From positions 1 through 64,000 of the forward strand of contig CAMAZF010000009.1 in assembly GCA_945862985.1 (NCBI GenBank): a stretch of DNA of 64,000 bases, read 5' to 3'. Below, in pieces: positions 1-64,000 of this stretch. The notes beneath the pieces are model-generated. The model had not been told where the DNA came from. It worked only from the letters and a program-made list of their open reading frames with translations, and made no database searches. This DNA comes from Bordetella parapertussis (lineage in GTDB: Bacteria; Pseudomonadota; Gammaproteobacteria; Burkholderiales; Burkholderiaceae_A). The position numbers were made by a program, and so were the translations under genes. Within the stretch, counting starts at the first letter, position 1, and each line of letters starts with the position of its first letter.

Positions 1-17
1 CCTCGACGATCTCCCTT

Positions 18-671
18 ATGTCTAATCCAGAAAACACAGTCCAAGTTCAGCAGGTCGAGGGTGAAGCGGCTCCTGTGGAGCTCACGCCCCTCGAGCGCCT
101 CGCCCAAGAGGTTCGAGAGGCCCTTGGCGAAGCGGTCTCGATTCGCTCAGAGTTCGGTGAAGTGACGGTCGAAGTGCTTGCCCAGCACGCACCTGCCGTG
201 GCCGAAGCGTTGCGTGATTCACCTGCCTTGGCGTTCGACACCTTGATTGACCTCTGCGGAATGGATTACAGCGCGTATGGCCAGGCGCCCTGGTCTGCCC
301 AGCGTTACGCCGTTGTGGTTCACCTGCTTTCCGTCACGCTCAATCAGCGCATCCGCCTCAGAATCTTCTGCGAAGACGATGAGTCTCCCACCTGTCCAAC
401 GCTCACCAACCTCTGGCCCGCATCGGGCTGGTACGAGCGTGAAGCCTTTGATCTCTTCGGAATCGTCTTTGCAGGTCACCTTGATCTGCGACGCATCCTG
501 ACCGATTACGGCTTCATTGGTCATCCGTTCCGCAAGGATTTTCCCTTGTCTGGGTTTGTTGAGATGCGCTACGACCCTGAGCAAAAGCGGGTGATCTACC
601 AGCCCGTCACGATTGAACCCCGGGACATCACCCCGCGCGTGATTCGCGAGGAACACTATGGCCGAAATTAA
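18..671 (+). CDS. nuoC: NADH-quinone oxidoreductase subunit C (complex I 30 kDa subunit)
   Basis: This is the peripheral-arm subunit that sits with NuoB, D and I in the hydrophilic domain of proton-pumping NADH:quinone oxidoreductase. The 217-residue product carries the 30 kDa subunit signature ([11 protein letters not shown], about residues 140-150) followed by the typical RRILTDYGF and [11 protein letters not shown] segments. It is a stand-alone NuoC, not the NuoCD fusion of enterobacteria. An acidic N-terminal extension of about 25 residues precedes the domain. It is the first complete gene of the nuo run here, and nuoA and nuoB should lie just before the window. Its last 14 bases overlap nuoD. 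Confidence 0.97.
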
Positions 672-1911
672 GAACTACACCCTCAACTTCGGACCTCAGC
701 ATCCGGCCGCCCACGGTGTGCTGCGCTTGGTTCTCGAACTCGATGGAGAGGTGGTTCAGCGTGCGGATCCACACATCGGCCTCCTTCACCGTGGGACCGA
801 AAAGCTCGCCGAGTCCAAGACCTTCCTTCAGTCGGTCCCGTATATGGACCGGTTGGATTATGTGTCCATGATGTCCAATGAGCATGCGTACGTGATGGCC
901 ATCGAGAAGCTCTTGGGCGTCGATGTTCCCGTCCGTGCCCAGTACATCCGGGTGATGTTCGACGAAATCACGCGTGTCCTCAATCACTTGCTCTGGATCG
1001 GCGCACATGGTCTCGACGTTGGGGCGATGGCGGTGTTTCTGTATGCGTTCCGCGAGCGTGAGGACCTGATGGATTGCTACGAGGCCGTCTCGGGTGCTCG
1101 CATGCACGCAGCCTATTACCGCCCAGGTGGCGTGTATCGGGATTTGCCCGATCACATGCCGCAATATCAGCCCAATCGCCTGCGTTCCAAGAGCGCCGTC
1201 AACAAGCTCAACGATAACCGTCAGGGCAGTCTCCTCGATTTCATCGACGACTTTACCCAGCGCTTCCCACGGTGCATCGATGAATATGAAACCCTGCTCA
1301 CCGACAACCGGATCTGGAAGCAGCGCTTGGTGGGCATTGGTGTGGTCTCTCCTGACCGAGCCAAAGCTCTCGGGTTTACCGGCCCCATGCTCAGAGGGTC
1401 GGGCATCGCGTGGGATCTGCGTAAGCAGCAGCCCTACGAGGTGTACGACCAGCTTGATTTCGACATTCCAGTCGGCACCGAAGGGGACAGCTACGATCGC
1501 TACCTGGTCCGTATGGCAGAGATGCGTGAGAGCAACCGAATCATTCAGCAATGTGTGAGATGTCTGCGCGAGAACCCAGGGCCTGTCATCACTGACAACC
1601 ACAAAATTGCCCCGCCCGATCGTGAGAGCATGAAGTCCAACATGGAGGAGCTCATTCACCACTTCAAGCTCTTCACCGAGGGTTTTCATGTGCCTGCTGG
1701 TGAGTGCTATGCCGCAGTCGAACATCCCAAAGGGGAGTTCGGCATTTACCTGGTGTCCGACGGGGCCAACATGCCGTATCGCGTCAAGATCCGTGCGCCA
1801 GGATTCGCCCATCTCCAGGCACTCGACGAGATGTCGCGGGGTCACATGCTGGCGGACGTGGTGACCATCATTGGAACGCAGGACATTGTGTTTGGGGAGA
1901 TCGATCGATGA
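658..1911 (+). CDS. nuoD: NADH-quinone oxidoreductase subunit D (49 kDa subunit)
   Basis: The 49 kDa subunit lines the quinone-binding cavity of complex I together with NuoB and is related to the large subunit of NiFe hydrogenases. The 417-residue protein has the usual full length and shows the N-terminal [15 protein letters not shown] motif, the HRGTEKLAE signature near residue 45, and [13 protein letters not shown] near residue 150. It ends in the characteristic DIVFGEIDR. The start ATG lies inside the end of nuoC, and the stop overlaps the nuoE start as ATGA, which suggests translational coupling. Confidence 0.98.
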
Positions 1912-2441
1912 GCACTCAGCTCTCTCTATCAGAGGCGCCCATGCGTCGGCTCTCAGACCAGGCTTATGCACAGATCGATCGGGAGGTGGCGAAATATCCT
2001 TCCGACCAGAAGCAGTCGGCCGTGATGGCTGCGCTGCGCATTGTGCAGACCGAGATGGGCTACGTCTCTCCAGAGTCTGAGGCCGAGGTCGCTGCCTACC
2101 TGGGCATGCCCCCAATGGCCGTGCACGAGGTGGCGACGTTTTACAACATGTATGACCTCGCCCCGGTGGGCCGCTTTAAGCTCACCATCTGCACCAACCT
2201 GCCTTGTGCACTGCGCAGTGGTTATCAGGCGGCGGACTACCTGAAGGCCAAGCTGGGCATTGGATTTAACCAGACCACTGCCGATGGACTCTTCACTCTG
2301 AAGGAAGGCGAGTGCATGGGTGCCTGCGGCGATTCACCCGTGGTGCTGGTGAATAACCACCGGATGTGCAGTTGGATGTCCAACGATCGAATCGATGCCT
2401 TGCTGGCCGAACTGGCCGAGCAGGCCAGTCAAGGAGACTGA
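1908..2441 (+). CDS. nuoE: NADH-quinone oxidoreductase subunit E (24 kDa subunit)
   Basis: NuoE is the thioredoxin-fold subunit of the NADH-oxidising module and binds the 2Fe-2S cluster N1a. The 177-residue product has the four cluster ligands in the order CTNLPC (C-x4-C) and CMGAC (C-x3-C), about 40 residues apart, and the helical N-terminal segment with [12 protein letters not shown]. The ATG overlapping the nuoD stop is taken as the start because it gives the family length and keeps the ATGA coupling; the frame is open further upstream inside nuoD. Confidence 0.97.
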
Positions 2442-2442
2442 C

Positions 2443-3786
2443 ATGGGCGCGCCCGAGATCCCTTTTATTGATACCTGCTTTCATGGTCGGCATATTTCGC
2501 CGCAGATCCTTGCGGGTCTGACACCCGATGGATGGCATCTGAAGGACTACGAGTCGCGTGGGGGCTACCAGGCACTGAAGAAAATTCTCGGAGTCGATGG
2601 CGGCCCAGGCATGACCCAGGAAGAGGTGATTGCCGAAGTGAAGGCGTCGGTGCTTCGCGGGCGAGGTGGGGCAGGCTTTCCAACGGGCCTCAAATGGAGC
2701 TTCATGCCCGCCAAGATGCCCATTCAGAAGTACCTGGTCTGCAACTCGGATGAGGGTGAGCCTGGAACCTTCAAAGACCGGGACATCCTTCGCTATAACC
2801 CCCACATCGTCATTGAGGGCATGGCCATTGCAGCGTACGCCATGGGCATCACGGCTGGCTACAACTACATCCACGGCGAGATCTTCGAGACCTATGAGCG
2901 ATTCGAGGCTGCACTCGAAGAGGCACGTCAGGCGGGATATCTCGGCGACAACATCATGGGCAAGGGCTTCAAGTTTCAGCTCCATGCCCATCACGGCTAT
3001 GGTGCCTACATCTGTGGTGAAGAAACGGCCCTTTTAGAGTCTCTCGAGGGCAAGAAAGGCCAGCCTCGCTTTAAGCCTCCTTTCCCAGCCAGCTTTGGGC
3101 TCTATGGGCGTCCAACCACCATTAACAACACCGAGACCTTTGCGGCAGTTCCCTGGATCATCCGTCACGGGGGGGAGGCCTACCTCAAGGTGGGCAAGCC
3201 CAACAATGGCGGCACCAAGGTCTTCTCAATCTCCGGCGATGTTGAGCGTCCCGGGAATTATGAGATTCCGCTCGGGACGCCATTTGCCAAGCTCTTGGAG
3301 CTGGCGGGCGGAGTTCGAAACGGCAACAAGCTCAAGGCGGTGATCCCCGGTGGCTCTTCAATGCCGGTCATTCCTGGCGATGTGATGATGACCATCGACA
3401 TGGATTACGACTCCATTGCCAAGGCGGGCTCCATGCTCGGTTCAGGCGCGGTCATTGTGATGGACGAAACCCGTTGCATGGTCCAGTGCTTGTTGCGACT
3501 GTCTTATTTCTATCATGAGGAATCCTGCGGCCAGTGCACCCCTTGCCGCGAGGGCACAGGCTGGCTCTGGCGTATGGTCAAGCGCATTGAAGAGGGGAAG
3601 GGGGTCCCTGGTGACCTCGAGCAGCTCAACCGGGTGGCAGACAACATTCAAGGTCGAACCATCTGCGCGCTCGGAGATGCCGCAGCCATGCCCGTTCGAG
3701 CCTTTATCAAGCACTTCCGACATGAGTTTGAGCATCACATCACCCACAAGACTTGCCTTGTCTCTTCTGCAGAAGGCCGCACATGA
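2443..3786 (+). CDS. nuoF: NADH-quinone oxidoreductase subunit F (51 kDa, FMN and NADH binding)
   Basis: NuoF holds FMN, the NADH site and 4Fe-4S cluster N3 and is the electron entry point of complex I. The 447-residue protein has the FMN/NADH glycine-rich loop [11 protein letters not shown] at residues 72-82, the [13 protein letters not shown] motif, and the N3 ligands [12 protein letters not shown] with the fourth cysteine in TICALGDAA. The chosen ATG starts one base after the nuoE stop; an in-frame start further upstream would run into nuoE and is not needed. The stop overlaps the nuoG ATG. Confidence 0.98.
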
Positions 3787-6176
3787 TTGAGCTTGAGATT
3801 GATGGACAAAAAGTAGAGGTGCCGCCCGGCAGCATGGTCATGGATGCGGCCAACAAGCTTGGCCTCTATGTCCCGCATTTCTGCTATCACAAGAAACTCT
3901 CCATCGCCGCGAACTGCCGCATGTGTTTGGTTGAGGTAGAGAAGGCACCCAAGCCCTTGCCTGCTTGCGCCACCCCAGTTGCCGCAGGCATGAAGGTCAT
4001 GACTGCGTCGGCGAAGGCCAAGGCCGCCCAGAAGGGCGTGATGGAGTTCCTGCTGATCAACCATCCACTCGACTGCCCCATCTGTGACCAGGGCGGCGAG
4101 TGTCAGTTGCAGGATCTTGCGGTGGGCTACGGTCCCTCTGAGTCCCGCTACACCGAAGAAAAGCGTGTGGTGTTCCACAAACCCATGGGACCGCTGATTT
4201 CTGCCGAGGAGATGTCCCGCTGTATTCACTGCACGCGCTGTGTGCGTTTCGGCCAAGAGATTGCGGGCGTGATGGAGCTTGGAATGGCCAACCGCGGTGA
4301 GCACTCCGAGATCATGTCCTTCGTGGGCAGTGCCATTGAGAGCGAACTCTCCGGAAACATGATTGACGTCTGCCCGGTGGGTGCGCTTACGAGCAAGCCA
4401 TTTCGCTATCAGGCAAGGACCTGGGAGCTCGCTCGCCGTCGCTCGGTGTCTCCGCACGATGCCCTTGGCGCGAACCTGGTGGTTCAGGCCAAAGGGGCAG
4501 AAGTCGTTCGGGTGGTGCCCTATGAGAACGAGTCCGTGAATGAGTGCTGGATCTCTGACCGAGACCGATTCGCCTACGAGGGGCTCCGCTCAGAGGACCG
4601 GCTCACCTCGCCTATGGTCCGAGATTCCAATGGGCAATGGCGCGAGGCCGATTGGGAAGAGGCGCTGAATAAGGCGGCCGACATCCTTCGTTCCGCCTCT
4701 GCGGTGGGCCCGAACCGCGTGCGAGCGCTGGCCGCTCCCATGGCTACGGTGGAGGAACTCGCGCTGCTTGCCCGGCTTGCGCGTGGATTGCGCAGTGACA
4801 GCGTCGATTGCCGCCCAGGTCTCGCACAGCCGGCGCTCGACTCCGACATCACCGGCGTCATGCATTTGGGCTTTCCGGTTGAGGAACTCTCCGGCCTTGA
4901 GCGCTGCTTCGTGGTCGGCAGTGTGTTGCGCGCCGACCTCCCTCTGGTTGCCCAGCGGCTGCGTCAAGCCGCTCGTCACGGGGCAGAGGTCAGCACCCTG
5001 CATACGGTCGCCGAAGACCTGCTCATGACGACCCGCTGTCAAATGGTTGCCAAGCCCTCGGCTTGGCCGGAAGCGGTGCTGGAGGTGATCAGCGCTGCAG
5101 CAGCTGCGAAGGGTGTGGCCATGCCAGCCGGTCTCGCGCCTGTTGAGCCGAGTGCCGCTGCGCAGGAGATCGCAGCGTCACTCCTTCAAGCTCCCTCCGG
5201 AAGCAAATCCGTGCGCATCCTGGCAGGCGCCCAGGTGGTCGAGCATCCCCAGGCGGGCCTGTTGATGGCCCGACTTCAGGTTCTGGCCGATCTGCTGGAG
5301 GTGCGTCTGGGCGTGCTTGTGCCCGGAGCGAATACAGTGGGCGGTACCCTCGTGGGGGCCGTACCCCAGTCCGGCGGAGCGAATGCGGCCGATATGCTGG
5401 CAGACAGCGCGGCTGCCTTCCTGTTGATGCATCTGGAGCCTGTCCTAGATGCAGCCAATGGGCCGCGTGCGGTGGCCAATCTGCGAGCTGCCGCCTTCAA
5501 CGGTTTGGGAGTTGTGGCCTTGACTGCCTATCAGAGCGCGGTCTCCGAAGTGGCCAATGTCATGCTTCCTATTGCTCCGTTCACCGAGACATCCGGAAGC
5601 TTTGTGAATCTGGGCGGACGACTGCAGTCCTTCGAGGCGGCGGTGCGCCCGCTGGGGTCTGTGCGTCCAGGATGGAAGGTTCTTCGCGTGCTGGGCAATC
5701 TCCTTGGGCTCGAAGGCTTCGATGCCATGTCTTCAGAAGACGTTCTGAAGCAGGTCCTCCCCGGTGCGGTCTCAGGCGAGCGCCTTCCCGGCCTGTCGTT
5801 CCGAGTGGTGGCCAGTCCCCATGCTCGATCAGCCTCAGCTGCCCCTGACGCCCCGGCTGCAGGAACCTTAGAGCGTTTTGGTGCGACGCCCGTCTATCTC
5901 TCCGATGTGATTGTGCGTCGGGCCAAGGCCCTCTCCACCACCAGGCAGTCTGCCTTTCCGAAGGCGTTTCTCCATCCCACTGATCTTCGTGAGCTTGGAC
6001 TCGCGCCTGGGGTTCCTGTCCTGGTTGAGCAAGACGGCCACACACTCGCCACCACGGCAGAGGCTGACGCCTCTCTGGCTCAAGGGGTCTTACGATTGGC
6101 CTCCGGCCATCCCCAGGCTGCCATGCTCTCTCAGCGCTTCGGCAGCGTGAGGGTCAGACCCCAGGGGGCCGCATGA
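3783..6176 (+). CDS. nuoG: NADH-quinone oxidoreductase subunit G (75 kDa subunit)
   Basis: NuoG is the large iron-sulfur subunit that relays electrons from NuoF to NuoI. The 797-residue product has a ferredoxin-like N-terminus with cysteines in HFCYHKK, CRMC and ACATP (2Fe-2S N1b), then the His-Cys3 cluster segment [15 protein letters not shown], and the CIHCTRC plus CPVGAL 4Fe-4S motif. A molybdopterin-oxidoreductase-like domain follows. The extra CxxC-type ligands for cluster N7, found in some bacteria such as Escherichia coli, are not seen around residue 230, so this is the N7-less type. The C-terminal region (about 450-797) is alanine-rich and more variable. ATGA junctions join it to nuoF and nuoH. 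Confidence 0.97.
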
Positions 6177-7240
6177 CCGATCTCATTCTCCAGTTTGAGC
6201 AGATGGGGCAGGGGCTGATTGGCTCGGCCTGGCCAGTGGTCTATACCCTGATCCAGATTATTCTGGTGGTGGTTCCGCTCCTGGCTGCTGTGGCCTATCT
6301 CACCCTGTGGGAGCGCAAGCTCATCGGCTGGATGCATGCTCGCATGGGTCCGAACCGCGTTGGGCCTCTGGGTCTGCTTCAGCCCATTGCCGACGCACTC
6401 AAGCTCCTGACCAAGGAGATCATCACGCCGAGCAGGGCGAACAAGGGTCTGTATCTCCTCGCCCCTGTCATGACCATCACCCCTGCGCTCACCGCCTGGG
6501 CCGTGATGCCCTTCGGGCCTGATGTCGTCCTTGCCAATATCAATGCAGGTCTTTTGCTGCTCCTGGCTGTGACCTCCATCGAGGTTTATGGCGTCATTCT
6601 GGCTGGCTGGGCCTCGAATTCCAAGTACGCGTTCATTGCTGCCATGCGTGCCTCCGCACAAATGGTTTCTTATGAGCTCGCCATTGGATTCGCTTTGGTG
6701 GTGGTCCTGATGGTGTCTGGAAGCCTCAACATGATTGACATCGTCCAACAACAAGAGAAAGGCCAGTTCGCCGAGATGGGCTTGAACTTCCTGTCATGGA
6801 ACTGGCTGCCGCTCCTCCCCGTGTTTGTGGTGTATTTCATCTCGAGCGTGGCTGAGACCAATCGACACCCCTTCGACGTGGTCGAGGGCGAATCAGAGAT
6901 CGTCGCGGGTCACATGGTGGAGTACTCGGGCATGGCCTTTGCCATCTTTTTCTTGGCTGAATACGCCAACATGATTCTGCTCTCCGCCCTGGCCTCTCTC
7001 CTCTTTCTGGGTGGGTGGAGCGCACCAGTCGCGAGCCTTGATTTCATTCCCGGATGGATCTGGCTGGGTGCGAAGACCTTCTTCGTGGTGAGCTGCTTTA
7101 TTTGGCTGCGTGCCTCATTCCCTCGTTATCGCTATGACCAGATCATGCGCCTTGGCTGGAAGGTCTTCATTCCTGTCACTCTGGTCTGGCTGGTGGTGAT
7201 CGGAGTCTGGATGCAGACCCCCTGGAACATCTGGAAGTAA
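6173..7240 (+). CDS. nuoH: NADH-quinone oxidoreductase subunit H (ND1)
   Basis: This inner-membrane subunit forms the junction between the peripheral and membrane arms and part of the quinone tunnel. The 355-residue protein is a multi-span membrane protein with the conserved [10 protein letters not shown] loop near residue 60 and the acidic loop [18 protein letters not shown] about 60 percent of the way along, both hallmarks of ND1. The stop of nuoG overlaps its ATG. Length and motifs give a confident call. Confidence 0.98.
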
Positions 7241-7251
7241 GGCAAACCCAT

Positions 7252-7740
7252 ATGGCCTCGATCTCACATTTCGTTAAGTCATTCCTGCTGCTTGAGCTTT
7301 TGGCCGGGCTTGGGGTGACCCTCAAGAACCTGTTTCGGCGCAAGATTACGCTCCAGTACCCAGAGGAGAAAACGCCGATGTCTCCTCGGTTTCGTGGGTT
7401 GCACGCCCTGCGGCGTTATCCGAACGGGGAAGAGCGTTGCATTGCCTGCAAGCTCTGCGAGGCGGTCTGTCCGGCCAAGGCCATCACCATTGAGTCCACC
7501 GTGCGTGAAGATGGCACTCGCCGAACCACACGCTACGACATCGACCTGACCAAGTGCATTTTCTGTGGATTCTGCGAAGAGAGCTGCCCGGTGGACAGCA
7601 TTGTGGAGACCAACATTCACGAGTACCACGGTGAGAAAAGAGGAGACCTCTACTTCACCAAAGAGATGCTGTTGGCCGTGGGCGATCGCTACGAAGCGGA
7701 TATTGCAAAGGCGCGTGAGGCCGACGCGCCTTACCGCTAA
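7252..7740 (+). CDS. nuoI: NADH-quinone oxidoreductase subunit I (TYKY)
   Basis: NuoI carries the two 4Fe-4S clusters N6a and N6b that pass electrons to NuoB. The 162-residue product shows two ferredoxin-type motifs of the form CxxCxxCxxxCP, [12 protein letters not shown] near residue 63 and [12 protein letters not shown] near residue 102. Each has its own Cys-Pro. The N-terminal amphipathic helix that anchors the subunit to the membrane is present. The ATG is 11 bases after the nuoH stop. Confidence 0.98.
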
Positions 7741-7760
7741 GCCCCCGACAAGGACCCTGA

Positions 7761-8357
7761 ATGGATACTAATCTCGCACTCTTCTATGCCTTCGCTGGCA
7801 TCCTTCTCTTTGCGGCGCTGCGTGTCATTACTGCCCGAAACCCCGTGCATGCAGCCATGTTTCTTGTCCTGTCGTTTTTCAGCGCGTCGGGCCTCTGGAT
7901 TCTCCTGGCTGCAGAGTTTTTGGCCATTACCCTCGTGTTGGTCTACGTGGGTGCGGTGATGGTTCTCTTCCTCTTTGTGGTCATGATGATCGACTTCGAC
8001 CTCGATCGACTCCGTCAGGGCTTCTGGAATCACCTCAAGGTGGCAGTGCCGGTTGGCGCTCTGATCCTGTTTGAAATGGCCGCCGTCTTGATTCGCAGTT
8101 TTCAGGTCTCCGAGCCAAAACCCATGGCCAAGCCAGAGCTCAGCAACACAGAGGCGCTGGGCATGGTGCTTTACACCGATTACGTCTACGCCTTCATCGT
8201 CGCAGCCATCATTCTGTTGGTGGCGATGGTTGCAGCCATTGCACTCACGCTGCGTGGACGTAAAGACTCTCACCACCAGAATCCTGGGGAGCAGGTCCAG
8301 GTGCGTAAGCAGGATCGCCTCCGCATGGTTTCATTTCCGAAGGAGGGTGGTCAGTGA
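7761..8357 (+). CDS. nuoJ: NADH-quinone oxidoreductase subunit J (ND6)
   Basis: NuoJ is a membrane-arm subunit that takes part in coupling between the quinone site and the antiporter subunits. The 198-residue protein has five hydrophobic spans with the typical N-terminal [15 protein letters not shown] segment and the [21 protein letters not shown] stretch, where ND6 has its pi-bulge helix. A short charged tail follows the last span. The stop overlaps the GTG start of nuoK. Confidence 0.97.
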
Positions 8358-8656
8358 CGCTCTCGCATTTCTTGATTGTGGGTGCCGCGCTCTTTACCTT
8401 GAGCGTGATTGGCATCTTCATGAACCGTAAGAACCTCATCGTGCTGCTGATGGCCATCGAGCTCATGCTCTTGGCTGTCAACATGAACTTCATTGCGTTC
8501 TCTCATTACCTCGGAGATCTCGCTGGTCAGGTCTTCGTGTTTTTCATCCTGACCGTGGCTGCAGCGGAGTCTGCGATTGGTCTGGCGATTCTGGTGGTGC
8601 TGTTCCGAAGCCTGAAAACGGTTGAGGTCGAGCGTCTTGATGAGTTGAAGGGATAG
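8354..8656 (+). CDS. nuoK: NADH-quinone oxidoreductase subunit K (ND4L)
   Basis: This small membrane-arm subunit of the proton path has 100 residues and three transmembrane helices. The two essential glutamates are visible, one in [13 protein letters not shown] (helix 2) and one in [11 protein letters not shown] (helix 3). Translation appears to start at a GTG that overlaps the nuoJ stop; no ATG lies near enough to give the usual length. Confidence 0.97.
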
Positions 8657-8662
8657 GTCCTT

Positions 8663-10633
8663 ATGACGGGTGTTTATCTCACCGCCGCGCTCGCACCTCT
8701 TGTGGGTGCAGCCTTGGCAGGTTTCTTTGGACGCAGTCTTGGCCGAGTCCTCTCCCATCGCATCACCATTGCAGGGGTGGCCATCTCTCTGATCTGCTCC
8801 GTCATCACGCTTGCTGACGTGCTCTCTGGGAATGTGTTTAACGGGTCGGTGTACACCTGGGCGGTGGCCGGTGGAATCACCATGGAAGTCGGATTTCTCA
8901 TCGATAGCCTCAGCGCCTCCATGATGGTGGTGGTGACCTTTGTCTCTCTGATGGTGCACATCTACACCATTGGATACATGGAAGAGGACGACGGGTACCA
9001 GCGCTTTTTCAGTTACATCTCGCTCTTCACTTTCTCCATGCTCATGCTCGTCATGAGCAACAACTTCCTGCAGCTCTTTTTTGGCTGGGAGGCAGTGGGT
9101 TTGGTCTCCTATCTCCTCATTGGCTTTTGGTACAAGAAGCCCACTGCCATTCACGCCAATCTCAAGGCCTTTCTGGTGAATCGGGTGGGGGACTTCGGCT
9201 TCATCCTGGGAATTGGACTGGTCCTCGCTGTGACGGGAAGCCTGAGCTATCAGGCTGCTTTCGACTCCGCTTCACAGATGGGAGCCATGTCGATCGAGCT
9301 CATTCCTGGTGAGTCTTGGCCCTACCTGGCTGTCGCCTGCATCTGTCTTTTCATTGGTGCCATGGGCAAGAGCGCTCAGTTTCCGTTGCATGTCTGGCTG
9401 CCTGATTCGATGGAGGGTCCCACCCCCATCTCGGCGCTGATTCACGCTGCCACCATGGTGACCGCCGGGATCTTCATGGTTGCTCGCATGTCACCCCTCT
9501 TTGAGTTGTCCGACATCGCGCTCTCGTTCGTGATGATTGTTGGCTCTATCACGGCGCTCTTCATGGGCATCCTGGGCATCGTGCAGAATGACATCAAGCG
9601 AGTCGTGGCCTACTCCACCCTGTCTCAGTTGGGCTATATGACGGTCGCTCTGGGCGCCTCCGCATACTCCGTGGCAGTCTTCCACCTCATCACCCACGCG
9701 TTTTTCAAGGCACTTCTGTTCTTGGCCGCAGGCTCAGTCATCATTGGCATGCACCACCAACAGGATATGCGGCACATGGGCGGGCTGTGGAAGAAGATGC
9801 CCATCACTTACGCCGTGTCGCTCCTGGGGTCGTTGGCGCTGATTGGGGCTCCATTCTTCTCAGGTTTCTATTCGAAGGACATGATCATTGAGGCTGTGAA
9901 AGCGTCTAACCTCCTCGCGGCGGAGACCATCTACTACATGCTCCTCGCAGGCGTATTCATCACTGCCTTCTACAGCTTTCGGATGTTCTTCCTGGTCTTC
10001 CACGGCCAGGCACGCTATGACGCCCACCACCATGAGCCGCATGAGTCTCCCTGGGTGGTCACCGGGCCTCTCATCGCTTTGGCCTTGCCCTCGGTCGTGT
10101 TGGGCGCTATTGCGATTGGACCCTTCCTCTTTGAGGGTTACTTTGATGGAGCCATCTTGGTAGATCCGTCGCATCCGGCGATGGCGGAGCTCGCGTCGCA
10201 TTACCACGGGCCCCTTGCCCTTGCGCTGCATGCCCCGTTCACCCCAGCGTTCTGGCTGGCCTTGGGCGGTGTGATCCTGGCGGCCGTGTTCTATCTGGCG
10301 GCTCCGGGAATTCCTGCCGCCCTCCAGAGGGCCTTCTCTGCTGTGCATCGAGTGCTGGAAGAGAAGTACTTCCTGGACCGCTTCAATGAGGTGGTTTTTG
10401 CTGGAGGGGCCCGCAAGATCGGCTCTGGACTCTGGACAAGAGCAGATCAAGGTCTCATTGATGGTTTCCTGGTGAATGGCACTGCACGCTTGGTTGGCGT
10501 CTTTGCAGGACTCATGCGACTGGGACAGACCGGGTTCCTTTATCACTACGCCATTGCCATGATCCTGGGCGTTGCCCTGATGCTTTGGTGGTTTGCGCCT
10601 CTGCTCGAGGCCTCACTTCCGGTTGCTCAATAA
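8663..10633 (+). CDS. nuoL: NADH-quinone oxidoreductase subunit L (ND5, antiporter-like)
   Basis: NuoL is the distal antiporter-like proton channel of complex I and ends in the long lateral helix. The 656-residue protein shows the antiporter segments GWEAVGLVSYLLIGFW and KSAQFPLHVWLPDSMEGP, with the conserved lysine and glutamate positions, and STLSQLGYM further on. The C-terminal 100 residues contain the predicted amphipathic lateral helix and final span. Spacing to nuoK is six bases and to nuoM ten bases. Confidence 0.98.
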   Translation: MTGVYLTAALAPLVGAALAGFFGRSLGRVLSHRITIAGVAISLICSVITLADVLSGNVFNGSVYTWAVAGGITMEVGFLIDSLSASMMVVVTFVSLMVHIYTIGYMEEDDGYQRFFSYISLFTFSMLMLVMSNNFLQLFFGWEAVGLVSYLLIGFWYKKPTAIHANLKAFLVNRVGDFGFILGIGLVLAVTGSLSYQAAFDSASQMGAMSIELIPGESWPYLAVACICLFIGAMGKSAQFPLHVWLPDSMEGPTPISALIHAATMVTAGIFMVARMSPLFELSDIALSFVMIVGSITALFMGILGIVQNDIKRVVAYSTLSQLGYMTVALGASAYSVAVFHLITHAFFKALLFLAAGSVIIGMHHQQDMRHMGGLWKKMPITYAVSLLGSLALIGAPFFSGFYSKDMIIEAVKASNLLAAETIYYMLLAGVFITAFYSFRMFFLVFHGQARYDAHHHEPHESPWVVTGPLIALALPSVVLGAIAIGPFLFEGYFDGAILVDPSHPAMAELASHYHGPLALALHAPFTPAFWLALGGVILAAVFYLAAPGIPAALQRAFSAVHRVLEEKYFLDRFNEVVFAGGARKIGSGLWTRADQGLIDGFLVNGTARLVGVFAGLMRLGQTGFLYHYAIAMILGVALMLWWFAPLLEASLPVAQ

Positions 10634-10643
10634 GGTCTGACCC

Positions 10644-12149
10644 ATGATTCAAGCCTCCATTCCTTGGCTCACGCTCTCCATCTGGCTTCCCATCGTGCTG
10701 GGGGTTGCCATTGTGCTGTGGGGTTCGCAGCGCTCGCAACCGGGTCAGGCCACGGTCGCCAAGCGCCTGTCGTTGATCGCAGCGGTCTTGAGTTTCCTGG
10801 TCACCCTTCCACTCATTGCCGGTTTTGATCCAACGCATCAGGGCTTTCAATTCGTCGAAAAGTCTCCCTGGATCACTCCTTTCTCGGTAGATTATTTTCT
10901 GGGGGTCGATGGCCTCTCAGTCTGGTTTGTGCCGCTCACAGCGGTGATCACCATCTTCGTGGTCATTGCGGGTTGGGATGTGGTGGAGGATCGAGTCCAC
11001 CAGTACATGGGTTCGTTCCTCGTGCTGTCAGGACTGATGGTGGGCGTTTTCAGTGCGCTCGATGGCCTGCTGTTTTATATCTTTTTTGAGGCCACCCTGA
11101 TCCCGATGTATCTCATCATCGGAATTTGGGGCGGGCCACGCCGCGTCTACGCGGCCTTCAAGTTTTTCTTGTACACCCTGTTGGGCTCGCTGCTCACTCT
11201 GGTGGCACTGGTCTATCTCTACATCAAGAGCGGCAGCTTCAGCATCCTGGCCTGGCATGCCCTGCCGCTCGGCCTCGATGAGCAGATCCTGATTTTCCTG
11301 GCCTTTCTGTTGGCCTTTGCGGTCAAGGTTCCGATGTGGCCCGTGCACACCTGGCTCCCGGATGCTCACGTGGAGGCTCCCACCGGCGGATCGGTGGTGC
11401 TGGCCGCCATCATGCTCAAGCTGGGAGCTTATGGCTTCTTGAGATTCTCGCTGCCCATCGCTCCAGATGCCTCGCATGAATTGGCGCCTCTCATGATTGG
11501 GTTGTCGCTGGTTGCCGTGGTCTACATTGGCCTCGTCGCTCTGGTGCAGGAGGATATGAAGAAGCTGGTGGCCTATTCATCCATTGCCCATATGGGGTTT
11601 GTCACTCTGGGCTTCTTTATGTTCTCTGGACTTGGCGTGCAGGGAGGCATTGTTCAGATGGTCTCTCACGGATTCGTCTCGGGCGCCATGTTCCTGTGCA
11701 TTGGTGTGCTCTATGACCGTATGCATACCCGTCGAATCGCCGACTATGGCGGCGTAGTGAACCGCATGCCCAAGTTTGCGGCCTTGTTCGTTTTCTTTGC
11801 CATGGCCAACGCAGGGCTACCGGCGACCAGCGGATTCGTGGGTGAATTCATGGTGATCTTGGCCGCGGTGAAGTTCAATTTCTGGATTGGACTTCTGGCT
11901 GCAACCACCCTCATCTTTGGGGCCGCCTACACCCTTTGGATGGTCAAACGAGTCATCTTCGGAGACGTCGCAAATGATCATGTGGCCGCTCTGAATGATG
12001 TCAGTTCGCGTGAGTTCTGGATGTTGATGGTGATGGCTTTCCTGGTGTTGCTCATGGGGGTCTGGCCAGCACCCTTTACCGACCTCATGTCGACATCGGT
12101 GGACGGCCTGCTTCGGCATGTCAGTGTTTCCAAGCTCCCTGTCCAATAA
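10644..12149 (+). CDS. nuoM: NADH-quinone oxidoreductase subunit M (ND4, antiporter-like)
   Basis: This is the middle antiporter-like proton-pumping subunit. It has 501 residues and about 14 spans. Diagnostic segments are FFEATLIPMYLIIGIWGG with the key glutamate, FAVKVPMWPVHTWLPDAHVE with the channel lysine, and YSSIAHMGFVTLG. The N-terminus (PWLTLSIWLPI) and length are typical of the ND4 family rather than ND2 or ND5. Confidence 0.98.
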   Translation: MIQASIPWLTLSIWLPIVLGVAIVLWGSQRSQPGQATVAKRLSLIAAVLSFLVTLPLIAGFDPTHQGFQFVEKSPWITPFSVDYFLGVDGLSVWFVPLTAVITIFVVIAGWDVVEDRVHQYMGSFLVLSGLMVGVFSALDGLLFYIFFEATLIPMYLIIGIWGGPRRVYAAFKFFLYTLLGSLLTLVALVYLYIKSGSFSILAWHALPLGLDEQILIFLAFLLAFAVKVPMWPVHTWLPDAHVEAPTGGSVVLAAIMLKLGAYGFLRFSLPIAPDASHELAPLMIGLSLVAVVYIGLVALVQEDMKKLVAYSSIAHMGFVTLGFFMFSGLGVQGGIVQMVSHGFVSGAMFLCIGVLYDRMHTRRIADYGGVVNRMPKFAALFVFFAMANAGLPATSGFVGEFMVILAAVKFNFWIGLLAATTLIFGAAYTLWMVKRVIFGDVANDHVAALNDVSSREFWMLMVMAFLVLLMGVWPAPFTDLMSTSVDGLLRHVSVSKLPVQ

Positions 12150-12170
12150 CCGTATTCAAGGGACACCCGC

Positions 12171-13721
12171 ATGACCCTCGCTCAACTTCAGCTTCAGACC
12201 ATCTCCGCTGATATCGCGCTGTTTGCGCTCCTCGCCTTTGTCCTCATGCTCGACGTGCTCTCGCGCGGGCGTGCCGCCTCTGCAGTCCACATGACCACCT
12301 TGTTTGGGTTGGTGCTGATTGGTGGATGGTTGGGCCTAGAAGCCATGGAGGGTGTGCCGCAAGTTGGGCTCAATGGTCTGGTCATTTCAGACCCCATGGG
12401 CAGTCTGCTCAAATCCGGTGCGGCCTTCGCCACCGTGGCAACGCTGATCTATGGTCGGCGTTATGTGCAGGAGCAGGGGATGGGGTTTGGTGAGTTTCAC
12501 CACTTCTCGCTGTTCGCACTCTTGGGTGGCTTCGTCATGATTTCTGCCAACCATTTGCTGGTGGTCTACCTCGGCATTGAGCTGCTGACGCTCTCACTCT
12601 ATGCGGCGGTGGCCCTTCGCAGAGACCACAGCCTCTCTGTTGAGGCCGCCATGAAGTATTTTGTGTTGGGCGCTCTGGCGTCTGGCTTTCTGCTCTATGG
12701 CCTCTCGATGGTCTACGGTGCAACCGGAACGCTGTCGATCCCCGAGATTCACGATCGAATTGCAGCAGGGTCACTTGGTGCACCGGGTGCAGATCGCCTG
12801 GTGATGGTGTTCGGCACCGTATTTATTGTCGCTGGCCTCGCCTTTAAGCTGGGTGTGGTTCCATTTCACATGTGGGTCCCCGATGTGTATCAGGGCGCAC
12901 CCACTGCCACCACGCTCCTGATTGGTGCGGCCCCAAAGTTTGCAGCGTTTGCCGTAGTGATCCGTCTGTTGGTGTCGGGCTTGATCGGCGTCGCAGTGGA
13001 TTGGCAGCAAATGCTGCTGGTGCTCTGTGTGCTCTCGCTCATCGTTGGCAATGTGGTGGCCATTGCCCAGACCAGTCTCAAGCGCGTCCTCGCTTACTCC
13101 ACCATTGCCCACATGGGATTCATGCTCTTGGCGCTCGCCTCTGGCGTGCTTGAGGTTCCAACAGGCTCCGCAGCAGCGGGAACGCAGGCCGTGGAGCAGG
13201 CGGGTGGTGGCGCGATGGGACTTGCGGTGCAAGCTTATGCCGCCTCTATGTTCTATGTGGTCACGTATGCACTGACGGCCCTCGGAAGCTTTGGTGTCAT
13301 CCTGTTGGCCTCGTCGAGGGGCTTCGACATGGATAGCTTGGACGACTTCAAGGGGCTTGGACGGAGCCGCCCCATGCTGGCCTGGGCCATGCTCGTGCTG
13401 GTGTTTTCTCTTGCTGGGATTCCCCCGACAGTTGGTTTCTACGCGAAGCTGGTGGTTTTGGAGTCGGTGGTCTCTGCTGGCTATATCTGGCTTGCCGTGC
13501 TGGCCGTATTGGCCTCACTCATTGGTGCGTTCTTTTATCTGCGCATCGTGAAAGTGATGTTCTTCGACGAGCCTGTCGCCGCCAATCAGTCCCACCCGCT
13601 CTGTGCCTTTCAGCAGTCTGTGCTCTCGCTCAATAGTGTGGCGGTTCTGATTCTTGGCATTTTGCCCGGACCCATCATGGCTTGGTGCATTCAAGTGGTT
13701 CGAGCCTCACTCGCCGCATGA
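12171..13721 (+). CDS. nuoN: NADH-quinone oxidoreductase subunit N (ND2, antiporter-like)
   Basis: NuoN is the antiporter-like subunit nearest the quinone module. The 516-residue product has the signatures YLGIELLTLSLYAAVALRR and FKLGVVPFHMWVPDVYQGAP, with conserved glutamate and lysine, and YSTIAHMGFMLLA. A hydrophilic loop rich in Ala, Gly and Gln (about residues 325-350) separates two helices. Its stop overlaps the start of the DUF2818 gene as ATGA, so complex I synthesis and that gene appear coupled. Confidence 0.98.
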   Translation: MTLAQLQLQTISADIALFALLAFVLMLDVLSRGRAASAVHMTTLFGLVLIGGWLGLEAMEGVPQVGLNGLVISDPMGSLLKSGAAFATVATLIYGRRYVQEQGMGFGEFHHFSLFALLGGFVMISANHLLVVYLGIELLTLSLYAAVALRRDHSLSVEAAMKYFVLGALASGFLLYGLSMVYGATGTLSIPEIHDRIAAGSLGAPGADRLVMVFGTVFIVAGLAFKLGVVPFHMWVPDVYQGAPTATTLLIGAAPKFAAFAVVIRLLVSGLIGVAVDWQQMLLVLCVLSLIVGNVVAIAQTSLKRVLAYSTIAHMGFMLLALASGVLEVPTGSAAAGTQAVEQAGGGAMGLAVQAYAASMFYVVTYALTALGSFGVILLASSRGFDMDSLDDFKGLGRSRPMLAWAMLVLVFSLAGIPPTVGFYAKLVVLESVVSAGYIWLAVLAVLASLIGAFFYLRIVKVMFFDEPVAANQSHPLCAFQQSVLSLNSVAVLILGILPGPIMAWCIQVVRASLAA

Positions 13722-14032
13722 GTGTCACGGTCGCAACCCTCCTCTGGCTCTCCGTTGGCTTTTTGCTGGCCAACTTCCCCTTCTTGGTCCAGCGTCGCCT
13801 CGGATTTCTAAAGGGGCCTAAGCCCTTTGCCTTTCGTCTGCTTGAGCTCCTCCTTGGCTACTTTCTCACGCTGGGGTTTGGCCTTCTGCTGGAGGGCCGT
13901 TTGGGCGCAATCCAGAGCCAGACCTGGAATTTCTACGCCATGGCGGCACTTCTGTTTCTGGTCATGGCGTATCCCGGCTTCGTCTATCGGCACCTCCTGC
14001 GGCGCAGGGGCGGACAAGTTGCCGACGGCTGA
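13718..14032 (+). CDS. DUF2818 small membrane protein
   Basis: This 104-residue protein has three hydrophobic spans (about residues 4-22, 40-60 and 70-90) and a basic C-terminal tail. The opening LLWLSVGFLLANFPFL and the R-x-LGFLKGPKPFAFRL loop match my recollection of the DUF2818 family, found next to nuoN in Burkholderiales. No biochemical role is established; linkage and ATGA coupling to nuoN suggest a complex I assembly or accessory function. That is inference from position only. Confidence 0.85.
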   Translation: MSVTVATLLWLSVGFLLANFPFLVQRRLGFLKGPKPFAFRLLELLLGYFLTLGFGLLLEGRLGAIQSQTWNFYAMAALLFLVMAYPGFVYRHLLRRRGGQVADG

Positions 14033-14654
14033 TTCAAAGACTCCAGACCCTCGCCCAGTCGGTTTGACCGGGGAGCCTGCTGCGCACCTGGCCGAGCATC
14101 GCGTGGACGGGGAACTGCTGCTCGACGGGCGACTGCTCAAAATCTATCGAGATGAGGCGGTCGCCTCCGACGGCACAAGGTGTTTTCGCGAATACACCCT
14201 GCATCCAGGTGCAGCGGCCATGGTGCCGATCTTCGAGGACGGAAGCGTGCTCCTGGAGCGGCAATGGCGCTATCCACTCAATCGAAGCTTCCTCGAATTC
14301 CCTGCAGGCAAGCTCGACCCAGGAGAGACGCCCCTTCAGACCGCTGCGCGAGAACTGGCTGAGGAGACCGGATACTCGGCCAGAGAGTGGGCGGTCTTAG
14401 GCCCCATGCATCCCGTGATCTCCTACTCCACTGAGGTCATTCACCTCTTTCTCGCCCGACAGCTGACTGAAGGGGTGGCCCAGAGGGAGGGCGGTGAGTG
14501 CCTTGATCTGGTGAGGATGCCCCTTGATGCATTCTTTGCCTCGATCTCAGCGGGTCTGGTGACGGATGCCAAGACTTTGGCGTGCGCCTATTGGCTGACT
14601 CGAATGCAATCTGGACACTATGTCCCCGCTTGGTTCCCCCTCCAATCCAGCTGA
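14019..14654 (+). CDS. NUDIX hydrolase, ADP-ribose pyrophosphatase-like
   Basis: The product is predicted to hydrolyse nucleoside diphosphate sugars such as ADP-ribose. It has a clear NUDIX box with spacing Gx5Ex7REUxEExGU, running from GKLDPGE to REL-x-EE-x-GY at about residues 97-119. The upstream VLLERQWRYPLNRSFLEFPAG strand is typical of the ADP-ribose class. The start is uncertain: a TTG at 14019 (used here, overlapping the DUF2818 end by 14 bases) gives 211 residues, and in-frame alternatives are TTG at 14064 and GTG at 14103. Its position after the nuo operon fits a role near NAD turnover, but this is inference. Confidence 0.85.
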   Translation: MPTADSKTPDPRPVGLTGEPAAHLAEHRVDGELLLDGRLLKIYRDEAVASDGTRCFREYTLHPGAAAMVPIFEDGSVLLERQWRYPLNRSFLEFPAGKLDPGETPLQTAARELAEETGYSAREWAVLGPMHPVISYSTEVIHLFLARQLTEGVAQREGGECLDLVRMPLDAFFASISAGLVTDAKTLACAYWLTRMQSGHYVPAWFPLQSS

Positions 14655-15111
14655 CCGCAGCTGGCCCTGGTTTGCCCGGGCGTTGGTGGGCTGGCTGAGT
14701 GCCAGCCTTGCGCTCTGGGTCGTTGACCACTTCTTTGAGTCGCTCTGGTTCGATAGCCTGGAGAGTTTGCTTTTATCAAGTTTGGTTCTGACCCTGTTCA
14801 ATCTCACCCTCAAGCCTGTCCTATTGCTTTTGAGCCTCCCTTTTATCGTTCTCAGCGCTGGGCTCGCCATCCCACTGATGAATGGGCTCTTTCTGCTGAT
14901 CATCGCGGAGCTGATTGAGGGCTTTCATCTCTCAGGCTACTGGATGGCAGTGTTGGCGGCTTTGACTTTTTCATTCATCAGCCTGGCCATCTCACTTGCA
15001 ACCGGCCAACGCCGAGCACAGGTCGCCGTGAAGTCAGGGAGGGACCGGTCCCCCCCATCAAACGACGACGATGATGTGATTGATGTTGAGGTGCGGGAGA
15101 AGAAGGACTGA
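14620..15111 (+). CDS. Phage holin family 4-like small membrane protein
   Basis: The 163-residue product has four hydrophobic segments between residues 20 and 130, in the pattern of the PF04020 'membrane protein of unknown function / phage holin superfamily IV' proteins (LFNLTLKPVLLLLSLPF is the typical central motif). The last 35 residues are hydrophilic with an acidic DDDD run. Despite the family name there is no phage gene nearby. It overlaps the NUDIX gene by 35 bases and is probably co-transcribed with it. Function is unknown. Confidence 0.75.
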   Translation: MSPLGSPSNPADRSWPWFARALVGWLSASLALWVVDHFFESLWFDSLESLLLSSLVLTLFNLTLKPVLLLLSLPFIVLSAGLAIPLMNGLFLLIIAELIEGFHLSGYWMAVLAALTFSFISLAISLATGQRRAQVAVKSGRDRSPPSNDDDDVIDVEVREKKD

Positions 15112-15131
15112 CTGCGCAGGATGAGTCAGTC
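15106..15131. terminator. Possible bidirectional terminator hairpin between convergent genes
   Basis: An inverted repeat GACTGAC (15106-15112) and GTCAGTC (15125-15131) with a 12-base loop spans the stops of two convergent genes. There is no T-run on either side, so intrinsic termination is doubtful. Confidence 0.3.
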
Positions 15132-15887
15132 TCTCATCGCTTTCAGGATGGCTTGAGCCCCTGCGGCAATGAGGCGCGCATCCGAGGAGATGGTGGTGAG
15201 CCGATAGCCCATTTGAATACGGGCGCGCGCGATCTCGGCTCTTCCGTTGTGAATTCCGGCAACAAGGCCATGGGCCTGGGCCCGCTCCACGATGTGAGCA
15301 ATGGCCTGGGCCGCAGGTGGATCGACATCATCAAAAGTGGGGGTGCATCCCATGGAAAGGGAGAGGTCTGAGGGGCCAACGTAGACCGCATCGAGCCCCT
15401 CGACGCTGAGAATAGACTCAAGATTGTCGAGTGCCTGGCGGGTTTCGATCATTGCGAATCGAACGATCTCTGAATTGGCCCACTGGGGGTAGTCAGCCCC
15501 GTACACATGGAGCGCTCGGACTGGCCCAAAACTGCGGGTTCCCCGCGGGGCATAGCTGCTGGTGGACACAAACCGTTGTGCCTCCTCCCGCGTGTTGATC
15601 ATGGGGCAGATGATTCCCATCGCACCAGCGTCAAGAGATTTCATGATGACACCTGGGTCATTCCAGGGCACCCTCACGAGCGGAACGGTTGGGGTTTGGG
15701 AGATGGCCTGGAGCAGGGGAGTGAGCTGAGCCGCCTCAATCAGACCATGTTGAAGGTCGATGGTCAGGCTATCCCAGCCTTGGCGGGCCATGACCTCTGC
15801 GGAGAATGAGTTGGAAATGGCCAGCCAGCCATTGATCGCGGCGCGGTTCTTCGCCCAAAGCTGCCGCAGGGGGTTTGGATTCATCAT
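15126..15887 (-). CDS. HpcH/HpaI family class II aldolase
   Basis: The product is predicted to be a metal-dependent aldolase that cleaves 2-keto-3-deoxy acids to pyruvate plus an aldehyde, in the family of 4-hydroxy-2-oxoheptanedioate and 2-keto-3-deoxyrhamnonate aldolases. The 253-residue protein has DLQHG with the catalytic histidine (about residue 47), the VRVPWND segment, metal ligands in MIETRQALDN and the YVGPSDLSLS strand. Tandem ATGs at 15887 and 15884 are the likely starts; the frame is open upstream but the extra 20 residues are not family-like. Substrate cannot be told from sequence alone. Confidence 0.88.
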   Translation of the reverse strand: MMNPNPLRQLWAKNRAAINGWLAISNSFSAEVMARQGWDSLTIDLQHGLIEAAQLTPLLQAISQTPTVPLVRVPWNDPGVIMKSLDAGAMGIICPMINTREEAQRFVSTSSYAPRGTRSFGPVRALHVYGADYPQWANSEIVRFAMIETRQALDNLESILSVEGLDAVYVGPSDLSLSMGCTPTFDDVDPPAAQAIAHIVERAQAHGLVAGIHNGRAEIARARIQMGYRLTTISSDARLIAAGAQAILKAMRD

Positions 15888-15965
15888 GAAAAGGATAGTA
15901 GTGCAGCGCTGAACAAAGCGCGAAAATGACGGTCTCAGTAAAAACACTCACTCAGGAGGTTCACC

Positions 15966-16406
15966 ATGAGATTCATTCCCCTCATCATTTCCTTCAGCAT
16001 GCTTTCAGGTCTGAGCGCTGCTGCCATGGCTCAGGCTCCCATGATCAACAGCACCAGCCCCGCTCCTCAGGTTCAAGAGGTGGCGGTGGTGATCAGCAAG
16101 ACGCCCCGCTACGTCACGCTTCAGGAGCGCCAGTGCACCGAGGAGATCGTCGAGACCCAAACCAATGACGGAGCGATTGCGGGCGGCATCATTGGCGGGC
16201 TCCTTGGAAGTCAGGTGGGAGAGGGAAGTGGCAAGACAGCAGCAGCTGTCGCAGGTGCCATCATTGGAAGCCAAGTGGGCTCCACGCCCAATGTGCAGGC
16301 TCAGCGCAGAACGGTCTGTCGCATGGTGCCCGTCACCATGCAGCGAGGCTGGACCGTGGTCTTTGAATACCAAGGCCAGCGCTTTACTCATATTTTTCCT
16401 CAGTAG
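15966..16406 (+). CDS. Glycine-zipper outer-membrane/periplasmic protein
   Basis: The product is a secreted protein of 146 residues with a signal peptide (cleavage probably after AMAQ, about residue 23). A glycine-zipper helix pair at about 68-102 (GAIAGGIIGGLLGSQVGEG and AGAIIGSQVGS) resembles the SlyB/Rickettsia 17 kDa antigen 2TM domain. Two cysteines flank the zipper (QCTEE and VCRMV) and could form a disulfide. There is no lipobox. A strong AGGAGG ribosome site lies just before the ATG. Role is likely structural in the envelope; exact function is unknown. Confidence 0.8.
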   Translation: MRFIPLIISFSMLSGLSAAAMAQAPMINSTSPAPQVQEVAVVISKTPRYVTLQERQCTEEIVETQTNDGAIAGGIIGGLLGSQVGEGSGKTAAAVAGAIIGSQVGSTPNVQAQRRTVCRMVPVTMQRGWTVVFEYQGQRFTHIFPQ

Positions 16407-16412
16407 CGCAGC

Positions 16413-17018
16413 ATGAACCGACGCACATTCATCTCTGGATTTTCGGCCCTCCTGGTTTCAGGGGGTCTCACGGTGGGAGGAGGGGCTATGGCGATTGAGG
16501 AGCCACGATTTGAAGTGGTCCAACAGCACCCATCCGGCCGCCTTGAGCTGCGTCGGTATCCAGGCTTCGTGGTGGCCGAGACAGAGGTCACTGGAGGTTT
16601 TGATGAGGCGAGTCGCTCAGGGTTCCGTCGGGTGGCGGGGTACATTTTTGGTGGCAATCAGTCTGGCTCAGGTGAGTCGCAGAAAATTGCCATGACCGCG
16701 CCCGTGACCGTCGAGCCCAAGCCAGAGGGCTGGCGTCTCCACTTTGTGATGCCCTCGGGCATGGATCTCAACACGCTGCCCAAGCCCACAGACCCCTCTG
16801 TTCGCATCCGAGCGGTCGGAGAGCACCACATGGCCGCCATTCGATTCAGTGGGTTCACCACTGAGACGGCGGTGGCGGAGAAGACAGCAGAACTTGAGGC
16901 GTGGGTCACAGAAAGAGGCTGGCAACGCATGGGGAATGCGCAGGTTGCCCGCTACAACGATCCCTTCACCCTTCCCTGGAATCGGCGCAACGAGATCCTG
17001 ATACCCGTTGCGCCTTAG
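16413..17018 (+). CDS. SOUL family heme-binding-like protein, exported
   Basis: The 201-residue product has an N-terminal MNRRTFISGF segment that looks like a twin-arginine signal and then a SOUL/HEBP domain (about residues 30-200). Typical SOUL elements are FEVVQQHPSGRLELRRYPGF, GFRRVAGYIFGGN, KIAMTAPV and the terminal PWNRRNEILIPV. Some family members bind heme; most bacterial ones have no proven role. It starts six bases after the glycine-zipper gene and is probably in the same short transcript. Confidence 0.85.
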   Translation: MNRRTFISGFSALLVSGGLTVGGGAMAIEEPRFEVVQQHPSGRLELRRYPGFVVAETEVTGGFDEASRSGFRRVAGYIFGGNQSGSGESQKIAMTAPVTVEPKPEGWRLHFVMPSGMDLNTLPKPTDPSVRIRAVGEHHMAAIRFSGFTTETAVAEKTAELEAWVTERGWQRMGNAQVARYNDPFTLPWNRRNEILIPVAP

Positions 17019-17029
17019 CCGATCACGCT

Positions 17030-19756
17030 TTAGCTTCGAGACATCTGCGCATTGAGCATGGCCGTGAGGCTGTCCAGAGTCTCAGCCAGGTGAGCCCTGC
17101 TCTCGAAGTCTAGTCCGGGCTTGCCCAGGGCAGAACGGATGTCTCGCTGAAGACGTTTGGCCTGGACACGGGTGAGGCTGATGGCGTCTGCAGGCATGGG
17201 CGAAGGGGGCATGCTCACCGAATAGCCTCTCGCCACCGTCATACTGCCTCCCCCTGGCGACATTCCACGGGTCAAGATCAGCTGGAGGCGCTTGATGTGC
17301 TCGCGCTGAAGGTTTCGGCGCATGCTGCTGATGGAGCTTCCTGTCTTGAGTTCACTCCAAATGGCTTGACGCAGGCTCCCGTAGACTTCGGGAAGGCTGA
17401 TGATGTCTTTTCGCTCTGCGGTGGACACCAGAAGCGGAAGATCCAAAACCCGTTTGGCGGTGTCTCCGGACATCAGTCGATCCAGTGATCGTGTCTGAAG
17501 GCTCAACACCATACTCGGAATATCGACGGGTCCACCGCGATCCCATTCGTTGTAATCGGGTGCCAGGTTGGCCAGGAACTGGGGCTTGAAGTCAAAGCTT
17601 CGCGCACTGAAGATCTCGCGCGTCAGGAACTCCAGCGCCTCTCGCTGCTTAGCGGACTCGACGGGCTTGAAGTTGGGACGCGTGCTACCGGGCAGGTCGC
17701 GAAGGGCATAGACGCCTCCCACATACTTCGCAGCATCGGTCGGCAGGGACCGAAGCAGCCGGAAGCCCGACATGAGGCTACGACGACGCTTGAGCGGGTC
17801 TTCCCCAGCCTGAACCGGCTGATTCTGAACCCGTTGCCAGAGCTCCTTGGAGAGTTGGAGTCGCCGCTGATACCAGGCAAGGGGGTCCTCCCCCAGGTCA
17901 AACAGATTGCTCATGGGATCGAAACCACCGTTCGGACCACGACCTGCGTCCATATCGTCTGAGTAGGCCAGACCAGGTTCTTGGCTCCGGGAGGCAATTT
18001 TGGAGAGCGTCTCTGCCTCTTTGGAGGGATCCACCGAGGTGTACGCATATTCAATCGCCCAGTAGTCGTAGGGACCCAGGGTGAGATTGCTGAAGGTGCT
18101 CTTGCTCTCCTGATCGAGCGGAAGATTCAGCGCGTTGTAGTCCATTACGGAGCCGGAGGCCCCTTTGGCGAGCGTGAAGGCTCCATCCTTCAGCTGGGCC
18201 TGGGTCACGGTGGTACTGGCTTTAAAGTTGTGCTTGAGGCCCAGGACGTGGCCTGTCTCATGCATCATGGTGTCCTTGATGGCTTCGAAGACGAGGCGAT
18301 CAGCCTCGGGTCCATTGGGATCAAGGCCACGAGCCTCCAGCAGATCGAGGGCAAAGCTCATCTCATGAGCAGCCTCATGGGCGTAGGTGCAGGCCTCGTG
18401 ATGGGTGTGCAGGCTGCTCAGGTCAAAGACCGTCTGTGTGAAGGGCGAACCGATGGTGTCATCCTTCGCCACGTCGTCGCTCACGAGTCGTCGAATGCCT
18501 CGACCGAAGACATCGCTCATGCCCATATCGGCATCCAGAATCTCACCCGTCCGCGGGTCTGCATGGCTGGGGCCAATCGCGAAGCCCACATCAGACCCCA
18601 CAAACCACCGAACAGATGCATGACCTGCATCCATGTTGTCCCACGTGGCGTCGTCGGGCTGCTGTTTGACGACCACGGCATTTTTATAGCCGATCCGCTC
18701 GAAGGCCTTATTCCACTCCAGAATGCCGTCTCTGACTGCCGGACGAACCTTCGCGGGGATGTTCTTGTCTAGCCAGAAGACGATGGGCTGCTTGGGCTCA
18801 GATAAGGCGGCGGCTGGGTCGGCTTTCTCCAGCCTCCATCGCTTGATGTGATGAACCCGGGTGTTTGGGCGGGTGTCGTCTGTGAGATCTGTGAACGACT
18901 CGGCAAAGTGACCTAGGCGGGGGTCCGCCAGGCGCGGACGCATGGCCTGCTCGGGCAGTGCACGAAAGCTGTAGACCAGAGAAAAGAACATGCTTCGAGG
19001 GTCTGGTGTGGCCTCAGGAGGGGAGGGACGCGGCGCACCTGGCGTGAATACCGGAGGGGGCGCAGGAATTCTTGGAGTTGCATAGTGCATCCGGGCGGTG
19101 AGCGTGGAGAGCTGAGCATCGGAGCGGGTCGCAGCAAAACGGGAATTGCCTGCGTCGAGGGAGAAGGGCAGACGGAAGGACATTTCGAGCCGGGTGGAGA
19201 GGCCAAGGATGTCTCGCATGAGAAGACCGTTGGCATCGATCAAGAGGCTCTTGCGCTCAGGGTGAGGCGCGCTCGCTAGCTTGCCGTAGGCCAGCAGGCT
19301 AGGGGAGAAAGCCTGCGAGGCGGCTAAGCGTCCTTCACCTTGGGCACGAAACTTGGTGTTGAGCGCAACGAGTTGAATCTGCTCTCCGTGTTTTTCCCAT
19401 TGCACCATCTGCTTCATGCCCATCTGACTGGCATACAGACCCCGCTCGCCAATGGATTCCGCTACGTTGATGGTGAAGAGGAAGGGCTTGTTGAGCCACG
19501 ATTCTGGAATCTCAATGTAGGTCTTTGCGTCTTTGGTCCAGATGGGGAACAGGCCCTCAGAAGACTTGAAGTCTTTGATGATTTCCGAGAAGGGCTTGGG
19601 CTCTCCGGGCTTTGCCGCTGGAGGCTTGGCTGGTGCTGTCGCAGGCGCTTTTTCAGGCCCTGCCTGTTTGGCGGCATTGGTGGTGTCTGGGCTGGCCCAG
19701 ACCGAGGAGGTTGAAAAGGCAATGGCCAAGGCAACCATCAAAGGCTTACGCTGCAT
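17030..19756 (-). CDS. Zinc-dependent metalloprotease, DUF5117/DUF4953 type
   Basis: This large (908-residue) exported protein has a signal peptide ending near VWASPD and a long proline/alanine-rich linker. An N-terminal DUF5117-like domain is followed by a metzincin-type zinc site HETGHVLGLKHNF near residue 500. The HExxHxxGxxH pattern is complete, and a DUF4953-like C-terminal half follows (SVMDYNALNL is the likely Met-turn region). Family members are common in Bacteroidetes and some Proteobacteria; substrates are unknown. The second in-frame ATG is used because GGAG lies seven bases before it and it opens directly with the signal peptide. Confidence 0.87.
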   Translation of the reverse strand: MQRKPLMVALAIAFSTSSVWASPDTTNAAKQAGPEKAPATAPAKPPAAKPGEPKPFSEIIKDFKSSEGLFPIWTKDAKTYIEIPESWLNKPFLFTINVAESIGERGLYASQMGMKQMVQWEKHGEQIQLVALNTKFRAQGEGRLAASQAFSPSLLAYGKLASAPHPERKSLLIDANGLLMRDILGLSTRLEMSFRLPFSLDAGNSRFAATRSDAQLSTLTARMHYATPRIPAPPPVFTPGAPRPSPPEATPDPRSMFFSLVYSFRALPEQAMRPRLADPRLGHFAESFTDLTDDTRPNTRVHHIKRWRLEKADPAAALSEPKQPIVFWLDKNIPAKVRPAVRDGILEWNKAFERIGYKNAVVVKQQPDDATWDNMDAGHASVRWFVGSDVGFAIGPSHADPRTGEILDADMGMSDVFGRGIRRLVSDDVAKDDTIGSPFTQTVFDLSSLHTHHEACTYAHEAAHEMSFALDLLEARGLDPNGPEADRLVFEAIKDTMMHETGHVLGLKHNFKASTTVTQAQLKDGAFTLAKGASGSVMDYNALNLPLDQESKSTFSNLTLGPYDYWAIEYAYTSVDPSKEAETLSKIASRSQEPGLAYSDDMDAGRGPNGGFDPMSNLFDLGEDPLAWYQRRLQLSKELWQRVQNQPVQAGEDPLKRRRSLMSGFRLLRSLPTDAAKYVGGVYALRDLPGSTRPNFKPVESAKQREALEFLTREIFSARSFDFKPQFLANLAPDYNEWDRGGPVDIPSMVLSLQTRSLDRLMSGDTAKRVLDLPLLVSTAERKDIISLPEVYGSLRQAIWSELKTGSSISSMRRNLQREHIKRLQLILTRGMSPGGGSMTVARGYSVSMPPSPMPADAISLTRVQAKRLQRDIRSALGKPGLDFESRAHLAETLDSLTAMLNAQMSRS

Positions 19757-19844
19757 GCAGGAGCTCCATGTCATCAGATCAACAAAAGGCTAGACTCTCG
19801 CCAGCTTACTTCGTTTCGTCTATTCGGTTTTTCATGGAGGCAGT

Positions 19845-20297
19845 ATGGGAATCTGGTCACGAATCACCACCCTGTTTGCAGCGCCTGCACTGGCTGTTGC
19901 GTCGAGTGCCACAGCCGCACCACCCCTACAGAATCTGCCACCTGAGCCGGTTTCCGCACTGGTCACGATTGACCGTGTAGTGGGCTCAGGCCCGCAGGCT
20001 CAATCGGGTCAGCGGGTTCAAGTTCACTACACCGGATGGCTCTACAGCCCTGGGCAGGAGAACGGTCGGGGCCAGAAATTTGACAGCTCGAAGGAGAGTG
20101 GTCGGCCCTTTGTTTTCCCGCTGGGAGCCGGGCGAGTCATTAAGGGGTGGGACCAGGGTGTTGCAGGAATGAAGGTGGGAGGTCAGCGCGTGCTGATTAT
20201 TCCAGCTGCGATGGGTTACGGCAGTCGAGGCGCCGGAGGCGTGATTCCTCCGAACGCCACGCTAATTTTTGAGGTCGAATTACTCGGCGTCCAATAA
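19845..20297 (+). CDS. FKBP-type peptidyl-prolyl cis-trans isomerase, exported
   Basis: This is a single FKBP domain of about 110 residues after a signal peptide (cut near ATAAPP). It catalyses cis-trans isomerisation of prolyl bonds in periplasmic proteins. The substrate-pocket residues are seen in [38 protein letters not shown] and the [14 protein letters not shown] strand. A GGAGG site precedes the ATG. It faces the diguanylate cyclase gene with only five bases between the stops. Confidence 0.93.
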
Positions 20298-20302
20298 GGC
20301 GA

Positions 20303-22435
20303 TTACTTAGACGCGACGCGGATCTGTCCGCGTCCCTCCGCCTTGGCGCGATACATGGCTGCATCGGCAGCGCGGATCAGGCCCTCTTGGTCGATGGCAT
20401 GATCGGGGAACACCGCCAGACCGATGCTGCAGTTCATGGGTAAAGCCTCACCGCGCCAATAAATGGGCTGGCAGAGTGACTCCAGCAGCTTTTCCGCTAC
20501 CCGCAGAGCCGCACTGGCCTCCCCGACGTCATGGAGCAGCACCAGAAACTCATCTCCCCCCATCCGCGCGACCGTATCGTTCTCTCGAACCAGATTCTGC
20601 ATCCGACGTGCTGCCTCTCTGAGGACTTGGTCTCCCGCCGAGTGACCGAAGGCGTCATTGATCTCTTTGAACCGATCGAGGTCGATAAACAAAAGTGCAT
20701 GCCGTTTGGCCTCACGACTGGTGTGTCGAAGGTCCATGTGAAGTCGATCGAAAAAGAGGGTTCTGTTTGGAAGGCCTGTGAGCGGGTCGTAGAGTGCCAA
20801 GCGGCTGAGTTCTTCGTGTGCAGCCTTGAGCTGCGCGGATCGCCCTGTGATCCCAAGCATCATGAGCTGGATCAACGCCGCAAGGAGGAATCCAGCGATG
20901 CCCACCCACCAGGACGCAGGCACACCAGAGGCCGCCGCTCCCCCCTCGGGGATGTAAACACTCAGCTGCCACTGCCGATCTGCGACTGGAATGGTCTGTG
21001 ACCATGCGCTTTGATCACTCGGTAGTGCTGTGAAATCGCCCATTGGGGCATTCGATCGAAACAGCAGCTGTTTGCCTGAAGTTCCGAGGGGATCCGTGAG
21101 CTGGAAGATCAACTGAGAGTCCTCTGCATTCCAGCCCTTTAGGTTGATCATTTCGTCGAGTTTGATCACGGCCACCGCGAATCCAGCGACCACCGGCCGA
21201 GACGATCCAGCCTGTCGGCTGAAGTAGGGCATCAGGGCGAGAAGACCGATTCGTCGTTTGTCCTCTTGGACCAGTTGGATGGGGGCTGTGACGGCGAAAG
21301 CCCGACTGGCAAAGGCCCGCTCGATCGCGTCCCGCCGGATGGGCTCAGAAAAGATGTCAAAGCCCAAGGCCGGTTTGTTCCCTTCCAGTGGGGCGATCAT
21401 TCTCACCGGCACGTATTCAGGACGGCTGGGAGCAGGCTGCAGCTTGCCCTCGATGCGATGCTGAATGACAAATCCCTGCTGCTGAAGTTGGCGGGAAATG
21501 TTTGCCTCGTAGGCGGGCCGATCTACGTTGAGCACCCTGTCGTTGATACTCACGGCAAAGAGATCGGGGTTCGTAGCGAGGATCTGCTGGGCAAAGGTGG
21601 AGAAGGCCTCGTAGCTTGCCGTGGGCTGTTCCTCCGCAAATTGTCGAAGAGAGGTCAGTGCCTCCCGATGAGCTGCCAGCCTTGCGCTGAGGCGATCATT
21701 GACCCGTTGAGCAATCTCCTCGCTGCTTCGATCGAGTGCCTTTTGCTGAGATGCAGCTTCTAGCTGACCCATGACCCAGAAGGCGGTCAGAGCCATGGCG
21801 ATCAACAGCGCTGAGGGAAAAAGCATGGTGCGCAGCCGGGACTGCCAGAGTTCACTGTCTCTGGCCCAGATGGCCAGGGCAATGGGAGCGGCCACCCAGA
21901 TTCCGAGCGTGTCGCCTACGTACCAGGTGAGCCAGCTCTCGAGCAGTCCCGAGCCTGTCACCACTCCGGCTGCCCAGAGGGTAAGGTTTCCCACACTGGC
22001 GGAGATCAGCCCTGCGGCCATCCCGCCCCAGAGCAGAAAAAGCGCTGCATCTCGCTCGTCTTCAAGGCGTTGCCAACGATCGGAGAGCTTCCAGTGAATC
22101 AGGACGCTGCCCATTTGCGCCTGCAGGGCGGCGCCAAACGCAACCGCAGAACCTACGCTCAGCGCATCGACGACTCCTTGCCCGAGGAGCAGGCCATTAG
22201 AGACATTCACCAACATGGAACCTACGAACAGGGCGGGAAGGGCGCTAGGACCGTAAACCAGCACCGCTGCAAGTCCGAATCCTGCCGCAGGAAATATGGG
22301 GCTGGCGTACTGGCTTCCGGACACCAGCGCGAGCCCAAGGGCCGCCAGCAGCGCATAACCGATCGCGGTTATGGCCGCATGCTGCCAGGCGAGGGCAGAC
22401 TTTGTATACGGAGAAAATAAGGCCGAAAGCAGCAT
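20303..22435 (-). CDS. MASE1-CHASE-GGDEF diguanylate cyclase
   Basis: The product is predicted to make cyclic di-GMP. Its 710 residues start with eight or more membrane spans of MASE1 type (about 10-225). An extracytoplasmic CHASE sensor (about 250-450) and one more span near 510 follow, and the C-terminus is a GGDEF domain. The active-site GGDEF (about residue 625) is intact, with the inhibitory I-site RxxD (REND) exactly five residues before it, so product feedback inhibition is expected. There is no EAL domain. The ATG at 22435 has GGAG eight bases upstream; GTG codons at 22456 and 22459 are alternatives. The input signal is unknown. Confidence 0.92.
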   Translation of the reverse strand: MLLSALFSPYTKSALAWQHAAITAIGYALLAALGLALVSGSQYASPIFPAAGFGLAAVLVYGPSALPALFVGSMLVNVSNGLLLGQGVVDALSVGSAVAFGAALQAQMGSVLIHWKLSDRWQRLEDERDAALFLLWGGMAAGLISASVGNLTLWAAGVVTGSGLLESWLTWYVGDTLGIWVAAPIALAIWARDSELWQSRLRTMLFPSALLIAMALTAFWVMGQLEAASQQKALDRSSEEIAQRVNDRLSARLAAHREALTSLRQFAEEQPTASYEAFSTFAQQILATNPDLFAVSINDRVLNVDRPAYEANISRQLQQQGFVIQHRIEGKLQPAPSRPEYVPVRMIAPLEGNKPALGFDIFSEPIRRDAIERAFASRAFAVTAPIQLVQEDKRRIGLLALMPYFSRQAGSSRPVVAGFAVAVIKLDEMINLKGWNAEDSQLIFQLTDPLGTSGKQLLFRSNAPMGDFTALPSDQSAWSQTIPVADRQWQLSVYIPEGGAAASGVPASWWVGIAGFLLAALIQLMMLGITGRSAQLKAAHEELSRLALYDPLTGLPNRTLFFDRLHMDLRHTSREAKRHALLFIDLDRFKEINDAFGHSAGDQVLREAARRMQNLVRENDTVARMGGDEFLVLLHDVGEASAALRVAEKLLESLCQPIYWRGEALPMNCSIGLAVFPDHAIDQEGLIRAADAAMYRAKAEGRGQIRVASK

Positions 22436-22521
22436 GCCGAGGACTCCAAATTTCACCACTGAAGGATGAATGTTACCGAGCTTGGGATGACAAGTCCTTC
22501 GCGCGATGCAATAGTGAGGGT

Positions 22522-24048
22522 ATGAAGCATGGTGCCTCCTGGATCAAGCGAGTCTGCGCGGCTGCGCTCTTATCTCTGTCAATGGTTGCAGCGGCTGCCC
22601 CGCCCTCAACCAATCTCTCCTGGCGTGAGACAACCACCCCTGAACGCCTGGAGCAGGCTTTTGTTGAGTCCGCTCAGCTGCAGAAACCGCTTCTGTTGTA
22701 CTGGGGTGCCACCTGGTGTCCGCCTTGTAACCAGCTCAAAAAGACAGTGTTTCAGACCGAGGCTTTTGCGCAGCTCGCACAAGGATTTGTGGCGGCCTAT
22801 ATAGACGGAGATCAGCGGGGAGCGCAGGCCTTGGGCCAGCGTTTCAAGGTTCGGGGGTATCCAACGGTGGTGGTCTTTTCCGCCAAGGGAGAGGAGCTGT
22901 TTCGACTGCCGAGCGGAGGGACACCGCAGCAAATTCTGCAGGCCCTCGCAAGTGGTCTGGGTGACGGAAAGCCTATTCGAGCCACCCTAGCCGATGCGCT
23001 TGAGGGTCGAGCTGTCAGCTCAGCAGGCTGGCGCATGCTGGCCTTCTACTCGTGGGGACAGGACGGCACGATGGTCCTGCCAGAAGAGGAGATTGCCCCC
23101 ACGCTGGGAAGACTGGCGACGCGAGCGCGCAGCGCCCCACTGGAGGTTCACACTCGCCTTCTGTTCAAGGCGGCAGCTGCTGGCAACCGTGAGGCCCTGG
23201 TTTTAGGAGACGCTCGAAAGCGCATGAAGCAGGTATTGGGGCAACCGGATCTGATTCGAAAGCATGCCGATGCGATTCTGTCAGATGGCGCTGTGCTCAC
23301 AGAGGCGCTCTCCCTCGACGCCCATCGAATGCGGGCAGCCATGCGCGCGCTTCTGAAGCAGGGCAAGCTCGCGCTGCCTGACCAGGCGGGCCTATTGATT
23401 GAACAGGTTCGCCTGGAGCGCATGGGCCTTTCCAAGGACGATCATCACCCACGCCTGCCGGCGCCCTTTCTGACTGAGCTTCGTAGCCAGGTGAAACGCA
23501 TCGCCTCTACGCCCATGGATGGATATGAACGACAGGCTGTGATCCCCAGTCTCGGTTACGCCTTGGGTCTTGCCGGCCTTTGGTCCGAGAGTGACCAGCT
23601 GCTCAAAGATGGGCTCGCTAAAAGCCACTCAGACTATTACCTGATGAGCCAGCTGGGCAGCAATGCCAAGAAGCAAGGGAAGACTCAGGAGGCGCTCCAG
23701 TGGTACCAGCAGTCGTACGAAAAGAGCGTTGGCCCTGCCACGCGCCTCCAGTGGGGCGTGGGCTACCTCACAGCACTGACTGAGCTTGCGCCGGAGGACG
23801 CCAAGCGCATTGAGTCATTGGCAATCGCGCTGATTCGAGAGGCGGCACAAGATCCAGCGGCCTTTCAGGAGAGAAGCGGTCGATCCATGCAGAGGCTCGC
23901 CAGAAGCCTGGCTGAATGGAACAAGATGGTCTCTCAGGGCAGTTCTATGCGGGCCGTGAAGGAGCAGCTTGACGACGTGTGTCGAAAACTCGATGCAGCA
24001 GATGGTCAGAGATCTGTTTGCTTGGGGGTGGCGGAACGGCTGAAGTAG
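22522..24048 (+). CDS. Thioredoxin-domain protein with helical repeat C-terminus
   Basis: This 508-residue exported protein has a signal peptide (cut near VAAAAP) and then a thioredoxin-like domain (about 35-155) with the redox motif WCPPC (Cys66, Cys69) and the cis-proline segment RGYPTVVVF. The remaining 350 residues are mostly helical, with a TPR-like patch (YYLMSQLGSNAKKQGKTQEA to YQQSYEKS). It probably reduces or isomerises disulfides of envelope proteins or reports on them; no exact family is recognised. Its last 43 bases overlap the convergent polyphosphate kinase gene. The start ATG has GAGGG very close by. Confidence 0.82.
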   Translation: MKHGASWIKRVCAAALLSLSMVAAAAPPSTNLSWRETTTPERLEQAFVESAQLQKPLLLYWGATWCPPCNQLKKTVFQTEAFAQLAQGFVAAYIDGDQRGAQALGQRFKVRGYPTVVVFSAKGEELFRLPSGGTPQQILQALASGLGDGKPIRATLADALEGRAVSSAGWRMLAFYSWGQDGTMVLPEEEIAPTLGRLATRARSAPLEVHTRLLFKAAAAGNREALVLGDARKRMKQVLGQPDLIRKHADAILSDGAVLTEALSLDAHRMRAAMRALLKQGKLALPDQAGLLIEQVRLERMGLSKDDHHPRLPAPFLTELRSQVKRIASTPMDGYERQAVIPSLGYALGLAGLWSESDQLLKDGLAKSHSDYYLMSQLGSNAKKQGKTQEALQWYQQSYEKSVGPATRLQWGVGYLTALTELAPEDAKRIESLAIALIREAAQDPAAFQERSGRSMQRLARSLAEWNKMVSQGSSMRAVKEQLDDVCRKLDAADGQRSVCLGVAERLK

Positions 24049-24824
24049 TCGGGAACGATGTGAAGCTGAGACTTGGGTGGCCGCACATATTGAGCAGTCG
24101 TCTTCTTTCTTGCTCTCAGCCGAATGCTCGGCAGCTTGACTGACTGGTAGGGAATCTGTGAGAGGAGGTGTGCAATGCAACTCAGTCGTGCACGCTCCTT
24201 CACCTCGGCCTCCACGATGTACCAGGGCGAGATGGCGGTGTCAGTGTGGGCGATCATGATGTCTCTCGCCCGTGAGTATTCCAGCCAGTGGTCGCGTGCA
24301 GCAATATCGATGGGGCTTAACTTCCATCGCTTCATCGGGTTGTTGGCTCGCTCTTGGAAACGACGCTCTTGCTCGTCTTCGCTCACGCTGAACCAATACT
24401 TCAGGAGCAGAATTCCGGAGTGAACGAGGAGTTCCTCAAACTTCGGGCACGCGTGCAGGAAGTCTTGATACTCGCGATCTGTGCAAAACCCCATCACACG
24501 CTCGACGCCCGCTCGGTTGTACCAGCTCCGATCGAAGAGCACCATCTCACCTCCGGAGGGCAGGTGGGCAGCATAGCGTTGGAAGTACCACTGAGAGCGT
24601 TCTTTTTCCGTGGGTGTGCCCAAAGCCGCCACTCGACAGACTCGTGGGCTGAGCGGTTCGGTGATGCTTTTGATCACACCGCCCTTGCCGGCCGCGTCGC
24701 GACCCTCAAACACCACCACGACACGCGATTGTGTCTGCTTGACCCACTCCTGCAGTCTCACCAGGTCGAGCTGCAGTGCCGTGAGCTCGCGTTTGTAACG
24801 CGCAGCTGAGAGGGCGGCGGGCAT
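24006..24824 (-). CDS. ppk2: Polyphosphate kinase 2
   Basis: The product is a class I-type PPK2 that transfers phosphate between polyphosphate and nucleoside diphosphates (or GDP/ADP to triphosphates). The 272-residue single-domain P-loop protein has Walker A GRDAAGKGG at 41-49, the second motif FDRSWYNRAGVE at 97-108, and the lid segment ERFQER-x-NNPMKRWKLSP region. A basic tail follows. The start ATG overlaps the stop of the upstream DUF4097-like gene (TGATG), so the two are translationally coupled. Whether the enzyme prefers ADP, GDP or AMP is not visible. Confidence 0.93.
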   Translation of the reverse strand: MPAALSAARYKRELTALQLDLVRLQEWVKQTQSRVVVVFEGRDAAGKGGVIKSITEPLSPRVCRVAALGTPTEKERSQWYFQRYAAHLPSGGEMVLFDRSWYNRAGVERVMGFCTDREYQDFLHACPKFEELLVHSGILLLKYWFSVSEDEQERRFQERANNPMKRWKLSPIDIAARDHWLEYSRARDIMIAHTDTAISPWYIVEAEVKERARLSCIAHLLSQIPYQSVKLPSIRLRARKKTTAQYVRPPKSQLHIVPDYFSRSATPKQTDL

Positions 24825-25468
24825 CAAGGCTCCAGGCGAAGGGACAGGCTACCCACGCCGATTTGCGCGGCCAATGGGTGAGAACCATCGCCGTTTGCCT
24901 GCAGAGAACTGCTGACCAGGGCGCGAGAGGGCTCTGTGCTGAGACCTGAAACGTTGATGTCACCCACGCCAACCTGAGCAGTAATGGGGCCAAGGTGGGC
25001 GCGTCGTCCCTTGAGTTTGATGTCGCCAACGCCCAGGGAGAAGGCACTGGCCCCTAGGGGGAGCTCAGCATTGATGCTGCCTACCCCTTGAGACACTTCA
25101 ATTGCCAGGGCCTGACCCGAGGGAAGAGCCACATCCAGCAAGGCCCTCACAAGCTTTTTGGTGAGCTTCAGTCTCACCACCTCTCCGTCTCGCTCCACGC
25201 TGACCTTGAGTTCGGCCGGCTTGCGATCGAGCAGCGGGACATCGACCTCTTTTACCTTCAGCTCAGCTCTGAGCGAGAGATCAGATTCCGCATGTTGCTT
25301 GATTCGGAGCTCCGCTACGGCAATATCCATCACGACTTTCTTGACTCCCTTGAGGGTAACGACCTCTTCTTGATAGAGCGTGGGCTCAGAGGCGAGTGCT
25401 ACCTGCGGTGGGAGGAAGCAAGTGGCAAGGGGAACAACAAGAGCAAGAAATCGAATGGTTGTGTGCAT
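24824..25468 (-). CDS. DUF4097-like exported beta-repeat protein
   Basis: The 214-residue product has a signal peptide (cut near ALASEP) and an all-beta pattern with recurring GVG-S/D-I units (QGVGSINAELPLG, LGVGDIKLKG, VGVGDINVSG, IGVGSLSLRL). This resembles the head-GIN/DUF4097 putative adhesin fold, in which each turn is a short parallel-beta repeat. No catalytic residues are seen. It lies directly before ppk2 with a one-base overlap and is divergent from tRNA-Ser. Its function is unknown; a periplasmic or surface-structure role is inference. Confidence 0.7.
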   Translation of the reverse strand: MHTTIRFLALVVPLATCFLPPQVALASEPTLYQEEVVTLKGVKKVVMDIAVAELRIKQHAESDLSLRAELKVKEVDVPLLDRKPAELKVSVERDGEVVRLKLTKKLVRALLDVALPSGQALAIEVSQGVGSINAELPLGASAFSLGVGDIKLKGRRAHLGPITAQVGVGDINVSGLSTEPSRALVSSSLQANGDGSHPLAAQIGVGSLSLRLEP

Positions 25469-25489
25469 TGGTACAATATGCCACGGCTT

Positions 25490-25579
25490 GGAGGTGTGGC
25501 AGAGCGGTTTAATGCACCGGTCTTGAAAACCGGCGAGGGTTCGCGCCCTCCGTGAGTTCGAATCTCACCGCCTCCGCCA
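25490..25579 (+). tRNA. tRNA-Ser (anticodon UGA)
   Basis: All arms fold: acceptor GGAGGTG/CGCCTCC with one G-T pair, D stem GCA/TGC, anticodon stem CCGGT/ACCGG with loop CTTGAAA (anticodon at 25524-25526), and the long class II variable arm (GAGGG/CCCTC) expected for serine. The T arm GTGAG-TTCGAAT-CTCAC follows. The discriminator G and the CCA end are encoded. A TACAAT box at 25472-25477 is a possible -10 element; no good -35 was found. Confidence 0.97.
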
Positions 25580-25588
25580 GTTCTCTTG

Positions 25589-26434
25589 TTATTTCTGTTG
25601 GCTTCCGGCCTGGTGTTGATACACCCGCACGTATTCCACTTCCATGGCAACCGGAAAGATCGAATCGTCAACCGGTCCGCCCAGGTCTCCCCCAATCGCG
25701 ATGTTCAGGATGAGAAACTGAGGGGCGTCAAATGGCCACCCCCTTGGTCCCACGTCGGTCTTTGGATAACGCATGAAGGATTGGCCATCCACGCCGAAAG
25801 TCACGCCATTGGGTGTCCAGTGCATCTGGTAGCGGTGGAAGCGCTGGCACGCGTCTGGCACCCGCGTTGAGCCGCTAAAGGCCTGACCCGCATGTCCCAT
25901 CGCAACGTGCACGGCGCTGGAAGTGTGCTCCGGATTGCTTCCGACATGTTCCATGATGTCCAGCTCGCCGTCGTCTGGCCAGCGCCCCCCAACTCCCAGA
26001 GTCCAGATGGCCGGCCAGGTACCCTTACCGCAAGGCATCTTTGCACTCACCTCAAAAAAGCCATACGTCCACTGCGCCAATCCACGCGTCAGTAGGCGCG
26101 CGGAGGTGTAGGGCTGTCCCCCCCAGTCCGCAGCTGATTTAAGTGCCTCTTTCCGGGCATGAATCGTGAGCTTTCCATCGCGCACGACCGCATTCTCTAG
26201 CCGAGATTGCGTGTAGTACTGACGCTCATTGTTGTACCAGCCCTCCTTGTTTCGGTGGGTGTCATACGTCCATCGGGTGGGATCCGGCAGGCCAGGCTGA
26301 TCGAACTCGTCTGCCCATACGAGCCGGTAATGACCGGGGGGCTCAAATGGGCCAGCGGATGCAGTGGAGTGAACAAGGCAGAAGAGGCTCAGAGCCAAAC
26401 CAGCCCTCTGAAGGGCTGTTGTAAGAACGCTCAT
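25589..26434 (-). CDS. Glycoside hydrolase family 16 beta-glucanase, secreted
   Basis: The product is predicted to be an endo-beta-1,3(4)-glucanase (laminarinase-type). The 281-residue protein has a signal peptide cut near TASAGP and a single GH16 domain. The catalytic motif ExDxxE is complete in ELDIMEHVG: Glu157 (nucleophile), Asp159 and Glu162 (acid/base). Conserved ADEFD at the domain start and WPAIWTLG before the active site fit the GH16_3 laminarinase group. The chosen ATG has AAGGAG upstream and begins one base after the ABC ATPase stop, so it closes the importer operon. Export plus the GH1 neighbour points to extracellular or periplasmic glucan cutting. Confidence 0.92.
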   Translation of the reverse strand: MSVLTTALQRAGLALSLFCLVHSTASAGPFEPPGHYRLVWADEFDQPGLPDPTRWTYDTHRNKEGWYNNERQYYTQSRLENAVVRDGKLTIHARKEALKSAADWGGQPYTSARLLTRGLAQWTYGFFEVSAKMPCGKGTWPAIWTLGVGGRWPDDGELDIMEHVGSNPEHTSSAVHVAMGHAGQAFSGSTRVPDACQRFHRYQMHWTPNGVTFGVDGQSFMRYPKTDVGPRGWPFDAPQFLILNIAIGGDLGGPVDDSIFPVAMEVEYVRVYQHQAGSQQK

Positions 26435-26435
26435 G

Positions 26436-27497
26436 TCAGTGGTCTCCTTGCGATGGGGGATCAAACAAAAGGGTATGTCCGGGATTCAACCCGAGAGTCA
26501 ATTGGGCGCCGGAGGAGAGTGAAGCATCGTTCTCCGTGGTCCTCACCCGGAACAACTCGGTGAGCCCGTCGATCTGAAGGTGCAGAATGCTTGACTCTCC
26601 CAGGTGCTCGGCCATTGCCACCCGAGCTGGTATTCCGCCCCCCTTGGGGTTCACCGTTACATGCTCAGCGCGGACAGCGGCGAGCTGCTCCGATGGCTTC
26701 GTCTTGAGTCCCTGAATGAGGGAGGCCCATAGCTGCTGGTGGGCTGACGATGCACCCTGGTCGGGGGAGCGCACCACATTGATCTTTGGGGTGCCCAAAA
26801 ATTCAGCCACGAAAAGGCTGTTGGGGCGGTTGTAGAGGTCCAGTGGAGATCCCAGTTGCTCAATACGACCGTCTCGCATCACAGCAATTCGGTCGCCAAG
26901 CGTCATGGCTTCTACCTGGTCATGGGTGACATAGACCATCGTGGTTTTGAGTTCCTGGTGCAGTCTAGCCAGCTCAATTCGCATGTCGGTTCGAAGTGAA
27001 GCATCCAAGTTGGAGAGTGGCTCGTCGAAGAGGAAAACGCGGGGCTTTCTGACAATGGCTCGCCCAATCGCAACCCGCTGTCGCTGACCTCCAGATAGAT
27101 GTTTAGGGTAGCGACCCAGTAACTCGGAGATTCGAAGGGCCTGAGCAGCTTCGTGAACTGCCTGTTCCCGTTCCTTGCGCGCCACGCCGGCCATCTTCAA
27201 TGCAAAACCCATGTTCTCAAACACGGTCATGTGGGGGTAGAGCGCGTAGTTCTGAAAGACCATCGCTGCACCGCGATCAGCGGGGTGAACGTCGTTCATC
27301 CGCTCGTCATCGATGAAAAGATCGCCGCCGCTGATGTCCTCAAGCCCCGCAATCATGCGAAGCAGCGTGGACTTTCCACATCCTGAAGGTCCCACCAGAA
27401 TCAAGAACTCCCCTTGGTGGATATCGAGATCAATCCCTCGGATGACCTCCTGTTGGCCGTAACGCTTCACCAGGCCGCGAAGACTCAGCTGGCCCAT
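26436..27497 (-). CDS. Sugar ABC transporter ATP-binding protein (UgpC/MalK type)
   Basis: This is the ATPase of a carbohydrate importer. The 353 residues include Walker A GPSGCGKST (36-44), Q-loop VFQNYALYPHMTV, signature LSGGQRQR, Walker B VFLFDEPLSNLD, the switch histidine in VTHDQVEAMTLGDR, and a C-terminal regulatory (TOBE/MOP) domain like that of MalK/UgpC. Such ATPases often serve several sugar permeases. The ATG chosen gives the family start (MGQLSLRGLVKRYG); the frame is open a further 16 codons into the GH1 gene. It stands between the GH1 and GH16 genes. Confidence 0.94.
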   Translation of the reverse strand: MGQLSLRGLVKRYGQQEVIRGIDLDIHQGEFLILVGPSGCGKSTLLRMIAGLEDISGGDLFIDDERMNDVHPADRGAAMVFQNYALYPHMTVFENMGFALKMAGVARKEREQAVHEAAQALRISELLGRYPKHLSGGQRQRVAIGRAIVRKPRVFLFDEPLSNLDASLRTDMRIELARLHQELKTTMVYVTHDQVEAMTLGDRIAVMRDGRIEQLGSPLDLYNRPNSLFVAEFLGTPKINVVRSPDQGASSAHQQLWASLIQGLKTKPSEQLAAVRAEHVTVNPKGGGIPARVAMAEHLGESSILHLQIDGLTELFRVRTTENDASLSSGAQLTLGLNPGHTLLFDPPSQGDH

Positions 27498-27501
27498 CAC
27501 G

Positions 27502-28857
27502 TTAGGCGCTTCGCTTGGACTGATGAAACACCCGGGCGGACTCAAGAAAGTCCCGGTACCAAATAGCGCTGGTCTTAGGGGTGCGCTTCAGTGTGTTGTA
27601 GTCCACGTGGACAATTCCGAATCGCTTTTCATAGCCACTGGCCCACTCAAAGTTGTCCATGAGGCTCCAGACCATATAGCCAGTGACACGAACGCCTTGC
27701 TCCATGGCGTGAGCGACGGCTTGAATATGGGTACGCAGGTAGTCAAGCCTGTCGAGATCGTGCACTTGTCCGTTGACCTGCGGATCTTTGAATGCACCAC
27801 CGTTCTCCGTGATGATGATGTCTGGCAGGTTGTAATCTCGATGAAGTAAGAGCAATAGATCGGTGAGGCCCTTGGGGTATACCTCCCAGCCCATCTCGGT
27901 GAGAGGCAGCCCGAGGGATTTTAGATCGACGGGACCACTCGCGCTCGATACCTGGCGGGTGTAGTAGTTCACGCCGAGATAGTCGATGGGGGTGGCAATG
28001 ATCGCCATATCTCCCGCCTGGATGACGGGTGCGTCATCACCCAATTCATCGAGCACCTCCTGGGGGTAGTGGCCTTTGAACAGGGGGTCCGCATACCAGC
28101 GGCGCCCCTTGGCGTCACCCATATGGGCACTTGCCACATCGGCAGAGTCATTCGATGCCGGCTCAATCGGCGAGAGGTTTAATACGATGCCAAGAGGCAA
28201 GCGACAGCCAGCCTCACGGAGTGCACGCACGGCCATACCATGGCTCAACAGCAGGTGATGAGACACCTGTATGGCCACACGACGATCCTGAATACCCGGG
28301 GCGAAGATACCAGTCTCATGCCCGAGCACGGCCATCACCCAGGGCTCATTGTGGGTGGTGATGGCAGCGACTCGGCTGCCCAGCCTTGCATAGACCCCGA
28401 GCGCATATCCCACAAAGTGATCCACGGTATCGCGAGACGCCCAGCCGCCACGATCCTGCAAGTGTTGAGGGAGGTCCCAATGGTTCAGGGTGAGGTGGGG
28501 TTCAATGCCGCGTGCACGAAGCCCGTCGACGAGGCGCTCGTAGAAGGAGAGGCCTGATTCGTTCCAGTCCCCCACACCCAGTGGCTGCACACGTGGCCAG
28601 GAAATGGAGAAGCGATAGGCATTCACGCCAAGTGAGGCGATGAGGTCAAGGTCCTCATCCAAGCGGTGATAGTGGTCGCATGCGATGTCACCATTGCTGT
28701 GGTCTGCAATGGCCCCGGGTTTGCGACAGAAACGATCCCAAATGGACTCTCCTTTGCCGGATTCCTTTGCTGCGCCCTCAATTTGAAACGCACTGGTTGC
28801 GACGCCCCAAATGAACTCAGGCGGAAATTGGGTAGAGAGCTTGAGATCTTCAAACAT
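27502..28857 (-). CDS. Glycoside hydrolase family 1 beta-glucosidase
   Basis: This cytoplasmic enzyme releases glucose from beta-glucosides, laminaribiose or cellobiose. The 451-residue length is typical. The N-terminal FIWGVATSAFQIEG signature is present, with the acid/base Glu171 in THNEP (usually TFNEP/TLNEP) and nucleophile Glu351 in ITENGG. There is no signal peptide, so it acts on imported substrate. It lies in the ABC importer operon. Specificity between beta-glucosides and other beta-glycosides (for example galactosides) cannot be read from sequence. Confidence 0.95.
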   Translation of the reverse strand: MFEDLKLSTQFPPEFIWGVATSAFQIEGAAKESGKGESIWDRFCRKPGAIADHSNGDIACDHYHRLDEDLDLIASLGVNAYRFSISWPRVQPLGVGDWNESGLSFYERLVDGLRARGIEPHLTLNHWDLPQHLQDRGGWASRDTVDHFVGYALGVYARLGSRVAAITTHNEPWVMAVLGHETGIFAPGIQDRRVAIQVSHHLLLSHGMAVRALREAGCRLPLGIVLNLSPIEPASNDSADVASAHMGDAKGRRWYADPLFKGHYPQEVLDELGDDAPVIQAGDMAIIATPIDYLGVNYYTRQVSSASGPVDLKSLGLPLTEMGWEVYPKGLTDLLLLLHRDYNLPDIIITENGGAFKDPQVNGQVHDLDRLDYLRTHIQAVAHAMEQGVRVTGYMVWSLMDNFEWASGYEKRFGIVHVDYNTLKRTPKTSAIWYRDFLESARVFHQSKRSA

Positions 28858-28881
28858 AGTCTGCTTTCAGGAAAAAGGGCT

Positions 28882-29706
28882 TCACTTCACGGCGCCCGAG
28901 GTTAAGCCGGCAATCAATTGGCGAGAGAAAATGACGAACAAGATCAGCAGCGGGATAGTGGCAATCGCTGAACCCGCCATAAGGGCGCCCCACTCGGTAT
29001 TCACGGGCGATTGGAGGCTTCTTAACGCCAGCGGCAGGGTGTAATTCTCTACGCTGCGCATCACCACCAGCGGGCTCATGAAGTTATTCCATGACGCAAT
29101 GAACGTCACCAGGCCGAGGGTTCCCAAGGCAGGTCTGAGCAGGGGGATCACAATCCGCCAGAAGATTCCGAATTCTCCGCAGCCATCCATACGGGCAGCC
29201 TCAATGAGTTCACGAGGTATCGAGGAGATCGCGAACTGGCGCATGAGGAAGATCCCAAAGGCGCTCGCTGCACCTGGGATGTAAAGGGCCCGGTGTTCGT
29301 CAATCCAGCCGAAGGCGTCCATGATCATAAAAGTGGGAATCATGTTCATGAAGGTGGGCAACAACATGGTGGACATGACCAGCGCGAACAGTGCCTTCTT
29401 GTAGCGAAACTCCATGAGCGCAAAGGCGTACCCTGCCATGGAGCAAAACAGCAGCGTCAATGCGGTAGAAGCCAACGCGACGTAAATACTCCAGCCAAGG
29501 TTCCGCCAGAAAGGAAGACGCTCTGTGAGGATCTCGAGATTCGTCAGAAAGTGTGTGCCAAACCAGTACGGAGGAGGGAGATCAAAAATATCGGCTCGAG
29601 AGTGAGTGGCGAAAACAAACATGAAGTAAAAGGGCGCAAGCATGACCAAGCATCCAACCCCAACCGTGCTGTAGGCGCCGGCTTTGGACATGGTTTGAAT
29701 GTTCAC
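28882..29706 (-). CDS. Sugar ABC transporter permease (MalG/LacG type)
   Basis: This inner-membrane permease of 274 residues has six spans and the EAA loop LIEAARMDGCGEFGIFWRIV that docks to the ATPase. The ending (RQLIAGLTSGAVK) is characteristic of the MalG-like second permease. A GTG at 29706 is preferred as start because GAGGAG lies eight bases before it and it begins immediately after the upstream permease stop; ATG at 29691 is the alternative. Confidence 0.93.
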   Translation of the reverse strand: MNIQTMSKAGAYSTVGVGCLVMLAPFYFMFVFATHSRADIFDLPPPYWFGTHFLTNLEILTERLPFWRNLGWSIYVALASTALTLLFCSMAGYAFALMEFRYKKALFALVMSTMLLPTFMNMIPTFMIMDAFGWIDEHRALYIPGAASAFGIFLMRQFAISSIPRELIEAARMDGCGEFGIFWRIVIPLLRPALGTLGLVTFIASWNNFMSPLVVMRSVENYTLPLALRSLQSPVNTEWGALMAGSAIATIPLLILFVIFSRQLIAGLTSGAVK

Positions 29707-30633
29707 CTAGTGGGCTCCTCGTGCGGGCTGATCGTCTCGGTCGCGAAACGCGCGACTCATCAGGTAGGTCAACCCCGCCACCACCAAGAAGAGCAACCAA
29801 GACATGGCACTGGCTCCACCAAAGTCATTGAAGTCAAAGGCCATGCGATAGAGGTACAAAGCGGCAGTCATTCCGGCTTGGTCTGAGCCGCCACTGCCAC
29901 CTGTCAAAATGAAGGGCTCCTCAAAGAGCTGCAATCCGCCGATGAGGCTCAAGGTTAAACCGAAGAACATCATTGGCTTTAGGCTCGGGATGGTGATGTA
30001 CCAGAACTGTTGCCACGACGATGCACCATCAATGGTCGCTGCCTCGTAGAGATCTCGAGGGATGGACTGAAGTGCAGCCAAGTAAAGCACTACGTTGAAG
30101 CCGACAAATCGCCAGAACACCACAAAGGCGATTGCGGGCTTGATGGTGCTCGGGTCATTCAACCAGTCGATAGGCAGGATTCCCATCACCGACCGCAGGG
30201 CGCTATTGATCATGCCGAATTCAGTCGAAAAGAGAGCGCTGAACATGATGGAGATGGCGACCGTGGAGGTGATGTAGGGCACGAAGTAGGCCGCCATGAC
30301 ACCATTTCGAAGTCGTCGAAAAGCGGAGTGAATGAAGACGGCTAATGGGATCGCCACCAGGTGCTGTGGAACCCCCGAAGCGACCGCGAGCCAGGCAGTA
30401 TTTCCGAGTGACTTCCAGAACCATTCGTCTTGGATGGAGAACAGGAAGTTCTCCCAGCCGACAAACTCCATATAGGCGAGGCCGCTGGTGGGCTCCCACG
30501 ACTGGAAAGCTAAGTAGAGCGAGAACAGAAGCGGAAACAGCCCAAAAACCATAAACAGAATCAGAAAGGGGCTGATAAATACGTACGGGGCTACCCTCGG
30601 AGACAGTCGAATCTGGCGTCGGGTGATATTCAT
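29707..30633 (-). CDS. Sugar ABC transporter permease (MalF/LacF type)
   Basis: This is the first permease of the importer, 308 residues, with six spans and the EAA loop LYEAATIDGASSWQQFWYITIP. The N-terminal SPRVAPYVFISPFLILF is typical of the MalF/LacF/UgpA group. The ATG is two bases after the solute-binding protein stop. Together with the MalG-like permease it forms the translocation channel. Confidence 0.93.
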   Translation of the reverse strand: MNITRRQIRLSPRVAPYVFISPFLILFMVFGLFPLLFSLYLAFQSWEPTSGLAYMEFVGWENFLFSIQDEWFWKSLGNTAWLAVASGVPQHLVAIPLAVFIHSAFRRLRNGVMAAYFVPYITSTVAISIMFSALFSTEFGMINSALRSVMGILPIDWLNDPSTIKPAIAFVVFWRFVGFNVVLYLAALQSIPRDLYEAATIDGASSWQQFWYITIPSLKPMMFFGLTLSLIGGLQLFEEPFILTGGSGGSDQAGMTAALYLYRMAFDFNDFGGASAMSWLLFLVVAGLTYLMSRAFRDRDDQPARGAH

Positions 30634-30635
30634 GT

Positions 30636-31922
30636 CTAGCGCCTTGCCCTTCGCTCAATCAGTCTTTGCGCATCGGCCAGAGCCCTGTCAATGCTCTTGC
30701 GATTCCCCAACACGTTGTCGAGCTCAATGTTGATGACTTCCTCTGCAAACTTCGACTGCTTGTGGACTTGAGTTGCTGTGATTTGGCGGGCCGCATCCCG
30801 CCAGAGGAGTCGGGCTGGCTGGCCGCCCAGAAAATCAATCGGCGCTTCGAAGAAAGGGTCTCGGTGGGTTTCAGCCAGCGCGGGAAAAGCGTCTTGAGAC
30901 TTAAAGGCCTCGAGCTGCAGCTGCGCATCCAAGGTCAGCATTTGAATAAAGGCCCAGGCAAGCAGCTTATTCTGTTCTTGGGCCCGTCTGGGGATGGCAT
31001 AGAAGGTGCCGCCATAGTCCACGAAAGTGCGTTCGGGCAGGTGCCCCACTCGCCAGAGTCCCTTTGTAGAGGGCGCAACCCAGTTCGACATCTGGCCGAC
31101 CATCCACGCTCCCGTGAGGTCGGTCGCAATGGTGCCTCTTCGAAACCCCTCTGCCCACTCGTTTGACCATGAATTGACGCGGGCGTCCAGCCCGAGGCGG
31201 CGTACCTCTCGAGCGAGCTCAAAGGCCCGCCGAAACCGAGGGGACTCGACGTTGGCTTGAGACTGAGCGTCAAAATACAGCCCGTCGCCGGGCTGAAGGC
31301 CAACCCTGATGAGAATGTCCTTGACCGTTCGCGCGTTGCCGACCAAAAAGGCGCCTGTGGACCCCTTGATCCGTCGGCCAGCGGCTACATAGCCCTCCCA
31401 TGTGTTTGAGAGATCGGCAGGTGTGAGGCCTGATCTTCTGAGCAGGTCCTGTCTGTAGAGCATGGTGCCGGGGCCAATATCTGTGGGAACGGCAATCCGT
31501 TCATTGCGTTGATTCAGGGTCTGTCCGTAGGCGTACGGCACAAACCGCTCCGCAAGCGCATCGATGTTGTAGGGGGGCTTCGAGAGGTCTTCAAGTCCAA
31601 AGCCGTGGGAGAAGCGCCCCACGTAGCTTGCCTCTAGCGCCATCACATCCGGGAGTCGCACACTCGTCGAGAGCGCGGTGGTCATCGCGGTGTGATGATC
31701 GGCATATTGACGACTGACCAAGTCAACCTGAACCTGCGGAAAGGCCTCACGGAATCGGGGTAGCGCAGATCTGACAATCTCGTCCACCAAAGGAAATGCT
31801 GCAACGGTGATGCGTCTGCTGGTAGACCCCTGTGGCCAGGCCTGTGATGCCAGACCAAGCCCGGCTGAACTGGTCAGGCCCATCAAGAGTTGACGTCGCT
31901 GTCCGTGTGGGGTGTGCGTCAT
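30636..31922 (-). CDS. Sugar ABC transporter substrate-binding protein
   Basis: This is the extracellular solute-binding protein (family 1) of the importer, 428 residues. It has an N-terminal RRQLLMG motif that looks like a twin-arginine signal, cut near AWPQGS. The rest has the usual two-lobed pattern (DVMALEASYVGRFS, GPGTMLYRQDLL, WEGYVAAGRRIKG, GTIATDLTGAWMVG). It is the first gene of the operon and has a strong promoter and LacI-type operator directly upstream. From its companions (GH1, GH16) it probably binds beta-gluco-oligosaccharides; that is inference. Confidence 0.9.
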   Translation of the reverse strand: MTHTPHGQRRQLLMGLTSSAGLGLASQAWPQGSTSRRITVAAFPLVDEIVRSALPRFREAFPQVQVDLVSRQYADHHTAMTTALSTSVRLPDVMALEASYVGRFSHGFGLEDLSKPPYNIDALAERFVPYAYGQTLNQRNERIAVPTDIGPGTMLYRQDLLRRSGLTPADLSNTWEGYVAAGRRIKGSTGAFLVGNARTVKDILIRVGLQPGDGLYFDAQSQANVESPRFRRAFELAREVRRLGLDARVNSWSNEWAEGFRRGTIATDLTGAWMVGQMSNWVAPSTKGLWRVGHLPERTFVDYGGTFYAIPRRAQEQNKLLAWAFIQMLTLDAQLQLEAFKSQDAFPALAETHRDPFFEAPIDFLGGQPARLLWRDAARQITATQVHKQSKFAEEVINIELDNVLGNRKSIDRALADAQRLIERRARR

Positions 31923-31945
31923 TTAGGCCCGTGCAAGACGATTTA

Positions 31946-31959
31946 TGAAAGCGGTTTCA
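31946..31959. promoter_or_regulatory. LacI-type operator upstream of the sugar importer operon
   Basis: The site TGAAAGCGGTTTCA is a near-palindrome of the LacI/GalR type. It begins just downstream of the -10 box of the importer promoter and would cover the transcription start. It shares the TGAAAGCG half-site with the two operators before the TonB receptor gene. Confidence 0.75.
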
Positions 31960-31960
31960 A

Positions 31961-31990
31961 ATTATGCTGACCGCTCGCCGTCACTGTCAA
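31961..31990 (-). promoter_or_regulatory. Sigma-70-type promoter of the sugar importer operon
   Basis: Read on the minus strand, a perfect TTGACA (31985-31990) is followed after 18 bases by CATAAT (31961-31966). The expected start of transcription falls inside the operator at 31946-31959, about 30 bases before the substrate-binding protein ATG. Confidence 0.72.
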
Positions 31991-32008
31991 ATAAGGGATT
32001 GCCTTACC

Positions 32009-33052
32009 TCAGGCGGAGGTCGATTCGCGTGCGATGACCTTGGGACCAGGCAGTTGAAGGCTGGGTTTCTCTCCGCGAAGAAGCCCGAGAATGGCAGAGG
32101 CTGCGCATTGGCCAAGCTCATATGCAGGGTGGTGAATGGTGCTGAGGGGCGGGGTGCTGTAGCGAGAGATCGAAAGGTCGTCAAAGCCCATGACAGCAAC
32201 GTCCCCGGGAATCAGAAGGCCCCGACGGTGGAGTGCAAGGCAGGCGCCAAGCGCCATCTGATCATTGGCTGCAAACAGAGCAGTGAATCGCCGGCGTGTA
32301 TCGAGCAGCCGCTCAGTCGCGAGTAGGCCGCTTTCCTCGTGAAACAACCCCTGCCCAATGAGTTCTGGGTCGAAGGCAATACCAGCCTCCGCCAGCGCGG
32401 ACTGGTAGCCCTTCAGCCGCTCGTTTGCATCGGGGTGCTCTGCGTTGCCGGCGATAAAGGCGATGCGCCGATGCCCAAGTGAAATGAGGTGTTGTGTCGC
32501 TAACCTTGCACCGAGCTGGTTGTCAAAGTGCAAGCTAAAAAGGTTTGGTGCCTTCAGCGATCGTCCTGTGGCAACCACCGGAAGCTGCTTGGCCGTGGCC
32601 TTGAGTGCGGCATCACTCAGCCGGCCTGTCAGCACAATAATTCCGTCGACGCGCCGAGACCGGAGCATGTCTATGCAGCGAGCCTCCTCCGAGGCATTCC
32701 AGTGTCCGCTGACAAAAAGAGGGCTGTATCCGGCTCGATCGAGTTCGTCTTCAATTCCTCGAAGTGCGACACCGTAGAACGGACTGTCGATTGCCTGGGT
32801 GACCACACCAATGCTGAGTGTGCGGCCACCGGCCAAGCCGCGCGCCATGGGATTGGGCACAAACCCGAGCTTGGCGATGGCCTCATGAACCGCTTTACTT
32901 TTGCTTTCATGGACCGCTGCCGTGCCGTTGAGGATTCGCGAGACAGTGCTGGAAGAGACCCCTGCCGCTTTCGCCACCATGGAGAGTGTGACCGGGCCGG
33001 TGTCTTTGGATGACGGGGCAGGGCGAGGAGCGGACGCACGACGATTGGGCAT
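32009..33052 (-). CDS. LacI family transcriptional regulator
   Basis: This repressor-type regulator of 347 residues has an N-terminal helix-turn-helix and hinge (TLSMVAKAAGVSSSTVSRIL to NPMARGLAGG, about 23-75). A periplasmic-binding-protein-like effector domain follows (IGVVTQAIDSPFYG, GIIVLTGRLSD, GHRRIAFIAGN, ALFAANDQMALG, GFDDLSIS). It sits between the importer operon and the divergent receptor gene, and operators for a LacI-type protein lie before both, so it most likely controls both arms in response to a sugar. The frame is open for 50 codons upstream but those residues are not family-like. The ATG used has no strong ribosome site. Confidence 0.92.
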   Translation of the reverse strand: MPNRRASAPRPAPSSKDTGPVTLSMVAKAAGVSSSTVSRILNGTAAVHESKSKAVHEAIAKLGFVPNPMARGLAGGRTLSIGVVTQAIDSPFYGVALRGIEDELDRAGYSPLFVSGHWNASEEARCIDMLRSRRVDGIIVLTGRLSDAALKATAKQLPVVATGRSLKAPNLFSLHFDNQLGARLATQHLISLGHRRIAFIAGNAEHPDANERLKGYQSALAEAGIAFDPELIGQGLFHEESGLLATERLLDTRRRFTALFAANDQMALGACLALHRRGLLIPGDVAVMGFDDLSISRYSTPPLSTIHHPAYELGQCAASAILGLLRGEKPSLQLPGPKVIARESTSA

Positions 33053-33208
33053 GGCTTTGAATGGAGCAGTGGCTGTGATGAGGAGTTTAGGGGTAAACCA
33101 GAGCGCAATGTCGCTTGGTCCTAAACCTTGACCGGCTGGCGCTGGTTCCGGCCATTTTGTTCGACATGGGGGAATTAGATCTAGGGTTTCTACGGGCGGC
33201 ATAGGTCC

Positions 33209-33237
33209 TTGTCGGGAACAGATTTATTTCTTATTCT
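33209..33237 (+). promoter_or_regulatory. Candidate promoter of the TonB-dependent receptor gene
   Basis: TTGTCG (33209-33214) and TATTCT (33232-33237) are separated by 17 bases; each matches four of six consensus bases. The expected transcription start is at the edge of the first operator. This is a moderate-quality call supported by the operator position. Confidence 0.45.
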
Positions 33238-33242
33238 CCATC

Positions 33243-33258
33243 GTGAAAGCGTTTTCAC
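33243..33258. promoter_or_regulatory. LacI-type operator 1 upstream of the TonB receptor
   Basis: GTGAAAGCGTTTTCAC is an almost perfect inverted repeat of LacI/GalR type. It lies just after the candidate -10 box, a position suited to repression. Confidence 0.78.
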
Positions 33259-33277
33259 AAACAAGTCCTGAATTTTT

Positions 33278-33291
33278 TGAAAGCGCTTTCA
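33278..33291. promoter_or_regulatory. LacI-type operator 2 upstream of the TonB receptor
   Basis: TGAAAGCGCTTTCA is a perfect palindrome. Its centre is 34 bases from that of operator 1, about three helical turns, so two dimers could bind the same DNA face. It lies 40 bases before the receptor ATG. Confidence 0.82.
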
Positions 33292-33331
33292 GATTCTTTT
33301 AACCAATGCATCACTTTCTGGGAGAACCCCC

Positions 33332-36304
33332 ATGCGATCAGTCCCAAACCCCGGCACACGTCGCTTCAAACTGAAGCCGCTCGTTGCTGCCTGTGGTCTT
33401 CTCTTCGGCTCAATGTCCGTTATGGCGCAAGAGGCGAAGAAAGAGGAGCCACCCCCAGCGGCCTCAGTGACCGTGATCGGGATCAAAAGCAGCCTTGACA
33501 CCTCGCTGAATCTCAAACGGGACGCTCGGGGTCTTGTTGATGGAATTGTGGCCGAGGATATTGGTAAGTTTCCAGACACGAACCTGGCCGAATCGCTCAG
33601 TCGGGTGAGTGGTGTTTCTGTCGAACGTAACAACGGCGAGGGGACGCGCATCACGGTTCGTGGCATGGGTCCGGACTTCAACTTGGTCCTGCTCAACGGG
33701 CGCCAGATGCCGGGATCAAGCTTCGATGGCGGGGCGCCCAGCTCTCGCTCGTTTGACTTTTCAAACCTTGCGGCTGACGGTGTGGCTGCGCTGGAGGTCT
33801 ACAAAACCAGCCGCGCAGACAGTCCTACTGGGGGAATGGGCGCAACTGTGAATGTGCGCACCCAGCGGCCCTTTGATATCAAGGAGACCGTTGCTCAGTT
33901 CGGTGTGAAGATGGTAAACGACGAGACCGCCCGTAATGTTCCGCTCGAACAGCAGGGCAAGGCTCTCACGCCCGAACTAAGCGGTATCTACAGCACCCAG
34001 TCTAACGATGGCACCTTTGGCATATCGCTCATGGGTACTTATCAGGTTCGGGACTCGGGTTACTCTCAGGCCGCTGTCACCAGCGGCTGGAAAACCTTCA
34101 GCGGCGTGACCGATAACGATTGGGGCGGTCCCAACCCCGCATGGGGTGGCCTGCCTCCCGCATCTTGGAATGCGATCAAGAATCGCCCTGCGCCAGACTC
34201 AATTTACAGCGTGCCCCAGAATTTGAACTACTCGTTCACAGGGGTGCATCGTGAACGCCTGAACGGTCAGGCGGTTCTTCAGCTCAAGCCAACCAACGAT
34301 ATGGTGGCAACACTCGACTTCGTGATGTCTGAGCAGCGGTTCCGCCAGCGCAGAAACGACATTTCTGCATGGTTTAACTACGGCGGCCAGTTTGGTGAGT
34401 ACCAGACTGGTTCACCCTCGTCGCCCGTCATTTACGGTGAGACCATGTCGAATTCAGACGTGGCCATGGGTGGCTCCTCGATTCAGACGAAGGTTCGAAA
34501 CCAGCAGATTGGTCTGAACCTGAAGTGGAAGCCCAGTAATGCATTGAACTTTGACTTTGATATGCACCGATCTTCTGCCACCTCTGGTGCGGACGGTCCT
34601 TTGGGGACGAGCGTCGTTTTGGGCACAGCCTCCCTCAACCGTGGAGATACCTATGTGGACTTCAGCAACAAGTTCCCGGTTCTGAATATCAAAGGCGGAA
34701 CGCTTGATCCAGCTCTGCAAGAGCTACAGGGCTCAGTGTTTAGCAACAGCTATCAGAGAAACGAAGTCAGCCAGGCCCAGGCCAAGGGCACCTGGAAGTT
34801 CAGTCCAGACTCAAGCCTTGATTTTGGACTCTCCTTGACCGAGGTGGATAACCGCTCTGCATTTGCCAATGTGCAGCGTGACACGTGGGGTGGTGGAGCA
34901 GCGGGCGGTCCCGCGGCAATGCCGGACAACATCTGGCGTGCAGATTCGATTGGCCGCTATTTCAGTAGCATCCCTGGGTCAAGTGATCCGCGTCTATTCA
35001 ACCAGTATTTTGGATTCAAGTTTGAGGATGCTCGTGATGCGGCCATCCAGATCCTTGGCTCCGACGAGCTCTTGAAAGCCTCGTTCGATTTTAAGGATGA
35101 CTACCGCACCACCGAAAAATCTCAGTCTCTCTATGGGCAGGTTAACCATTCATGGGAGTGGGAAGTTCCGATGGATATCTCGGTTGGCGTGCGCTACGAG
35201 AGAACGCGTGTCGTTTCGCCCAGCGTGGAGTCGGTTCCAACGGAGGTGCGCTGGGTTGCAGACAACGAGCTTCCTGTGATTTTCAGTGGCACGACCTCCG
35301 CATCTCGGAAAGGGCAATACTCCTACTTACTACCCTCTATCGACTGGAGCGCAGATCTCAATCGAGACACCAAGCTTCGAGTGAGCCATGGAAAGACGAT
35401 TGGTCGGCCAGGTTGGAGTGCCATTCAGGGAGGTCGAACCCTCAATGGACTGGCGCGAATCGATGGCGGAACTGGCTCCGTGGGAAATCCGGATCTTGAT
35501 CCTCTTGAGTCGAAGAACTGGGATTTGGCCTTGGAGCATTACTACGCGAAGAGCAGCTACGTCGCGGCGAGCTACTTCACCAAATCAATCGAGAATTACA
35601 ACGCGCCCATTATTGCCCCGCAGACCGTTCCTGGCCTGACAACGCCGATTGGTGGTGCGTATTATCAGCAGGCCATCCAGATGGGTGGATGTGCGGCAAA
35701 TGATTCTGGCTGTATTCGCCAATACATCTTCGCGAACTTGGCCGGTGCGCCTGGGGTAGACGTAGCTGCTCGAACCATTACCGGGCAGCCTGGCGACCCG
35801 CTGTTGGTGTTTCAGCTTGGCACGTTCCAGAACAATGAGCGCACCAGCAAGATTCGCGGTCTAGAGTTCAATCTCCAGCACATCTTTGGGAACACCGGCT
35901 ACGGTGTGGCGGCGAATTTCACAAAGGTGCGGTCTGACCTGAGCTATGACAACAACAAGGCTGGGGCACAGTCAGATGTGTTGGTCGGGCTTGGAGATTC
36001 CGGGAACCTTGTGGGCTTCTATGAGCAAGCAGATTTCAGCACTCGTGTCGCTTACAACTGGAGAGGTAAATACCTCGTGGCGAATTTCGGTGGCCTCGAG
36101 GGCGCACAGCCTCTCTATGTGGAGCCCTATGGGCAGGTTGATCTGGGTGTTGGCTATAACATCAACAAGAACCTTCGGCTGACTTTTGATGCAATTAACC
36201 TCACCGATTCATACGTGCGCACCCACATGCGAAACGAGAATCAGATTGGCTCGGTGACGCAGTTGGGTCGTCGATTCGTGTTCGGAGGACGCTGGAAGTT
36301 TTAA
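33332..36304 (+). CDS. TonB-dependent receptor, TIGR01782-like carbohydrate type
   Basis: This outer-membrane active transporter of 990 residues has a signal peptide (cut near VMAQEA), a possible TonB box (SVTVIGIK, about 46-53), a plug domain with EDIGKFPDTNLAESLSRVSG and RITVRGMGPDFNLVLLNGR, and a long beta-barrel. It ends in the aromatic residue of RRFVFGGRWKF, as expected for insertion by the Bam machinery. The plug wording matches the TIGR01782 (Xanthomonas-Caulobacter) family, usually tied to sugar polymer use rather than iron. Two operators upstream link it to the LacI regulator, and its likely ligand is a glucan oligomer (inference). It is followed by a hairpin and the halogenase-like genes. 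Confidence 0.95.
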   Translation: MRSVPNPGTRRFKLKPLVAACGLLFGSMSVMAQEAKKEEPPPAASVTVIGIKSSLDTSLNLKRDARGLVDGIVAEDIGKFPDTNLAESLSRVSGVSVERNNGEGTRITVRGMGPDFNLVLLNGRQMPGSSFDGGAPSSRSFDFSNLAADGVAALEVYKTSRADSPTGGMGATVNVRTQRPFDIKETVAQFGVKMVNDETARNVPLEQQGKALTPELSGIYSTQSNDGTFGISLMGTYQVRDSGYSQAAVTSGWKTFSGVTDNDWGGPNPAWGGLPPASWNAIKNRPAPDSIYSVPQNLNYSFTGVHRERLNGQAVLQLKPTNDMVATLDFVMSEQRFRQRRNDISAWFNYGGQFGEYQTGSPSSPVIYGETMSNSDVAMGGSSIQTKVRNQQIGLNLKWKPSNALNFDFDMHRSSATSGADGPLGTSVVLGTASLNRGDTYVDFSNKFPVLNIKGGTLDPALQELQGSVFSNSYQRNEVSQAQAKGTWKFSPDSSLDFGLSLTEVDNRSAFANVQRDTWGGGAAGGPAAMPDNIWRADSIGRYFSSIPGSSDPRLFNQYFGFKFEDARDAAIQILGSDELLKASFDFKDDYRTTEKSQSLYGQVNHSWEWEVPMDISVGVRYERTRVVSPSVESVPTEVRWVADNELPVIFSGTTSASRKGQYSYLLPSIDWSADLNRDTKLRVSHGKTIGRPGWSAIQGGRTLNGLARIDGGTGSVGNPDLDPLESKNWDLALEHYYAKSSYVAASYFTKSIENYNAPIIAPQTVPGLTTPIGGAYYQQAIQMGGCAANDSGCIRQYIFANLAGAPGVDVAARTITGQPGDPLLVFQLGTFQNNERTSKIRGLEFNLQHIFGNTGYGVAANFTKVRSDLSYDNNKAGAQSDVLVGLGDSGNLVGFYEQADFSTRVAYNWRGKYLVANFGGLEGAQPLYVEPYGQVDLGVGYNINKNLRLTFDAINLTDSYVRTHMRNENQIGSVTQLGRRFVFGGRWKF

Positions 36305-36311
36305 GTGGTTC

Positions 36312-36340
36312 TGGGGATTGGCTCGAGTGGCCAGTCCCCA
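36312..36340 (+). other. Intercistronic hairpin after the TonB receptor gene
   Basis: TGGGGATTGGC (36312-36322) pairs with GCCAGTCCCCA (36330-36340) through an 11-base stem with one T-G pair and a seven-base loop. No T-run follows, so it is more likely an mRNA-processing or partial-termination element that sets the receptor above the downstream genes than a full terminator. Confidence 0.5.
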
Positions 36341-36376
36341 AGCGACCCGTCTTAAGTCTGATTGGAGGTTTTCGCG

Positions 36377-37909
36377 TTGGATCAACGAATCACCGACATT
36401 CTCGTGATGGGAGGTGGTTCATCGGGTTGGCTCGTCGCAAGCCTCCTTGCGGCGGATCACCCAGAACTCTCGATTACGCTCGTCGAGTCTGATGAGACTC
36501 CCATCATTGGCGTGGGCGAGGGTACCTGGCCCTCCATGCGAGACACGCTGAGGCGCATTGGGCTCTCTGAGACGGCTTTCATCCAGCGTTGTCAGGCCAC
36601 CTTCAAGCAGGGCTCCCGATTTGATTCATGGATGTTAGGCGAGCCGGGCGCGGGGGGTGACCGCTACTACCACCCCTTTATGCTCCCCACCGATGGGGAC
36701 GATATAGATTGGGTGCAGGCGTGGATGAGACTGCAAGGAGATCGGCCATTTGCCGACGTCGTCTGCCCCTCGGTTCGGTTGTGCGAAGCGGGACGAGCGC
36801 CAAAGCAGCTTCAGACCCCAGAGTTTGCATCCGTGGCGAACTATGGTTACCACTTCGATGCCGTGCAATTTGGGCAGATGCTGCGTGAGCACGCCTGTCA
36901 GGTGCTACAGGTCCGGCATGTGGTGGATCACGTTGAAGAGGTCGTGACTTCAGGCTCCGGCGACATCGCTGCACTTCGAACTCGAGTCCACGGTCTTCTT
37001 GGTGCAGATTTATTTGTAGACTGCTCGGGCCTGGCCGCACGGCTGATTGGCCAGCACTTCGCAGTTCCTCTGAAGAGTCAGGCAGCGTGTTTGTTCAATA
37101 ACGCAGCATTGGCAATTCAGGTGCCGTATCAGCACCGCGATGCGCCATTGGCCACTTGCACCATTGCCACAGCTTGGTCAAAGGGCTGGTTGTGGGATAT
37201 TGGACTGCAGGGCAGGCGGGGTGTTGGTTGCGTATTCTCTCTCGATCACGCCAGCGAAGATGAGGCGCATGCAGCGCTCGTCACTTACCTCGAGGCTACG
37301 GGTGCTCCCAGCGAGAGAGGAGCACCAAGATTGATTCGATTCGATCCAGGCTATCGCGAGCGGTTTTGGGTGCGAAATTGTGTAGCGATTGGGCTCTCGG
37401 CGGGGTTCATTGAGCCATTAGAGGCCTCCGCACTCGCCCTGGTGGAGATGTCTGCTCAGCGTGTGTCTGACGAGCTACCCATGACCCGAAGCGGGATGGA
37501 CACAGTTTCGCGGCGCTTTAACGAGGACTTTAGCTATCGATGGTCCCGCGTGATTGACTTTCTCAAGTTGCATTACATCCTTTCTCAGAGGCAGGACAGC
37601 GAATACTGGATGCGGCATCGAGATCCTGCCAGTTGGACTGATCGGCTTAAAGAGCTACTTCCCCTCTGGAAACTACGCTCCCCGGCGCGCCACGATTTCG
37701 GCAGAATCGACGAAGTGTTTCCTTCGGCCAGTTACCAATATGTTCTCTATGGCATGGGTTTTCGGCCCGAGGTGACTGCGCTCAGCCCGGGCGAGCTGGC
37801 GAAGGCCGAGGCTTGCTTGCAGGAGTCTGCGAGGGTGGCCCAACGGCTCCTTGCAGGATTGCCCGGTCACCGCAGCCTCATTCATTTATTGACGCAGACA
37901 CCCTCATGA
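36377..37909 (+). CDS. Flavin-dependent tryptophan-halogenase-like protein (first copy)
   Basis: This 510-residue flavoprotein belongs to the PrnA/RebH superfamily. The FAD-binding GGGSSGW (12-18) and the VGVGEGTWPS loop are present, as is the lysine (Lys77 in TFKQG) at the position that forms the lysine chloramine in halogenases, and the FIEPLEAS segment with the partner glutamate. The diagnostic WxWxIP motif reads WLWDIG here (271-276), so the proline is replaced. Start: TTG at 36377 has a GGAGG site eight bases before it. Whether it halogenates anything is not known; related genes are repeatedly found next to sugar TonB receptors. It overlaps the SapC gene as ATGA. Confidence 0.88.
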   Translation: MDQRITDILVMGGGSSGWLVASLLAADHPELSITLVESDETPIIGVGEGTWPSMRDTLRRIGLSETAFIQRCQATFKQGSRFDSWMLGEPGAGGDRYYHPFMLPTDGDDIDWVQAWMRLQGDRPFADVVCPSVRLCEAGRAPKQLQTPEFASVANYGYHFDAVQFGQMLREHACQVLQVRHVVDHVEEVVTSGSGDIAALRTRVHGLLGADLFVDCSGLAARLIGQHFAVPLKSQAACLFNNAALAIQVPYQHRDAPLATCTIATAWSKGWLWDIGLQGRRGVGCVFSLDHASEDEAHAALVTYLEATGAPSERGAPRLIRFDPGYRERFWVRNCVAIGLSAGFIEPLEASALALVEMSAQRVSDELPMTRSGMDTVSRRFNEDFSYRWSRVIDFLKLHYILSQRQDSEYWMRHRDPASWTDRLKELLPLWKLRSPARHDFGRIDEVFPSASYQYVLYGMGFRPEVTALSPGELAKAEACLQESARVAQRLLAGLPGHRSLIHLLTQTPS

Positions 37910-38616
37910 CTCAGTACACCCAGCTGGATAACGTCCGACACCGAGACATTCGTATTCGAACGGAGAGATCTGCCTCGCTCGGCGATGCCCGTCATTTCAG
38001 CCTCGCGCTGCCTGGCGAGTTCCGTCACTTGCAAGCCCATTTTCCAATTGTGTTTCAGCATGTGGAGGGTGAGTCGGGCTTTCAGCCCATTGCTTTGTTC
38101 GGTTTGGAGGAGGGACAGAACCTCTATTTGACCGAGGGGGGGTGGGATGCCACGGTCGTTCCCATGGCGCTTCAGCGCGAGCCCTTCGCCATTGGCCGAG
38201 CCCCTGATGACTCGCTACAGCTGCACATCGACCTTCAGAGTCCGCGTGTCGTTCAAACGGAGGGGGGTGAGGAGGGCACGGCGCTTTTTTTGCCACATGG
38301 TGGATTTAGCGAGTACCTTGAGCAGGTCGTGAAGCTCATGGAGGAACTCCATGCACAGGCTCAGCAATTGCCATTTTTCATTGAGGCACTCAAGCGGCAT
38401 CAGCTGTTGGAACCTTTTGTGCTCGACATTGAAATGCCCAGTGGTGAGCATTCCCGCATGACTGGCCTGTTTACGGTGAATGAAGATCGTCTGGCTAGCC
38501 TCTCGGGAGCAGACCTTGAGACCCTCTCGAAAGAGGGGCACCTCCTCCCCATTTATATGCAGATGGCCTCGCTCGCGCAGCTACCTGGCCTTCTACATCG
38601 CCATGTAAGGCGTTAA
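37906..38616 (+). CDS. SapC family protein
   Basis: This soluble-looking 236-residue protein resembles the SapC family (PF07277), first noted near Campylobacter S-layer genes. Typical features are the N-terminal SLALPGEFRHLQAHFPIVF segment, the central GWDATVVPMALQREPFAIG stretch, the LFLPHGGFSEYLEQVVKLME region and a C-terminal LLPIYMQMASLAQLPGLLHR. There is no signal peptide or membrane span. In many Proteobacteria such genes accompany TonB receptors and tryptophan-halogenase-like genes. No activity is established. Confidence 0.82.
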   Translation: MTQYTQLDNVRHRDIRIRTERSASLGDARHFSLALPGEFRHLQAHFPIVFQHVEGESGFQPIALFGLEEGQNLYLTEGGWDATVVPMALQREPFAIGRAPDDSLQLHIDLQSPRVVQTEGGEEGTALFLPHGGFSEYLEQVVKLMEELHAQAQQLPFFIEALKRHQLLEPFVLDIEMPSGEHSRMTGLFTVNEDRLASLSGADLETLSKEGHLLPIYMQMASLAQLPGLLHRHVRR

Positions 38617-38623
38617 TCAGATC

Positions 38624-39634
38624 ATGCGTGACGTACCGGTGTGGTCTGGGGAGGTCGACGTCACAGACCTGCCGCATGCGTTGCTCTCGGCTCAGAGGCC
38701 GTATGTGCTTCGCGGTGCCTTCTCCTCCTGGGCTGTGGTCCAGGCCGCCCGTCAGTCAGATCTTGCCTTGGCGCAATACCTGATGAGCTTTTACAACGGC
38801 ATTCGTGTCACGCTTTTTGAATTACCTCCCACAGAACACGGACGGGTTTTCTATTCAGACGAATCTCTCACAGGATTCAATTTCACCCGGCATGCGGCAA
38901 CGCTTGACCAGGTGCTTTCGGGTCTGCTCGGTTTAGCCGAGACCAGCCAAGAAGGGCCGGCACTTTATGTGGGGTCCACCACCGTTGAGGCGGTTCTGCC
39001 AGGTTTCCTGAATGCCAATCCGTTTGGCCTTGGAACGCGCGACGCCTTGGTGAGTTTATGGTTGGGAAATCGAACGCGTATCGCGGCGCACTATGATTTG
39101 CCTGACAACCTTGCAGTTGTGGCCAGTGGTCGACGTCGGTTCACGCTGTTCGCCCCAGAGCAGATTCACAACCTCTACATGGGACCCCTCGATCCAACGC
39201 CCGCTGGCCAGCCGATCAGTCTGGTGGATTTTGTGAATCCCGATCTCAAGCGATTCCCTCGGTTTGAGCAGGCGTGGTCTGCTGCTGAGCAGGTCGAACT
39301 CGAGCCGGGAGATGCGATCTTCATTCCGAGTATGTGGTTTCACCACATAGAGGCCTTAGGCGCGGTGAATCTTTTGATCAATGCATGGTGGCGTCGTTTG
39401 CCAGCTTACGTTGATTCACCCCTGAGTGCACTGCGATTGGCGCTGATGACCCTGCGCCATCTACCAGACCACGAGCGCGAAATTTGGAGTCGGCACTTCC
39501 AATATTTTGTATTTGAGGGAGCAGATTCCCAGTGGGAGCACATTCCAGAGCGCGCGAGGGGTCTGTTGGGTGCATTGGATGAGACGGTTTTGAGGCAGGG
39601 CAGGCTGGATCTTTTAAATAAACTGAATCGGTGA
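38624..39634 (+). CDS. Cupin-like/JmjC-domain protein
   Basis: The 336-residue product has a JmjC-type cupin (PF13621-like). The iron ligands of the facial triad appear as HxD (His156, Asp158 in AAHYDLPDN) and a distal histidine in PSMWFHHIEAL (about 240). GDAIFIPSMWFH is the usual strand. It is therefore a candidate 2-oxoglutarate/Fe(II) hydroxylase of a protein or small molecule. It stands between SapC and the second halogenase-like gene, seven and nine bases from them, in the receptor operon. The substrate is unknown; a role in modifying the receptor or an envelope partner is speculation. Confidence 0.84.
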   Translation: MRDVPVWSGEVDVTDLPHALLSAQRPYVLRGAFSSWAVVQAARQSDLALAQYLMSFYNGIRVTLFELPPTEHGRVFYSDESLTGFNFTRHAATLDQVLSGLLGLAETSQEGPALYVGSTTVEAVLPGFLNANPFGLGTRDALVSLWLGNRTRIAAHYDLPDNLAVVASGRRRFTLFAPEQIHNLYMGPLDPTPAGQPISLVDFVNPDLKRFPRFEQAWSAAEQVELEPGDAIFIPSMWFHHIEALGAVNLLINAWWRRLPAYVDSPLSALRLALMTLRHLPDHEREIWSRHFQYFVFEGADSQWEHIPERARGLLGALDETVLRQGRLDLLNKLNR

Positions 39635-39643
39635 TCGAGGACT

Positions 39644-41161
39644 ATGAACGCAATCAATCGTGTGGTAATCGCGGGCGGTGGAACGGCAGGCTGGATGATG
39701 GCTGCGCTGATGAGCAAGCTGCTTGGAAACGGCTTGTCAATCACCTTGGTTGAGTCAGAGGAGCTTGGTACGGTTGGCGTTGGCGAGGCCACGATCCCAG
39801 CCTTGCTGACCTTTCACAATCTGCTCGGCATCAATGAGGCAGAGTTCATGGCCGAGACCAATGCAACCTTCAAGCTCGGGATTAATTTCGAGGGATGGAA
39901 GAATGTGGGGGAAGATTACTTCCATTCATTCGGGTCCACCGGAAACGATCACTGGAGTGCTGGGTTTCAGCACTTCTGGCTCAAAGGCAGAGCATCGGGG
40001 TTGGCGCAGACCTACACCGACTACAACCCGGAGACGGTCGCGGCTTTTTCAAACCGATTTGCCCACGTTCAGAACAATGGACTGAACTATGCCTACCACC
40101 TGGACGCAGGTCGTTATGCCGCTTACTTGAGAAGGATGAGTGAGTCGCATGGCGTTCGACGTGTGGAGGGAAAGATCGCCCAGGTTCTCAAGCACGAGAA
40201 CCAGGCTGAACCCAATAAAGTCGGAGATATCTGCGCTCTGCAAATGGAAGATGGCAGCCGAATTGAGGGGGACTTATTCGTTGACTGCACCGGTTTTCGT
40301 TCCTTGCTCCTAGGTCAAGCGCTTGGAGTGGGTTATGAGGACTGGTCCTACTGGCTACCCTGTGATCGTGCTGTAGCTGTTCAGACGACCTCTGTGCGGG
40401 AGGCTTGGCCTTATACCCGTTCCATTGCACATCCTTTCGGTTGGCAATGGAGAATTCCGCTTCAGCATCGAGTCGGAAATGGGATGGTCTATAGCAGTCG
40501 TGAGTTAAGCGATGCAGATGCGCCAGATATGTTGGCTCGAAACGTGGAGGGGGAACTCATCACCAAGCCTCGCCTGATTAAATTTACACCCGGTCAGCGA
40601 GAAAAGGTGTGGGAGCGGAATTGCATCGCGGTTGGGTTGGCTAGTGGATTTGTTGAGCCATTGGAGTCGACGAGCATTCACCTGATTCAACGATCAGCCA
40701 TACGGCTTATGCAGCTTTTCCCAAGAACAGGCATTCAACAAGCGGACATTGATGAATTTAATCTGCAGTCCAAACGGGAGCTCGAGCATATTCGCGATTT
40801 TATTGTGCTGCACTATCACGTGAACGAGCGAACCGATTCGGCGCTATGGAAGCATGTGAGGGAAATGTCGATTCTTCCTAGCCTGCGTCATCGGATTGAT
40901 CTATTCAAAGAGAGCGCGAGGGTTTTTCGGCCCAGCGATGAGCTGTTTGCGGAAAACTCGTGGGTCCAAGTCATGATGGGGCAGGGCATTCTTCCCAAAA
41001 GCTATCACCCTGTAGCAGACCTGATGGGACGAGAGGAGTTACAGCGTTTCTTGACCGACATACAGATGCGAGTCAAGCGGCTCGTCACCGCGTTGCCTGC
41101 TCACCAGTCCTATGTACATCAGCTGTGTGCTCCCTATCGCTTGGTAGCGGAGACCGTGTGA
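39644..41161 (+). CDS. Flavin-dependent tryptophan-halogenase-like protein (second copy)
   Basis: This 505-residue paralogue of the gene at 36377 is closer to canonical halogenases: FAD motif GGGTAGW (11-17), VGVGEATIPAL, Lys77 in TFKLGINFEGW, complete WQWRIP (267-272), and FVEPLESTSIHLIQ with the partner glutamate. A flavin reductase partner, needed by true two-component halogenases, is not present nearby. The gene ends the receptor-linked set; its stop overlaps the next gene. Alternatives to halogenation (other flavin oxidations) remain open. Confidence 0.9.
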   Translation: MNAINRVVIAGGGTAGWMMAALMSKLLGNGLSITLVESEELGTVGVGEATIPALLTFHNLLGINEAEFMAETNATFKLGINFEGWKNVGEDYFHSFGSTGNDHWSAGFQHFWLKGRASGLAQTYTDYNPETVAAFSNRFAHVQNNGLNYAYHLDAGRYAAYLRRMSESHGVRRVEGKIAQVLKHENQAEPNKVGDICALQMEDGSRIEGDLFVDCTGFRSLLLGQALGVGYEDWSYWLPCDRAVAVQTTSVREAWPYTRSIAHPFGWQWRIPLQHRVGNGMVYSSRELSDADAPDMLARNVEGELITKPRLIKFTPGQREKVWERNCIAVGLASGFVEPLESTSIHLIQRSAIRLMQLFPRTGIQQADIDEFNLQSKRELEHIRDFIVLHYHVNERTDSALWKHVREMSILPSLRHRIDLFKESARVFRPSDELFAENSWVQVMMGQGILPKSYHPVADLMGREELQRFLTDIQMRVKRLVTALPAHQSYVHQLCAPYRLVAETV

Positions 41162-41571
41162 GCGGGGCATCTGCTCAGCCCACAATGCTTCATGGAAGTT
41201 GCCTCTGCGGAAAGGCTCGCTATCGGGTCGAGGATGCCTTTCGGTATGCATTGAATTGTCACTGTGGACAATGTCGCCGCGCAACGGGATCCGCATTCAA
41301 GGCCTTTGCTGGGATTGAGCGGTCAAAGTTTCACATCGCCCGGGAGACTTCGCTGATGCTGTTTGGTCTCGAGGATCAAAACCACGACGCCCGTTGCCGG
41401 ACCTGTGGATCACTTCTTTACTCTGTGGTTCGTGGCGGTGAGTATGTTCACGTCACGCTTGGCACCCTTATCGATCCGCCATCGCTTCTCCCTACGGCAC
41501 ATATTTTTGTCGGCTCAAAGGCCTCGTGGTACGAGATTCTAGATTCCCTTCCGCAGCATTCGGAGTTTTAG
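41158..41571 (+). CDS. GFA/CENP-V family zinc-binding protein
   Basis: The 137-residue product has the zinc ligands of the GFA (glutathione-dependent formaldehyde-activating enzyme-like) fold: GSCLCGKARY, NCHCGQCRRATGS and CRTCGSLLYS. Most GFA-like proteins have no proven reaction, and the original formaldehyde/glutathione activity has been questioned. A GTG overlapping the halogenase stop is taken as start; ATG at 41185 would also give the full domain. It may be transcribed with the receptor operon but is probably a separate function. Confidence 0.85.
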   Translation: MSGASAQPTMLHGSCLCGKARYRVEDAFRYALNCHCGQCRRATGSAFKAFAGIERSKFHIARETSLMLFGLEDQNHDARCRTCGSLLYSVVRGGEYVHVTLGTLIDPPSLLPTAHIFVGSKASWYEILDSLPQHSEF

Positions 41572-41618
41572 GCGGCTACACTGTTCCCACCGCGTCCCAC
41601 GCTGAAAGGAAGTTACGC

Positions 41619-41993
41619 ATGAACCAAGATCTCTTCGAACAAGGACTCAAAACCCGCCGAGAGGTGTTGGGTTCAGCTTATGTCGATAAGGCCATCGCCA
41701 ACGCAGATGACTTCAATCGGGACATGCAGGAGTTGGTCACTCAGTATTGCTGGGGTGATGTCTGGAATCGGCCGGGTATTGATCGCAAGACCCGCAGCCT
41801 TCTGAATTTGGCCATGCTCACTGCCCTCAATCGGCCGCATGAGCTCAAGCTCCACGTGCGCGGTGCTCTAAACAACGGTGTGACGAAGGACGAAATCAAG
41901 GAGGTCTTTCTTCAGGCTGCCATTTATTGCGGCGTGCCCGCCGCCATCGATGCGTTTCGAAACGCAAAAGAGGTGTTTGCGGAGGACCAGTAG
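41619..41993 (+). CDS. Carboxymuconolactone decarboxylase family protein (PcaC-like)
   Basis: This 124-residue all-helical protein resembles 4-carboxymuconolactone decarboxylase closely along its length: TRREVLGSAYVDKA, LVTQYCWGDVWNRPGID, KTRSLLNLAMLTALNRPHEL, HVRGALNNGVTKDEI and LQAAIYCGVPAA. PcaC takes part in the protocatechuate branch of the beta-ketoadipate pathway. No other pca gene is nearby, so it may be a stand-alone relative. AAAGGA precedes the ATG. Confidence 0.85.
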   Translation: MNQDLFEQGLKTRREVLGSAYVDKAIANADDFNRDMQELVTQYCWGDVWNRPGIDRKTRSLLNLAMLTALNRPHELKLHVRGALNNGVTKDEIKEVFLQAAIYCGVPAAIDAFRNAKEVFAEDQ

Positions 41994-42002
41994 TCCGCTG
42001 CC

Positions 42003-42281
42003 ATGAACAGCTCCTTGTTCATCGACTTCGTTATCTTGGTGACCCTTCTGGAGTGGCCTTTGCTGCTCTGGCTCACGAGAGGGGCCCGCGCCAATGGGCT
42101 CTTGCGGAGCTTTGCGCCGGTGCCGCTTCTGCTCATGCTGCTGCCGGGCCTCTTTCTCCTGGTTGCTGCTCGGGTGGTCAGTTCGGACTCGTTCGAGCCA
42201 CTGGCGCTCATCTTTCTTGCTCTGGCTGGATTGACCCATGCCCTGGATCTCTTTCGTCGCTATCAACAGGAGTTGCGCTGA
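42003..42281 (+). CDS. Small membrane protein of unknown function
   Basis: The 92-residue product has three hydrophobic segments (about 7-25, 36-59 and 66-80) and a basic end. No family is recognised. It begins nine bases after the PcaC-like gene and its stop overlaps the next ATG by one base (TGATG), which supports that it is a real, coupled gene. Confidence 0.6.
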   Translation: MNSSLFIDFVILVTLLEWPLLLWLTRGARANGLLRSFAPVPLLLMLLPGLFLLVAARVVSSDSFEPLALIFLALAGLTHALDLFRRYQQELR

Positions 42282-42544
42282 TGAATGTTCCCGACGGGTG
42301 GGCCCGGAGCGAGGACCGTGGAGGCCTTTTACAACGATCTTTTCGGTTTGCTAACTTCGAGAGGGCATTTGCCTTTATGACGCAGATGGCCGAATTCAGC
42401 GAGCGCGTTCAGCACCACCCCGAGTGGGTCAACGTCTATAACAGGGTAGAGATTCAGCTCACCACACATGATGCGGGTGGCCTCACTCAAAAGGATATTG
42501 ACTGGGCGCAAGAAGCCAATCGTTGCTTTGGTGGATTTCAATAA
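42281..42544 (+). CDS. phhB: 4a-hydroxytetrahydrobiopterin dehydratase (pterin-4a-carbinolamine dehydratase)
   Basis: This enzyme recycles the pterin cofactor of aromatic amino acid hydroxylases by dehydrating the 4a-carbinolamine. The 87-residue protein has the active-site run QHHPEW followed by VYNRVEIQLTTHDAGGLT, the usual PCD signature, and the terminal WAQEAN segment. No phenylalanine hydroxylase gene lies in this window. The start overlaps the stop of the small membrane protein. Confidence 0.92.
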   Translation: MNVPDGWARSEDRGGLLQRSFRFANFERAFAFMTQMAEFSERVQHHPEWVNVYNRVEIQLTTHDAGGLTQKDIDWAQEANRCFGGFQ

Positions 42545-42547
42545 TCC

Positions 42548-43222
42548 ATGAGTGAGTCAATTGATCTGTATTGCGAACGTCTGGATCCGTCCTTTTGGGC
42601 GGAGCCCGTCAATGCGATCACCAATCTCGCATTTGTGTTGGTGGGGCTGCTCATGCTGCGCGGCCCGAGTTTCGCGGGCCGAGTGCTGGGCGTCGTTGAG
42701 ATCATGGTGGGGTTGGGAAGCCTGGCCTTTCATACCTTTGCGACGCCTTGGGCGGCCGCACTCGATGTGGGATTCATCGGTGTGTTTATTTTGGCTTTTG
42801 CCTACGTGGTGCCCCGTGCGCTCTGGAGTGTCGCTCGCCCAATAGCAGCTGCAGCAGCGGGGACTGTGCTGGTCTTGATCTGGCAAATCAACCTGATGGC
42901 CACAGAGTTGCGTGAAATGCTCGGAAGTTTCCCCCCCGGCTTTTATGTGGGTGCTTGGCTGAGCCTACTGGTCTATGGGCTCATCTCTTGGCTTAAGGGG
43001 TGTTATCACGCTTCAAAATGGATGCTGACAGCAGCCTTCGTTTTTCCGCTTTCCCTTTCTGCTCGAGACCTCGATGGTCCTCTGTGCGAGGTGTTTCCTC
43101 TGGGGACACACTGGCTTTGGCATCTCTTAAATTCCGCCGTGCTCGGGCTCTGTGCCTGGTCTTGTCATGCTCAAGAGGCATCTAAATTCGGCGCAGCAGA
43201 CCCTCACGCCGCCCATTCCTAA
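42548..43222 (+). CDS. Alkaline ceramidase family membrane protein
   Basis: This 224-residue integral membrane protein has about seven spans and the CREST/ceramidase (PF05875) pattern: YCERLDPSFWAEPVNAITN at the start, GLGSLAFHTFATPW with a metal-ligand histidine, a DVGF aspartate, and the late THWLWHLLN with two histidines. Together these form the predicted zinc site. Eukaryotic relatives hydrolyse ceramide; the bacterial substrate is unknown. The 3' end overlaps the convergent NYN gene by 96 bases. Confidence 0.86.
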   Translation: MSESIDLYCERLDPSFWAEPVNAITNLAFVLVGLLMLRGPSFAGRVLGVVEIMVGLGSLAFHTFATPWAAALDVGFIGVFILAFAYVVPRALWSVARPIAAAAAGTVLVLIWQINLMATELREMLGSFPPGFYVGAWLSLLVYGLISWLKGCYHASKWMLTAAFVFPLSLSARDLDGPLCEVFPLGTHWLWHLLNSAVLGLCAWSCHAQEASKFGAADPHAAHS

Positions 43223-43780
43223 GGCGCGTCGCCAGACGCCTTTGTCATCACTGACGACAAAGCTTGCTTCAAGCCCTTGTACTCGCCGCTCCCTGAGATG
43301 ATTCAGTATGGCCTTATCGGCCTTGTCTCTGCCTTTTCCGCCCGCAAAATGAGTCTCGAAACGGGGATGCGTGACGAGGGTCTCTGAGACATCTCCATCA
43401 AACCAGAGCATCACGCTCAGAGTGGTCCATGTCTCAACCATCTCTCGAACGTGCTCGATCAAGCGGTCTCGTCCACCAGGTCCATACAAGAATCCGAGCC
43501 GGAAGAGAAGGTTGTGTCCGTCAATGATGACTCGGACAGGCTGCTGGGCCTGCATACACTTCATGATTGAGACACTAGGAAGGTCCCCAGCCGCTGCCTC
43601 AGGGATGGGCCAGAGTGAGAGTCCCTTTTGGTGAATCTCTGGAAACAGGGATTGCGCCTCTGCCTGGGGGAGGCTTCCGTGAATGGAGAGCTCGAGCACG
43701 CGGAGCCGAAGTGCGACCAGCTCATCCCAGCTCATGGCTGAGGCAAGCTGCTCTTGGAGTTTCTCCCCATGGGCAATCAA
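43127..43780 (-). CDS. NYN-domain (YacP-like) putative ribonuclease
   Basis: The 217-residue product has a PIN-like NYN core: VIIDGHNLLFRLGFL (about 83-97) with the first acidic residue, MLWFDGD, GRDKADKAI and FVVSDDKGV provide further acidic residues, as in YacP/Rae1-type nucleases. An N-terminal helical segment of 70 residues is not recognised. The start is uncertain: a TTG at 43780 (used) or ATG at 43735. The last 32 codons are antisense to the ceramidase gene. Confidence 0.7.
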   Translation of the reverse strand: MIAHGEKLQEQLASAMSWDELVALRLRVLELSIHGSLPQAEAQSLFPEIHQKGLSLWPIPEAAAGDLPSVSIMKCMQAQQPVRVIIDGHNLLFRLGFLYGPGGRDRLIEHVREMVETWTTLSVMLWFDGDVSETLVTHPRFETHFAGGKGRDKADKAILNHLRERRVQGLEASFVVSDDKGVWRRALGMGGVRVCCAEFRCLLSMTRPGTEPEHGGI

Positions 43781-43803
43781 GTCGAAACCCTTACACTTGG
43801 GCC

Positions 43804-44634
43804 ATGACTGACTGGTTTAATCCACGCCAAGCCACGCCGGACAGCGAGGCCATCATGGAGCGATTGGATACGGCGAGCCGACGATTTCGGGCACGCTGGC
43901 TGAACGCTCGTCTCAACTGTGCCTATGGCCCCGGGCCACGGCAGCAGTACGACCTCTTCCTTCCCCCAGAGGGAAGGGCGGTTCGCGGGCTGCAAGTCTT
44001 TGTCCATGGGGGGTTTTGGTCGAGTAGGCACAAGGATCAGTTTAGTGCCCTGGCGCCAGGGTTTTTGTATGAGGGCTGGGCGGTCGCCATCATGACCTAT
44101 CCGCTCATGCCGGACATTCGTCTGCCTGATCTCATCGATCAGACCGCTGCGGGGCTGACTGAACTGATCCAGACAGAGGCATCTGCGCTTGGGGTCTCTG
44201 AGGTGGTCGTGACCGGCCATTCCGCTGGTGCACACTTGGTTGCGATGGCCTTTCACACTGCCCGCGGTCAGCAAAAGACTCATGTGCTGAGTATTCGACC
44301 AAGCCGCCTGGTCTTGGTGAGCGGGGTCTATGAACTGATGGAGCGTGCAGCGGCTCCGGTCAGCGCGAAGATTGGACTGACGCCAGCCGATGCCCTGGAG
44401 AGCTGTCCTCTGAAGCACTGCAGCCCCAGCCCAACGGAGACATATATTTTTGCGGGGCGGCGAGAACCAGAGCGTTGGTGTGAGCAAGGAACCACCTATC
44501 AACGTCACCTGCATCAGCAGGGGCTCAGTCATGCTCACCATGCACTCGTGGCTGGGCATGATCACTTTACGCTGCTGGAGGCAATCGCAAATCCGGCGAG
44601 TGAGATTGCGCTGGCGATGAAAGGTTTGGGCTAG
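43804..44634 (+). CDS. Alpha/beta hydrolase, kynurenine-formamidase-like
   Basis: The 276-residue hydrolase has an HGGFW oxyanion motif (about 67), the nucleophile elbow GHSAGAH (about 137), an aspartate in the ETYIFAGRREPE region and the catalytic histidine in AGHDHF (about 254). HGGxW plus GHSAGAH is the pattern of arylformamidase-like esterases. There is no kynureninase or tryptophan dioxygenase gene nearby, so the substrate is open. It diverges from the NYN gene with 23 bases between starts. Confidence 0.85.
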   Translation: MTDWFNPRQATPDSEAIMERLDTASRRFRARWLNARLNCAYGPGPRQQYDLFLPPEGRAVRGLQVFVHGGFWSSRHKDQFSALAPGFLYEGWAVAIMTYPLMPDIRLPDLIDQTAAGLTELIQTEASALGVSEVVVTGHSAGAHLVAMAFHTARGQQKTHVLSIRPSRLVLVSGVYELMERAAAPVSAKIGLTPADALESCPLKHCSPSPTETYIFAGRREPERWCEQGTTYQRHLHQQGLSHAHHALVAGHDHFTLLEAIANPASEIALAMKGLG

Positions 44635-45821
44635 GCTGGGCTTCTTTCGAGCGCTTGAAGCTTTGAAATGACGGACTGAGACGCATCATCGAGGTCCTGA
44701 TAGGCCCTCATGCCATCCTCGATTTGCCCCATTTCAAATAAGCGGGCTGCTCGTATTCCGCATTCATGAACACGCTGGTGCGGAGCCTCGATCTCCCGGA
44801 AGTCGCTGCACGCGGCGAGCGTGGTGTCATTTACGCTGTAGTACCACTTACCGAGACGGCATTGGCGATGGTCGGTCAGGTCTGAAGACTTGAGCGAGGA
44901 TCTCCCCACTGCCATGTCGAGAAGACGCTTCTTCCAGAGCAGGTGGTCAGCCTGTGCAAGGAGAATGACCTTCCCAGGAATATCCTCCAAGGCCAGTTTT
45001 CCACGCCAGTCTTCAATGAGCCTCACACTGTGGTCGGTTTGGCTCGCCAGTTGATTCACGGCCTCTAAGTTGACGTCTCCCTTGTCCTTGACCGTTGCCA
45101 TGTTGCTGGCCATCAGGTCGATGGCCTCGCGCTGCTGGGAAATAATGATGGATAGCTCGCGAACCTGGCCTGAGATTGAGCCCGCATTCTGATTGATCTG
45201 CTGGAAGTCGTCATGCACCTCTCTGGATTTGACGACAACCTGGCTCACCTGGGCTCGCGCATCAGAGACTGTGTGGATGACCTCTCCGAAACTCTGGGTG
45301 AGTTGCTTAATCTGACTTCGAATGGTGCCAGTCGCCTCACTGGTCTGTCGAGAGAGAGACTTCACCTCCTCTGCCACCACAGCGAATCCCTTTCCATGAA
45401 CACCGGCCCGTGCAGCCTCGATTCCAGCATTGAGGGCAAGGATGTCTGTGTGGTCTGCAATCTTTGCAATCAGATCGACCACCTTCGAGAGTTCACGCAC
45501 GACGCCCTGAAGCTCGCTGGCTCGTGTCGAGACGGATTCGAACGTTTGGCCCGTCAGGCTGATCTGTTCCGCAAGTGCGGTCATCTCACGCATGCCATCT
45601 TCTGTGAGGCGAGAGGATTCCTCGACGGCGCTGCTGGTGCGAGTGGACGTGCGACTGATGTCGCCGATGGAGGCTGAGAGCTCTTCTAGGGCAGAGGCCA
45701 TGGAGGCTGCAGCCATCTGCACCTCTCGGGTGCCAGAGAGAATATGCGCCGTAGAAACGCTGACCTCGACCGTTGAGAGGCTGAGGTCAACTACATTTTT
45801 GAGAATGTCACGAGAGTCCAT
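44631..45821 (-). CDS. Soluble methyl-accepting chemotaxis protein with CZB zinc domain
   Basis: This 396-residue cytoplasmic chemoreceptor has no membrane span. A coiled-coil MCP signalling domain has its hairpin tip at DHTDILALNAGIEAARAG and KGFAVVAEEVKSLS. The C-terminal part is a chemoreceptor zinc-binding domain with HLLWKK, CRLGKW and HQRVH, which fit the Hx(W/F/Y/L)...CxLGxW...HxxxH zinc motif. CZB proteins sense zinc or oxidants such as hypochlorous acid at the cysteine. The ATG at 45821 is chosen because residues encoded upstream are antisense to the DUF971 gene. The tail overlaps the hydrolase stop by four bases. Confidence 0.9.
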   Translation of the reverse strand: MDSRDILKNVVDLSLSTVEVSVSTAHILSGTREVQMAAASMASALEELSASIGDISRTSTRTSSAVEESSRLTEDGMREMTALAEQISLTGQTFESVSTRASELQGVVRELSKVVDLIAKIADHTDILALNAGIEAARAGVHGKGFAVVAEEVKSLSRQTSEATGTIRSQIKQLTQSFGEVIHTVSDARAQVSQVVVKSREVHDDFQQINQNAGSISGQVRELSIIISQQREAIDLMASNMATVKDKGDVNLEAVNQLASQTDHSVRLIEDWRGKLALEDIPGKVILLAQADHLLWKKRLLDMAVGRSSLKSSDLTDHRQCRLGKWYYSVNDTTLAACSDFREIEAPHQRVHECGIRAARLFEMGQIEDGMRAYQDLDDASQSVISKLQALERSPA

Positions 45822-45876
45822 ACGCGAGATTCTATGCTGTCGCGTGTGAAACTTTATGACTAAGGCCTCTGTTTGT

Positions 45877-46263
45877 TCAGGCCTCGCGCGAGCCGCCAGC
45901 CTCTTCGAGCCGTCGAAGATAGTCAGCCCAGAGGACGTCTTGGTGCTCTCCGAGCCACTTGAGATAGGCCCAGGTAAAGAGCCCTGAATCATGGCCGTCA
46001 GAGAACTGTGGCTGCACCGCATAGTTTCCAACGGGTTCCAAGCCAATCAGTCCAACGTTCTTCTTGCCGGTCTGCAAGATCTCCTGACCCGGCCCATGGC
46101 CCACCACCTCCGCTGAGGGCGAATACACCCTCAGGAGCTCGAAGGAAAGGGCGATCGAAGACCCATCCTCATAACGGAGTGTGAGCACTCTTTTGGATTG
46201 ATTGACCTCTAGGTCGTCAGGGACGGGTGCGTCTTGGGTGTGTCGAAAGGTAGGGATGCTCAT
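45877..46263 (-). CDS. DUF971 domain protein
   Basis: The 128-residue product has a small DUF971 domain (gamma-butyrobetaine hydroxylase N-terminal-like) with LTLRYEDGSSIALSFELLRVYSPSAEV, VGLIGLEPVGNYAVQPQFSDGH and FTWAYLKWLG. Such proteins are sometimes linked to iron-sulfur cluster handling and occur stand-alone in Betaproteobacteria. No catalytic residues are seen. It is nine bases downstream of the RraA-like gene on the same strand. Confidence 0.85.
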   Translation of the reverse strand: MSIPTFRHTQDAPVPDDLEVNQSKRVLTLRYEDGSSIALSFELLRVYSPSAEVVGHGPGQEILQTGKKNVGLIGLEPVGNYAVQPQFSDGHDSGLFTWAYLKWLGEHQDVLWADYLRRLEEAGGSREA

Positions 46264-46272
46264 ACGCGTAGT

Positions 46273-46986
46273 TTACCGGCCGGTCCTCGCCCGCCAGGCC
46301 TGAAAGGCGGTTTCCGTCGTGGGATCAGTGGGTGGATATAGCCCTCGAATACTCGCCCCCTCGCGTACACGCTCCATGACGAAGTCCTCAAAGGCGGTCA
46401 TGTCAAAGGCCTCATGGGCCAGTTCTTCGGCCAGCTCTTTGGGGAGCACCACCACCCCGTCAGCATCACCCACCAGGATATCGCCGGGGAAGACAGGCGC
46501 ATCGCCGCAGCCGATGGGCACATTGATGTCAATCGCATGATGAAGGGTGAGGTTGGTGGGTGCCGAGGGCCGGTGATGAAAAGCTGGAATGCTGAGCGCA
46601 GCAATCTCACCTGAGTCCCTAAAGCCGCCGTCGGTCACGATACCTGCCACACCGCGCATCATCAGGCGAGAGATCAGGATGGCACCGGCCGAGGCAGCAC
46701 GTGCGTCCTTTCTGCTGTCTATCACCATCACATGCCCAGCTGGGCAAGTCTCAATCGCCAAGCGTTGGGGGTGGGAGGGGTCACGGAAGGCGCTGATGGG
46801 GTTCAGATCCTCGCGTGCTGGAATGTAGCGAAGCGTGAAGGCCTCTCCCACCATGCTCTCTTTGAGAGGTCCAAGGGGACGAACGTCTTGGATGAATTGC
46901 TTATTGAGCCCCCGCTTGAACAGAAGGGTGGTGAGCGTGGCGGTGCTGATGGATCTCAGCTTACGGCGTGCCTCTTCGGTGATCAT
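46273..46986 (-). CDS. RraA family protein, putative 4-hydroxy-2-oxoacid aldolase
   Basis: The 237-residue RraA-fold protein has the metal and substrate loop GVAGIVTDGGFRDSGEI and PVFPGDILVGDADGVVVLP. Relatives include the RNase E inhibitor RraA and class II 4-hydroxy-4-methyl-2-oxoglutarate aldolases; the sugar-acid gene next door favours an aldolase or lyase role. The ATG has AGGAGG six bases before it, a decisive ribosome site. It diverges from the dehydratase gene with a gap of only 39 bases. Confidence 0.85.
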   Translation of the reverse strand: MITEEARRKLRSISTATLTTLLFKRGLNKQFIQDVRPLGPLKESMVGEAFTLRYIPAREDLNPISAFRDPSHPQRLAIETCPAGHVMVIDSRKDARAASAGAILISRLMMRGVAGIVTDGGFRDSGEIAALSIPAFHHRPSAPTNLTLHHAIDINVPIGCGDAPVFPGDILVGDADGVVVLPKELAEELAHEAFDMTAFEDFVMERVREGASIRGLYPPTDPTTETAFQAWRARTGR

Positions 46987-47007
46987 GGGTTGCCTCCTGA
47001 AAACTGA

Positions 47008-47021
47008 TGTATTAGTGTACA
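47008..47021. promoter_or_regulatory. Possible GntR-type operator between rraA-like and dehydratase genes
   Basis: TGTATTAGTGTACA is an inverted repeat TGTA-N6-TACA inside a divergent gap of 39 bases. FadR-subfamily GntR proteins often bind TNGTNNNACNA-like sites, and such a regulator is encoded at 50301. It sits 4 bases before the dehydratase ATG, so binding would block both promoters. Confidence 0.45.
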
Positions 47022-47025
47022 AGCC

Positions 47026-48768
47026 ATGACCAGACCTCACAAACTTAAACCCTCCGATCTGAGAAGCGCTCGTTGGTTTGCACCAGACGATTTCAGGTCA
47101 TTCGGCCATCGTTCTAGAACCATGCAGATGGGCTACGCTCCCATCGATTGGGTGGATAAGCCCGTGATCGCGATCGTCAACACCTGGTCGGATGCTCAGC
47201 CCTGCCACGCGCATTTCAAGCATCGGGTCGAAGACATCAAGCGAGGAATTTTCCAGGCAGGAGGCTTCCCACTGGAGCTGCCTGCGCTCTCACTGAGTGA
47301 GATGTATGTGAAGCCGACCACCATGCTCTATCGAAATATGCTGGCGATGGAGACAGAAGAACTGCTGCGATCTCATCCGGTAGATGGCGCGGTTTTGATG
47401 GGGGGGTGTGATAAGACCACCCCCGGACTGGTGATGGGAGCGACATCCATGGGGCTGCCGTTCATTTACATGCCTGCTGGACCCATGCTGCGGGGGAACT
47501 ATCGTGGGGATGTGCTTGGTTCAGGAACAGACAGCTTCAAGTACTGGGATGAGCGCCGTGCAGGGTTGATCTCGAAGGATGAGTGGGTGGCGGTTGAGGC
47601 TGGCATTGCTCGCTCCTATGGCCACTGCATGACGATGGGAACCGCGTCCACGATGACCTCCATCGCAGAGGCATTGGGGCTCACGCTTGCAGGTGCAAGC
47701 TCGATCCTCGCTGCTGATGCAAACCATCCACGTATGGCGGCTGAGTGCGGCAGAAGAATTGTCGAGATGGTCTGGGAAGACCTACGTCCTTCAGAGATTC
47801 TGACGGCGGCTGCAGTCAAGAATGCCGCCACCGTTGCCATGGCGCTGGGCTGCTCGACCAATGCGGTGATTCACCTCCTGGCCATGTCTAAACGCGCGGG
47901 TGTTGCATTGAGCCTCGATGATCTGGATGCCATTGGGCGTGTGACACCAGTCATCGCCAATGTTCGGCCAGTGGGAAAGACCGCCCTGATGGAGGACTTC
48001 TTTTACGCCGGTGGCCTTCGTGCCCTCATGGCGAATCTGTCTGATCGACTTGATTTGTCCGTGATGACGGTTTCTGGAATCACCCTTGGAGAGGCTCTGT
48101 CTGGAGCGAAGGTCTATAACGACGACGTGATCCGCAGCCTGGACAACCCCGTTTATCACGAGGGTTCGTTGGCCGTGCTGAAAGGTAACCTGGCACCCGA
48201 TGGGGCAGTCATCAAACCTGCAGCCTGCGATCCGCGGTTTTATCAGCATGTGGGCCCAGCGCTGGTCGCCGATCACTACGATGAGCTCATCTCGATCATT
48301 GAGAACGAAGATCTCGAGATATCACCCGAGACGGTTCTCATTCTGCGCAATGCAGGTCCTCAGGGAGGTCCAGGCATGCCAGAGTGGGGCATGATCCCCA
48401 TGCCGAAGGCGCTGCTGAAGCGTGGAATCCGCGATATGGTCCGAATGTCAGACGCTCGAATGAGCGGCACTTCTTATGGCGCCTGTGTCCTTCACATCGC
48501 CCCAGAGGCGTATGTCGGTGGTCCGCTCGCATGGGTACAAAACGGTGATCTCATTGAGCTCAATATCCCCAAGCGAAGCTTGAATGTGTTGGTGAGCGAG
48601 GAGGAGCTCGAGCAGCGCAGGCGAAACTGGACTCCGCCGCCCCGGCGGTATGAACGGGGATACGGCTTCATGTTCTCGCAACACATTGAGCAGGCCGATA
48701 AGGGCTGTGACTTCGATTTTCTAAAGACAGAGTTTGGTGGCCCCGTATCAGAGCCGGAGATTCATTGA
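47026..48768 (+). CDS. IlvD/Edd family sugar-acid dehydratase (L-arabinonate dehydratase-like)
   Basis: The product is predicted to dehydrate an aldonic acid (L-arabinonate, D-fuconate or similar) to the 2-keto-3-deoxy acid using a 2Fe-2S cluster. In the 580 residues the three cluster cysteines are at 60 (DAQPCH), 128 (MGGCDK) and 201 (YGHCMTMG). The catalytic serine is in MSGTSYG. The N-terminus (LRSARWFAPDDFRSFGHRSRT) is the form seen in arabinonate dehydratases rather than in IlvD. No ribosome site precedes the ATG. ATGA-type coupling joins it to the UxaA-like gene. Confidence 0.9.
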   Translation: MTRPHKLKPSDLRSARWFAPDDFRSFGHRSRTMQMGYAPIDWVDKPVIAIVNTWSDAQPCHAHFKHRVEDIKRGIFQAGGFPLELPALSLSEMYVKPTTMLYRNMLAMETEELLRSHPVDGAVLMGGCDKTTPGLVMGATSMGLPFIYMPAGPMLRGNYRGDVLGSGTDSFKYWDERRAGLISKDEWVAVEAGIARSYGHCMTMGTASTMTSIAEALGLTLAGASSILAADANHPRMAAECGRRIVEMVWEDLRPSEILTAAAVKNAATVAMALGCSTNAVIHLLAMSKRAGVALSLDDLDAIGRVTPVIANVRPVGKTALMEDFFYAGGLRALMANLSDRLDLSVMTVSGITLGEALSGAKVYNDDVIRSLDNPVYHEGSLAVLKGNLAPDGAVIKPAACDPRFYQHVGPALVADHYDELISIIENEDLEISPETVLILRNAGPQGGPGMPEWGMIPMPKALLKRGIRDMVRMSDARMSGTSYGACVLHIAPEAYVGGPLAWVQNGDLIELNIPKRSLNVLVSEEELEQRRRNWTPPPRRYERGYGFMFSQHIEQADKGCDFDFLKTEFGGPVSEPEIH

Positions 48769-50297
48769 TGCCTGGGAACATTTCCAAGATCATTCGGCTC
48801 GACGCGGCCGATAACGTCGTGATTGCCCGGGTCGCGCTTGCAGTGGGTGACTCGATTGAAGACGAGGGCTTGGTGGTTTGCGAGGCTGTTGAGGCTGGGC
48901 ATAAGCTTGCATCACGCCTCATTCGGGCCGGTGAGCCCATCCTTAAATACAACACTGTGATTGGGTATGCGGCGTGCGACCTCGCTGCAGGGAGCTACCT
49001 GCACAGTCACAACGTGACCTTCGATGACGTCGAGAAAGACTACGCGTTTTCACAGCGGTATGTCCCGACGGCCCTCATTCCGCCCAGCCAGAGACGCACA
49101 TTCATGGGGTTTTCACGCCCCGATGGGCGAGTCGGGACTCGGAACACAATTGGCATCTTCATCACCGTGAACTGCTCGGCGACAGTGGCCAAGAAGATCT
49201 CGGCCTACTTCGACTCAGAGCGGTTGGAGGCCTACCCCAACGTCAGCGATGTTGTCGCTTTCGTACACGAGCAGGGCTGTGGGATGGAGATGACGGGCGA
49301 GCCCATGGATCTGCTGCGCCGAACCCTCTCAGGCATGATCCGGCACCCCAACATTGCGGGCGCTTTGGTGGTGTCCCTTGGCTGCGAGCGTAACAACCTC
49401 CAGCGCTTCTTTGAGCAGGAGGGCCTAGAGACTGGGAAGATGCTGCGAACGATCACCATGCAAGAGGCCGGTGGGACCCAGAATGCGGTCAAGCTCGGCA
49501 TTGATGCGATCAAGGAGATGTTGCCAGAGGCCAATCGCTCGGAGCGTTCGCCTTGCTCGGCCGAGCACCTCATGGTCGGGCTTCAGTGTGGGGGTTCAGA
49601 TGGGTTCTCGGGTCTGTCGGCCAATCCGGCACTCGGCAAAGCGGTAGACATTCTGGTGCGCAACGGAGGGACTGCGATTCTGTCCGAGACGCCTGAGATC
49701 TATGGAGTCGAACAGACCCTCACGGCACGTGCAGTCTCTCCAGAAGTTGGGCAGAAATTGGTGGAACGGATGAACTGGTGGCTTGAGTACAGCAAGGGCC
49801 GCAACACGCAGATCAATGGCATTGTTTCTCCTGGGAATCAGGCGGGTGGACTCGCCAATATTCTGGAGAAGAGCCTAGGCGGTGCGAAGAAGGGCGGTTC
49901 AACTGGACTCATGGAGGTGTATCGATACGCTGAGCAGGTTCGTACCCATGGCTTTGTGTTTATGGATACGCCGGGCTACGACCCAGTGTCTGCAACAGGG
50001 CAGATCGCAGGCGGGGCGAATCTCATCTGCTTTACCACGGGGCGGGGATCCTGCTTTGGCTCGTATCCATCACCCACCATCAAACTGGCTTCCAATACGC
50101 CCATGTTTCAGCGCATGAAGTCCGATATGGACATCAATTGCGGTCAGGTGATTGATGGCACCAGGTCTCTTGACGACATGGGCGAAGAGATCTTTGAACT
50201 CATGCTTCGAATCGCATCGGGTGAGCAGTCCAAGAGTGAAGCCCTCGGGGTGGGCGAGGAGGAGTTCTGCCCATGGCAGATTGGAGTGCTGGGCTAG
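48768..50297 (+). CDS. UxaA/GarD-family dehydratase (SAF plus altronate dehydratase domains)
   Basis: The 509-residue product combines an N-terminal SAF domain (about 1-95) with a C-terminal UxaA/D-galactarate dehydratase domain, as in altronate dehydratase (UxaA). Recognisable segments are GFSRPDGRVGTRN, FVHEQGCGMEMTG, GLQCGGSDGFSGLSANPA and FTTGRGSCFGSYPSPTIK. It eliminates water from a sugar acid. Here it directly follows another dehydratase, so it may act on a different acid or on the 2-keto-3-deoxy product. A TTG one codon earlier is possible, but the ATG is preferred. Confidence 0.88.
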   Translation: MPGNISKIIRLDAADNVVIARVALAVGDSIEDEGLVVCEAVEAGHKLASRLIRAGEPILKYNTVIGYAACDLAAGSYLHSHNVTFDDVEKDYAFSQRYVPTALIPPSQRRTFMGFSRPDGRVGTRNTIGIFITVNCSATVAKKISAYFDSERLEAYPNVSDVVAFVHEQGCGMEMTGEPMDLLRRTLSGMIRHPNIAGALVVSLGCERNNLQRFFEQEGLETGKMLRTITMQEAGGTQNAVKLGIDAIKEMLPEANRSERSPCSAEHLMVGLQCGGSDGFSGLSANPALGKAVDILVRNGGTAILSETPEIYGVEQTLTARAVSPEVGQKLVERMNWWLEYSKGRNTQINGIVSPGNQAGGLANILEKSLGGAKKGGSTGLMEVYRYAEQVRTHGFVFMDTPGYDPVSATGQIAGGANLICFTTGRGSCFGSYPSPTIKLASNTPMFQRMKSDMDINCGQVIDGTRSLDDMGEEIFELMLRIASGEQSKSEALGVGEEEFCPWQIGVLG

Positions 50298-50300
50298 GCC

Positions 50301-50954
50301 ATGGGCGTTGCTCAGTCCATCTATGAGCGTCTTCGAGGCCGCGTACTCGCGCTGGAATTAGAGCCTGGGGTCTTACTCTCTCGATCTGCCCTGGCCGCTC
50401 ATTACGGAGTGAGTCAGACTCCAGTCCGTGATGCCTTGCTGAAGCTTGAGGCCGAGGGCCTTGTGCGTATTTTTCCGCAGTCAAGAACCGAGGTCGCGCC
50501 GATTGAGGTTGCGAAAGTACACGAGGTGCAGTTTCTGCGCAGAGCGCTTGAGGTGGAGGTGGTCCAAAGGCTCTGCGAGTGCCTTGAGCACGAGGGTTTG
50601 GTGGAGCTCGAAGGAGTTCTCAAGGCTCAGCGTGCCCTCATCAGCAACGATGACGCGCTTGATCGCTTCATGGGCCTGGACCAGGCGTTTCACGCCACTC
50701 TGTTTCGGCTCGCAGGCCAGCGCGATCTTCACCATTTGGTGGTGCTCAAGAGTGTGCATCTCGACCGAGTCAGGCGTCTGCAGCTGCCTTTAAGCGGAAA
50801 GCGCAGGGCCATCGTTTCCGAGCATAAGACCATTCTGGATGCGCTCAGAAGAAAGGATGCACCCGCAGCAGTGGCTGCGGTTCGTGGCCATCTGTCTGGG
50901 GCTCGTCGTAACCTCGAGAGCCTTTTGTCTTCCCATCCGCAGTACTTCGAATAG
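50301..50954 (+). CDS. GntR family (FCD) transcriptional regulator
   Basis: This 217-residue regulator has an N-terminal winged helix (LSRSALAAHYGVSQTPVRDALLKLEAEGLV, about 27-57) and a C-terminal FCD ligand domain with its acidic and histidine metal ligands (MGLDQAFHATLF, SEHKTILDAL, VRGHL). Such regulators respond to sugar or organic acids. It lies inside the sugar-acid operon, four bases after the dehydratase, and is the probable binder of the inverted repeat at 47008. Confidence 0.92.
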   Translation: MGVAQSIYERLRGRVLALELEPGVLLSRSALAAHYGVSQTPVRDALLKLEAEGLVRIFPQSRTEVAPIEVAKVHEVQFLRRALEVEVVQRLCECLEHEGLVELEGVLKAQRALISNDDALDRFMGLDQAFHATLFRLAGQRDLHHLVVLKSVHLDRVRRLQLPLSGKRRAIVSEHKTILDALRRKDAPAAVAAVRGHLSGARRNLESLLSSHPQYFE

Positions 50955-50967
50955 GAGTTCCTCATCC

Positions 50968-52380
50968 ATGCACCACAGCTCTTCCTTAGACCAGCTCGAC
51001 AGCGCCTTGGAGTCGGCTTGGGCGGTCTTTCTCTCCGGTGCGCTTCAGAGTCTTGATGTCCGCCGCCGGCTCTTAGAGGGCCTCGCAGATGCACTGGATG
51101 CCAAGGCTTCTTCACTGATTCCCATTGCGGATCAGGAGACCCACCTGGGAACCGCAAGACTGACGGGGGAGGTGGCCCGCACCAGCTTTCAACTGAGACT
51201 GCTTGCTCAGGTGTCTGCTGACCGCTCGCAGAGCAGCCCGCTCTGGGTTGACTCTGTCGAGGGGCCCCCGCCTGCTGGGCATCCTCCTTTGTTGCGTGAC
51301 TTCGAACCATTAGGTCCGGTGGGGATGTTCTCAGCCAGTAATTTTCCTTTTGCTTTTTCAGTGCTTGGAGGAGACACGGCCTCGGCGCTTGCGGCCGGCT
51401 GTCCGGTGGTCGTGAAGGGACATCCTGGCCACCCTAGGCTCTCAGCTGCAACTGCAGAGCTCGCCCGTGGCGTCGCCAGAGAGCAGCAGCTTCCAGAGGA
51501 TGTTCTCCAGCTGGTGATGGCAGACGGGCATGAACTCGGGGTTGCGCTCTGTCAACATCCACTCACTGCTGCAGTGGCATTTACAGGTTCTGTACAGGGG
51601 GGCGTAGCGCTCTGGAAGGCCTGCCAGCAGCGTCCCCGACCCATCCCATTCTTCGGCGAGCTGGGCTCTGTCAACCCGATTGTGGTGCTGGAGTCTGCTC
51701 TGGCCTCCAAGGGACCAGCCCTGGCTGAGGCGCTCTCGACTTCAATCACCATGGGATGCGGGCAATTCTGCACCAGCCCCGGCATCGTCTTGCTACCAGA
51801 GGGGGCACTTGGAAACGCCTTTCGGTCGGATCTTGCTCAAAAGCTCTCTCGGGCATCCACTCATCCCATGCTCAACGCCTCCATGGAGCAGAATTTCCAA
51901 AAGCGTGTGTGGGCAGCACGACAATGCGATCTCAGCCCCCTCGTCGAGCCAAAGGCGGGCTGCCAGGTTTTCTTGGCTGAGCTCTCGGCCGCGCAGTTCA
52001 TCTCTCAGGCGGCGCTTCACGACGAGATCTTTGGCTCAGCTTGCCTTCTGGTTCGGGTGCGGGGGATTGATGAGATCGAGCAGGTATTGGCGACTGTAGA
52101 GGGCAGCCTCACCTGCACCCTCTGGGGATTAGAGGAGGACACAGAGCAAAACCGTCGCCTCCTGACGGCGGCGCGCAGATTGGCTGGCAGAGTCTTGTTT
52201 TCGGGGGTACCGACAGGCGTGGCGGTTTCAGCGGGTATGCAACATGGCGGCCCCTTTCCATCGTCGACCATGCCTGCAACGACGTCGGTAGGGCCCGACG
52301 CCCTCATGCGATTTCTGAGACCGGTCTGCCTGCAGGATCCACCCCAGTGGGTCAGGGAGAATGTGCTGCAGTCCCTTTAG
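50968..52380 (+). CDS. Aldehyde dehydrogenase, 2,5-dioxovalerate (alpha-ketoglutarate semialdehyde) type
   Basis: The product is predicted to oxidise alpha-ketoglutarate semialdehyde to 2-oxoglutarate with NAD(P), the last step of the non-phosphorylated pentose and aldarate pathways. The 470-residue protein shows FGPLGPVGMF-like FEPLGPVGMFSASNFPFAFS, FTGSVQGG, the catalytic glutamate in GELGSVNP (about 231) and the nucleophile cysteine in GQFCTSPG (about 268). The compact ASNFPFAFSVLGGDTASALA run is typical of the KGSADH subgroup. A GGAG site precedes the ATG by 11 bases. It ends against the convergent peptidase gene with four bases of overlap. Confidence 0.9.
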   Translation: MHHSSSLDQLDSALESAWAVFLSGALQSLDVRRRLLEGLADALDAKASSLIPIADQETHLGTARLTGEVARTSFQLRLLAQVSADRSQSSPLWVDSVEGPPPAGHPPLLRDFEPLGPVGMFSASNFPFAFSVLGGDTASALAAGCPVVVKGHPGHPRLSAATAELARGVAREQQLPEDVLQLVMADGHELGVALCQHPLTAAVAFTGSVQGGVALWKACQQRPRPIPFFGELGSVNPIVVLESALASKGPALAEALSTSITMGCGQFCTSPGIVLLPEGALGNAFRSDLAQKLSRASTHPMLNASMEQNFQKRVWAARQCDLSPLVEPKAGCQVFLAELSAAQFISQAALHDEIFGSACLLVRVRGIDEIEQVLATVEGSLTCTLWGLEEDTEQNRRLLTAARRLAGRVLFSGVPTGVAVSAGMQHGGPFPSSTMPATTSVGPDALMRFLRPVCLQDPPQWVRENVLQSL

Positions 52381-53075
52381 AGCGCGCGGGTTTTGATGGC
52401 CTTTGAGGTGGCAGCTTTCCCTTGGGCCTTCACCCGCCAGCCCCTCGCTTTGGGCGCTTGACTGACGACTTCGATCAGTTCTTCATTGATGAAGTGAAGG
52501 CCCACGCCATCGTCCGCTGCAAGCCCGGGCAGGATCAGCCCCTTGCCGATGAGCTTTTCATAGGTGGGGCGTCTGTCTCTCTCGCTGTCGTAGTGGGGGC
52601 AGTTGCTTCCCTCCAGAAAGCCCAGGCATGGCAGAACCGTCAATGGCCCTGCAATGCTGTCAGTGACGCCCTGTTCGAACCAGCAGATGGATCCCGCGCT
52701 CCAGCCGCCCAGGACAACCCCCTGGTCGTAGGCCTTTCGAAGGGCGAGATCCACGCCCCAGTCCCGCCATACCGTGAGCATGCTGCGAGTATTTCCGCCG
52801 CCCACGAGAATGGCGTCCTGCTCACAGAGAAGGCCCTCAATATCCTGAGGCGTTCTGGCAAAGAGGGGGAGGTGGGTGGGTTTGGTGTTGAACTGGCTGA
52901 GGGCGGCGTAATACCGAAGTCGGCCGGCCTCCGCGTCCCCGTGGGCGGTGCCGATGAAGCAGACCTTTGGCTTGCGGGCGCGCGTCAGGCTGAGGAAGTG
53001 TTCGATCAGCTTGAGGCTGCCCTGATCATTCATGGGGAGCGCCGCTCCGCCAATGGCAAGAATTTGTCGAGTCAT
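52377..53075 (-). CDS. Peptidase S51 family (PepE/cyanophycinase-like) protein
   Basis: The 232-residue product has a class I glutamine-amidotransferase-like fold with a serine nucleophile: VGGGNTRSML, then GGWSAGSICW with Ser126, then NCPHYDSE as the likely histidine region. PepE relatives are alpha-aspartyl dipeptidases; the group is broad and some are inactive. There is no signal peptide. It is divergent from the PhnZ-like gene. Confidence 0.85.
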   Translation of the reverse strand: MTRQILAIGGAALPMNDQGSLKLIEHFLSLTRARKPKVCFIGTAHGDAEAGRLRYYAALSQFNTKPTHLPLFARTPQDIEGLLCEQDAILVGGGNTRSMLTVWRDWGVDLALRKAYDQGVVLGGWSAGSICWFEQGVTDSIAGPLTVLPCLGFLEGSNCPHYDSERDRRPTYEKLIGKGLILPGLAADDGVGLHFINEELIEVVSQAPKARGWRVKAQGKAATSKAIKTRAL

Positions 53076-53122
53076 GCCCGCAATTGAACCACGGTCACCT
53101 GCTCGCGGTATATTCAGCCCTC

Positions 53123-53683
53123 ATGAATGAGCAGATTCGGGCCGTTTCGGCCGCCATTGAGCAGCTGTTTCAGCAGGCTGGGGACGTCTCTTATGGTGAG
53201 GATGTCACCCAGAGCGCACACGCCCTTCAGACTGCTGCGCTCGCCGAGGAGGAGGGTGCCTCTCATGCGCTTATCCTGGCGAGTCTCCTTCACGATGTCG
53301 GCCATATGGTGCATCCCGATGCTGCTTTGGCCCTCGAGCAGAGTCAAGACGACACCCATGAGCAGTTGGGGGCGGAATGGCTTGCGCAGTTTTTTGGCCC
53401 AGCGGTCACTCAGCCCGTGGCGCTTCATGTGCAGGCCAAGCGTTATCTCTGTTGGGCAGACCCTGACTACTACGACGGGCTCTCGGATGTTTCAAAGAAG
53501 AGTCTCGCGCTTCAGGGTGGCGTCTTCTCCGACGACCAGGCCCGTGATTTTCTGCAAGTCCCTTATGCCCGCGAGGCCATCTCGCTTCGCAAATGGGATG
53601 AGCGCGCCAAGGTTTCAGGCGCAGCAACCCCTGATCTGCCGCATTTTCTTCAGTCCGTCCGCCACTGTCTTGAGGGAGTTTGA
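53123..53683 (+). CDS. phnZ: PhnZ-like HD-domain phosphonate oxygenase
   Basis: This mixed-valent di-iron oxygenase of the PhnZ (TIGR03276) group cleaves the C-P bond of 2-amino-1-hydroxyethylphosphonate to glycine and phosphate. The 186 residues keep the metal ligands and gating residues: Tyr24 and Glu26 (VSYGED), His33 (SAHALQ), His57-Asp58 (LLHDVGH), His79, His102 and Asp159 (KWDERAK). These positions agree with PhnZ to within one or two residues. It is directly followed by an ABC importer. PhnY, which makes the hydroxylated substrate, was not seen in the window. Confidence 0.87.
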   Translation: MNEQIRAVSAAIEQLFQQAGDVSYGEDVTQSAHALQTAALAEEEGASHALILASLLHDVGHMVHPDAALALEQSQDDTHEQLGAEWLAQFFGPAVTQPVALHVQAKRYLCWADPDYYDGLSDVSKKSLALQGGVFSDDQARDFLQVPYAREAISLRKWDERAKVSGAATPDLPHFLQSVRHCLEGV

Positions 53684-53684
53684 A

Positions 53685-54683
53685 ATGTCGATCTCGCGTC
53701 GTCAGTTGATTCAATCGGTTCTTGGGCTCAGCTTCCTGAGCCTCTCTGGGCTCTCAATGGCTCAGACGTCAGCGCAGACGGTGACCATCTACACGAGTGC
53801 ACCCTCTGACATCCAGAAGGCCCTCGTGCCCGCGGTCAAGGCCAAGCTTGGGCTGGACGTCCAACTGGTCTCCGCCGGCGGGGGTGAACTCATGAAGCGA
53901 CTGCGAGCGGAGAAGGCTCGCCCCTTGGCCGACATCGTGGTCTCAACCGGTGGGGATGTCGTGGATGCCAATCCAGACCTCTTTGAACCCTACACGGTGA
54001 AGGACGCAGACAAGCTTCTGAAGGCCTATCGAATCAGCCCAAATTGGACGCCGTTTACGGTCACGATTCCCACCGTATTGCTGGTGAACACCAAACTGGT
54101 GCCCGCGGCGGAGATTCCCTCCCGTTGGTCGGATCTGGCTGATCCGAAATGGAAGGGAAAGATTGCATTTGCAGGCTCTGACAAGTCGAGCTCCGCGCTC
54201 ACTCAGATGCTGCAGATCATTCACAACGAGGGTGAACAGAAGGGGTGGGCACTCTTTGAGGCCATGTTCAAGAACTTTGTGGTGACAGGCAGCTCTTCTG
54301 CTGTGGCGCGAGGCACCGCACAGGGCGAATACGCCATGGCGCTCACTCTCGAGGACTATGGCCTCAAGTTTATTGAGGGTGGTGCTCCGGTGAAGATTGT
54401 TTACCCTGCAGACGGTATCAATTCTTCCGCCGATGCCATGGCCCTCGTGAAGGGTGCGCCGAATGCTGCGGGCGGTAAGGCCGTGTTGGATTACATTGCC
54501 TCTGCAGAGGGGCAGGCGCTCATGGTGAAGGCCTCTGGCCGACGCCCGGTCCGCACAGACGTAAAAGCGGCCGGCAATGGGCCTGACCTCAGCAAGCTGA
54601 ACGTGAAGACCTATCCTCAGGACTGGGCCAATGCTCAGCAGAAGGCCTACCTCGCTCGCTATCAGCAACTGGTTCGCAAATAG
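53685..54683 (+). CDS. ABC transporter substrate-binding protein (2-aminoethylphosphonate/iron type)
   Basis: This is a periplasmic binding protein of the AfuA/PhnS group. The 332-residue product has an N-terminal SRRQLIQSVLGL twin-arginine-like signal (cut near SMAQTS), then YTSAPSDIQKALVPA, ADIVVSTGGDVV, IPTVLLVNTKLVP, WKGKIAFAGSDKSSSA and YPADGINSSADAMALV. Iron(III)- and phosphonate-type proteins are hard to tell apart by sequence. The PhnZ gene one base upstream favours 2-aminoethylphosphonate (inference). Confidence 0.85.
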   Translation: MSISRRQLIQSVLGLSFLSLSGLSMAQTSAQTVTIYTSAPSDIQKALVPAVKAKLGLDVQLVSAGGGELMKRLRAEKARPLADIVVSTGGDVVDANPDLFEPYTVKDADKLLKAYRISPNWTPFTVTIPTVLLVNTKLVPAAEIPSRWSDLADPKWKGKIAFAGSDKSSSALTQMLQIIHNEGEQKGWALFEAMFKNFVVTGSSSAVARGTAQGEYAMALTLEDYGLKFIEGGAPVKIVYPADGINSSADAMALVKGAPNAAGGKAVLDYIASAEGQALMVKASGRRPVRTDVKAAGNGPDLSKLNVKTYPQDWANAQQKAYLARYQQLVRK

Positions 54684-55673
54684 ATGGTTCAGATCGAGGG
54701 CCTGAAGAAGGCCTTTGGTTCGACAACTGTCCTAGATGGCGTGTCGCTGACGCTGCACGCCGGAGAACTCGTCACTTTATTGGGGCCATCTGGCTGCGGA
54801 AAGACCACGCTCCTGCGCGCGATTGCCGGCTTTGATCAGCCCGACCAGGGCGATATTCGAGTACGCGGTGAGAGTGTGTTGAATAGACCTCCATTCGCAA
54901 GGAATGTGGGCATGGTCTTCCAGAGCTATGCCATTTTTCCTCACCTGAGTGTGGCGGAGAATGTGGCATACGGCCTCAAAGCCCGGCGCGTGTCGGATCC
55001 GGAGCGCGCCAAGCGAGTCGAGCGCGCACTGCGTCGCGTCAAGCTAGAGGCCCTTGCTGAGCGCATGCCGAGCCAGCTCTCGGGCGGGCAAAAGCAACGC
55101 GTCGGACTCGCTCGAGCGATTGTCATTGAGCCCGAGCTTCTGCTCATGGATGAGCCGCTCTCGAACCTCGATGCAAAGCTGCGCATTGAGATGCGCGATG
55201 AGATTCGCATGCTGCAGACTGAACTGGGCATGACGACCCTGTATGTCACGCACGATCAAGAGGAGGCACTGGCCGTATCTGATCGAGTGGCCGTGATGCA
55301 GGGGGGCCACATCCTGCAGATTGCCGCCCCTGAGGTGCTCTACGATCAGCCCGCTCACGCCTTTGTCATGGACTTCGTGGGTGGGTGCCAGTGGGTACCT
55401 GGACCCGATGGATGCAGGACCGGGCTCCGGGCTGACGACCTGCAAGTCAGCACTCGATCAGACTGGCCGGGGTGGGACCAGCTCACTGTGGCGCATCGTT
55501 CTTTCCTGGGGCCTCGACAAAGGCTGCTCGTCAAAGGCGAGGGCCTCTCTATGGTGCTTGATCTGCCTGCCCAGGAGGCTGTCCCTGAGTTGGGCCGTCG
55601 TATCGGGGTGCGCTACGACCCGCTTCGCGCTCGCCACTTCCATCCGGATACGGGATGGCGACTGCAGGACTGA
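54684..55673 (+). CDS. ABC transporter ATP-binding protein (2-aminoethylphosphonate/iron type)
   Basis: The 329-residue ATPase starts immediately after the binding-protein stop. Walker A GPSGCGKTT, Q-loop VFQSYAIFPHLSV, signature LSGGQKQR, Walker B LLLMDEPLSNLD and VTHDQEEALAVSDR are intact. A C-terminal TOBE-like domain follows the nucleotide-binding domain. Together with the next permease it forms the importer. Confidence 0.93.
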   Translation: MVQIEGLKKAFGSTTVLDGVSLTLHAGELVTLLGPSGCGKTTLLRAIAGFDQPDQGDIRVRGESVLNRPPFARNVGMVFQSYAIFPHLSVAENVAYGLKARRVSDPERAKRVERALRRVKLEALAERMPSQLSGGQKQRVGLARAIVIEPELLLMDEPLSNLDAKLRIEMRDEIRMLQTELGMTTLYVTHDQEEALAVSDRVAVMQGGHILQIAAPEVLYDQPAHAFVMDFVGGCQWVPGPDGCRTGLRADDLQVSTRSDWPGWDQLTVAHRSFLGPRQRLLVKGEGLSMVLDLPAQEAVPELGRRIGVRYDPLRARHFHPDTGWRLQD

Positions 55674-55675
55674 TC

Positions 55676-57352
55676 ATGCATTGGCGCTCTGTGCGCTCAG
55701 ATCCATGGTCTTGGGTGGTTGGGCTCAGCTTGGCTCTGCTTCTGGGCGCGGTGGCATGGCCGCTGGGTGAGCTTGTTCACCAGAGTCTGGTGGGGCAGGT
55801 CTCAGGTCGCGTCGGCCTAGAGAACTTCGCGACCTTCTTCGGCTCGGGCTATTACACCCGAGCCTTATTCAATAGCCTCATGGTTTCCCTTGGGGCCACG
55901 TTGCTTGCGCTTCTATTGGGTGTTCCACTCGCAATGGCCTTCACTCGATTTGAATTTAGGGGAAGGGGTCTCTTGCGTGTCCTCGTGCTCTTGTCGATGA
56001 TGTCGCCGCCGTTTATTGGAGCCTACGCCTGGATTGTGCTGTTTGGTCGCTCCGGACTGGTGACCGAGTGGGGAGCCTCCTTGGGCTTGAGCCTGCCAAC
56101 GATCTATGGGCCAGGCGGCATCATTCTGGCAAGCGCACTCAGCCTTTACCCCATCGTCTTTCTCGTGATGAGCAGTGCATTGGCGCGTCTCGATGGCAGC
56201 CTGGAAGAGGCATCCGCCAGTCTGGGAAGACGGCCACATCAGGTGTTCTTTGAAGTGACCCTGCCCCTCATGCGTCCTGCGATGGTCACCTCAGCCATGT
56301 TGGTGTTCTTGGGGGTGATGGCGGACTTTGGGCTCCCGAGTATTCTCGGGGAGGGGGAGCGCTACCCAGTGCTCGCGACCCTCGCCTACAGCCTCTACCT
56401 GAGCGAGATTGGCGCGGAGCCGGGTATGGCAGCGACCACGAGTGTGGTGCTGGTGCTGGTGGCCTTCGCTGCGGTGGGACTTGGCCAATGGGTCACTCAA
56501 AGGGTTCAGGTGGGGCATGACGGTGGCCGCCCACTGGCGGTCAAACCCTTACATGGGTCGTGGCCTAGAGTGTGGGTGGCGTTTGCGGTCCTGACCGTGT
56601 GTCTTGCCAATCTTCCCTTATTGGTGGTGATGGCATCTTCCTTTATGGAGGTGCGGGGAGCCATGTTCCTGCCCGTCTTTACCACCGAGAATTATGTTCA
56701 GGCTTGGCAGATGATGGGCCATGCGCTGACCAACAGCTTGCAATATGCTGGCATGGCGCTGCTCGTAGCAACCGTTTTGGGCGCGCTGGTTGGGTATGTT
56801 GTGAGCCGACGAAAGGACGGGCTGACCCGAGCATTGGATCTTTTGGTGATGGTTCCCTTTGTCGTGCCAGGCACTGTGCTCGGGATTGGTTATGCGCAGG
56901 TCTTTAATAGCCCGCCATTGTTGCTCACGGGGACCAGTGCCATTCTGGTGCTGGTGTTGCTGGTGAGGCGTCTGCCTTATGTGGTGAGATCCTCCTCGAG
57001 CATCGTCTCGCAGATTGACCGGTCCCTGGAGGAAGCGTCGAGCAGCCTGGGGGAGCCTCCGTTGAGAGGATTCTGGCGGGTGATGGTGCCCTTGATGCGC
57101 CCAGGCATCTTGGCAGGTGTGGTGATTGCTTGGCTGGAGATCTTCAATGAACTCTCAGCCACCATCGTTCTGTACACAGGCGCTACGCGAACCCTTCCGA
57201 TTGCGGCATTTCAGCAGGCTGTTGGGGGTGACTTTGGCCTGGCAGCAGCCTATTCCGGTATGTTGATTGGGGTGACTGCCTTGAGCCTTGGTTTTGCCCT
57301 CTGGCTCGGTCGAGAGGATCCACAATCCATGGGGATGGTGGGCCGGGGATGA
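55676..57352 (+). CDS. ABC transporter permease with two fused channel domains (FbpB/PhnU-V-like)
   Basis: The 558-residue permease has about 12 membrane spans and two binding-protein-dependent transport domains in one chain. Both EAA loops are present: EEASASLGRRPHQVFFEVTL and EEASSSLGEPPLRGFWRVMV. Fused double permeases are usual in iron(III) FbpB systems and some 2-aminoethylphosphonate systems. ATG at 55676 is used; ATG at 55655 inside the ATPase gene would add seven residues. Its stop overlaps the next gene. Confidence 0.92.
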   Translation: MHWRSVRSDPWSWVVGLSLALLLGAVAWPLGELVHQSLVGQVSGRVGLENFATFFGSGYYTRALFNSLMVSLGATLLALLLGVPLAMAFTRFEFRGRGLLRVLVLLSMMSPPFIGAYAWIVLFGRSGLVTEWGASLGLSLPTIYGPGGIILASALSLYPIVFLVMSSALARLDGSLEEASASLGRRPHQVFFEVTLPLMRPAMVTSAMLVFLGVMADFGLPSILGEGERYPVLATLAYSLYLSEIGAEPGMAATTSVVLVLVAFAAVGLGQWVTQRVQVGHDGGRPLAVKPLHGSWPRVWVAFAVLTVCLANLPLLVVMASSFMEVRGAMFLPVFTTENYVQAWQMMGHALTNSLQYAGMALLVATVLGALVGYVVSRRKDGLTRALDLLVMVPFVVPGTVLGIGYAQVFNSPPLLLTGTSAILVLVLLVRRLPYVVRSSSSIVSQIDRSLEEASSSLGEPPLRGFWRVMVPLMRPGILAGVVIAWLEIFNELSATIVLYTGATRTLPIAAFQQAVGGDFGLAAAYSGMLIGVTALSLGFALWLGREDPQSMGMVGRG

Positions 57353-58323
57353 GTCCGCCGATCCACACCGCAGATTGGTGGACACCGGGTGGGCAGCTCC
57401 AAACGCTGGTTCCCACCATCCTCGGGCGATATCTCCAGCCGCTGCAGTTGCCATGGATGCGGCAGCGGATGGAGACTCCCGATCAAGACTTCATCGATGT
57501 CGATTGGATCCATAGGTCAGAGGGGCAGTCTGAGCCGAGACTGATCCTCTTTCATGGCCTGGAGGGGTCCTCCTCGAGTCACTACGCGCGGGCGTTTGCT
57601 GCTGAGGCCGCCTCGAGAGGCTGGTCCGCGGCTGTGCCACACTTTCGGGGCTGCTCGGGTGAGATCAATCGTGCTCCACGCGCTTATCACGCTGGCGATG
57701 CCGCAGAGGTGGGCTGGTTGATCGCTCAACTTGCCACAGGGCACGCTGGGCCTGTTTATGTGGTGGGGGTGAGTCTGGGGGGGAATGCCTTACTCAATTG
57801 GGCGGCTGACGCGGGAGAGTCGAGCGCCCAGGCGTTCGGCGTGCGCGCACTCTGTGCCGTGTCTGCGCCTCTTGATCTTGCCGCTTGCGGAGATGCGATT
57901 GACCGTGGACTCAACCAGCGAATCTATGGCCGATACTTCTTGGGAACCATGAAGGAAAAGGCTCGGCAGAAGGCATCCCAGTTCCCGGGGCTTTTCGCGC
58001 TTGACGCGATCGAGCGCGCTACGACGTTGCGCGAGTTCGACGATCATTTCACTGCACCGGTTCATGGATTTAAGAGCGTCGAAGACTATTGGTCCCGGGC
58101 TTCGAGTGGTCCGCGGCTTCGAGCGATCCGGCATCGGTGCCTGATCGTGAACGCGCTGAATGATCCATTGGTACCAGCCGGCTCTTTACCTGGCTTCAAT
58201 GACTGCGCGTCCTCCATCACCCTGTGGCGCCCTAGGGACGGAGGGCATGTGGGCTTTGGTCGTGGGGGTCAGCGCGCTTTTCCTCGGCTGGTTTTAGACT
58301 GGCTATCCCAAGAACAAAGCTAA
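57349..58323 (+). CDS. YheT-like alpha/beta hydrolase
   Basis: The 324-residue hydrolase of the YheT/ABHD1-3 group has HGLEGSSSSHYARAFA (oxyanion), the nucleophile elbow GVSLGGN (about residue 140), NALNDPLVPA (acid) and the catalytic histidine in GGHVGFG. The ATGA overlap with the permease gene suggests co-transcription, although its substrate (esters or lipids in relatives) has no clear link to transport. The 3' 92 bases overlap the convergent membrane protein gene. Confidence 0.87.
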   Translation: MSPPIHTADWWTPGGQLQTLVPTILGRYLQPLQLPWMRQRMETPDQDFIDVDWIHRSEGQSEPRLILFHGLEGSSSSHYARAFAAEAASRGWSAAVPHFRGCSGEINRAPRAYHAGDAAEVGWLIAQLATGHAGPVYVVGVSLGGNALLNWAADAGESSAQAFGVRALCAVSAPLDLAACGDAIDRGLNQRIYGRYFLGTMKEKARQKASQFPGLFALDAIERATTLREFDDHFTAPVHGFKSVEDYWSRASSGPRLRAIRHRCLIVNALNDPLVPAGSLPGFNDCASSITLWRPRDGGHVGFGRGGQRAFPRLVLDWLSQEQS

Positions 58324-58918
58324 GGCCAAGTCCGATCACCATCCCCTGGGTCGGGTCAACTCCGTTGAGGGTCAATAGGCCGAGCGAGATGGGACCTAAG
58401 AGGGGAAGGATGAATGCGTGACGCTGCATGGGCGCAGGGGTCCGAATCAGTATGGACCAGGCAAAAAGGGAAGCGATGATCGCCGAACTCATGTGGTCGA
58501 GTTGTGCGAGCCCAAAAGCGATGGCAAGGCTCGTCAGACCGAGGACTTGGATCATCGATCCTCGCAGCGACGAAGTCGCCCGGGCAACCATGGGGGGCAG
58601 GGTCAGCATCAGAAGGGCATGCAGAAGGATGTGAGGAGTTCCGTTGCTCAGGCAAAGGGACTGCGATGCCCAGCATAAGCTCATCGCGATACCCATACTC
58701 ATCTGACCCGCAGCCTGATTCCCACCCTCAGAGGGCAAGCCAGTGAGCTGTGGTCGAATCAGCGTGAACAGAAGCCACAGTCCTGTGAGCAGAAGCAATC
58801 CAGGTGCAGGGTCTGGGCCTGGAGTACCAAGAAGGACCAGCGCAAAACACCACACGATGACGCATCCATGTCTTTTGAGCCAGGGTGTCAGCGCTAGGAC
58901 GCGGCGTAATTGGCCCAT
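58232..58918 (-). CDS. Membrane protein of unknown function at the end of the cox-type operon
   Basis: The 228-residue product has seven to eight hydrophobic segments starting at about residue 17, separated by short polar loops, and a charged proline-rich tail. No family is recognised. The ATG at 58918 has an AGGGGGG site directly before it and lies inside the end of the upstream 2OG oxygenase gene; the longer open frame upstream is antisense-like and not supported. The two genes are likely co-expressed. The end lies within the YheT gene on the other strand. Confidence 0.6.
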   Translation of the reverse strand: MGQLRRVLALTPWLKRHGCVIVWCFALVLLGTPGPDPAPGLLLLTGLWLLFTLIRPQLTGLPSEGGNQAAGQMSMGIAMSLCWASQSLCLSNGTPHILLHALLMLTLPPMVARATSSLRGSMIQVLGLTSLAIAFGLAQLDHMSSAIIASLFAWSILIRTPAPMQRHAFILPLLGPISLGLLTLNGVDPTQGMVIGLGLSFVLGIASLKPAEEKRADPHDQSPHALRP

Positions 58919-59601
58919 TGGTCCCCCCCTGAGCGATGAATGCTGGCATTGAAGGAGAGAATGATTCGATCCTTGCTCCCTTGGTAGGGCATGGCTTGAT
59001 GGTTTAGCCACGACGGGAAAATGATGAGACGCCCCTCTTGCGGGGCAAAGTCGAGGTGCGATTGCTGGAGATAGGCATTGCCATAGTCCATCGAGGCTCC
59101 AGCTAATCGGTCGAAATAGGGCCCATAGAAACGGGTGACTCCATTTCGCTTCCCATAGACGCGGTGAGACTCTCGCTCGGTATCTAGATCTACTTGGACC
59201 ACGTATACGCCCGACCATGAGCAATTACCGTGGCTGTGGATGTCGTGATGAACCCCATCACTGCTGATCTGACACCAGAGTCCGCGAATCTGGACTGCAA
59301 GGTCCTCAGAATCAGCGGGCCAGGTTCCCGCATTGGCCTCACGTGCGGTCAGACCAATCGAGTTCACCAGAAACTCGACCCATTTCTGCCACTCGGGTAT
59401 GCGTATCCTGGTCAGGAGATCGTCATTGCTTGCGTAGAACGGAGCACTCTGATCGGCCTGAGGATCAAGGGCACGCATACTTTTGAGCACGCGTGTCAGC
59501 AGCGGGTTGAACTCGGAGGCCTGCTCGAAAACATGCACCCCGACAGGACAGGCCCAGAGCTTCATGGTCTCGTGCTGAGCTGCTTGCAGGCTTGGATTCA
59601 T
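58894..59601 (-). CDS. 2OG-Fe(II) oxygenase family protein (TIGR02466-like)
   Basis: The 235-residue product is a candidate iron/2-oxoglutarate dioxygenase. The iron site is suggested by HHDIHSHGNCSWSGVYVV, and the distal histidine and 2-oxoglutarate arginine by FPSWLNHQAMPYQGSKDRI, followed by ILSFN. This arrangement matches my recollection of the TIGR02466 putative oxygenases. Its ATG overlaps the stop of the MocA-like gene, so it appears to belong to the molybdenum hydroxylase maturation transcript. Substrate is unknown. Confidence 0.82.
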   Translation of the reverse strand: MNPSLQAAQHETMKLWACPVGVHVFEQASEFNPLLTRVLKSMRALDPQADQSAPFYASNDDLLTRIRIPEWQKWVEFLVNSIGLTAREANAGTWPADSEDLAVQIRGLWCQISSDGVHHDIHSHGNCSWSGVYVVQVDLDTERESHRVYGKRNGVTRFYGPYFDRLAGASMDYGNAYLQQSHLDFAPQEGRLIIFPSWLNHQAMPYQGSKDRIILSFNASIHRSGGDQWANYAAS

Positions 59602-60278
59602 ACCGGCTGGTCGATGGGCTCAGGCCATACGAGTCGATGACCAGTGGCTGCAGCAAGTGACTCGATGTCTTCAGGTGTGTCGACGTCTTGTCGGTATCGT
59701 CGGTTAGGCGTCTCCCAATGAAAGACTTGATCGGGATGCATCTTCTGCCACTGTTTACAGCCGAATTGAGCATCGCCTGAGAGTATCTCGAGGCAGAGAG
59801 ACTCCTCAAAGATCACCGGGTTGCCGGGCAAACCCTCGACCATGGGGACCACCACTCTCGCCCCGTGAGGGCGCTTCTTAAACGCACTGATGAGGTCCAC
59901 CATGTCTTGTTGATTCAAGAGGGGTTGGTCAGCCAGTGCGACGATGACGGCATCGAGCTTACCGTTGAGTCGGTGTAGCCCGAGCCGTAAGGAGCTGTTT
60001 TGACCGTCATCTGGACTGGGATTGATCGCAAGCGTGACGGGAAAGTCTTGAACCATGGGTTCAATCAGTGCCTTATGGTGGCCCAGTACGACCACAACCT
60101 CATCTACGCCAGCGCCTGAGAGCGCGATGAGCTGTCTTCGTATGAGCGGCACTCCACCCAGTTGAAGCAGACACTTGGGACGATGCCCCATTCGACTGGC
60201 AGAGCCTGCCGCGAGCAACACGGCGCCTACAACCAGCCGGCTGTAGAGGCCACCGCCTCCCTTCAGAATGCAACCCAT
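59598..60278 (-). CDS. MocA-like molybdenum cofactor cytidylyltransferase
   Basis: This nucleotidyltransferase of the MobA/MocA group is expected to attach CMP to the molybdenum cofactor for xanthine-oxidase-family enzymes. The 226-residue protein has the NTP loop LLAAGSASRMGHRPKCLLQL, the LADQP metal site, and a GNPVIF segment. The ATG overlaps the XdhC-like stop by one base (TGATG). The partner enzyme is the cox-type hydroxylase at the window end. Confidence 0.88.
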   Translation of the reverse strand: MGCILKGGGGLYSRLVVGAVLLAAGSASRMGHRPKCLLQLGGVPLIRRQLIALSGAGVDEVVVVLGHHKALIEPMVQDFPVTLAINPSPDDGQNSSLRLGLHRLNGKLDAVIVALADQPLLNQQDMVDLISAFKKRPHGARVVVPMVEGLPGNPVIFEESLCLEILSGDAQFGCKQWQKMHPDQVFHWETPNRRYRQDVDTPEDIESLAAATGHRLVWPEPIDQPV

Positions 60279-61114
60279 CAGCCAGTTCCCCCGCAGCAAG
60301 ATCGAGCGGGGGCAGGCGGAACGGGTTGGGGATTGATGAGTACTGGCGGGTCCTGAGCGAGAGAGGGCACGCCTCGCCTGGCCCCAACCACAGCCGCCAG
60401 GACGCTGAGCGCGATCTCCTCTGGTGTTTTCGCGCCGATCGGGACCCCGGCGGGGGAAATGATTCGATTGAGATCGCTGCGAGGGATGCCGACATCCATC
60501 AGCTCTTGTTGAATCTTGGCCCACTTACGTGCACTTGCGATGAACCAGATCTGGGCGTCGGGGCTCCCCAGGGCATCTCTGATGGCCTGGACGTCACCCT
60601 GACCTTGAGTCGCGATCACCGCCCATCGCACCTGATCCTGAGGGGTCGACACCTGAGGGATTGAGATGACCGGGATACCCACGCGGCTCGCCAGATCACT
60701 CAGAACCCGGGCGACAGGCGCTTGGCCATAGACATGGAGGGGTGCAGCCGGTCGATGCGGCTCGATAAAGAGCTCGACACTGCCCCCGGAGTGGCAGGCC
60801 ATGGGGACCTGGCGGATCCCATCCTCCGCTCCCTCTGTCACCTGAGGGGTGATCCGGATGGTCATCGGAAGGCCGGTTTGGAGTGTCTCCTCGATGGCGC
60901 GCTTGACCACCGGCTGGGCACAGCCCCCTCCGATCCATCCATAGAAAGCACCGTCGGAGGTGACGACCGCCTTGTCGCCCGCCCGAGCAGACGCAGGAGG
61001 TTCCACCCTGAGAACAGTGACCAGTGCATAGGGAAGGCCTTGGGTTTCAAACTGATTGAGGGCTGTGAGCCAGTCTTTGGCAGCAATGCTTGGGGCGGGG
61101 CGAAGATCTTGCAT
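60278..61114 (-). CDS. XdhC/CoxF-like molybdenum enzyme maturation factor
   Basis: XdhC-type proteins bind the molybdenum cofactor and help sulfurate and insert it into xanthine dehydrogenase or CO dehydrogenase. The 278-residue product has the N-terminal XdhC signature GWIGGGCAQPVV, then a Rossmann-like C-terminal half with LHVYGQAPVARVLSDLASR and IISPAGVPIGAKTPEEIALSVLA. A C-terminal PARSCCGGTG tail carries two adjacent cysteines. It lies between CoxE and MocA. Confidence 0.9.
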   Translation of the reverse strand: MQDLRPAPSIAAKDWLTALNQFETQGLPYALVTVLRVEPPASARAGDKAVVTSDGAFYGWIGGGCAQPVVKRAIEETLQTGLPMTIRITPQVTEGAEDGIRQVPMACHSGGSVELFIEPHRPAAPLHVYGQAPVARVLSDLASRVGIPVISIPQVSTPQDQVRWAVIATQGQGDVQAIRDALGSPDAQIWFIASARKWAKIQQELMDVGIPRSDLNRIISPAGVPIGAKTPEEIALSVLAAVVGARRGVPSLAQDPPVLINPQPVPPAPARSCCGGTG

Positions 61115-61125
61115 GGGAGATGTCC

Positions 61126-62298
61126 TTAAGCGAATGCGCTCTGAAGGGATGATCGTAGGCTCGGAAAGTCGTAGGCAGGCAGCCAGCGCTGAACATAGGG
61201 CCTCGCGGCATGCGCGGCTTCAGAAACCGGCTTCTCACGGGTGGGATAAAACCAGTCCATTCTGACCCCTTTGCTCGAGAGCCACTCGAGCGAACTGCCC
61301 AAGTTCTCAGCGGGATCGGTGTCAAAGCCATCAGAAAAAATCCAGACTCGGGTGCGTCGGCCCAGTTTGATCGTCGGGGTGGCCAGACGAAGCGCACGAA
61401 TGCTCGCTGCGATTCGCGTTCCTGACTGAAACCCCGCTGTTACTGCGTTGATTCTCTCCTGGACAGCTGGCGTATCTCTTTTCATCAGGTCGGTGACTTC
61501 GATCATTCGAACGTGAAATACAAATACGCGAGCGTTCATCACCCGATGAAAGGCCCTTGAGGCTCTGAGCGCGAGTGCTGCATGTGATTCCATGGATCGA
61601 GAGACGTCGTTGAGAATGATGATCTCGACAGGCTCATGTCGCGGGGTCTTCCAGCATGGGATGAGCGACTCACCCAGGAGCGCTGCACTCTGTCTGAGGG
61701 TCTGCCGCCCATCGATACGTGACCCCCTCACACTCGAACGCCAACGACGGGTTGGGGTCTGTGGGAGCTGTCTTTGCATCTGCCGTGCGAGTCGCTCTAG
61801 CGATATGAGGTCGGAGGGCATCCACATCTGGCCTCTTCGGTCATGTAAGGCATCGAGCTGACTGGCCCCTCCCATTGCCTGCTGAGCCGAGTCCAGGTTC
61901 TCTTGCATCTGGTGTGTGCCTGCTACGTCTGAGTCTGCTCCGGAGGGGCGATGAGAGGGCGACCCGGGCATTTCTTGGCCGTGTGCCTGTGAGGCGTCTA
62001 CGCGCTGTTGGAGGCTTGGGCTGGGCCTTGTCTGGCCCGAGACCTTGCTGGAGCCGCGAACGCGATGAGGTTCCCAAAAACGCTGAAAGAGGTCTGGCCA
62101 GGCAAGTGAATCGCGCTTCGACTGACACGCGATGGGACGCCAGAGGCTTTCGACTTCTCGCAGGGTTGCCATGGGACGGAGGTGAAGCACGCGCAGGAAA
62201 TCAGCGACTTCTTGAGTTCCCACTCTCAATCCAGACTCACGAAGAAAAGTGCCAAAACAGCGCACTCGCTCGGTAGGCCAGCTGAGACTAGTGGCCAT
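61126..62298 (-). CDS. coxE: CoxE-like VWA-domain maturation protein
   Basis: The 390-residue product has a C-terminal von Willebrand A domain with the metal-ion-dependent adhesion site DVSRSM (DxSxS), a SGTR threonine and FSDGFD. The N-terminal part (to about 90) is the CoxE helical region (FGTFLRESGLRVGTQEVADF). A low-complexity Ser/Gln/His-rich linker lies between. CoxE works with the AAA ATPase CoxD to install the sulfido-copper part of the CO dehydrogenase active site in Oligotropha (established for that system). Overlap with coxD is 11 bases. Confidence 0.9.
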   Translation of the reverse strand: MATSLSWPTERVRCFGTFLRESGLRVGTQEVADFLRVLHLRPMATLREVESLWRPIACQSKRDSLAWPDLFQRFWEPHRVRGSSKVSGQTRPSPSLQQRVDASQAHGQEMPGSPSHRPSGADSDVAGTHQMQENLDSAQQAMGGASQLDALHDRRGQMWMPSDLISLERLARQMQRQLPQTPTRRWRSSVRGSRIDGRQTLRQSAALLGESLIPCWKTPRHEPVEIIILNDVSRSMESHAALALRASRAFHRVMNARVFVFHVRMIEVTDLMKRDTPAVQERINAVTAGFQSGTRIAASIRALRLATPTIKLGRRTRVWIFSDGFDTDPAENLGSSLEWLSSKGVRMDWFYPTREKPVSEAAHAARPYVQRWLPAYDFPSLRSSLQSAFA

Positions 62299-63187
62299 AA
62301 CGTTCTTGAAGACGCCGAAAGCTGCCCGCGTCCATCAAAAAGCGGTCCTCCCGCGTTTTGAGTAGGCAGCCGAGGGTGCTTTGAACCACCTCAAAATCGT
62401 CCGGGAGTTCCCGGTGCCCACAGTGATGAAGGGCTCGAAGCCAATCAAGACTCTCTGCTAACCCGGGGCGTTTCTGAAGGTCTTCCTTTCGCAGTCCTTG
62501 AACGATCTGCACGACCGCCTCAACCAGTCTGATGTCTGCGTTCGGGACCGCACTCTGAAGAATGCTTCTTTCTCGAAAAGCGTCAGGATAGTCAAGGACG
62601 TGGAACAGGCAGCGACGCCGAAGCGCATCTGAAAGGCCACGCGTGCCGTTGCTCGTCAGAATGACTCGCGGAATGACGGTTGCTTTCACCGTGCCCAGCT
62701 CGGGAATACTCATCTGGAACTCGGAGAGGACCTCGAGCAGAAAGGCCTCAAAGGCTTCATCTGCACGATCTACTTCATCGATGAGTAGAACGGCCCCCTC
62801 CGGCTGAGTGATGGCAGAGAGAAGAGGCTTGGCTAGGAGATAGTCTCGGGTGTAGAGGTTGGCCTCCTGGAGATCTGGCCTCAGACGGACCGACAACAAC
62901 TGCTTTGCGACATTCCATTCGTAGGCCGCATCTGCGAGATCGAGTCCCTCAAAACATTGAAGTCGAATCAGCGGGCGATCAAGCGCCCTCGCAAGTGCAG
63001 CAGCCAGGGCGGTCTTACCCACCCCAGCCTCTCCCTCCAGGAGAATCGGACGCTCGAGATGCTCAGAGAGCCAAGCGACGGAGGCAAGCGCCTCATCTGC
63101 AAAATAGCCCTCATGTGCGAGTCGCTCGCGCAAAGCTGATGCGGATGCGCCAGAACTGGCGGCCAACGGCACCGAGGGCGCGTTCAT
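62288..63187 (-). CDS. coxD: CoxD-like MoxR-family AAA ATPase
   Basis: The 299-residue AAA+ protein has Walker A GEAGVGKT, Walker B LLIDEVDRAD, sensor 1 ILTSNGTRGLS and a helical lid. MoxR-type ATPases act with VWA partners on metalloenzymes; the partner coxE follows directly. The chosen ATG (MNAPSVP) forms ATGA with the coxG stop; the longer frame upstream is the coxG coding region. Confidence 0.92.
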   Translation of the reverse strand: MNAPSVPLAASSGASASALRERLAHEGYFADEALASVAWLSEHLERPILLEGEAGVGKTALAAALARALDRPLIRLQCFEGLDLADAAYEWNVAKQLLSVRLRPDLQEANLYTRDYLLAKPLLSAITQPEGAVLLIDEVDRADEAFEAFLLEVLSEFQMSIPELGTVKATVIPRVILTSNGTRGLSDALRRRCLFHVLDYPDAFRERSILQSAVPNADIRLVEAVVQIVQGLRKEDLQKRPGLAESLDWLRALHHCGHRELPDDFEVVQSTLGCLLKTREDRFLMDAGSFRRLQERYGH

Positions 63188-63792
63188 GACTTGCCAGCGC
63201 GACTTCCAAAGAGACCCCCAAACCAACCCTTGATGAGGCTCCAGAGGATGGCCAGGCCGTTGAGTTCAGTCTGTCGGTGGGGCGATGCAGGGGCTGCTGC
63301 CTCGCCTTCGGACGCTTTCGAAGGGGCTCCCTCAAGCACGACCGATGATGCGCTTGCACGGAAATGATCAACAAATTGCCCAAGGATGACATCAGAGACC
63401 TGAACCATCATGCGGCCCCCAAATTGAGCGAACTTTCCGTTCACGATGACTTTCGCATCACCCAAGAGGACACTTTTTCCATCGGGCGTCGATTCAATCG
63501 TCGCTGTTAAATCCATCGAAGCTGACGATCCGCCCTTATCAGCCCCCTTTCCACGAAGAACCATGCGCTTGGCGGCCTCGTCAATCTCAAGCACCTCTAC
63601 AAGGCCACCGAACTGAGCGCTGGCAGGGCCGACCTTCACCTTGACCGTTCCCTTGTAAGACTGGGCATCGACCTGCTCGGTCAGGTCGGCCCCGGGCATG
63701 CAGGACGCGACTGCCTTGAGATCTCGTAGGATGGTCCAGGCCTGGTCGACATGGACGTCAAGCGGGTACTGCTTCGAGAGACTGACTTCCAC
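63184..63792 (-). CDS. coxG: CoxG-like SRPBCC family protein
   Basis: CoxG is thought to recruit CO dehydrogenase to the membrane. The 202-residue product has an SRPBCC fold (about 1-145, with CMPGADL, GKFAQFGGRMMVQVSD) and a hydrophobic C-terminal segment LAILWSLIKGWFGGLFG that can serve as membrane anchor. A GTG start follows a GGA site. It is encoded just after the large subunit gene. Confidence 0.9.
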   Translation of the reverse strand: MEVSLSKQYPLDVHVDQAWTILRDLKAVASCMPGADLTEQVDAQSYKGTVKVKVGPASAQFGGLVEVLEIDEAAKRMVLRGKGADKGGSSASMDLTATIESTPDGKSVLLGDAKVIVNGKFAQFGGRMMVQVSDVILGQFVDHFRASASSVVLEGAPSKASEGEAAAPASPHRQTELNGLAILWSLIKGWFGGLFGSRAGKS

Positions 63793-63801
63793 AGTGAGTC
63801 C

Positions 63802-64000
63802 TTATAGAGCGAGGTTGTTCTCTTTGAGCGCCTTCCAAACACGGAAGGATGTGTGAGGCATGTCTAGGTGGGTCACACCGACATGTGAGAACGCATCCAC
63901 GACCGCAGAGGTAAAGGTGGGAATGGAACCCACATGCGGCGACTCGGCAACCCCTTTTGCACCAATCGGGTGGTGAGGGGAGGGCGTCACCGTGTGATCA
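63802..64000 (-). CDS. Molybdenum hydroxylase large subunit (CoxL-like), C-terminal end only
   Basis: The last 65 residues of a xanthine-oxidase-family large subunit are seen; the gene continues beyond the window. The segment TPSPHHPIGAKGVAES, then VVDAF and GVTHLDMPHT, is the usual C-terminus of CoxL/CutL proteins. The active-site loop that separates form I CO dehydrogenase from form II and other hydroxylases is outside the window, so carbon monoxide is only one possible substrate. It is the first gene seen in the minus-strand operon. Confidence 0.85.
   Translation of the reverse strand, partial: DHTVTPSPHHPIGAKGVAESPHVGSIPTFTSAVVDAFSHVGVTHLDMPHTSFRVWKALKENNLAL

Follow-up and report, generated by a model that had tools for sequence, protein, structure and literature searches.

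A flavoprotein, SapC and cupin cassette that appears dedicated to one clade of TonB-dependent glycan receptors, with the receptor chain as a tentative target

Two halogenase-like flavoproteins enclose a SapC protein and a JmjC-type cupin behind a sugar TonB receptor of Bordetella parapertussis, which raises the question of why such enzymes accompany a nutrient receptor and on what they act. A sequence-only reading of the window (the whole stretch of 64,000 nucleotides analysed here) had given the order receptor, flavoprotein (H1), SapC, cupin, flavoprotein (H2) on one strand. All five genes were indeed found, all on the forward strand, with WLWDIG in H1 and WQWRIP in H2 exactly as described. 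The features of the locus are:

25589..26464, - strand: GH16 glycoside hydrolase, beta-glucanase type (PF00722, 6.9e-21)
26436..27545, - strand: ABC transporter ATPase with TOBE_2, sugar importer type (PF00005, PF08402)
27502..28857, - strand: GH1 beta-glucosidase-type enzyme (PF00232, 1.1e-159)
28882..30633, - strand: two ABC permeases (28882-29706 and 29707-30633; PF00528 in each)
30636..31922, - strand: extracellular solute-binding protein (PF01547, 6.2e-12)
32009..33202, - strand: LacI-family regulator, divergent from the receptor (PF00356, PF13377)
33332..36304, + strand: TonB-dependent receptor, 990 aa (TIGR01782, 577 bits, cut-off 310)
34370..34372, + strand: codon of receptor Trp347, candidate site by conservation and by its place at the end of strand 324-347 (translation DISAWFNYGGQ)
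36312..36340, + strand: 12-pair mRNA hairpin between receptor and H1 (folding z -2.4 in one test, -3.2 in another)
36377..37909, + strand: H1, divergent Trp_halogenase-family flavoprotein; Lys77, WLWDIG, Glu349, numbered from TTG 36377 (PF04820, 2.4e-110, 370 bits)
37906..38616, + strand: SapC, 236 aa (PF07277, 2.8e-64, 217 bits, cut-off 28.9)
38624..39634, + strand: Cupin_8/JmjC protein, FIH-like; His156, Asp158, His240 (PF13621, 3.1e-61, 208 bits)
39644..41161, + strand: H2, flavin-dependent halogenase-type protein; Lys77, WQWRIP, Glu341 (PF04820, 2.1e-183, 611 bits)

The best start of H1 is probably TTG 36377, because GGAGG lies 8 nt upstream and because the alignment starts at residue 6 or later of the longer frame (TTG 36362) in 67 of the 80 relatives. 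Counted from this codon, the lysine of H1 is Lys77, the number it had been given before. The receptor stop lies 57 nt from the longer frame and 72 nt from TTG 36377, the former figure agreeing with the earlier claim of gaps of 57 bases or less; H1 and SapC overlap by 4 nt, and gaps of 7 and 9 nt separate SapC from the cupin and the cupin from H2. The sugar-locus setting was also borne out by the GH16, GH1, ABC sugar importer and LacI genes alongside: judged by its enzymes, the uptake locus appears to be of beta-glucan type, and the receptor is predicted to import a plant- or algal-type sugar polymer. As had been noted, no flavin-reductase family matched among the scanned window proteins, and the sole match to PF01613 in the whole genome lies on a contig other than that of the cassette. 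A scan for sigma-70 sites across the module returned 2, versus 3.7 expected.

This arrangement is not a one-off local one, since its gene order recurs in many other genomes. The five genes stand in identical order at 42 of 80 H1 loci, and a receptor is present at 76 of them. The order is kept in records titled Burkholderiales, Lysobacterales and Alteromonadales-type genera, and is rearranged in Sphingomonas. In the genome under study, all three Trp_halogenase matches lie in gene runs directly behind its only two TIGR01782 receptors over cut-off. Thus, the clustering of such genes with TIGR01782-like receptors, which had been put forward as known, recurs in many other genomes, and the association came through a neighbourhood survey that could have broken it (survey loci carried 1.5 kb flanks, so that neighbours farther off were missed; the class survey scored the best few candidates per genome, five for PF04820 and three for TIGR01782). 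Halogenase, SapC and ‘Pass1’ genes have reportedly been recorded beside TonB receptors in the sugar-uptake (CUT) loci of Xanthomonas as well. Neither a full-length halogenase nor a receptor above the cut-off occurred in any of 25 family relatives, which suggests that the cassette genes were gained; composition gives no sign of it, and a visible composition island was rejected because the GC content of the cassette blocks (0.55-0.56 in blocks 32001 to 44000) stays within the range of the whole window (0.55-0.60).

Distances between SapC proteins correlate with those between the adjoining receptors (r 0.80; none of 999 permutations as high), and the same holds for H1 (r 0.67), the cupin (0.82) and H2 (0.87), with none of 299 permutations as high for each. 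Within one genome the correlation persists for SapC (r 0.73, 22 pairs); for H2 it is -0.33 over only four pairs, which counts against a dedicated cassette. For none of 24 SapC proteins from genomes with two or more copies did the closest SapC come from the same genome; by these comparisons, the SapC copies of a multi-receptor genome are distinct and divergent, and follow the receptor and not the genome. The comparisons show a cassette that, whole or in part, keeps its place beside the receptor, diversifies with it and, where a genome has several such receptors, is present in several divergent copies, each next to its own receptor. No other gene seems to have this role: the commonest flank cluster was found at 25 of 106 loci, so that the cassette appears to accompany the receptor rather than any other flank gene found common to most loci. 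We therefore regard it as very probable that H1, SapC, cupin and H2 form an accessory cassette whose dedicated partner is a single clade of TonB receptors for glycan uptake. Against our reading, SapC itself frequently occurs without halogenases, as only 9 of 49 class-survey SapC matches could be placed in such sets; upstream of stand-alone SapC genes, several open reading frames yielded no name.

The glycans concerned bear on what the enzymes might act upon. Beta-glucan-type enzymes were found at 43 of 72 loci with H1 and SapC, and GH43 at four (loci lacking the set were taken with less flanking sequence than the 80 H1 loci, which depresses their enzyme counts). Of the targets proposed earlier, the receptor itself or something in its vicinity stands as a reasonable suggestion. 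The case for an aromatic ligand cap is weaker, because the set, though found mostly alongside beta-glucan-type enzymes, is in some cases accompanied by GH43. Indeed, the locus imports a glycan and such enzymes oxidise aromatics; however, flavin halogenases require electron-rich rings, and beta-1,3-glucan, indicated at many loci, has to our knowledge no aromatic groups, so that the ligand itself, say an imported oligosaccharide with aromatic caps, seems a highly improbable substrate.

Both flavoproteins match PF04820 over their whole length (cut-off 21). Among H2 homologues, the catalytic Lys is kept in 76 of 77 and Glu in 75 of 77, the FAD motif GGGxxGW in about 75 of 77 (the remainder being gaps), and the Pro of WxWxIP in 75 of 77. 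Among H1 homologues, Lys and Glu are each present in 88 of 88 and GGGxxGW in 85 of 88 (again with gaps in the remainder), and WxWxIP is replaced by WxWDI[G/A] (Gly in 81, Ala in 7 of 88), for which reason H1 is not filed as a halogenase. The Fx.Px.Sx.G motif (PMC7336383) is altered in both, with Ala at the Gly position in 83 of 88 H1 and, as in BrvH, Ser in 67 of 77 H2. Both alignments show the catalytic residues of flavin-dependent oxygenases/halogenases to be retained. The idea that H1 had simply lost its function is not supported, since WxWDI[G/A] is the rule in 88 H1 proteins, in which Lys, Glu and the FAD motif persist; decay of this copy was rejected on its catalytic residues (88/88) and conserved motif. 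These same features argue for H1 as a separate conserved subfamily of enzymes, whose chemistry is possibly different.

The cupin matches JmjC_2 with 21.9 bits, slightly below the cut-off of 22. Its closest solved structure is the JmjC asparaginyl hydroxylase FIH (4.4e-18), which aligns over 124 residues, HxD...H included, and leaves the N-terminal part of the cupin unmatched. The metal triad His156, Asp158 and His240 is present in 74 of 74 cupins, and the catalytic residues of FIH-type iron/2-oxoglutarate hydroxylases are thus shown by alignment to be retained, in a putative enzyme for which we know of no substrate in common with FIH. For SapC, the AlphaFold2 model is of high confidence (pLDDT 96), and no solved fold was found (best Foldseek E 0.16; no Z of at least 2 among 1000 chains).

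PrnA, RebH, PyrH and Thal, which act on free tryptophan, share the PF04820 superfamily and the catalytic Lys and Glu with H1 and H2 but are far weaker matches (about 200-250 bits) than the closest solved relatives. For H1, these are 2pyx (annotated as ‘tryptophan halogenase’, and presumably from Shewanella), 9ltb and 9lu2, with 505, 464 and 416 bits; they show WDIG or WDIA and EASA or EATG in alignment with H1, and we know of no function for any of them. H2 aligns over its full length with Xcc4156 of Xanthomonas campestris (6y1w, its closest, 669 bits) and BrvH of Brevundimonas (6frl, 435 bits), and has Lys, Glu and WxWxIP in common with both. A rival explanation follows from these relatives, namely that the substrate of H1, H2 and the cupin is a small molecule of indole or phenol type (a signal, an antibiotic or a deterrent), which the cell makes during glycan feeding and which these enzymes halogenate or hydroxylate, the receptor being only co-regulated. 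Consistent with this, both BrvH and Xcc4156, the nearest studied relatives of H2, take indole-type compounds in vitro, Xcc4156 halogenating indole derivatives, and BrvH also adjoins a second, different halogenase, as stated in the available parts of the two reports (PMC5945002, PMC7336383). In the ESTS loop, H2 has Ser like BrvH, and Xcc4156 has Asn (available part of PMC7336383). However, BrvH does not accept free tryptophan and is slow on indole, which its authors doubt to be the substrate; in those sections of the reports, the native substrate is established neither for BrvH (PMC5945002) nor for Xcc4156 (PMC7336383). Furthermore, no biosynthetic core enzyme appeared among the flank families listed (in three of the scans, 25 of 36, 60 and 56), and divergent per-genome copies that follow receptors would be unexpected for a shared metabolite. 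We consider a small-molecule substrate quite unlikely.

Flavin enzymes acting on ribosomally made peptides or proteins do have precedents, in QhpG, a peptidyl-tryptophan hydroxylase, and in SrpI. The likeness is one of work: against the QhpG peptidyl-Trp monooxygenase model, H1 and H2 score 37.8 and 27.7 bits, below the cut-off of 240. A RiPP cluster would need a precursor-peptide gene, and the gaps inside the set (at most 9 nt, and 72 nt between receptor and H1) are too small to hold one. SrpI is a RiPP brominase, and takes structured peptides according to the available part of its description (PMC10858898). Neither PMC5945002 nor PMC8269204 uses the word TonB or SapC in its main text, and TonB is likewise absent from that of PMC7336383. 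Among the matches listed, a literature search gave no title that brings together halogenase, TonB receptor and SapC, and none on the Xanthomonas CUT loci with such genes.

Action of the cassette on the receptor chain falls just short of an even chance in our judgement, as does the fuller proposal of a receptor-dedicated oxidative cassette that modifies this chain before export, with Trp347 as first candidate. H1, SapC, cupin and H2, which seem to lack signal peptides, would act in the cytoplasm, and their substrate would be the unfolded receptor chain prior to export. SapC would serve as the holder of this chain and the cupin as the hydroxylase of a side chain; an aromatic residue, possibly Trp347 at the predicted extracellular rim, would be oxidised or halogenated by H1, H2 or both, with a general flavin reductase supplying them. 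More tentatively, a glycan receptor may gain a halogenated or hydroxylated rim tryptophan (Trp347), and possibly a second hydroxylated residue, via its own cassette, in which two flavin enzymes, one with a changed WxWxIP, would work with an FIH-like hydroxylase and with SapC as receptor-specific holder.

Trp347 was singled out as follows. The AlphaFold2 model of the receptor (pLDDT 89) has the TonB-transporter fold, and places Trp347 at the end of strand 324-347, on the predicted extracellular rim. Where H1 or SapC adjoins, 117 of 118 receptors have this isolated Trp, versus 10 of 83 others, in a count that used 201 of 214 receptors (13 under 400 bits being left out). The two second receptors that lie past a set already paired with a receptor (L130, L136) were reclassified as non-associated before the Trp counts and tree tests; a cupin alone was taken as association in the column-diagnostic count and in the first tree test, and not in the 201-receptor count. 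Receptors fetched after the Trp had been noticed gave 18 of 18 with H1 or SapC alongside versus 0 of 11 others. In 90 cassette receptors, no other column between 329 and 394 is invariant, although this one was picked out of many and Arg967 and others are nearly as diagnostic. One receptor (L282) has Phe at this position though H1 adjoins. Among the 10 other receptors with Trp, one (L269) is a close paralogue, about 8 kb apart, of a cassette receptor (L246), one (L207) stands next to a cupin gene, one comes from locus L123 as its second receptor, and the remaining seven are distant (414-501 bits).

Nevertheless, Trp347 tracks receptor phylogeny, association changing just 7 times on the tree. 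Of six supported independent pairs, approximately 2.0 went the same way, 0.24 the opposite way and 3.8 without any difference (sign test, p 0.5), and the Trp347-cassette association is thus not significant on the tree, because the tree holds too few independent changes. This non-significance is compatible with another explanation, in which Trp347 is a sugar-stacking residue of the receptor clade and the cassette targets another envelope protein or a regulator of the same uptake pathway. A rim position would suit such a residue, and a shared ligand could account for a shared Trp, as beta-glucan-type enzymes stand at 43 of the 72 loci. However, the Trp is also found at 12 of 12 SapC loci without H1 in view and at the four H1 and SapC loci with GH43, and it is the receptor, not another gene found common to most loci (25 of 106 at most), that accompanies the set. 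On balance, we hold this explanation unlikely; that Trp347 is the modification site seems itself rather doubtful. Where H2 stands alone, the Trp was found in 0 of 15 receptors in a later, larger alignment versus 2 of 7 in the first one, and from this the Trp347 column is judged to be alignment-dependent in distant receptors; H2-only loci would need a different target.

Should the receptor be the substrate, this would represent a new kind of post-translational modification for outer-membrane transporters, which might bear on the selectivity of glycan receptors; SapC, a family for which no solved fold was found here, would gain a role in a modification system serving nutrient receptors. Structures and assays of Xcc4156/BrvH-type enzymes have been obtained without establishing a native substrate, according to the available parts of PMC7336383 and PMC5945002. 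The link to a receptor clade, together with one named residue, turns this native-substrate question into a mass-spectrometry experiment.

Finally, the gap that holds the mRNA hairpin between receptor and H1 was compared across loci: this receptor-to-set gap folds with a z under -2, relative to shuffled sequences, at 83 of 97 loci. Such better-than-shuffled folding fits an arrangement in which many receptors are served by few enzyme copies.

The window lies on contig C9 of a 2.17 Mb genome in 60 contigs, and in it the receptor, H1, SapC, cupin and H2 genes all run in the same direction:

33332-36304, + strand, TonB receptor of the TIGR01782 family
36312-36340, between receptor and H1, 12-pair hairpin
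36377-37909, + strand, H1, divergent Trp_halogenase-family (PF04820) flavoprotein
37906-38616, + strand, SapC
38624-39634, + strand, FIH-like cupin (Cupin_8/JmjC)
39644-41161, + strand, H2, halogenase-type flavoprotein

On the opposite strand, divergent from the receptor, lie a LacI regulator, a sugar-binding protein, two permeases, GH1, an ABC ATPase and GH16. GH16 and GH1 together with a sugar importer make this a beta-glucan type of locus, the glycan of which may be laminarin. A second locus of the same genome, L014 on contig C8, has the gene content of an alpha-glucan locus:

first genes: PfkB kinase, RpiR-type regulator, cyclomaltodextrinase-type GH13, esterase, TIGR01782 receptor
further genes: H2-type halogenase directly behind the receptor, pullulanase-type protein, binding protein, two permeases, another GH13

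This locus holds one H2-type halogenase, without H1, SapC or cupin. Apart from the receptors of the window and L014, the genome has no TIGR01782 member over the cut-off, and its only three Trp_halogenase matches all lie behind these two. The 25 other genomes of the family lack a full-length Trp_halogenase, and no TIGR01782 receptor in them exceeds the cut-off, the weak matches staying below 28 and 77 bits, respectively. Receptors and halogenases were thus gained, or retained, together. The single PF01613 flavin reductase of the genome is encoded on a different contig from the window.

The same arrangement recurs widely. A species-genome collection was scanned with H1 as query, which biases the sample, and from 561 confirmed stretches the best 80 were kept. 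A receptor of the same family was found in 76 of these 80 H1 loci; in the other four (L093, L099, L121 and L146), H1 starts at most 1.8 kb from the end of the sequence stretch. SapC was present in 71, the cupin in 65 and H2 in 57 of the 80, and 42 displayed the order receptor-H1-SapC-cupin-H2 on a single strand. Variants include Sphingomonas loci in which SapC and cupin face away from receptor-H1, Pseudoalteromonas and Colwellia loci with H1 and H2 and without SapC, and some Alteromonadales-type loci without H2 or without the cupin. In Colwellia maritima (L131), receptor and H2 lie in several fragments within one record, pointing to decay or sequencing errors.

A class survey was also made on an even draw of 274 genomes, in which the best five PF04820 candidates per genome were scored, so that its counts are lower bounds. 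At least 27 PF04820 places reached at least 350 bits, of which 18 adjoin a cassette-family receptor, eight do not and one is at a contig end (lower bounds likewise). Two of these eight (L190, on contig C50 of genome G192) lie within a complete H1-SapC-cupin-H2 set; a TonB receptor lies approximately 3.4 kb from this set and is not of the cassette-receptor type. At L193, L194 and L190, the set is adjoined by a second, oppositely oriented Cupin_8 gene. In 26 of 29 SapC loci of the survey (L025-L053), neither a halogenase nor a cassette-type receptor was found within 1.5 kb flanks; neighbours in this group include PPIC-type isomerases (L026, L049), malic enzyme (L042, L050) and FecR (L051).

A receptor-dedicated oxidative cassette is the best-supported reading of these loci. 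Distances among the set proteins follow those among the adjoining receptors (Mantel r: SapC 0.80, H1 0.67, cupin 0.82, H2 0.87), although such a correlation alone is weak evidence, because operon mates have a common history. More telling are genomes with several such receptors: their SapC copies are approximately 35% identical (median), and within-genome SapC distances still track receptor distances (r 0.73, 22 pairs; for H2, r is −0.33 from only four pairs). The nearest relative was in the same genome for 0 of 24 SapC, 0 of 18 cupins, 2 of 17 H1 and 0 of 8 H2. Several divergent copies per genome are what a partner to a particular receptor would look like. The enzymes might instead make a small-molecule product, but a common metabolite, or a general housekeeping role, would need a single copy.

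Judged by their sequences, H1 and H2 are two separate groups. All 88 H1 proteins keep the catalytic Lys and Glu, and the FAD motif is kept; the WxWxIP position reads WxWDIG in 81 and WxWDIA in seven, and the halide-loop motif EST(S) has become EAS(A). The Pro of WxWxIP is kept in 75 of 77 H2 proteins. The motif difference between H1 and H2 noticed in the sequence-only reading thus marks a subfamily. The closest solved structures are 2pyx, 9ltb and 9lu2 for H1, and Xcc4156, 9luq and BrvH for H2. BrvH and Xcc4156 are reported to be active on indole-type compounds, not on free tryptophan, with native substrates unknown (PMC5945002; PMC7336383), and a second halogenase with 42.7% identity to BrvH lies upstream of it (PMC5945002). 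For the cupin, FIH is the closest relative among solved structures, and His156, Asp158 and His240 are kept in 74 of 74 relatives. Comparison of the confident predicted model of SapC (pLDDT 96) found no solved relative; its His12 and Glu38 do not vary across 81 sequences. The N-termini of all four set proteins leave no room for a signal peptide, so these proteins should be cytoplasmic.

From this dedication, the enzyme types and a conserved Trp of the receptor (Trp347), we infer that the cassette works on the receptor chain; that Trp347 is the modification site would be a guess. There is a precedent for flavin halogenases acting on ribosomal peptides (PMC10858898). In an alignment of 104 receptors, the Trp347 column is W in 80 of the 82 that have H1 or SapC nearby (the two exceptions being second receptors beyond the set), in 2 of 7 with H2 only and in 0 of 15 without set genes. 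Twelve cassette-owner genomes each encode between 3 and 38 receptors of this kind, and 90 receptor places added from them gave 185 realigned receptors, with the following counts.

Trp at the Trp347 column, by set genes in view (185 receptors)
H1 and SapC: 76 of 78
SapC without H1: 12 of 12
H1 without SapC: 11 of 12
cupin only: 1 of 1
H2 only: 0 of 15
none: 9 of 67

In a last batch of 29 new receptors, picked for their resemblance to cassette receptors once the Trp was known, W was found in 18 of 18 with H1 or SapC versus 0 of 11 without; for receptors of middling likeness (580-800 bits), the counts were 9 of 9 versus 1 of 16. Across 90 cassette receptors, no column between residues 329 and 394 other than that of Trp347 is invariant. 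In the predicted model, Trp347 ends a long strand (324-347) rising from a two-residue turn, and the shortness of this turn, of periplasmic type, would place it at the extracellular rim. The tree shows just seven changes of the association (independent-pairs p 0.5), so common descent may account for the pattern, and other columns, e.g. Arg967, are almost as diagnostic. At L282 of Cellvibrio mixtus (genome G303), H1 immediately follows a receptor from a different clade that has Phe at the Trp347 column, a useful natural exception.

Alternatively, Trp347 could be a plain sugar-binding residue and the cassette have another target, for which the glycan context leaves room. Flank proteins were grouped into clusters, each identified through a single representative. 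One or more beta-glucan-type clusters (GH3, GH16, GH1, GH30, GH81, GH94 or GH149) occurred in 43 of 72 H1+SapC loci, 5 of 6 loci with H1 but no SapC and 2 of 7 H2-only loci; none occurred in the 2 SapC loci lacking H1 or in the 11 receptor loci lacking the set, whose flanks are shorter. GH13 occurred in 5 of 7 H2-only loci and GH43 in 4 of 72 H1+SapC loci; GH18, GH95, GH115 and GH127 were also present in the scanned flanks. Accordingly, the full set is mostly, though not exclusively, a beta-glucan companion.

The component families are each already known, and such genes have been recorded beside Xanthomonas sugar receptors. Among the literature matches listed, from a library with few subscription journals, no title concerned the whole cassette as belonging to one receptor clade; its function is possibly new.

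Hairpins like that of the window are frequent between receptor and set. Among 97 distinct receptor-to-set gaps, 83 fold better than shuffles (z < −2), 83 contain a stem of at least nine pairs and 70 show four or more T within the 12 bases surrounding the point where the longest stem ends. Partial termination or processing at this hairpin would yield abundant receptor and little enzyme, as would befit catalysts; hairpins of this kind are also common behind other genes.
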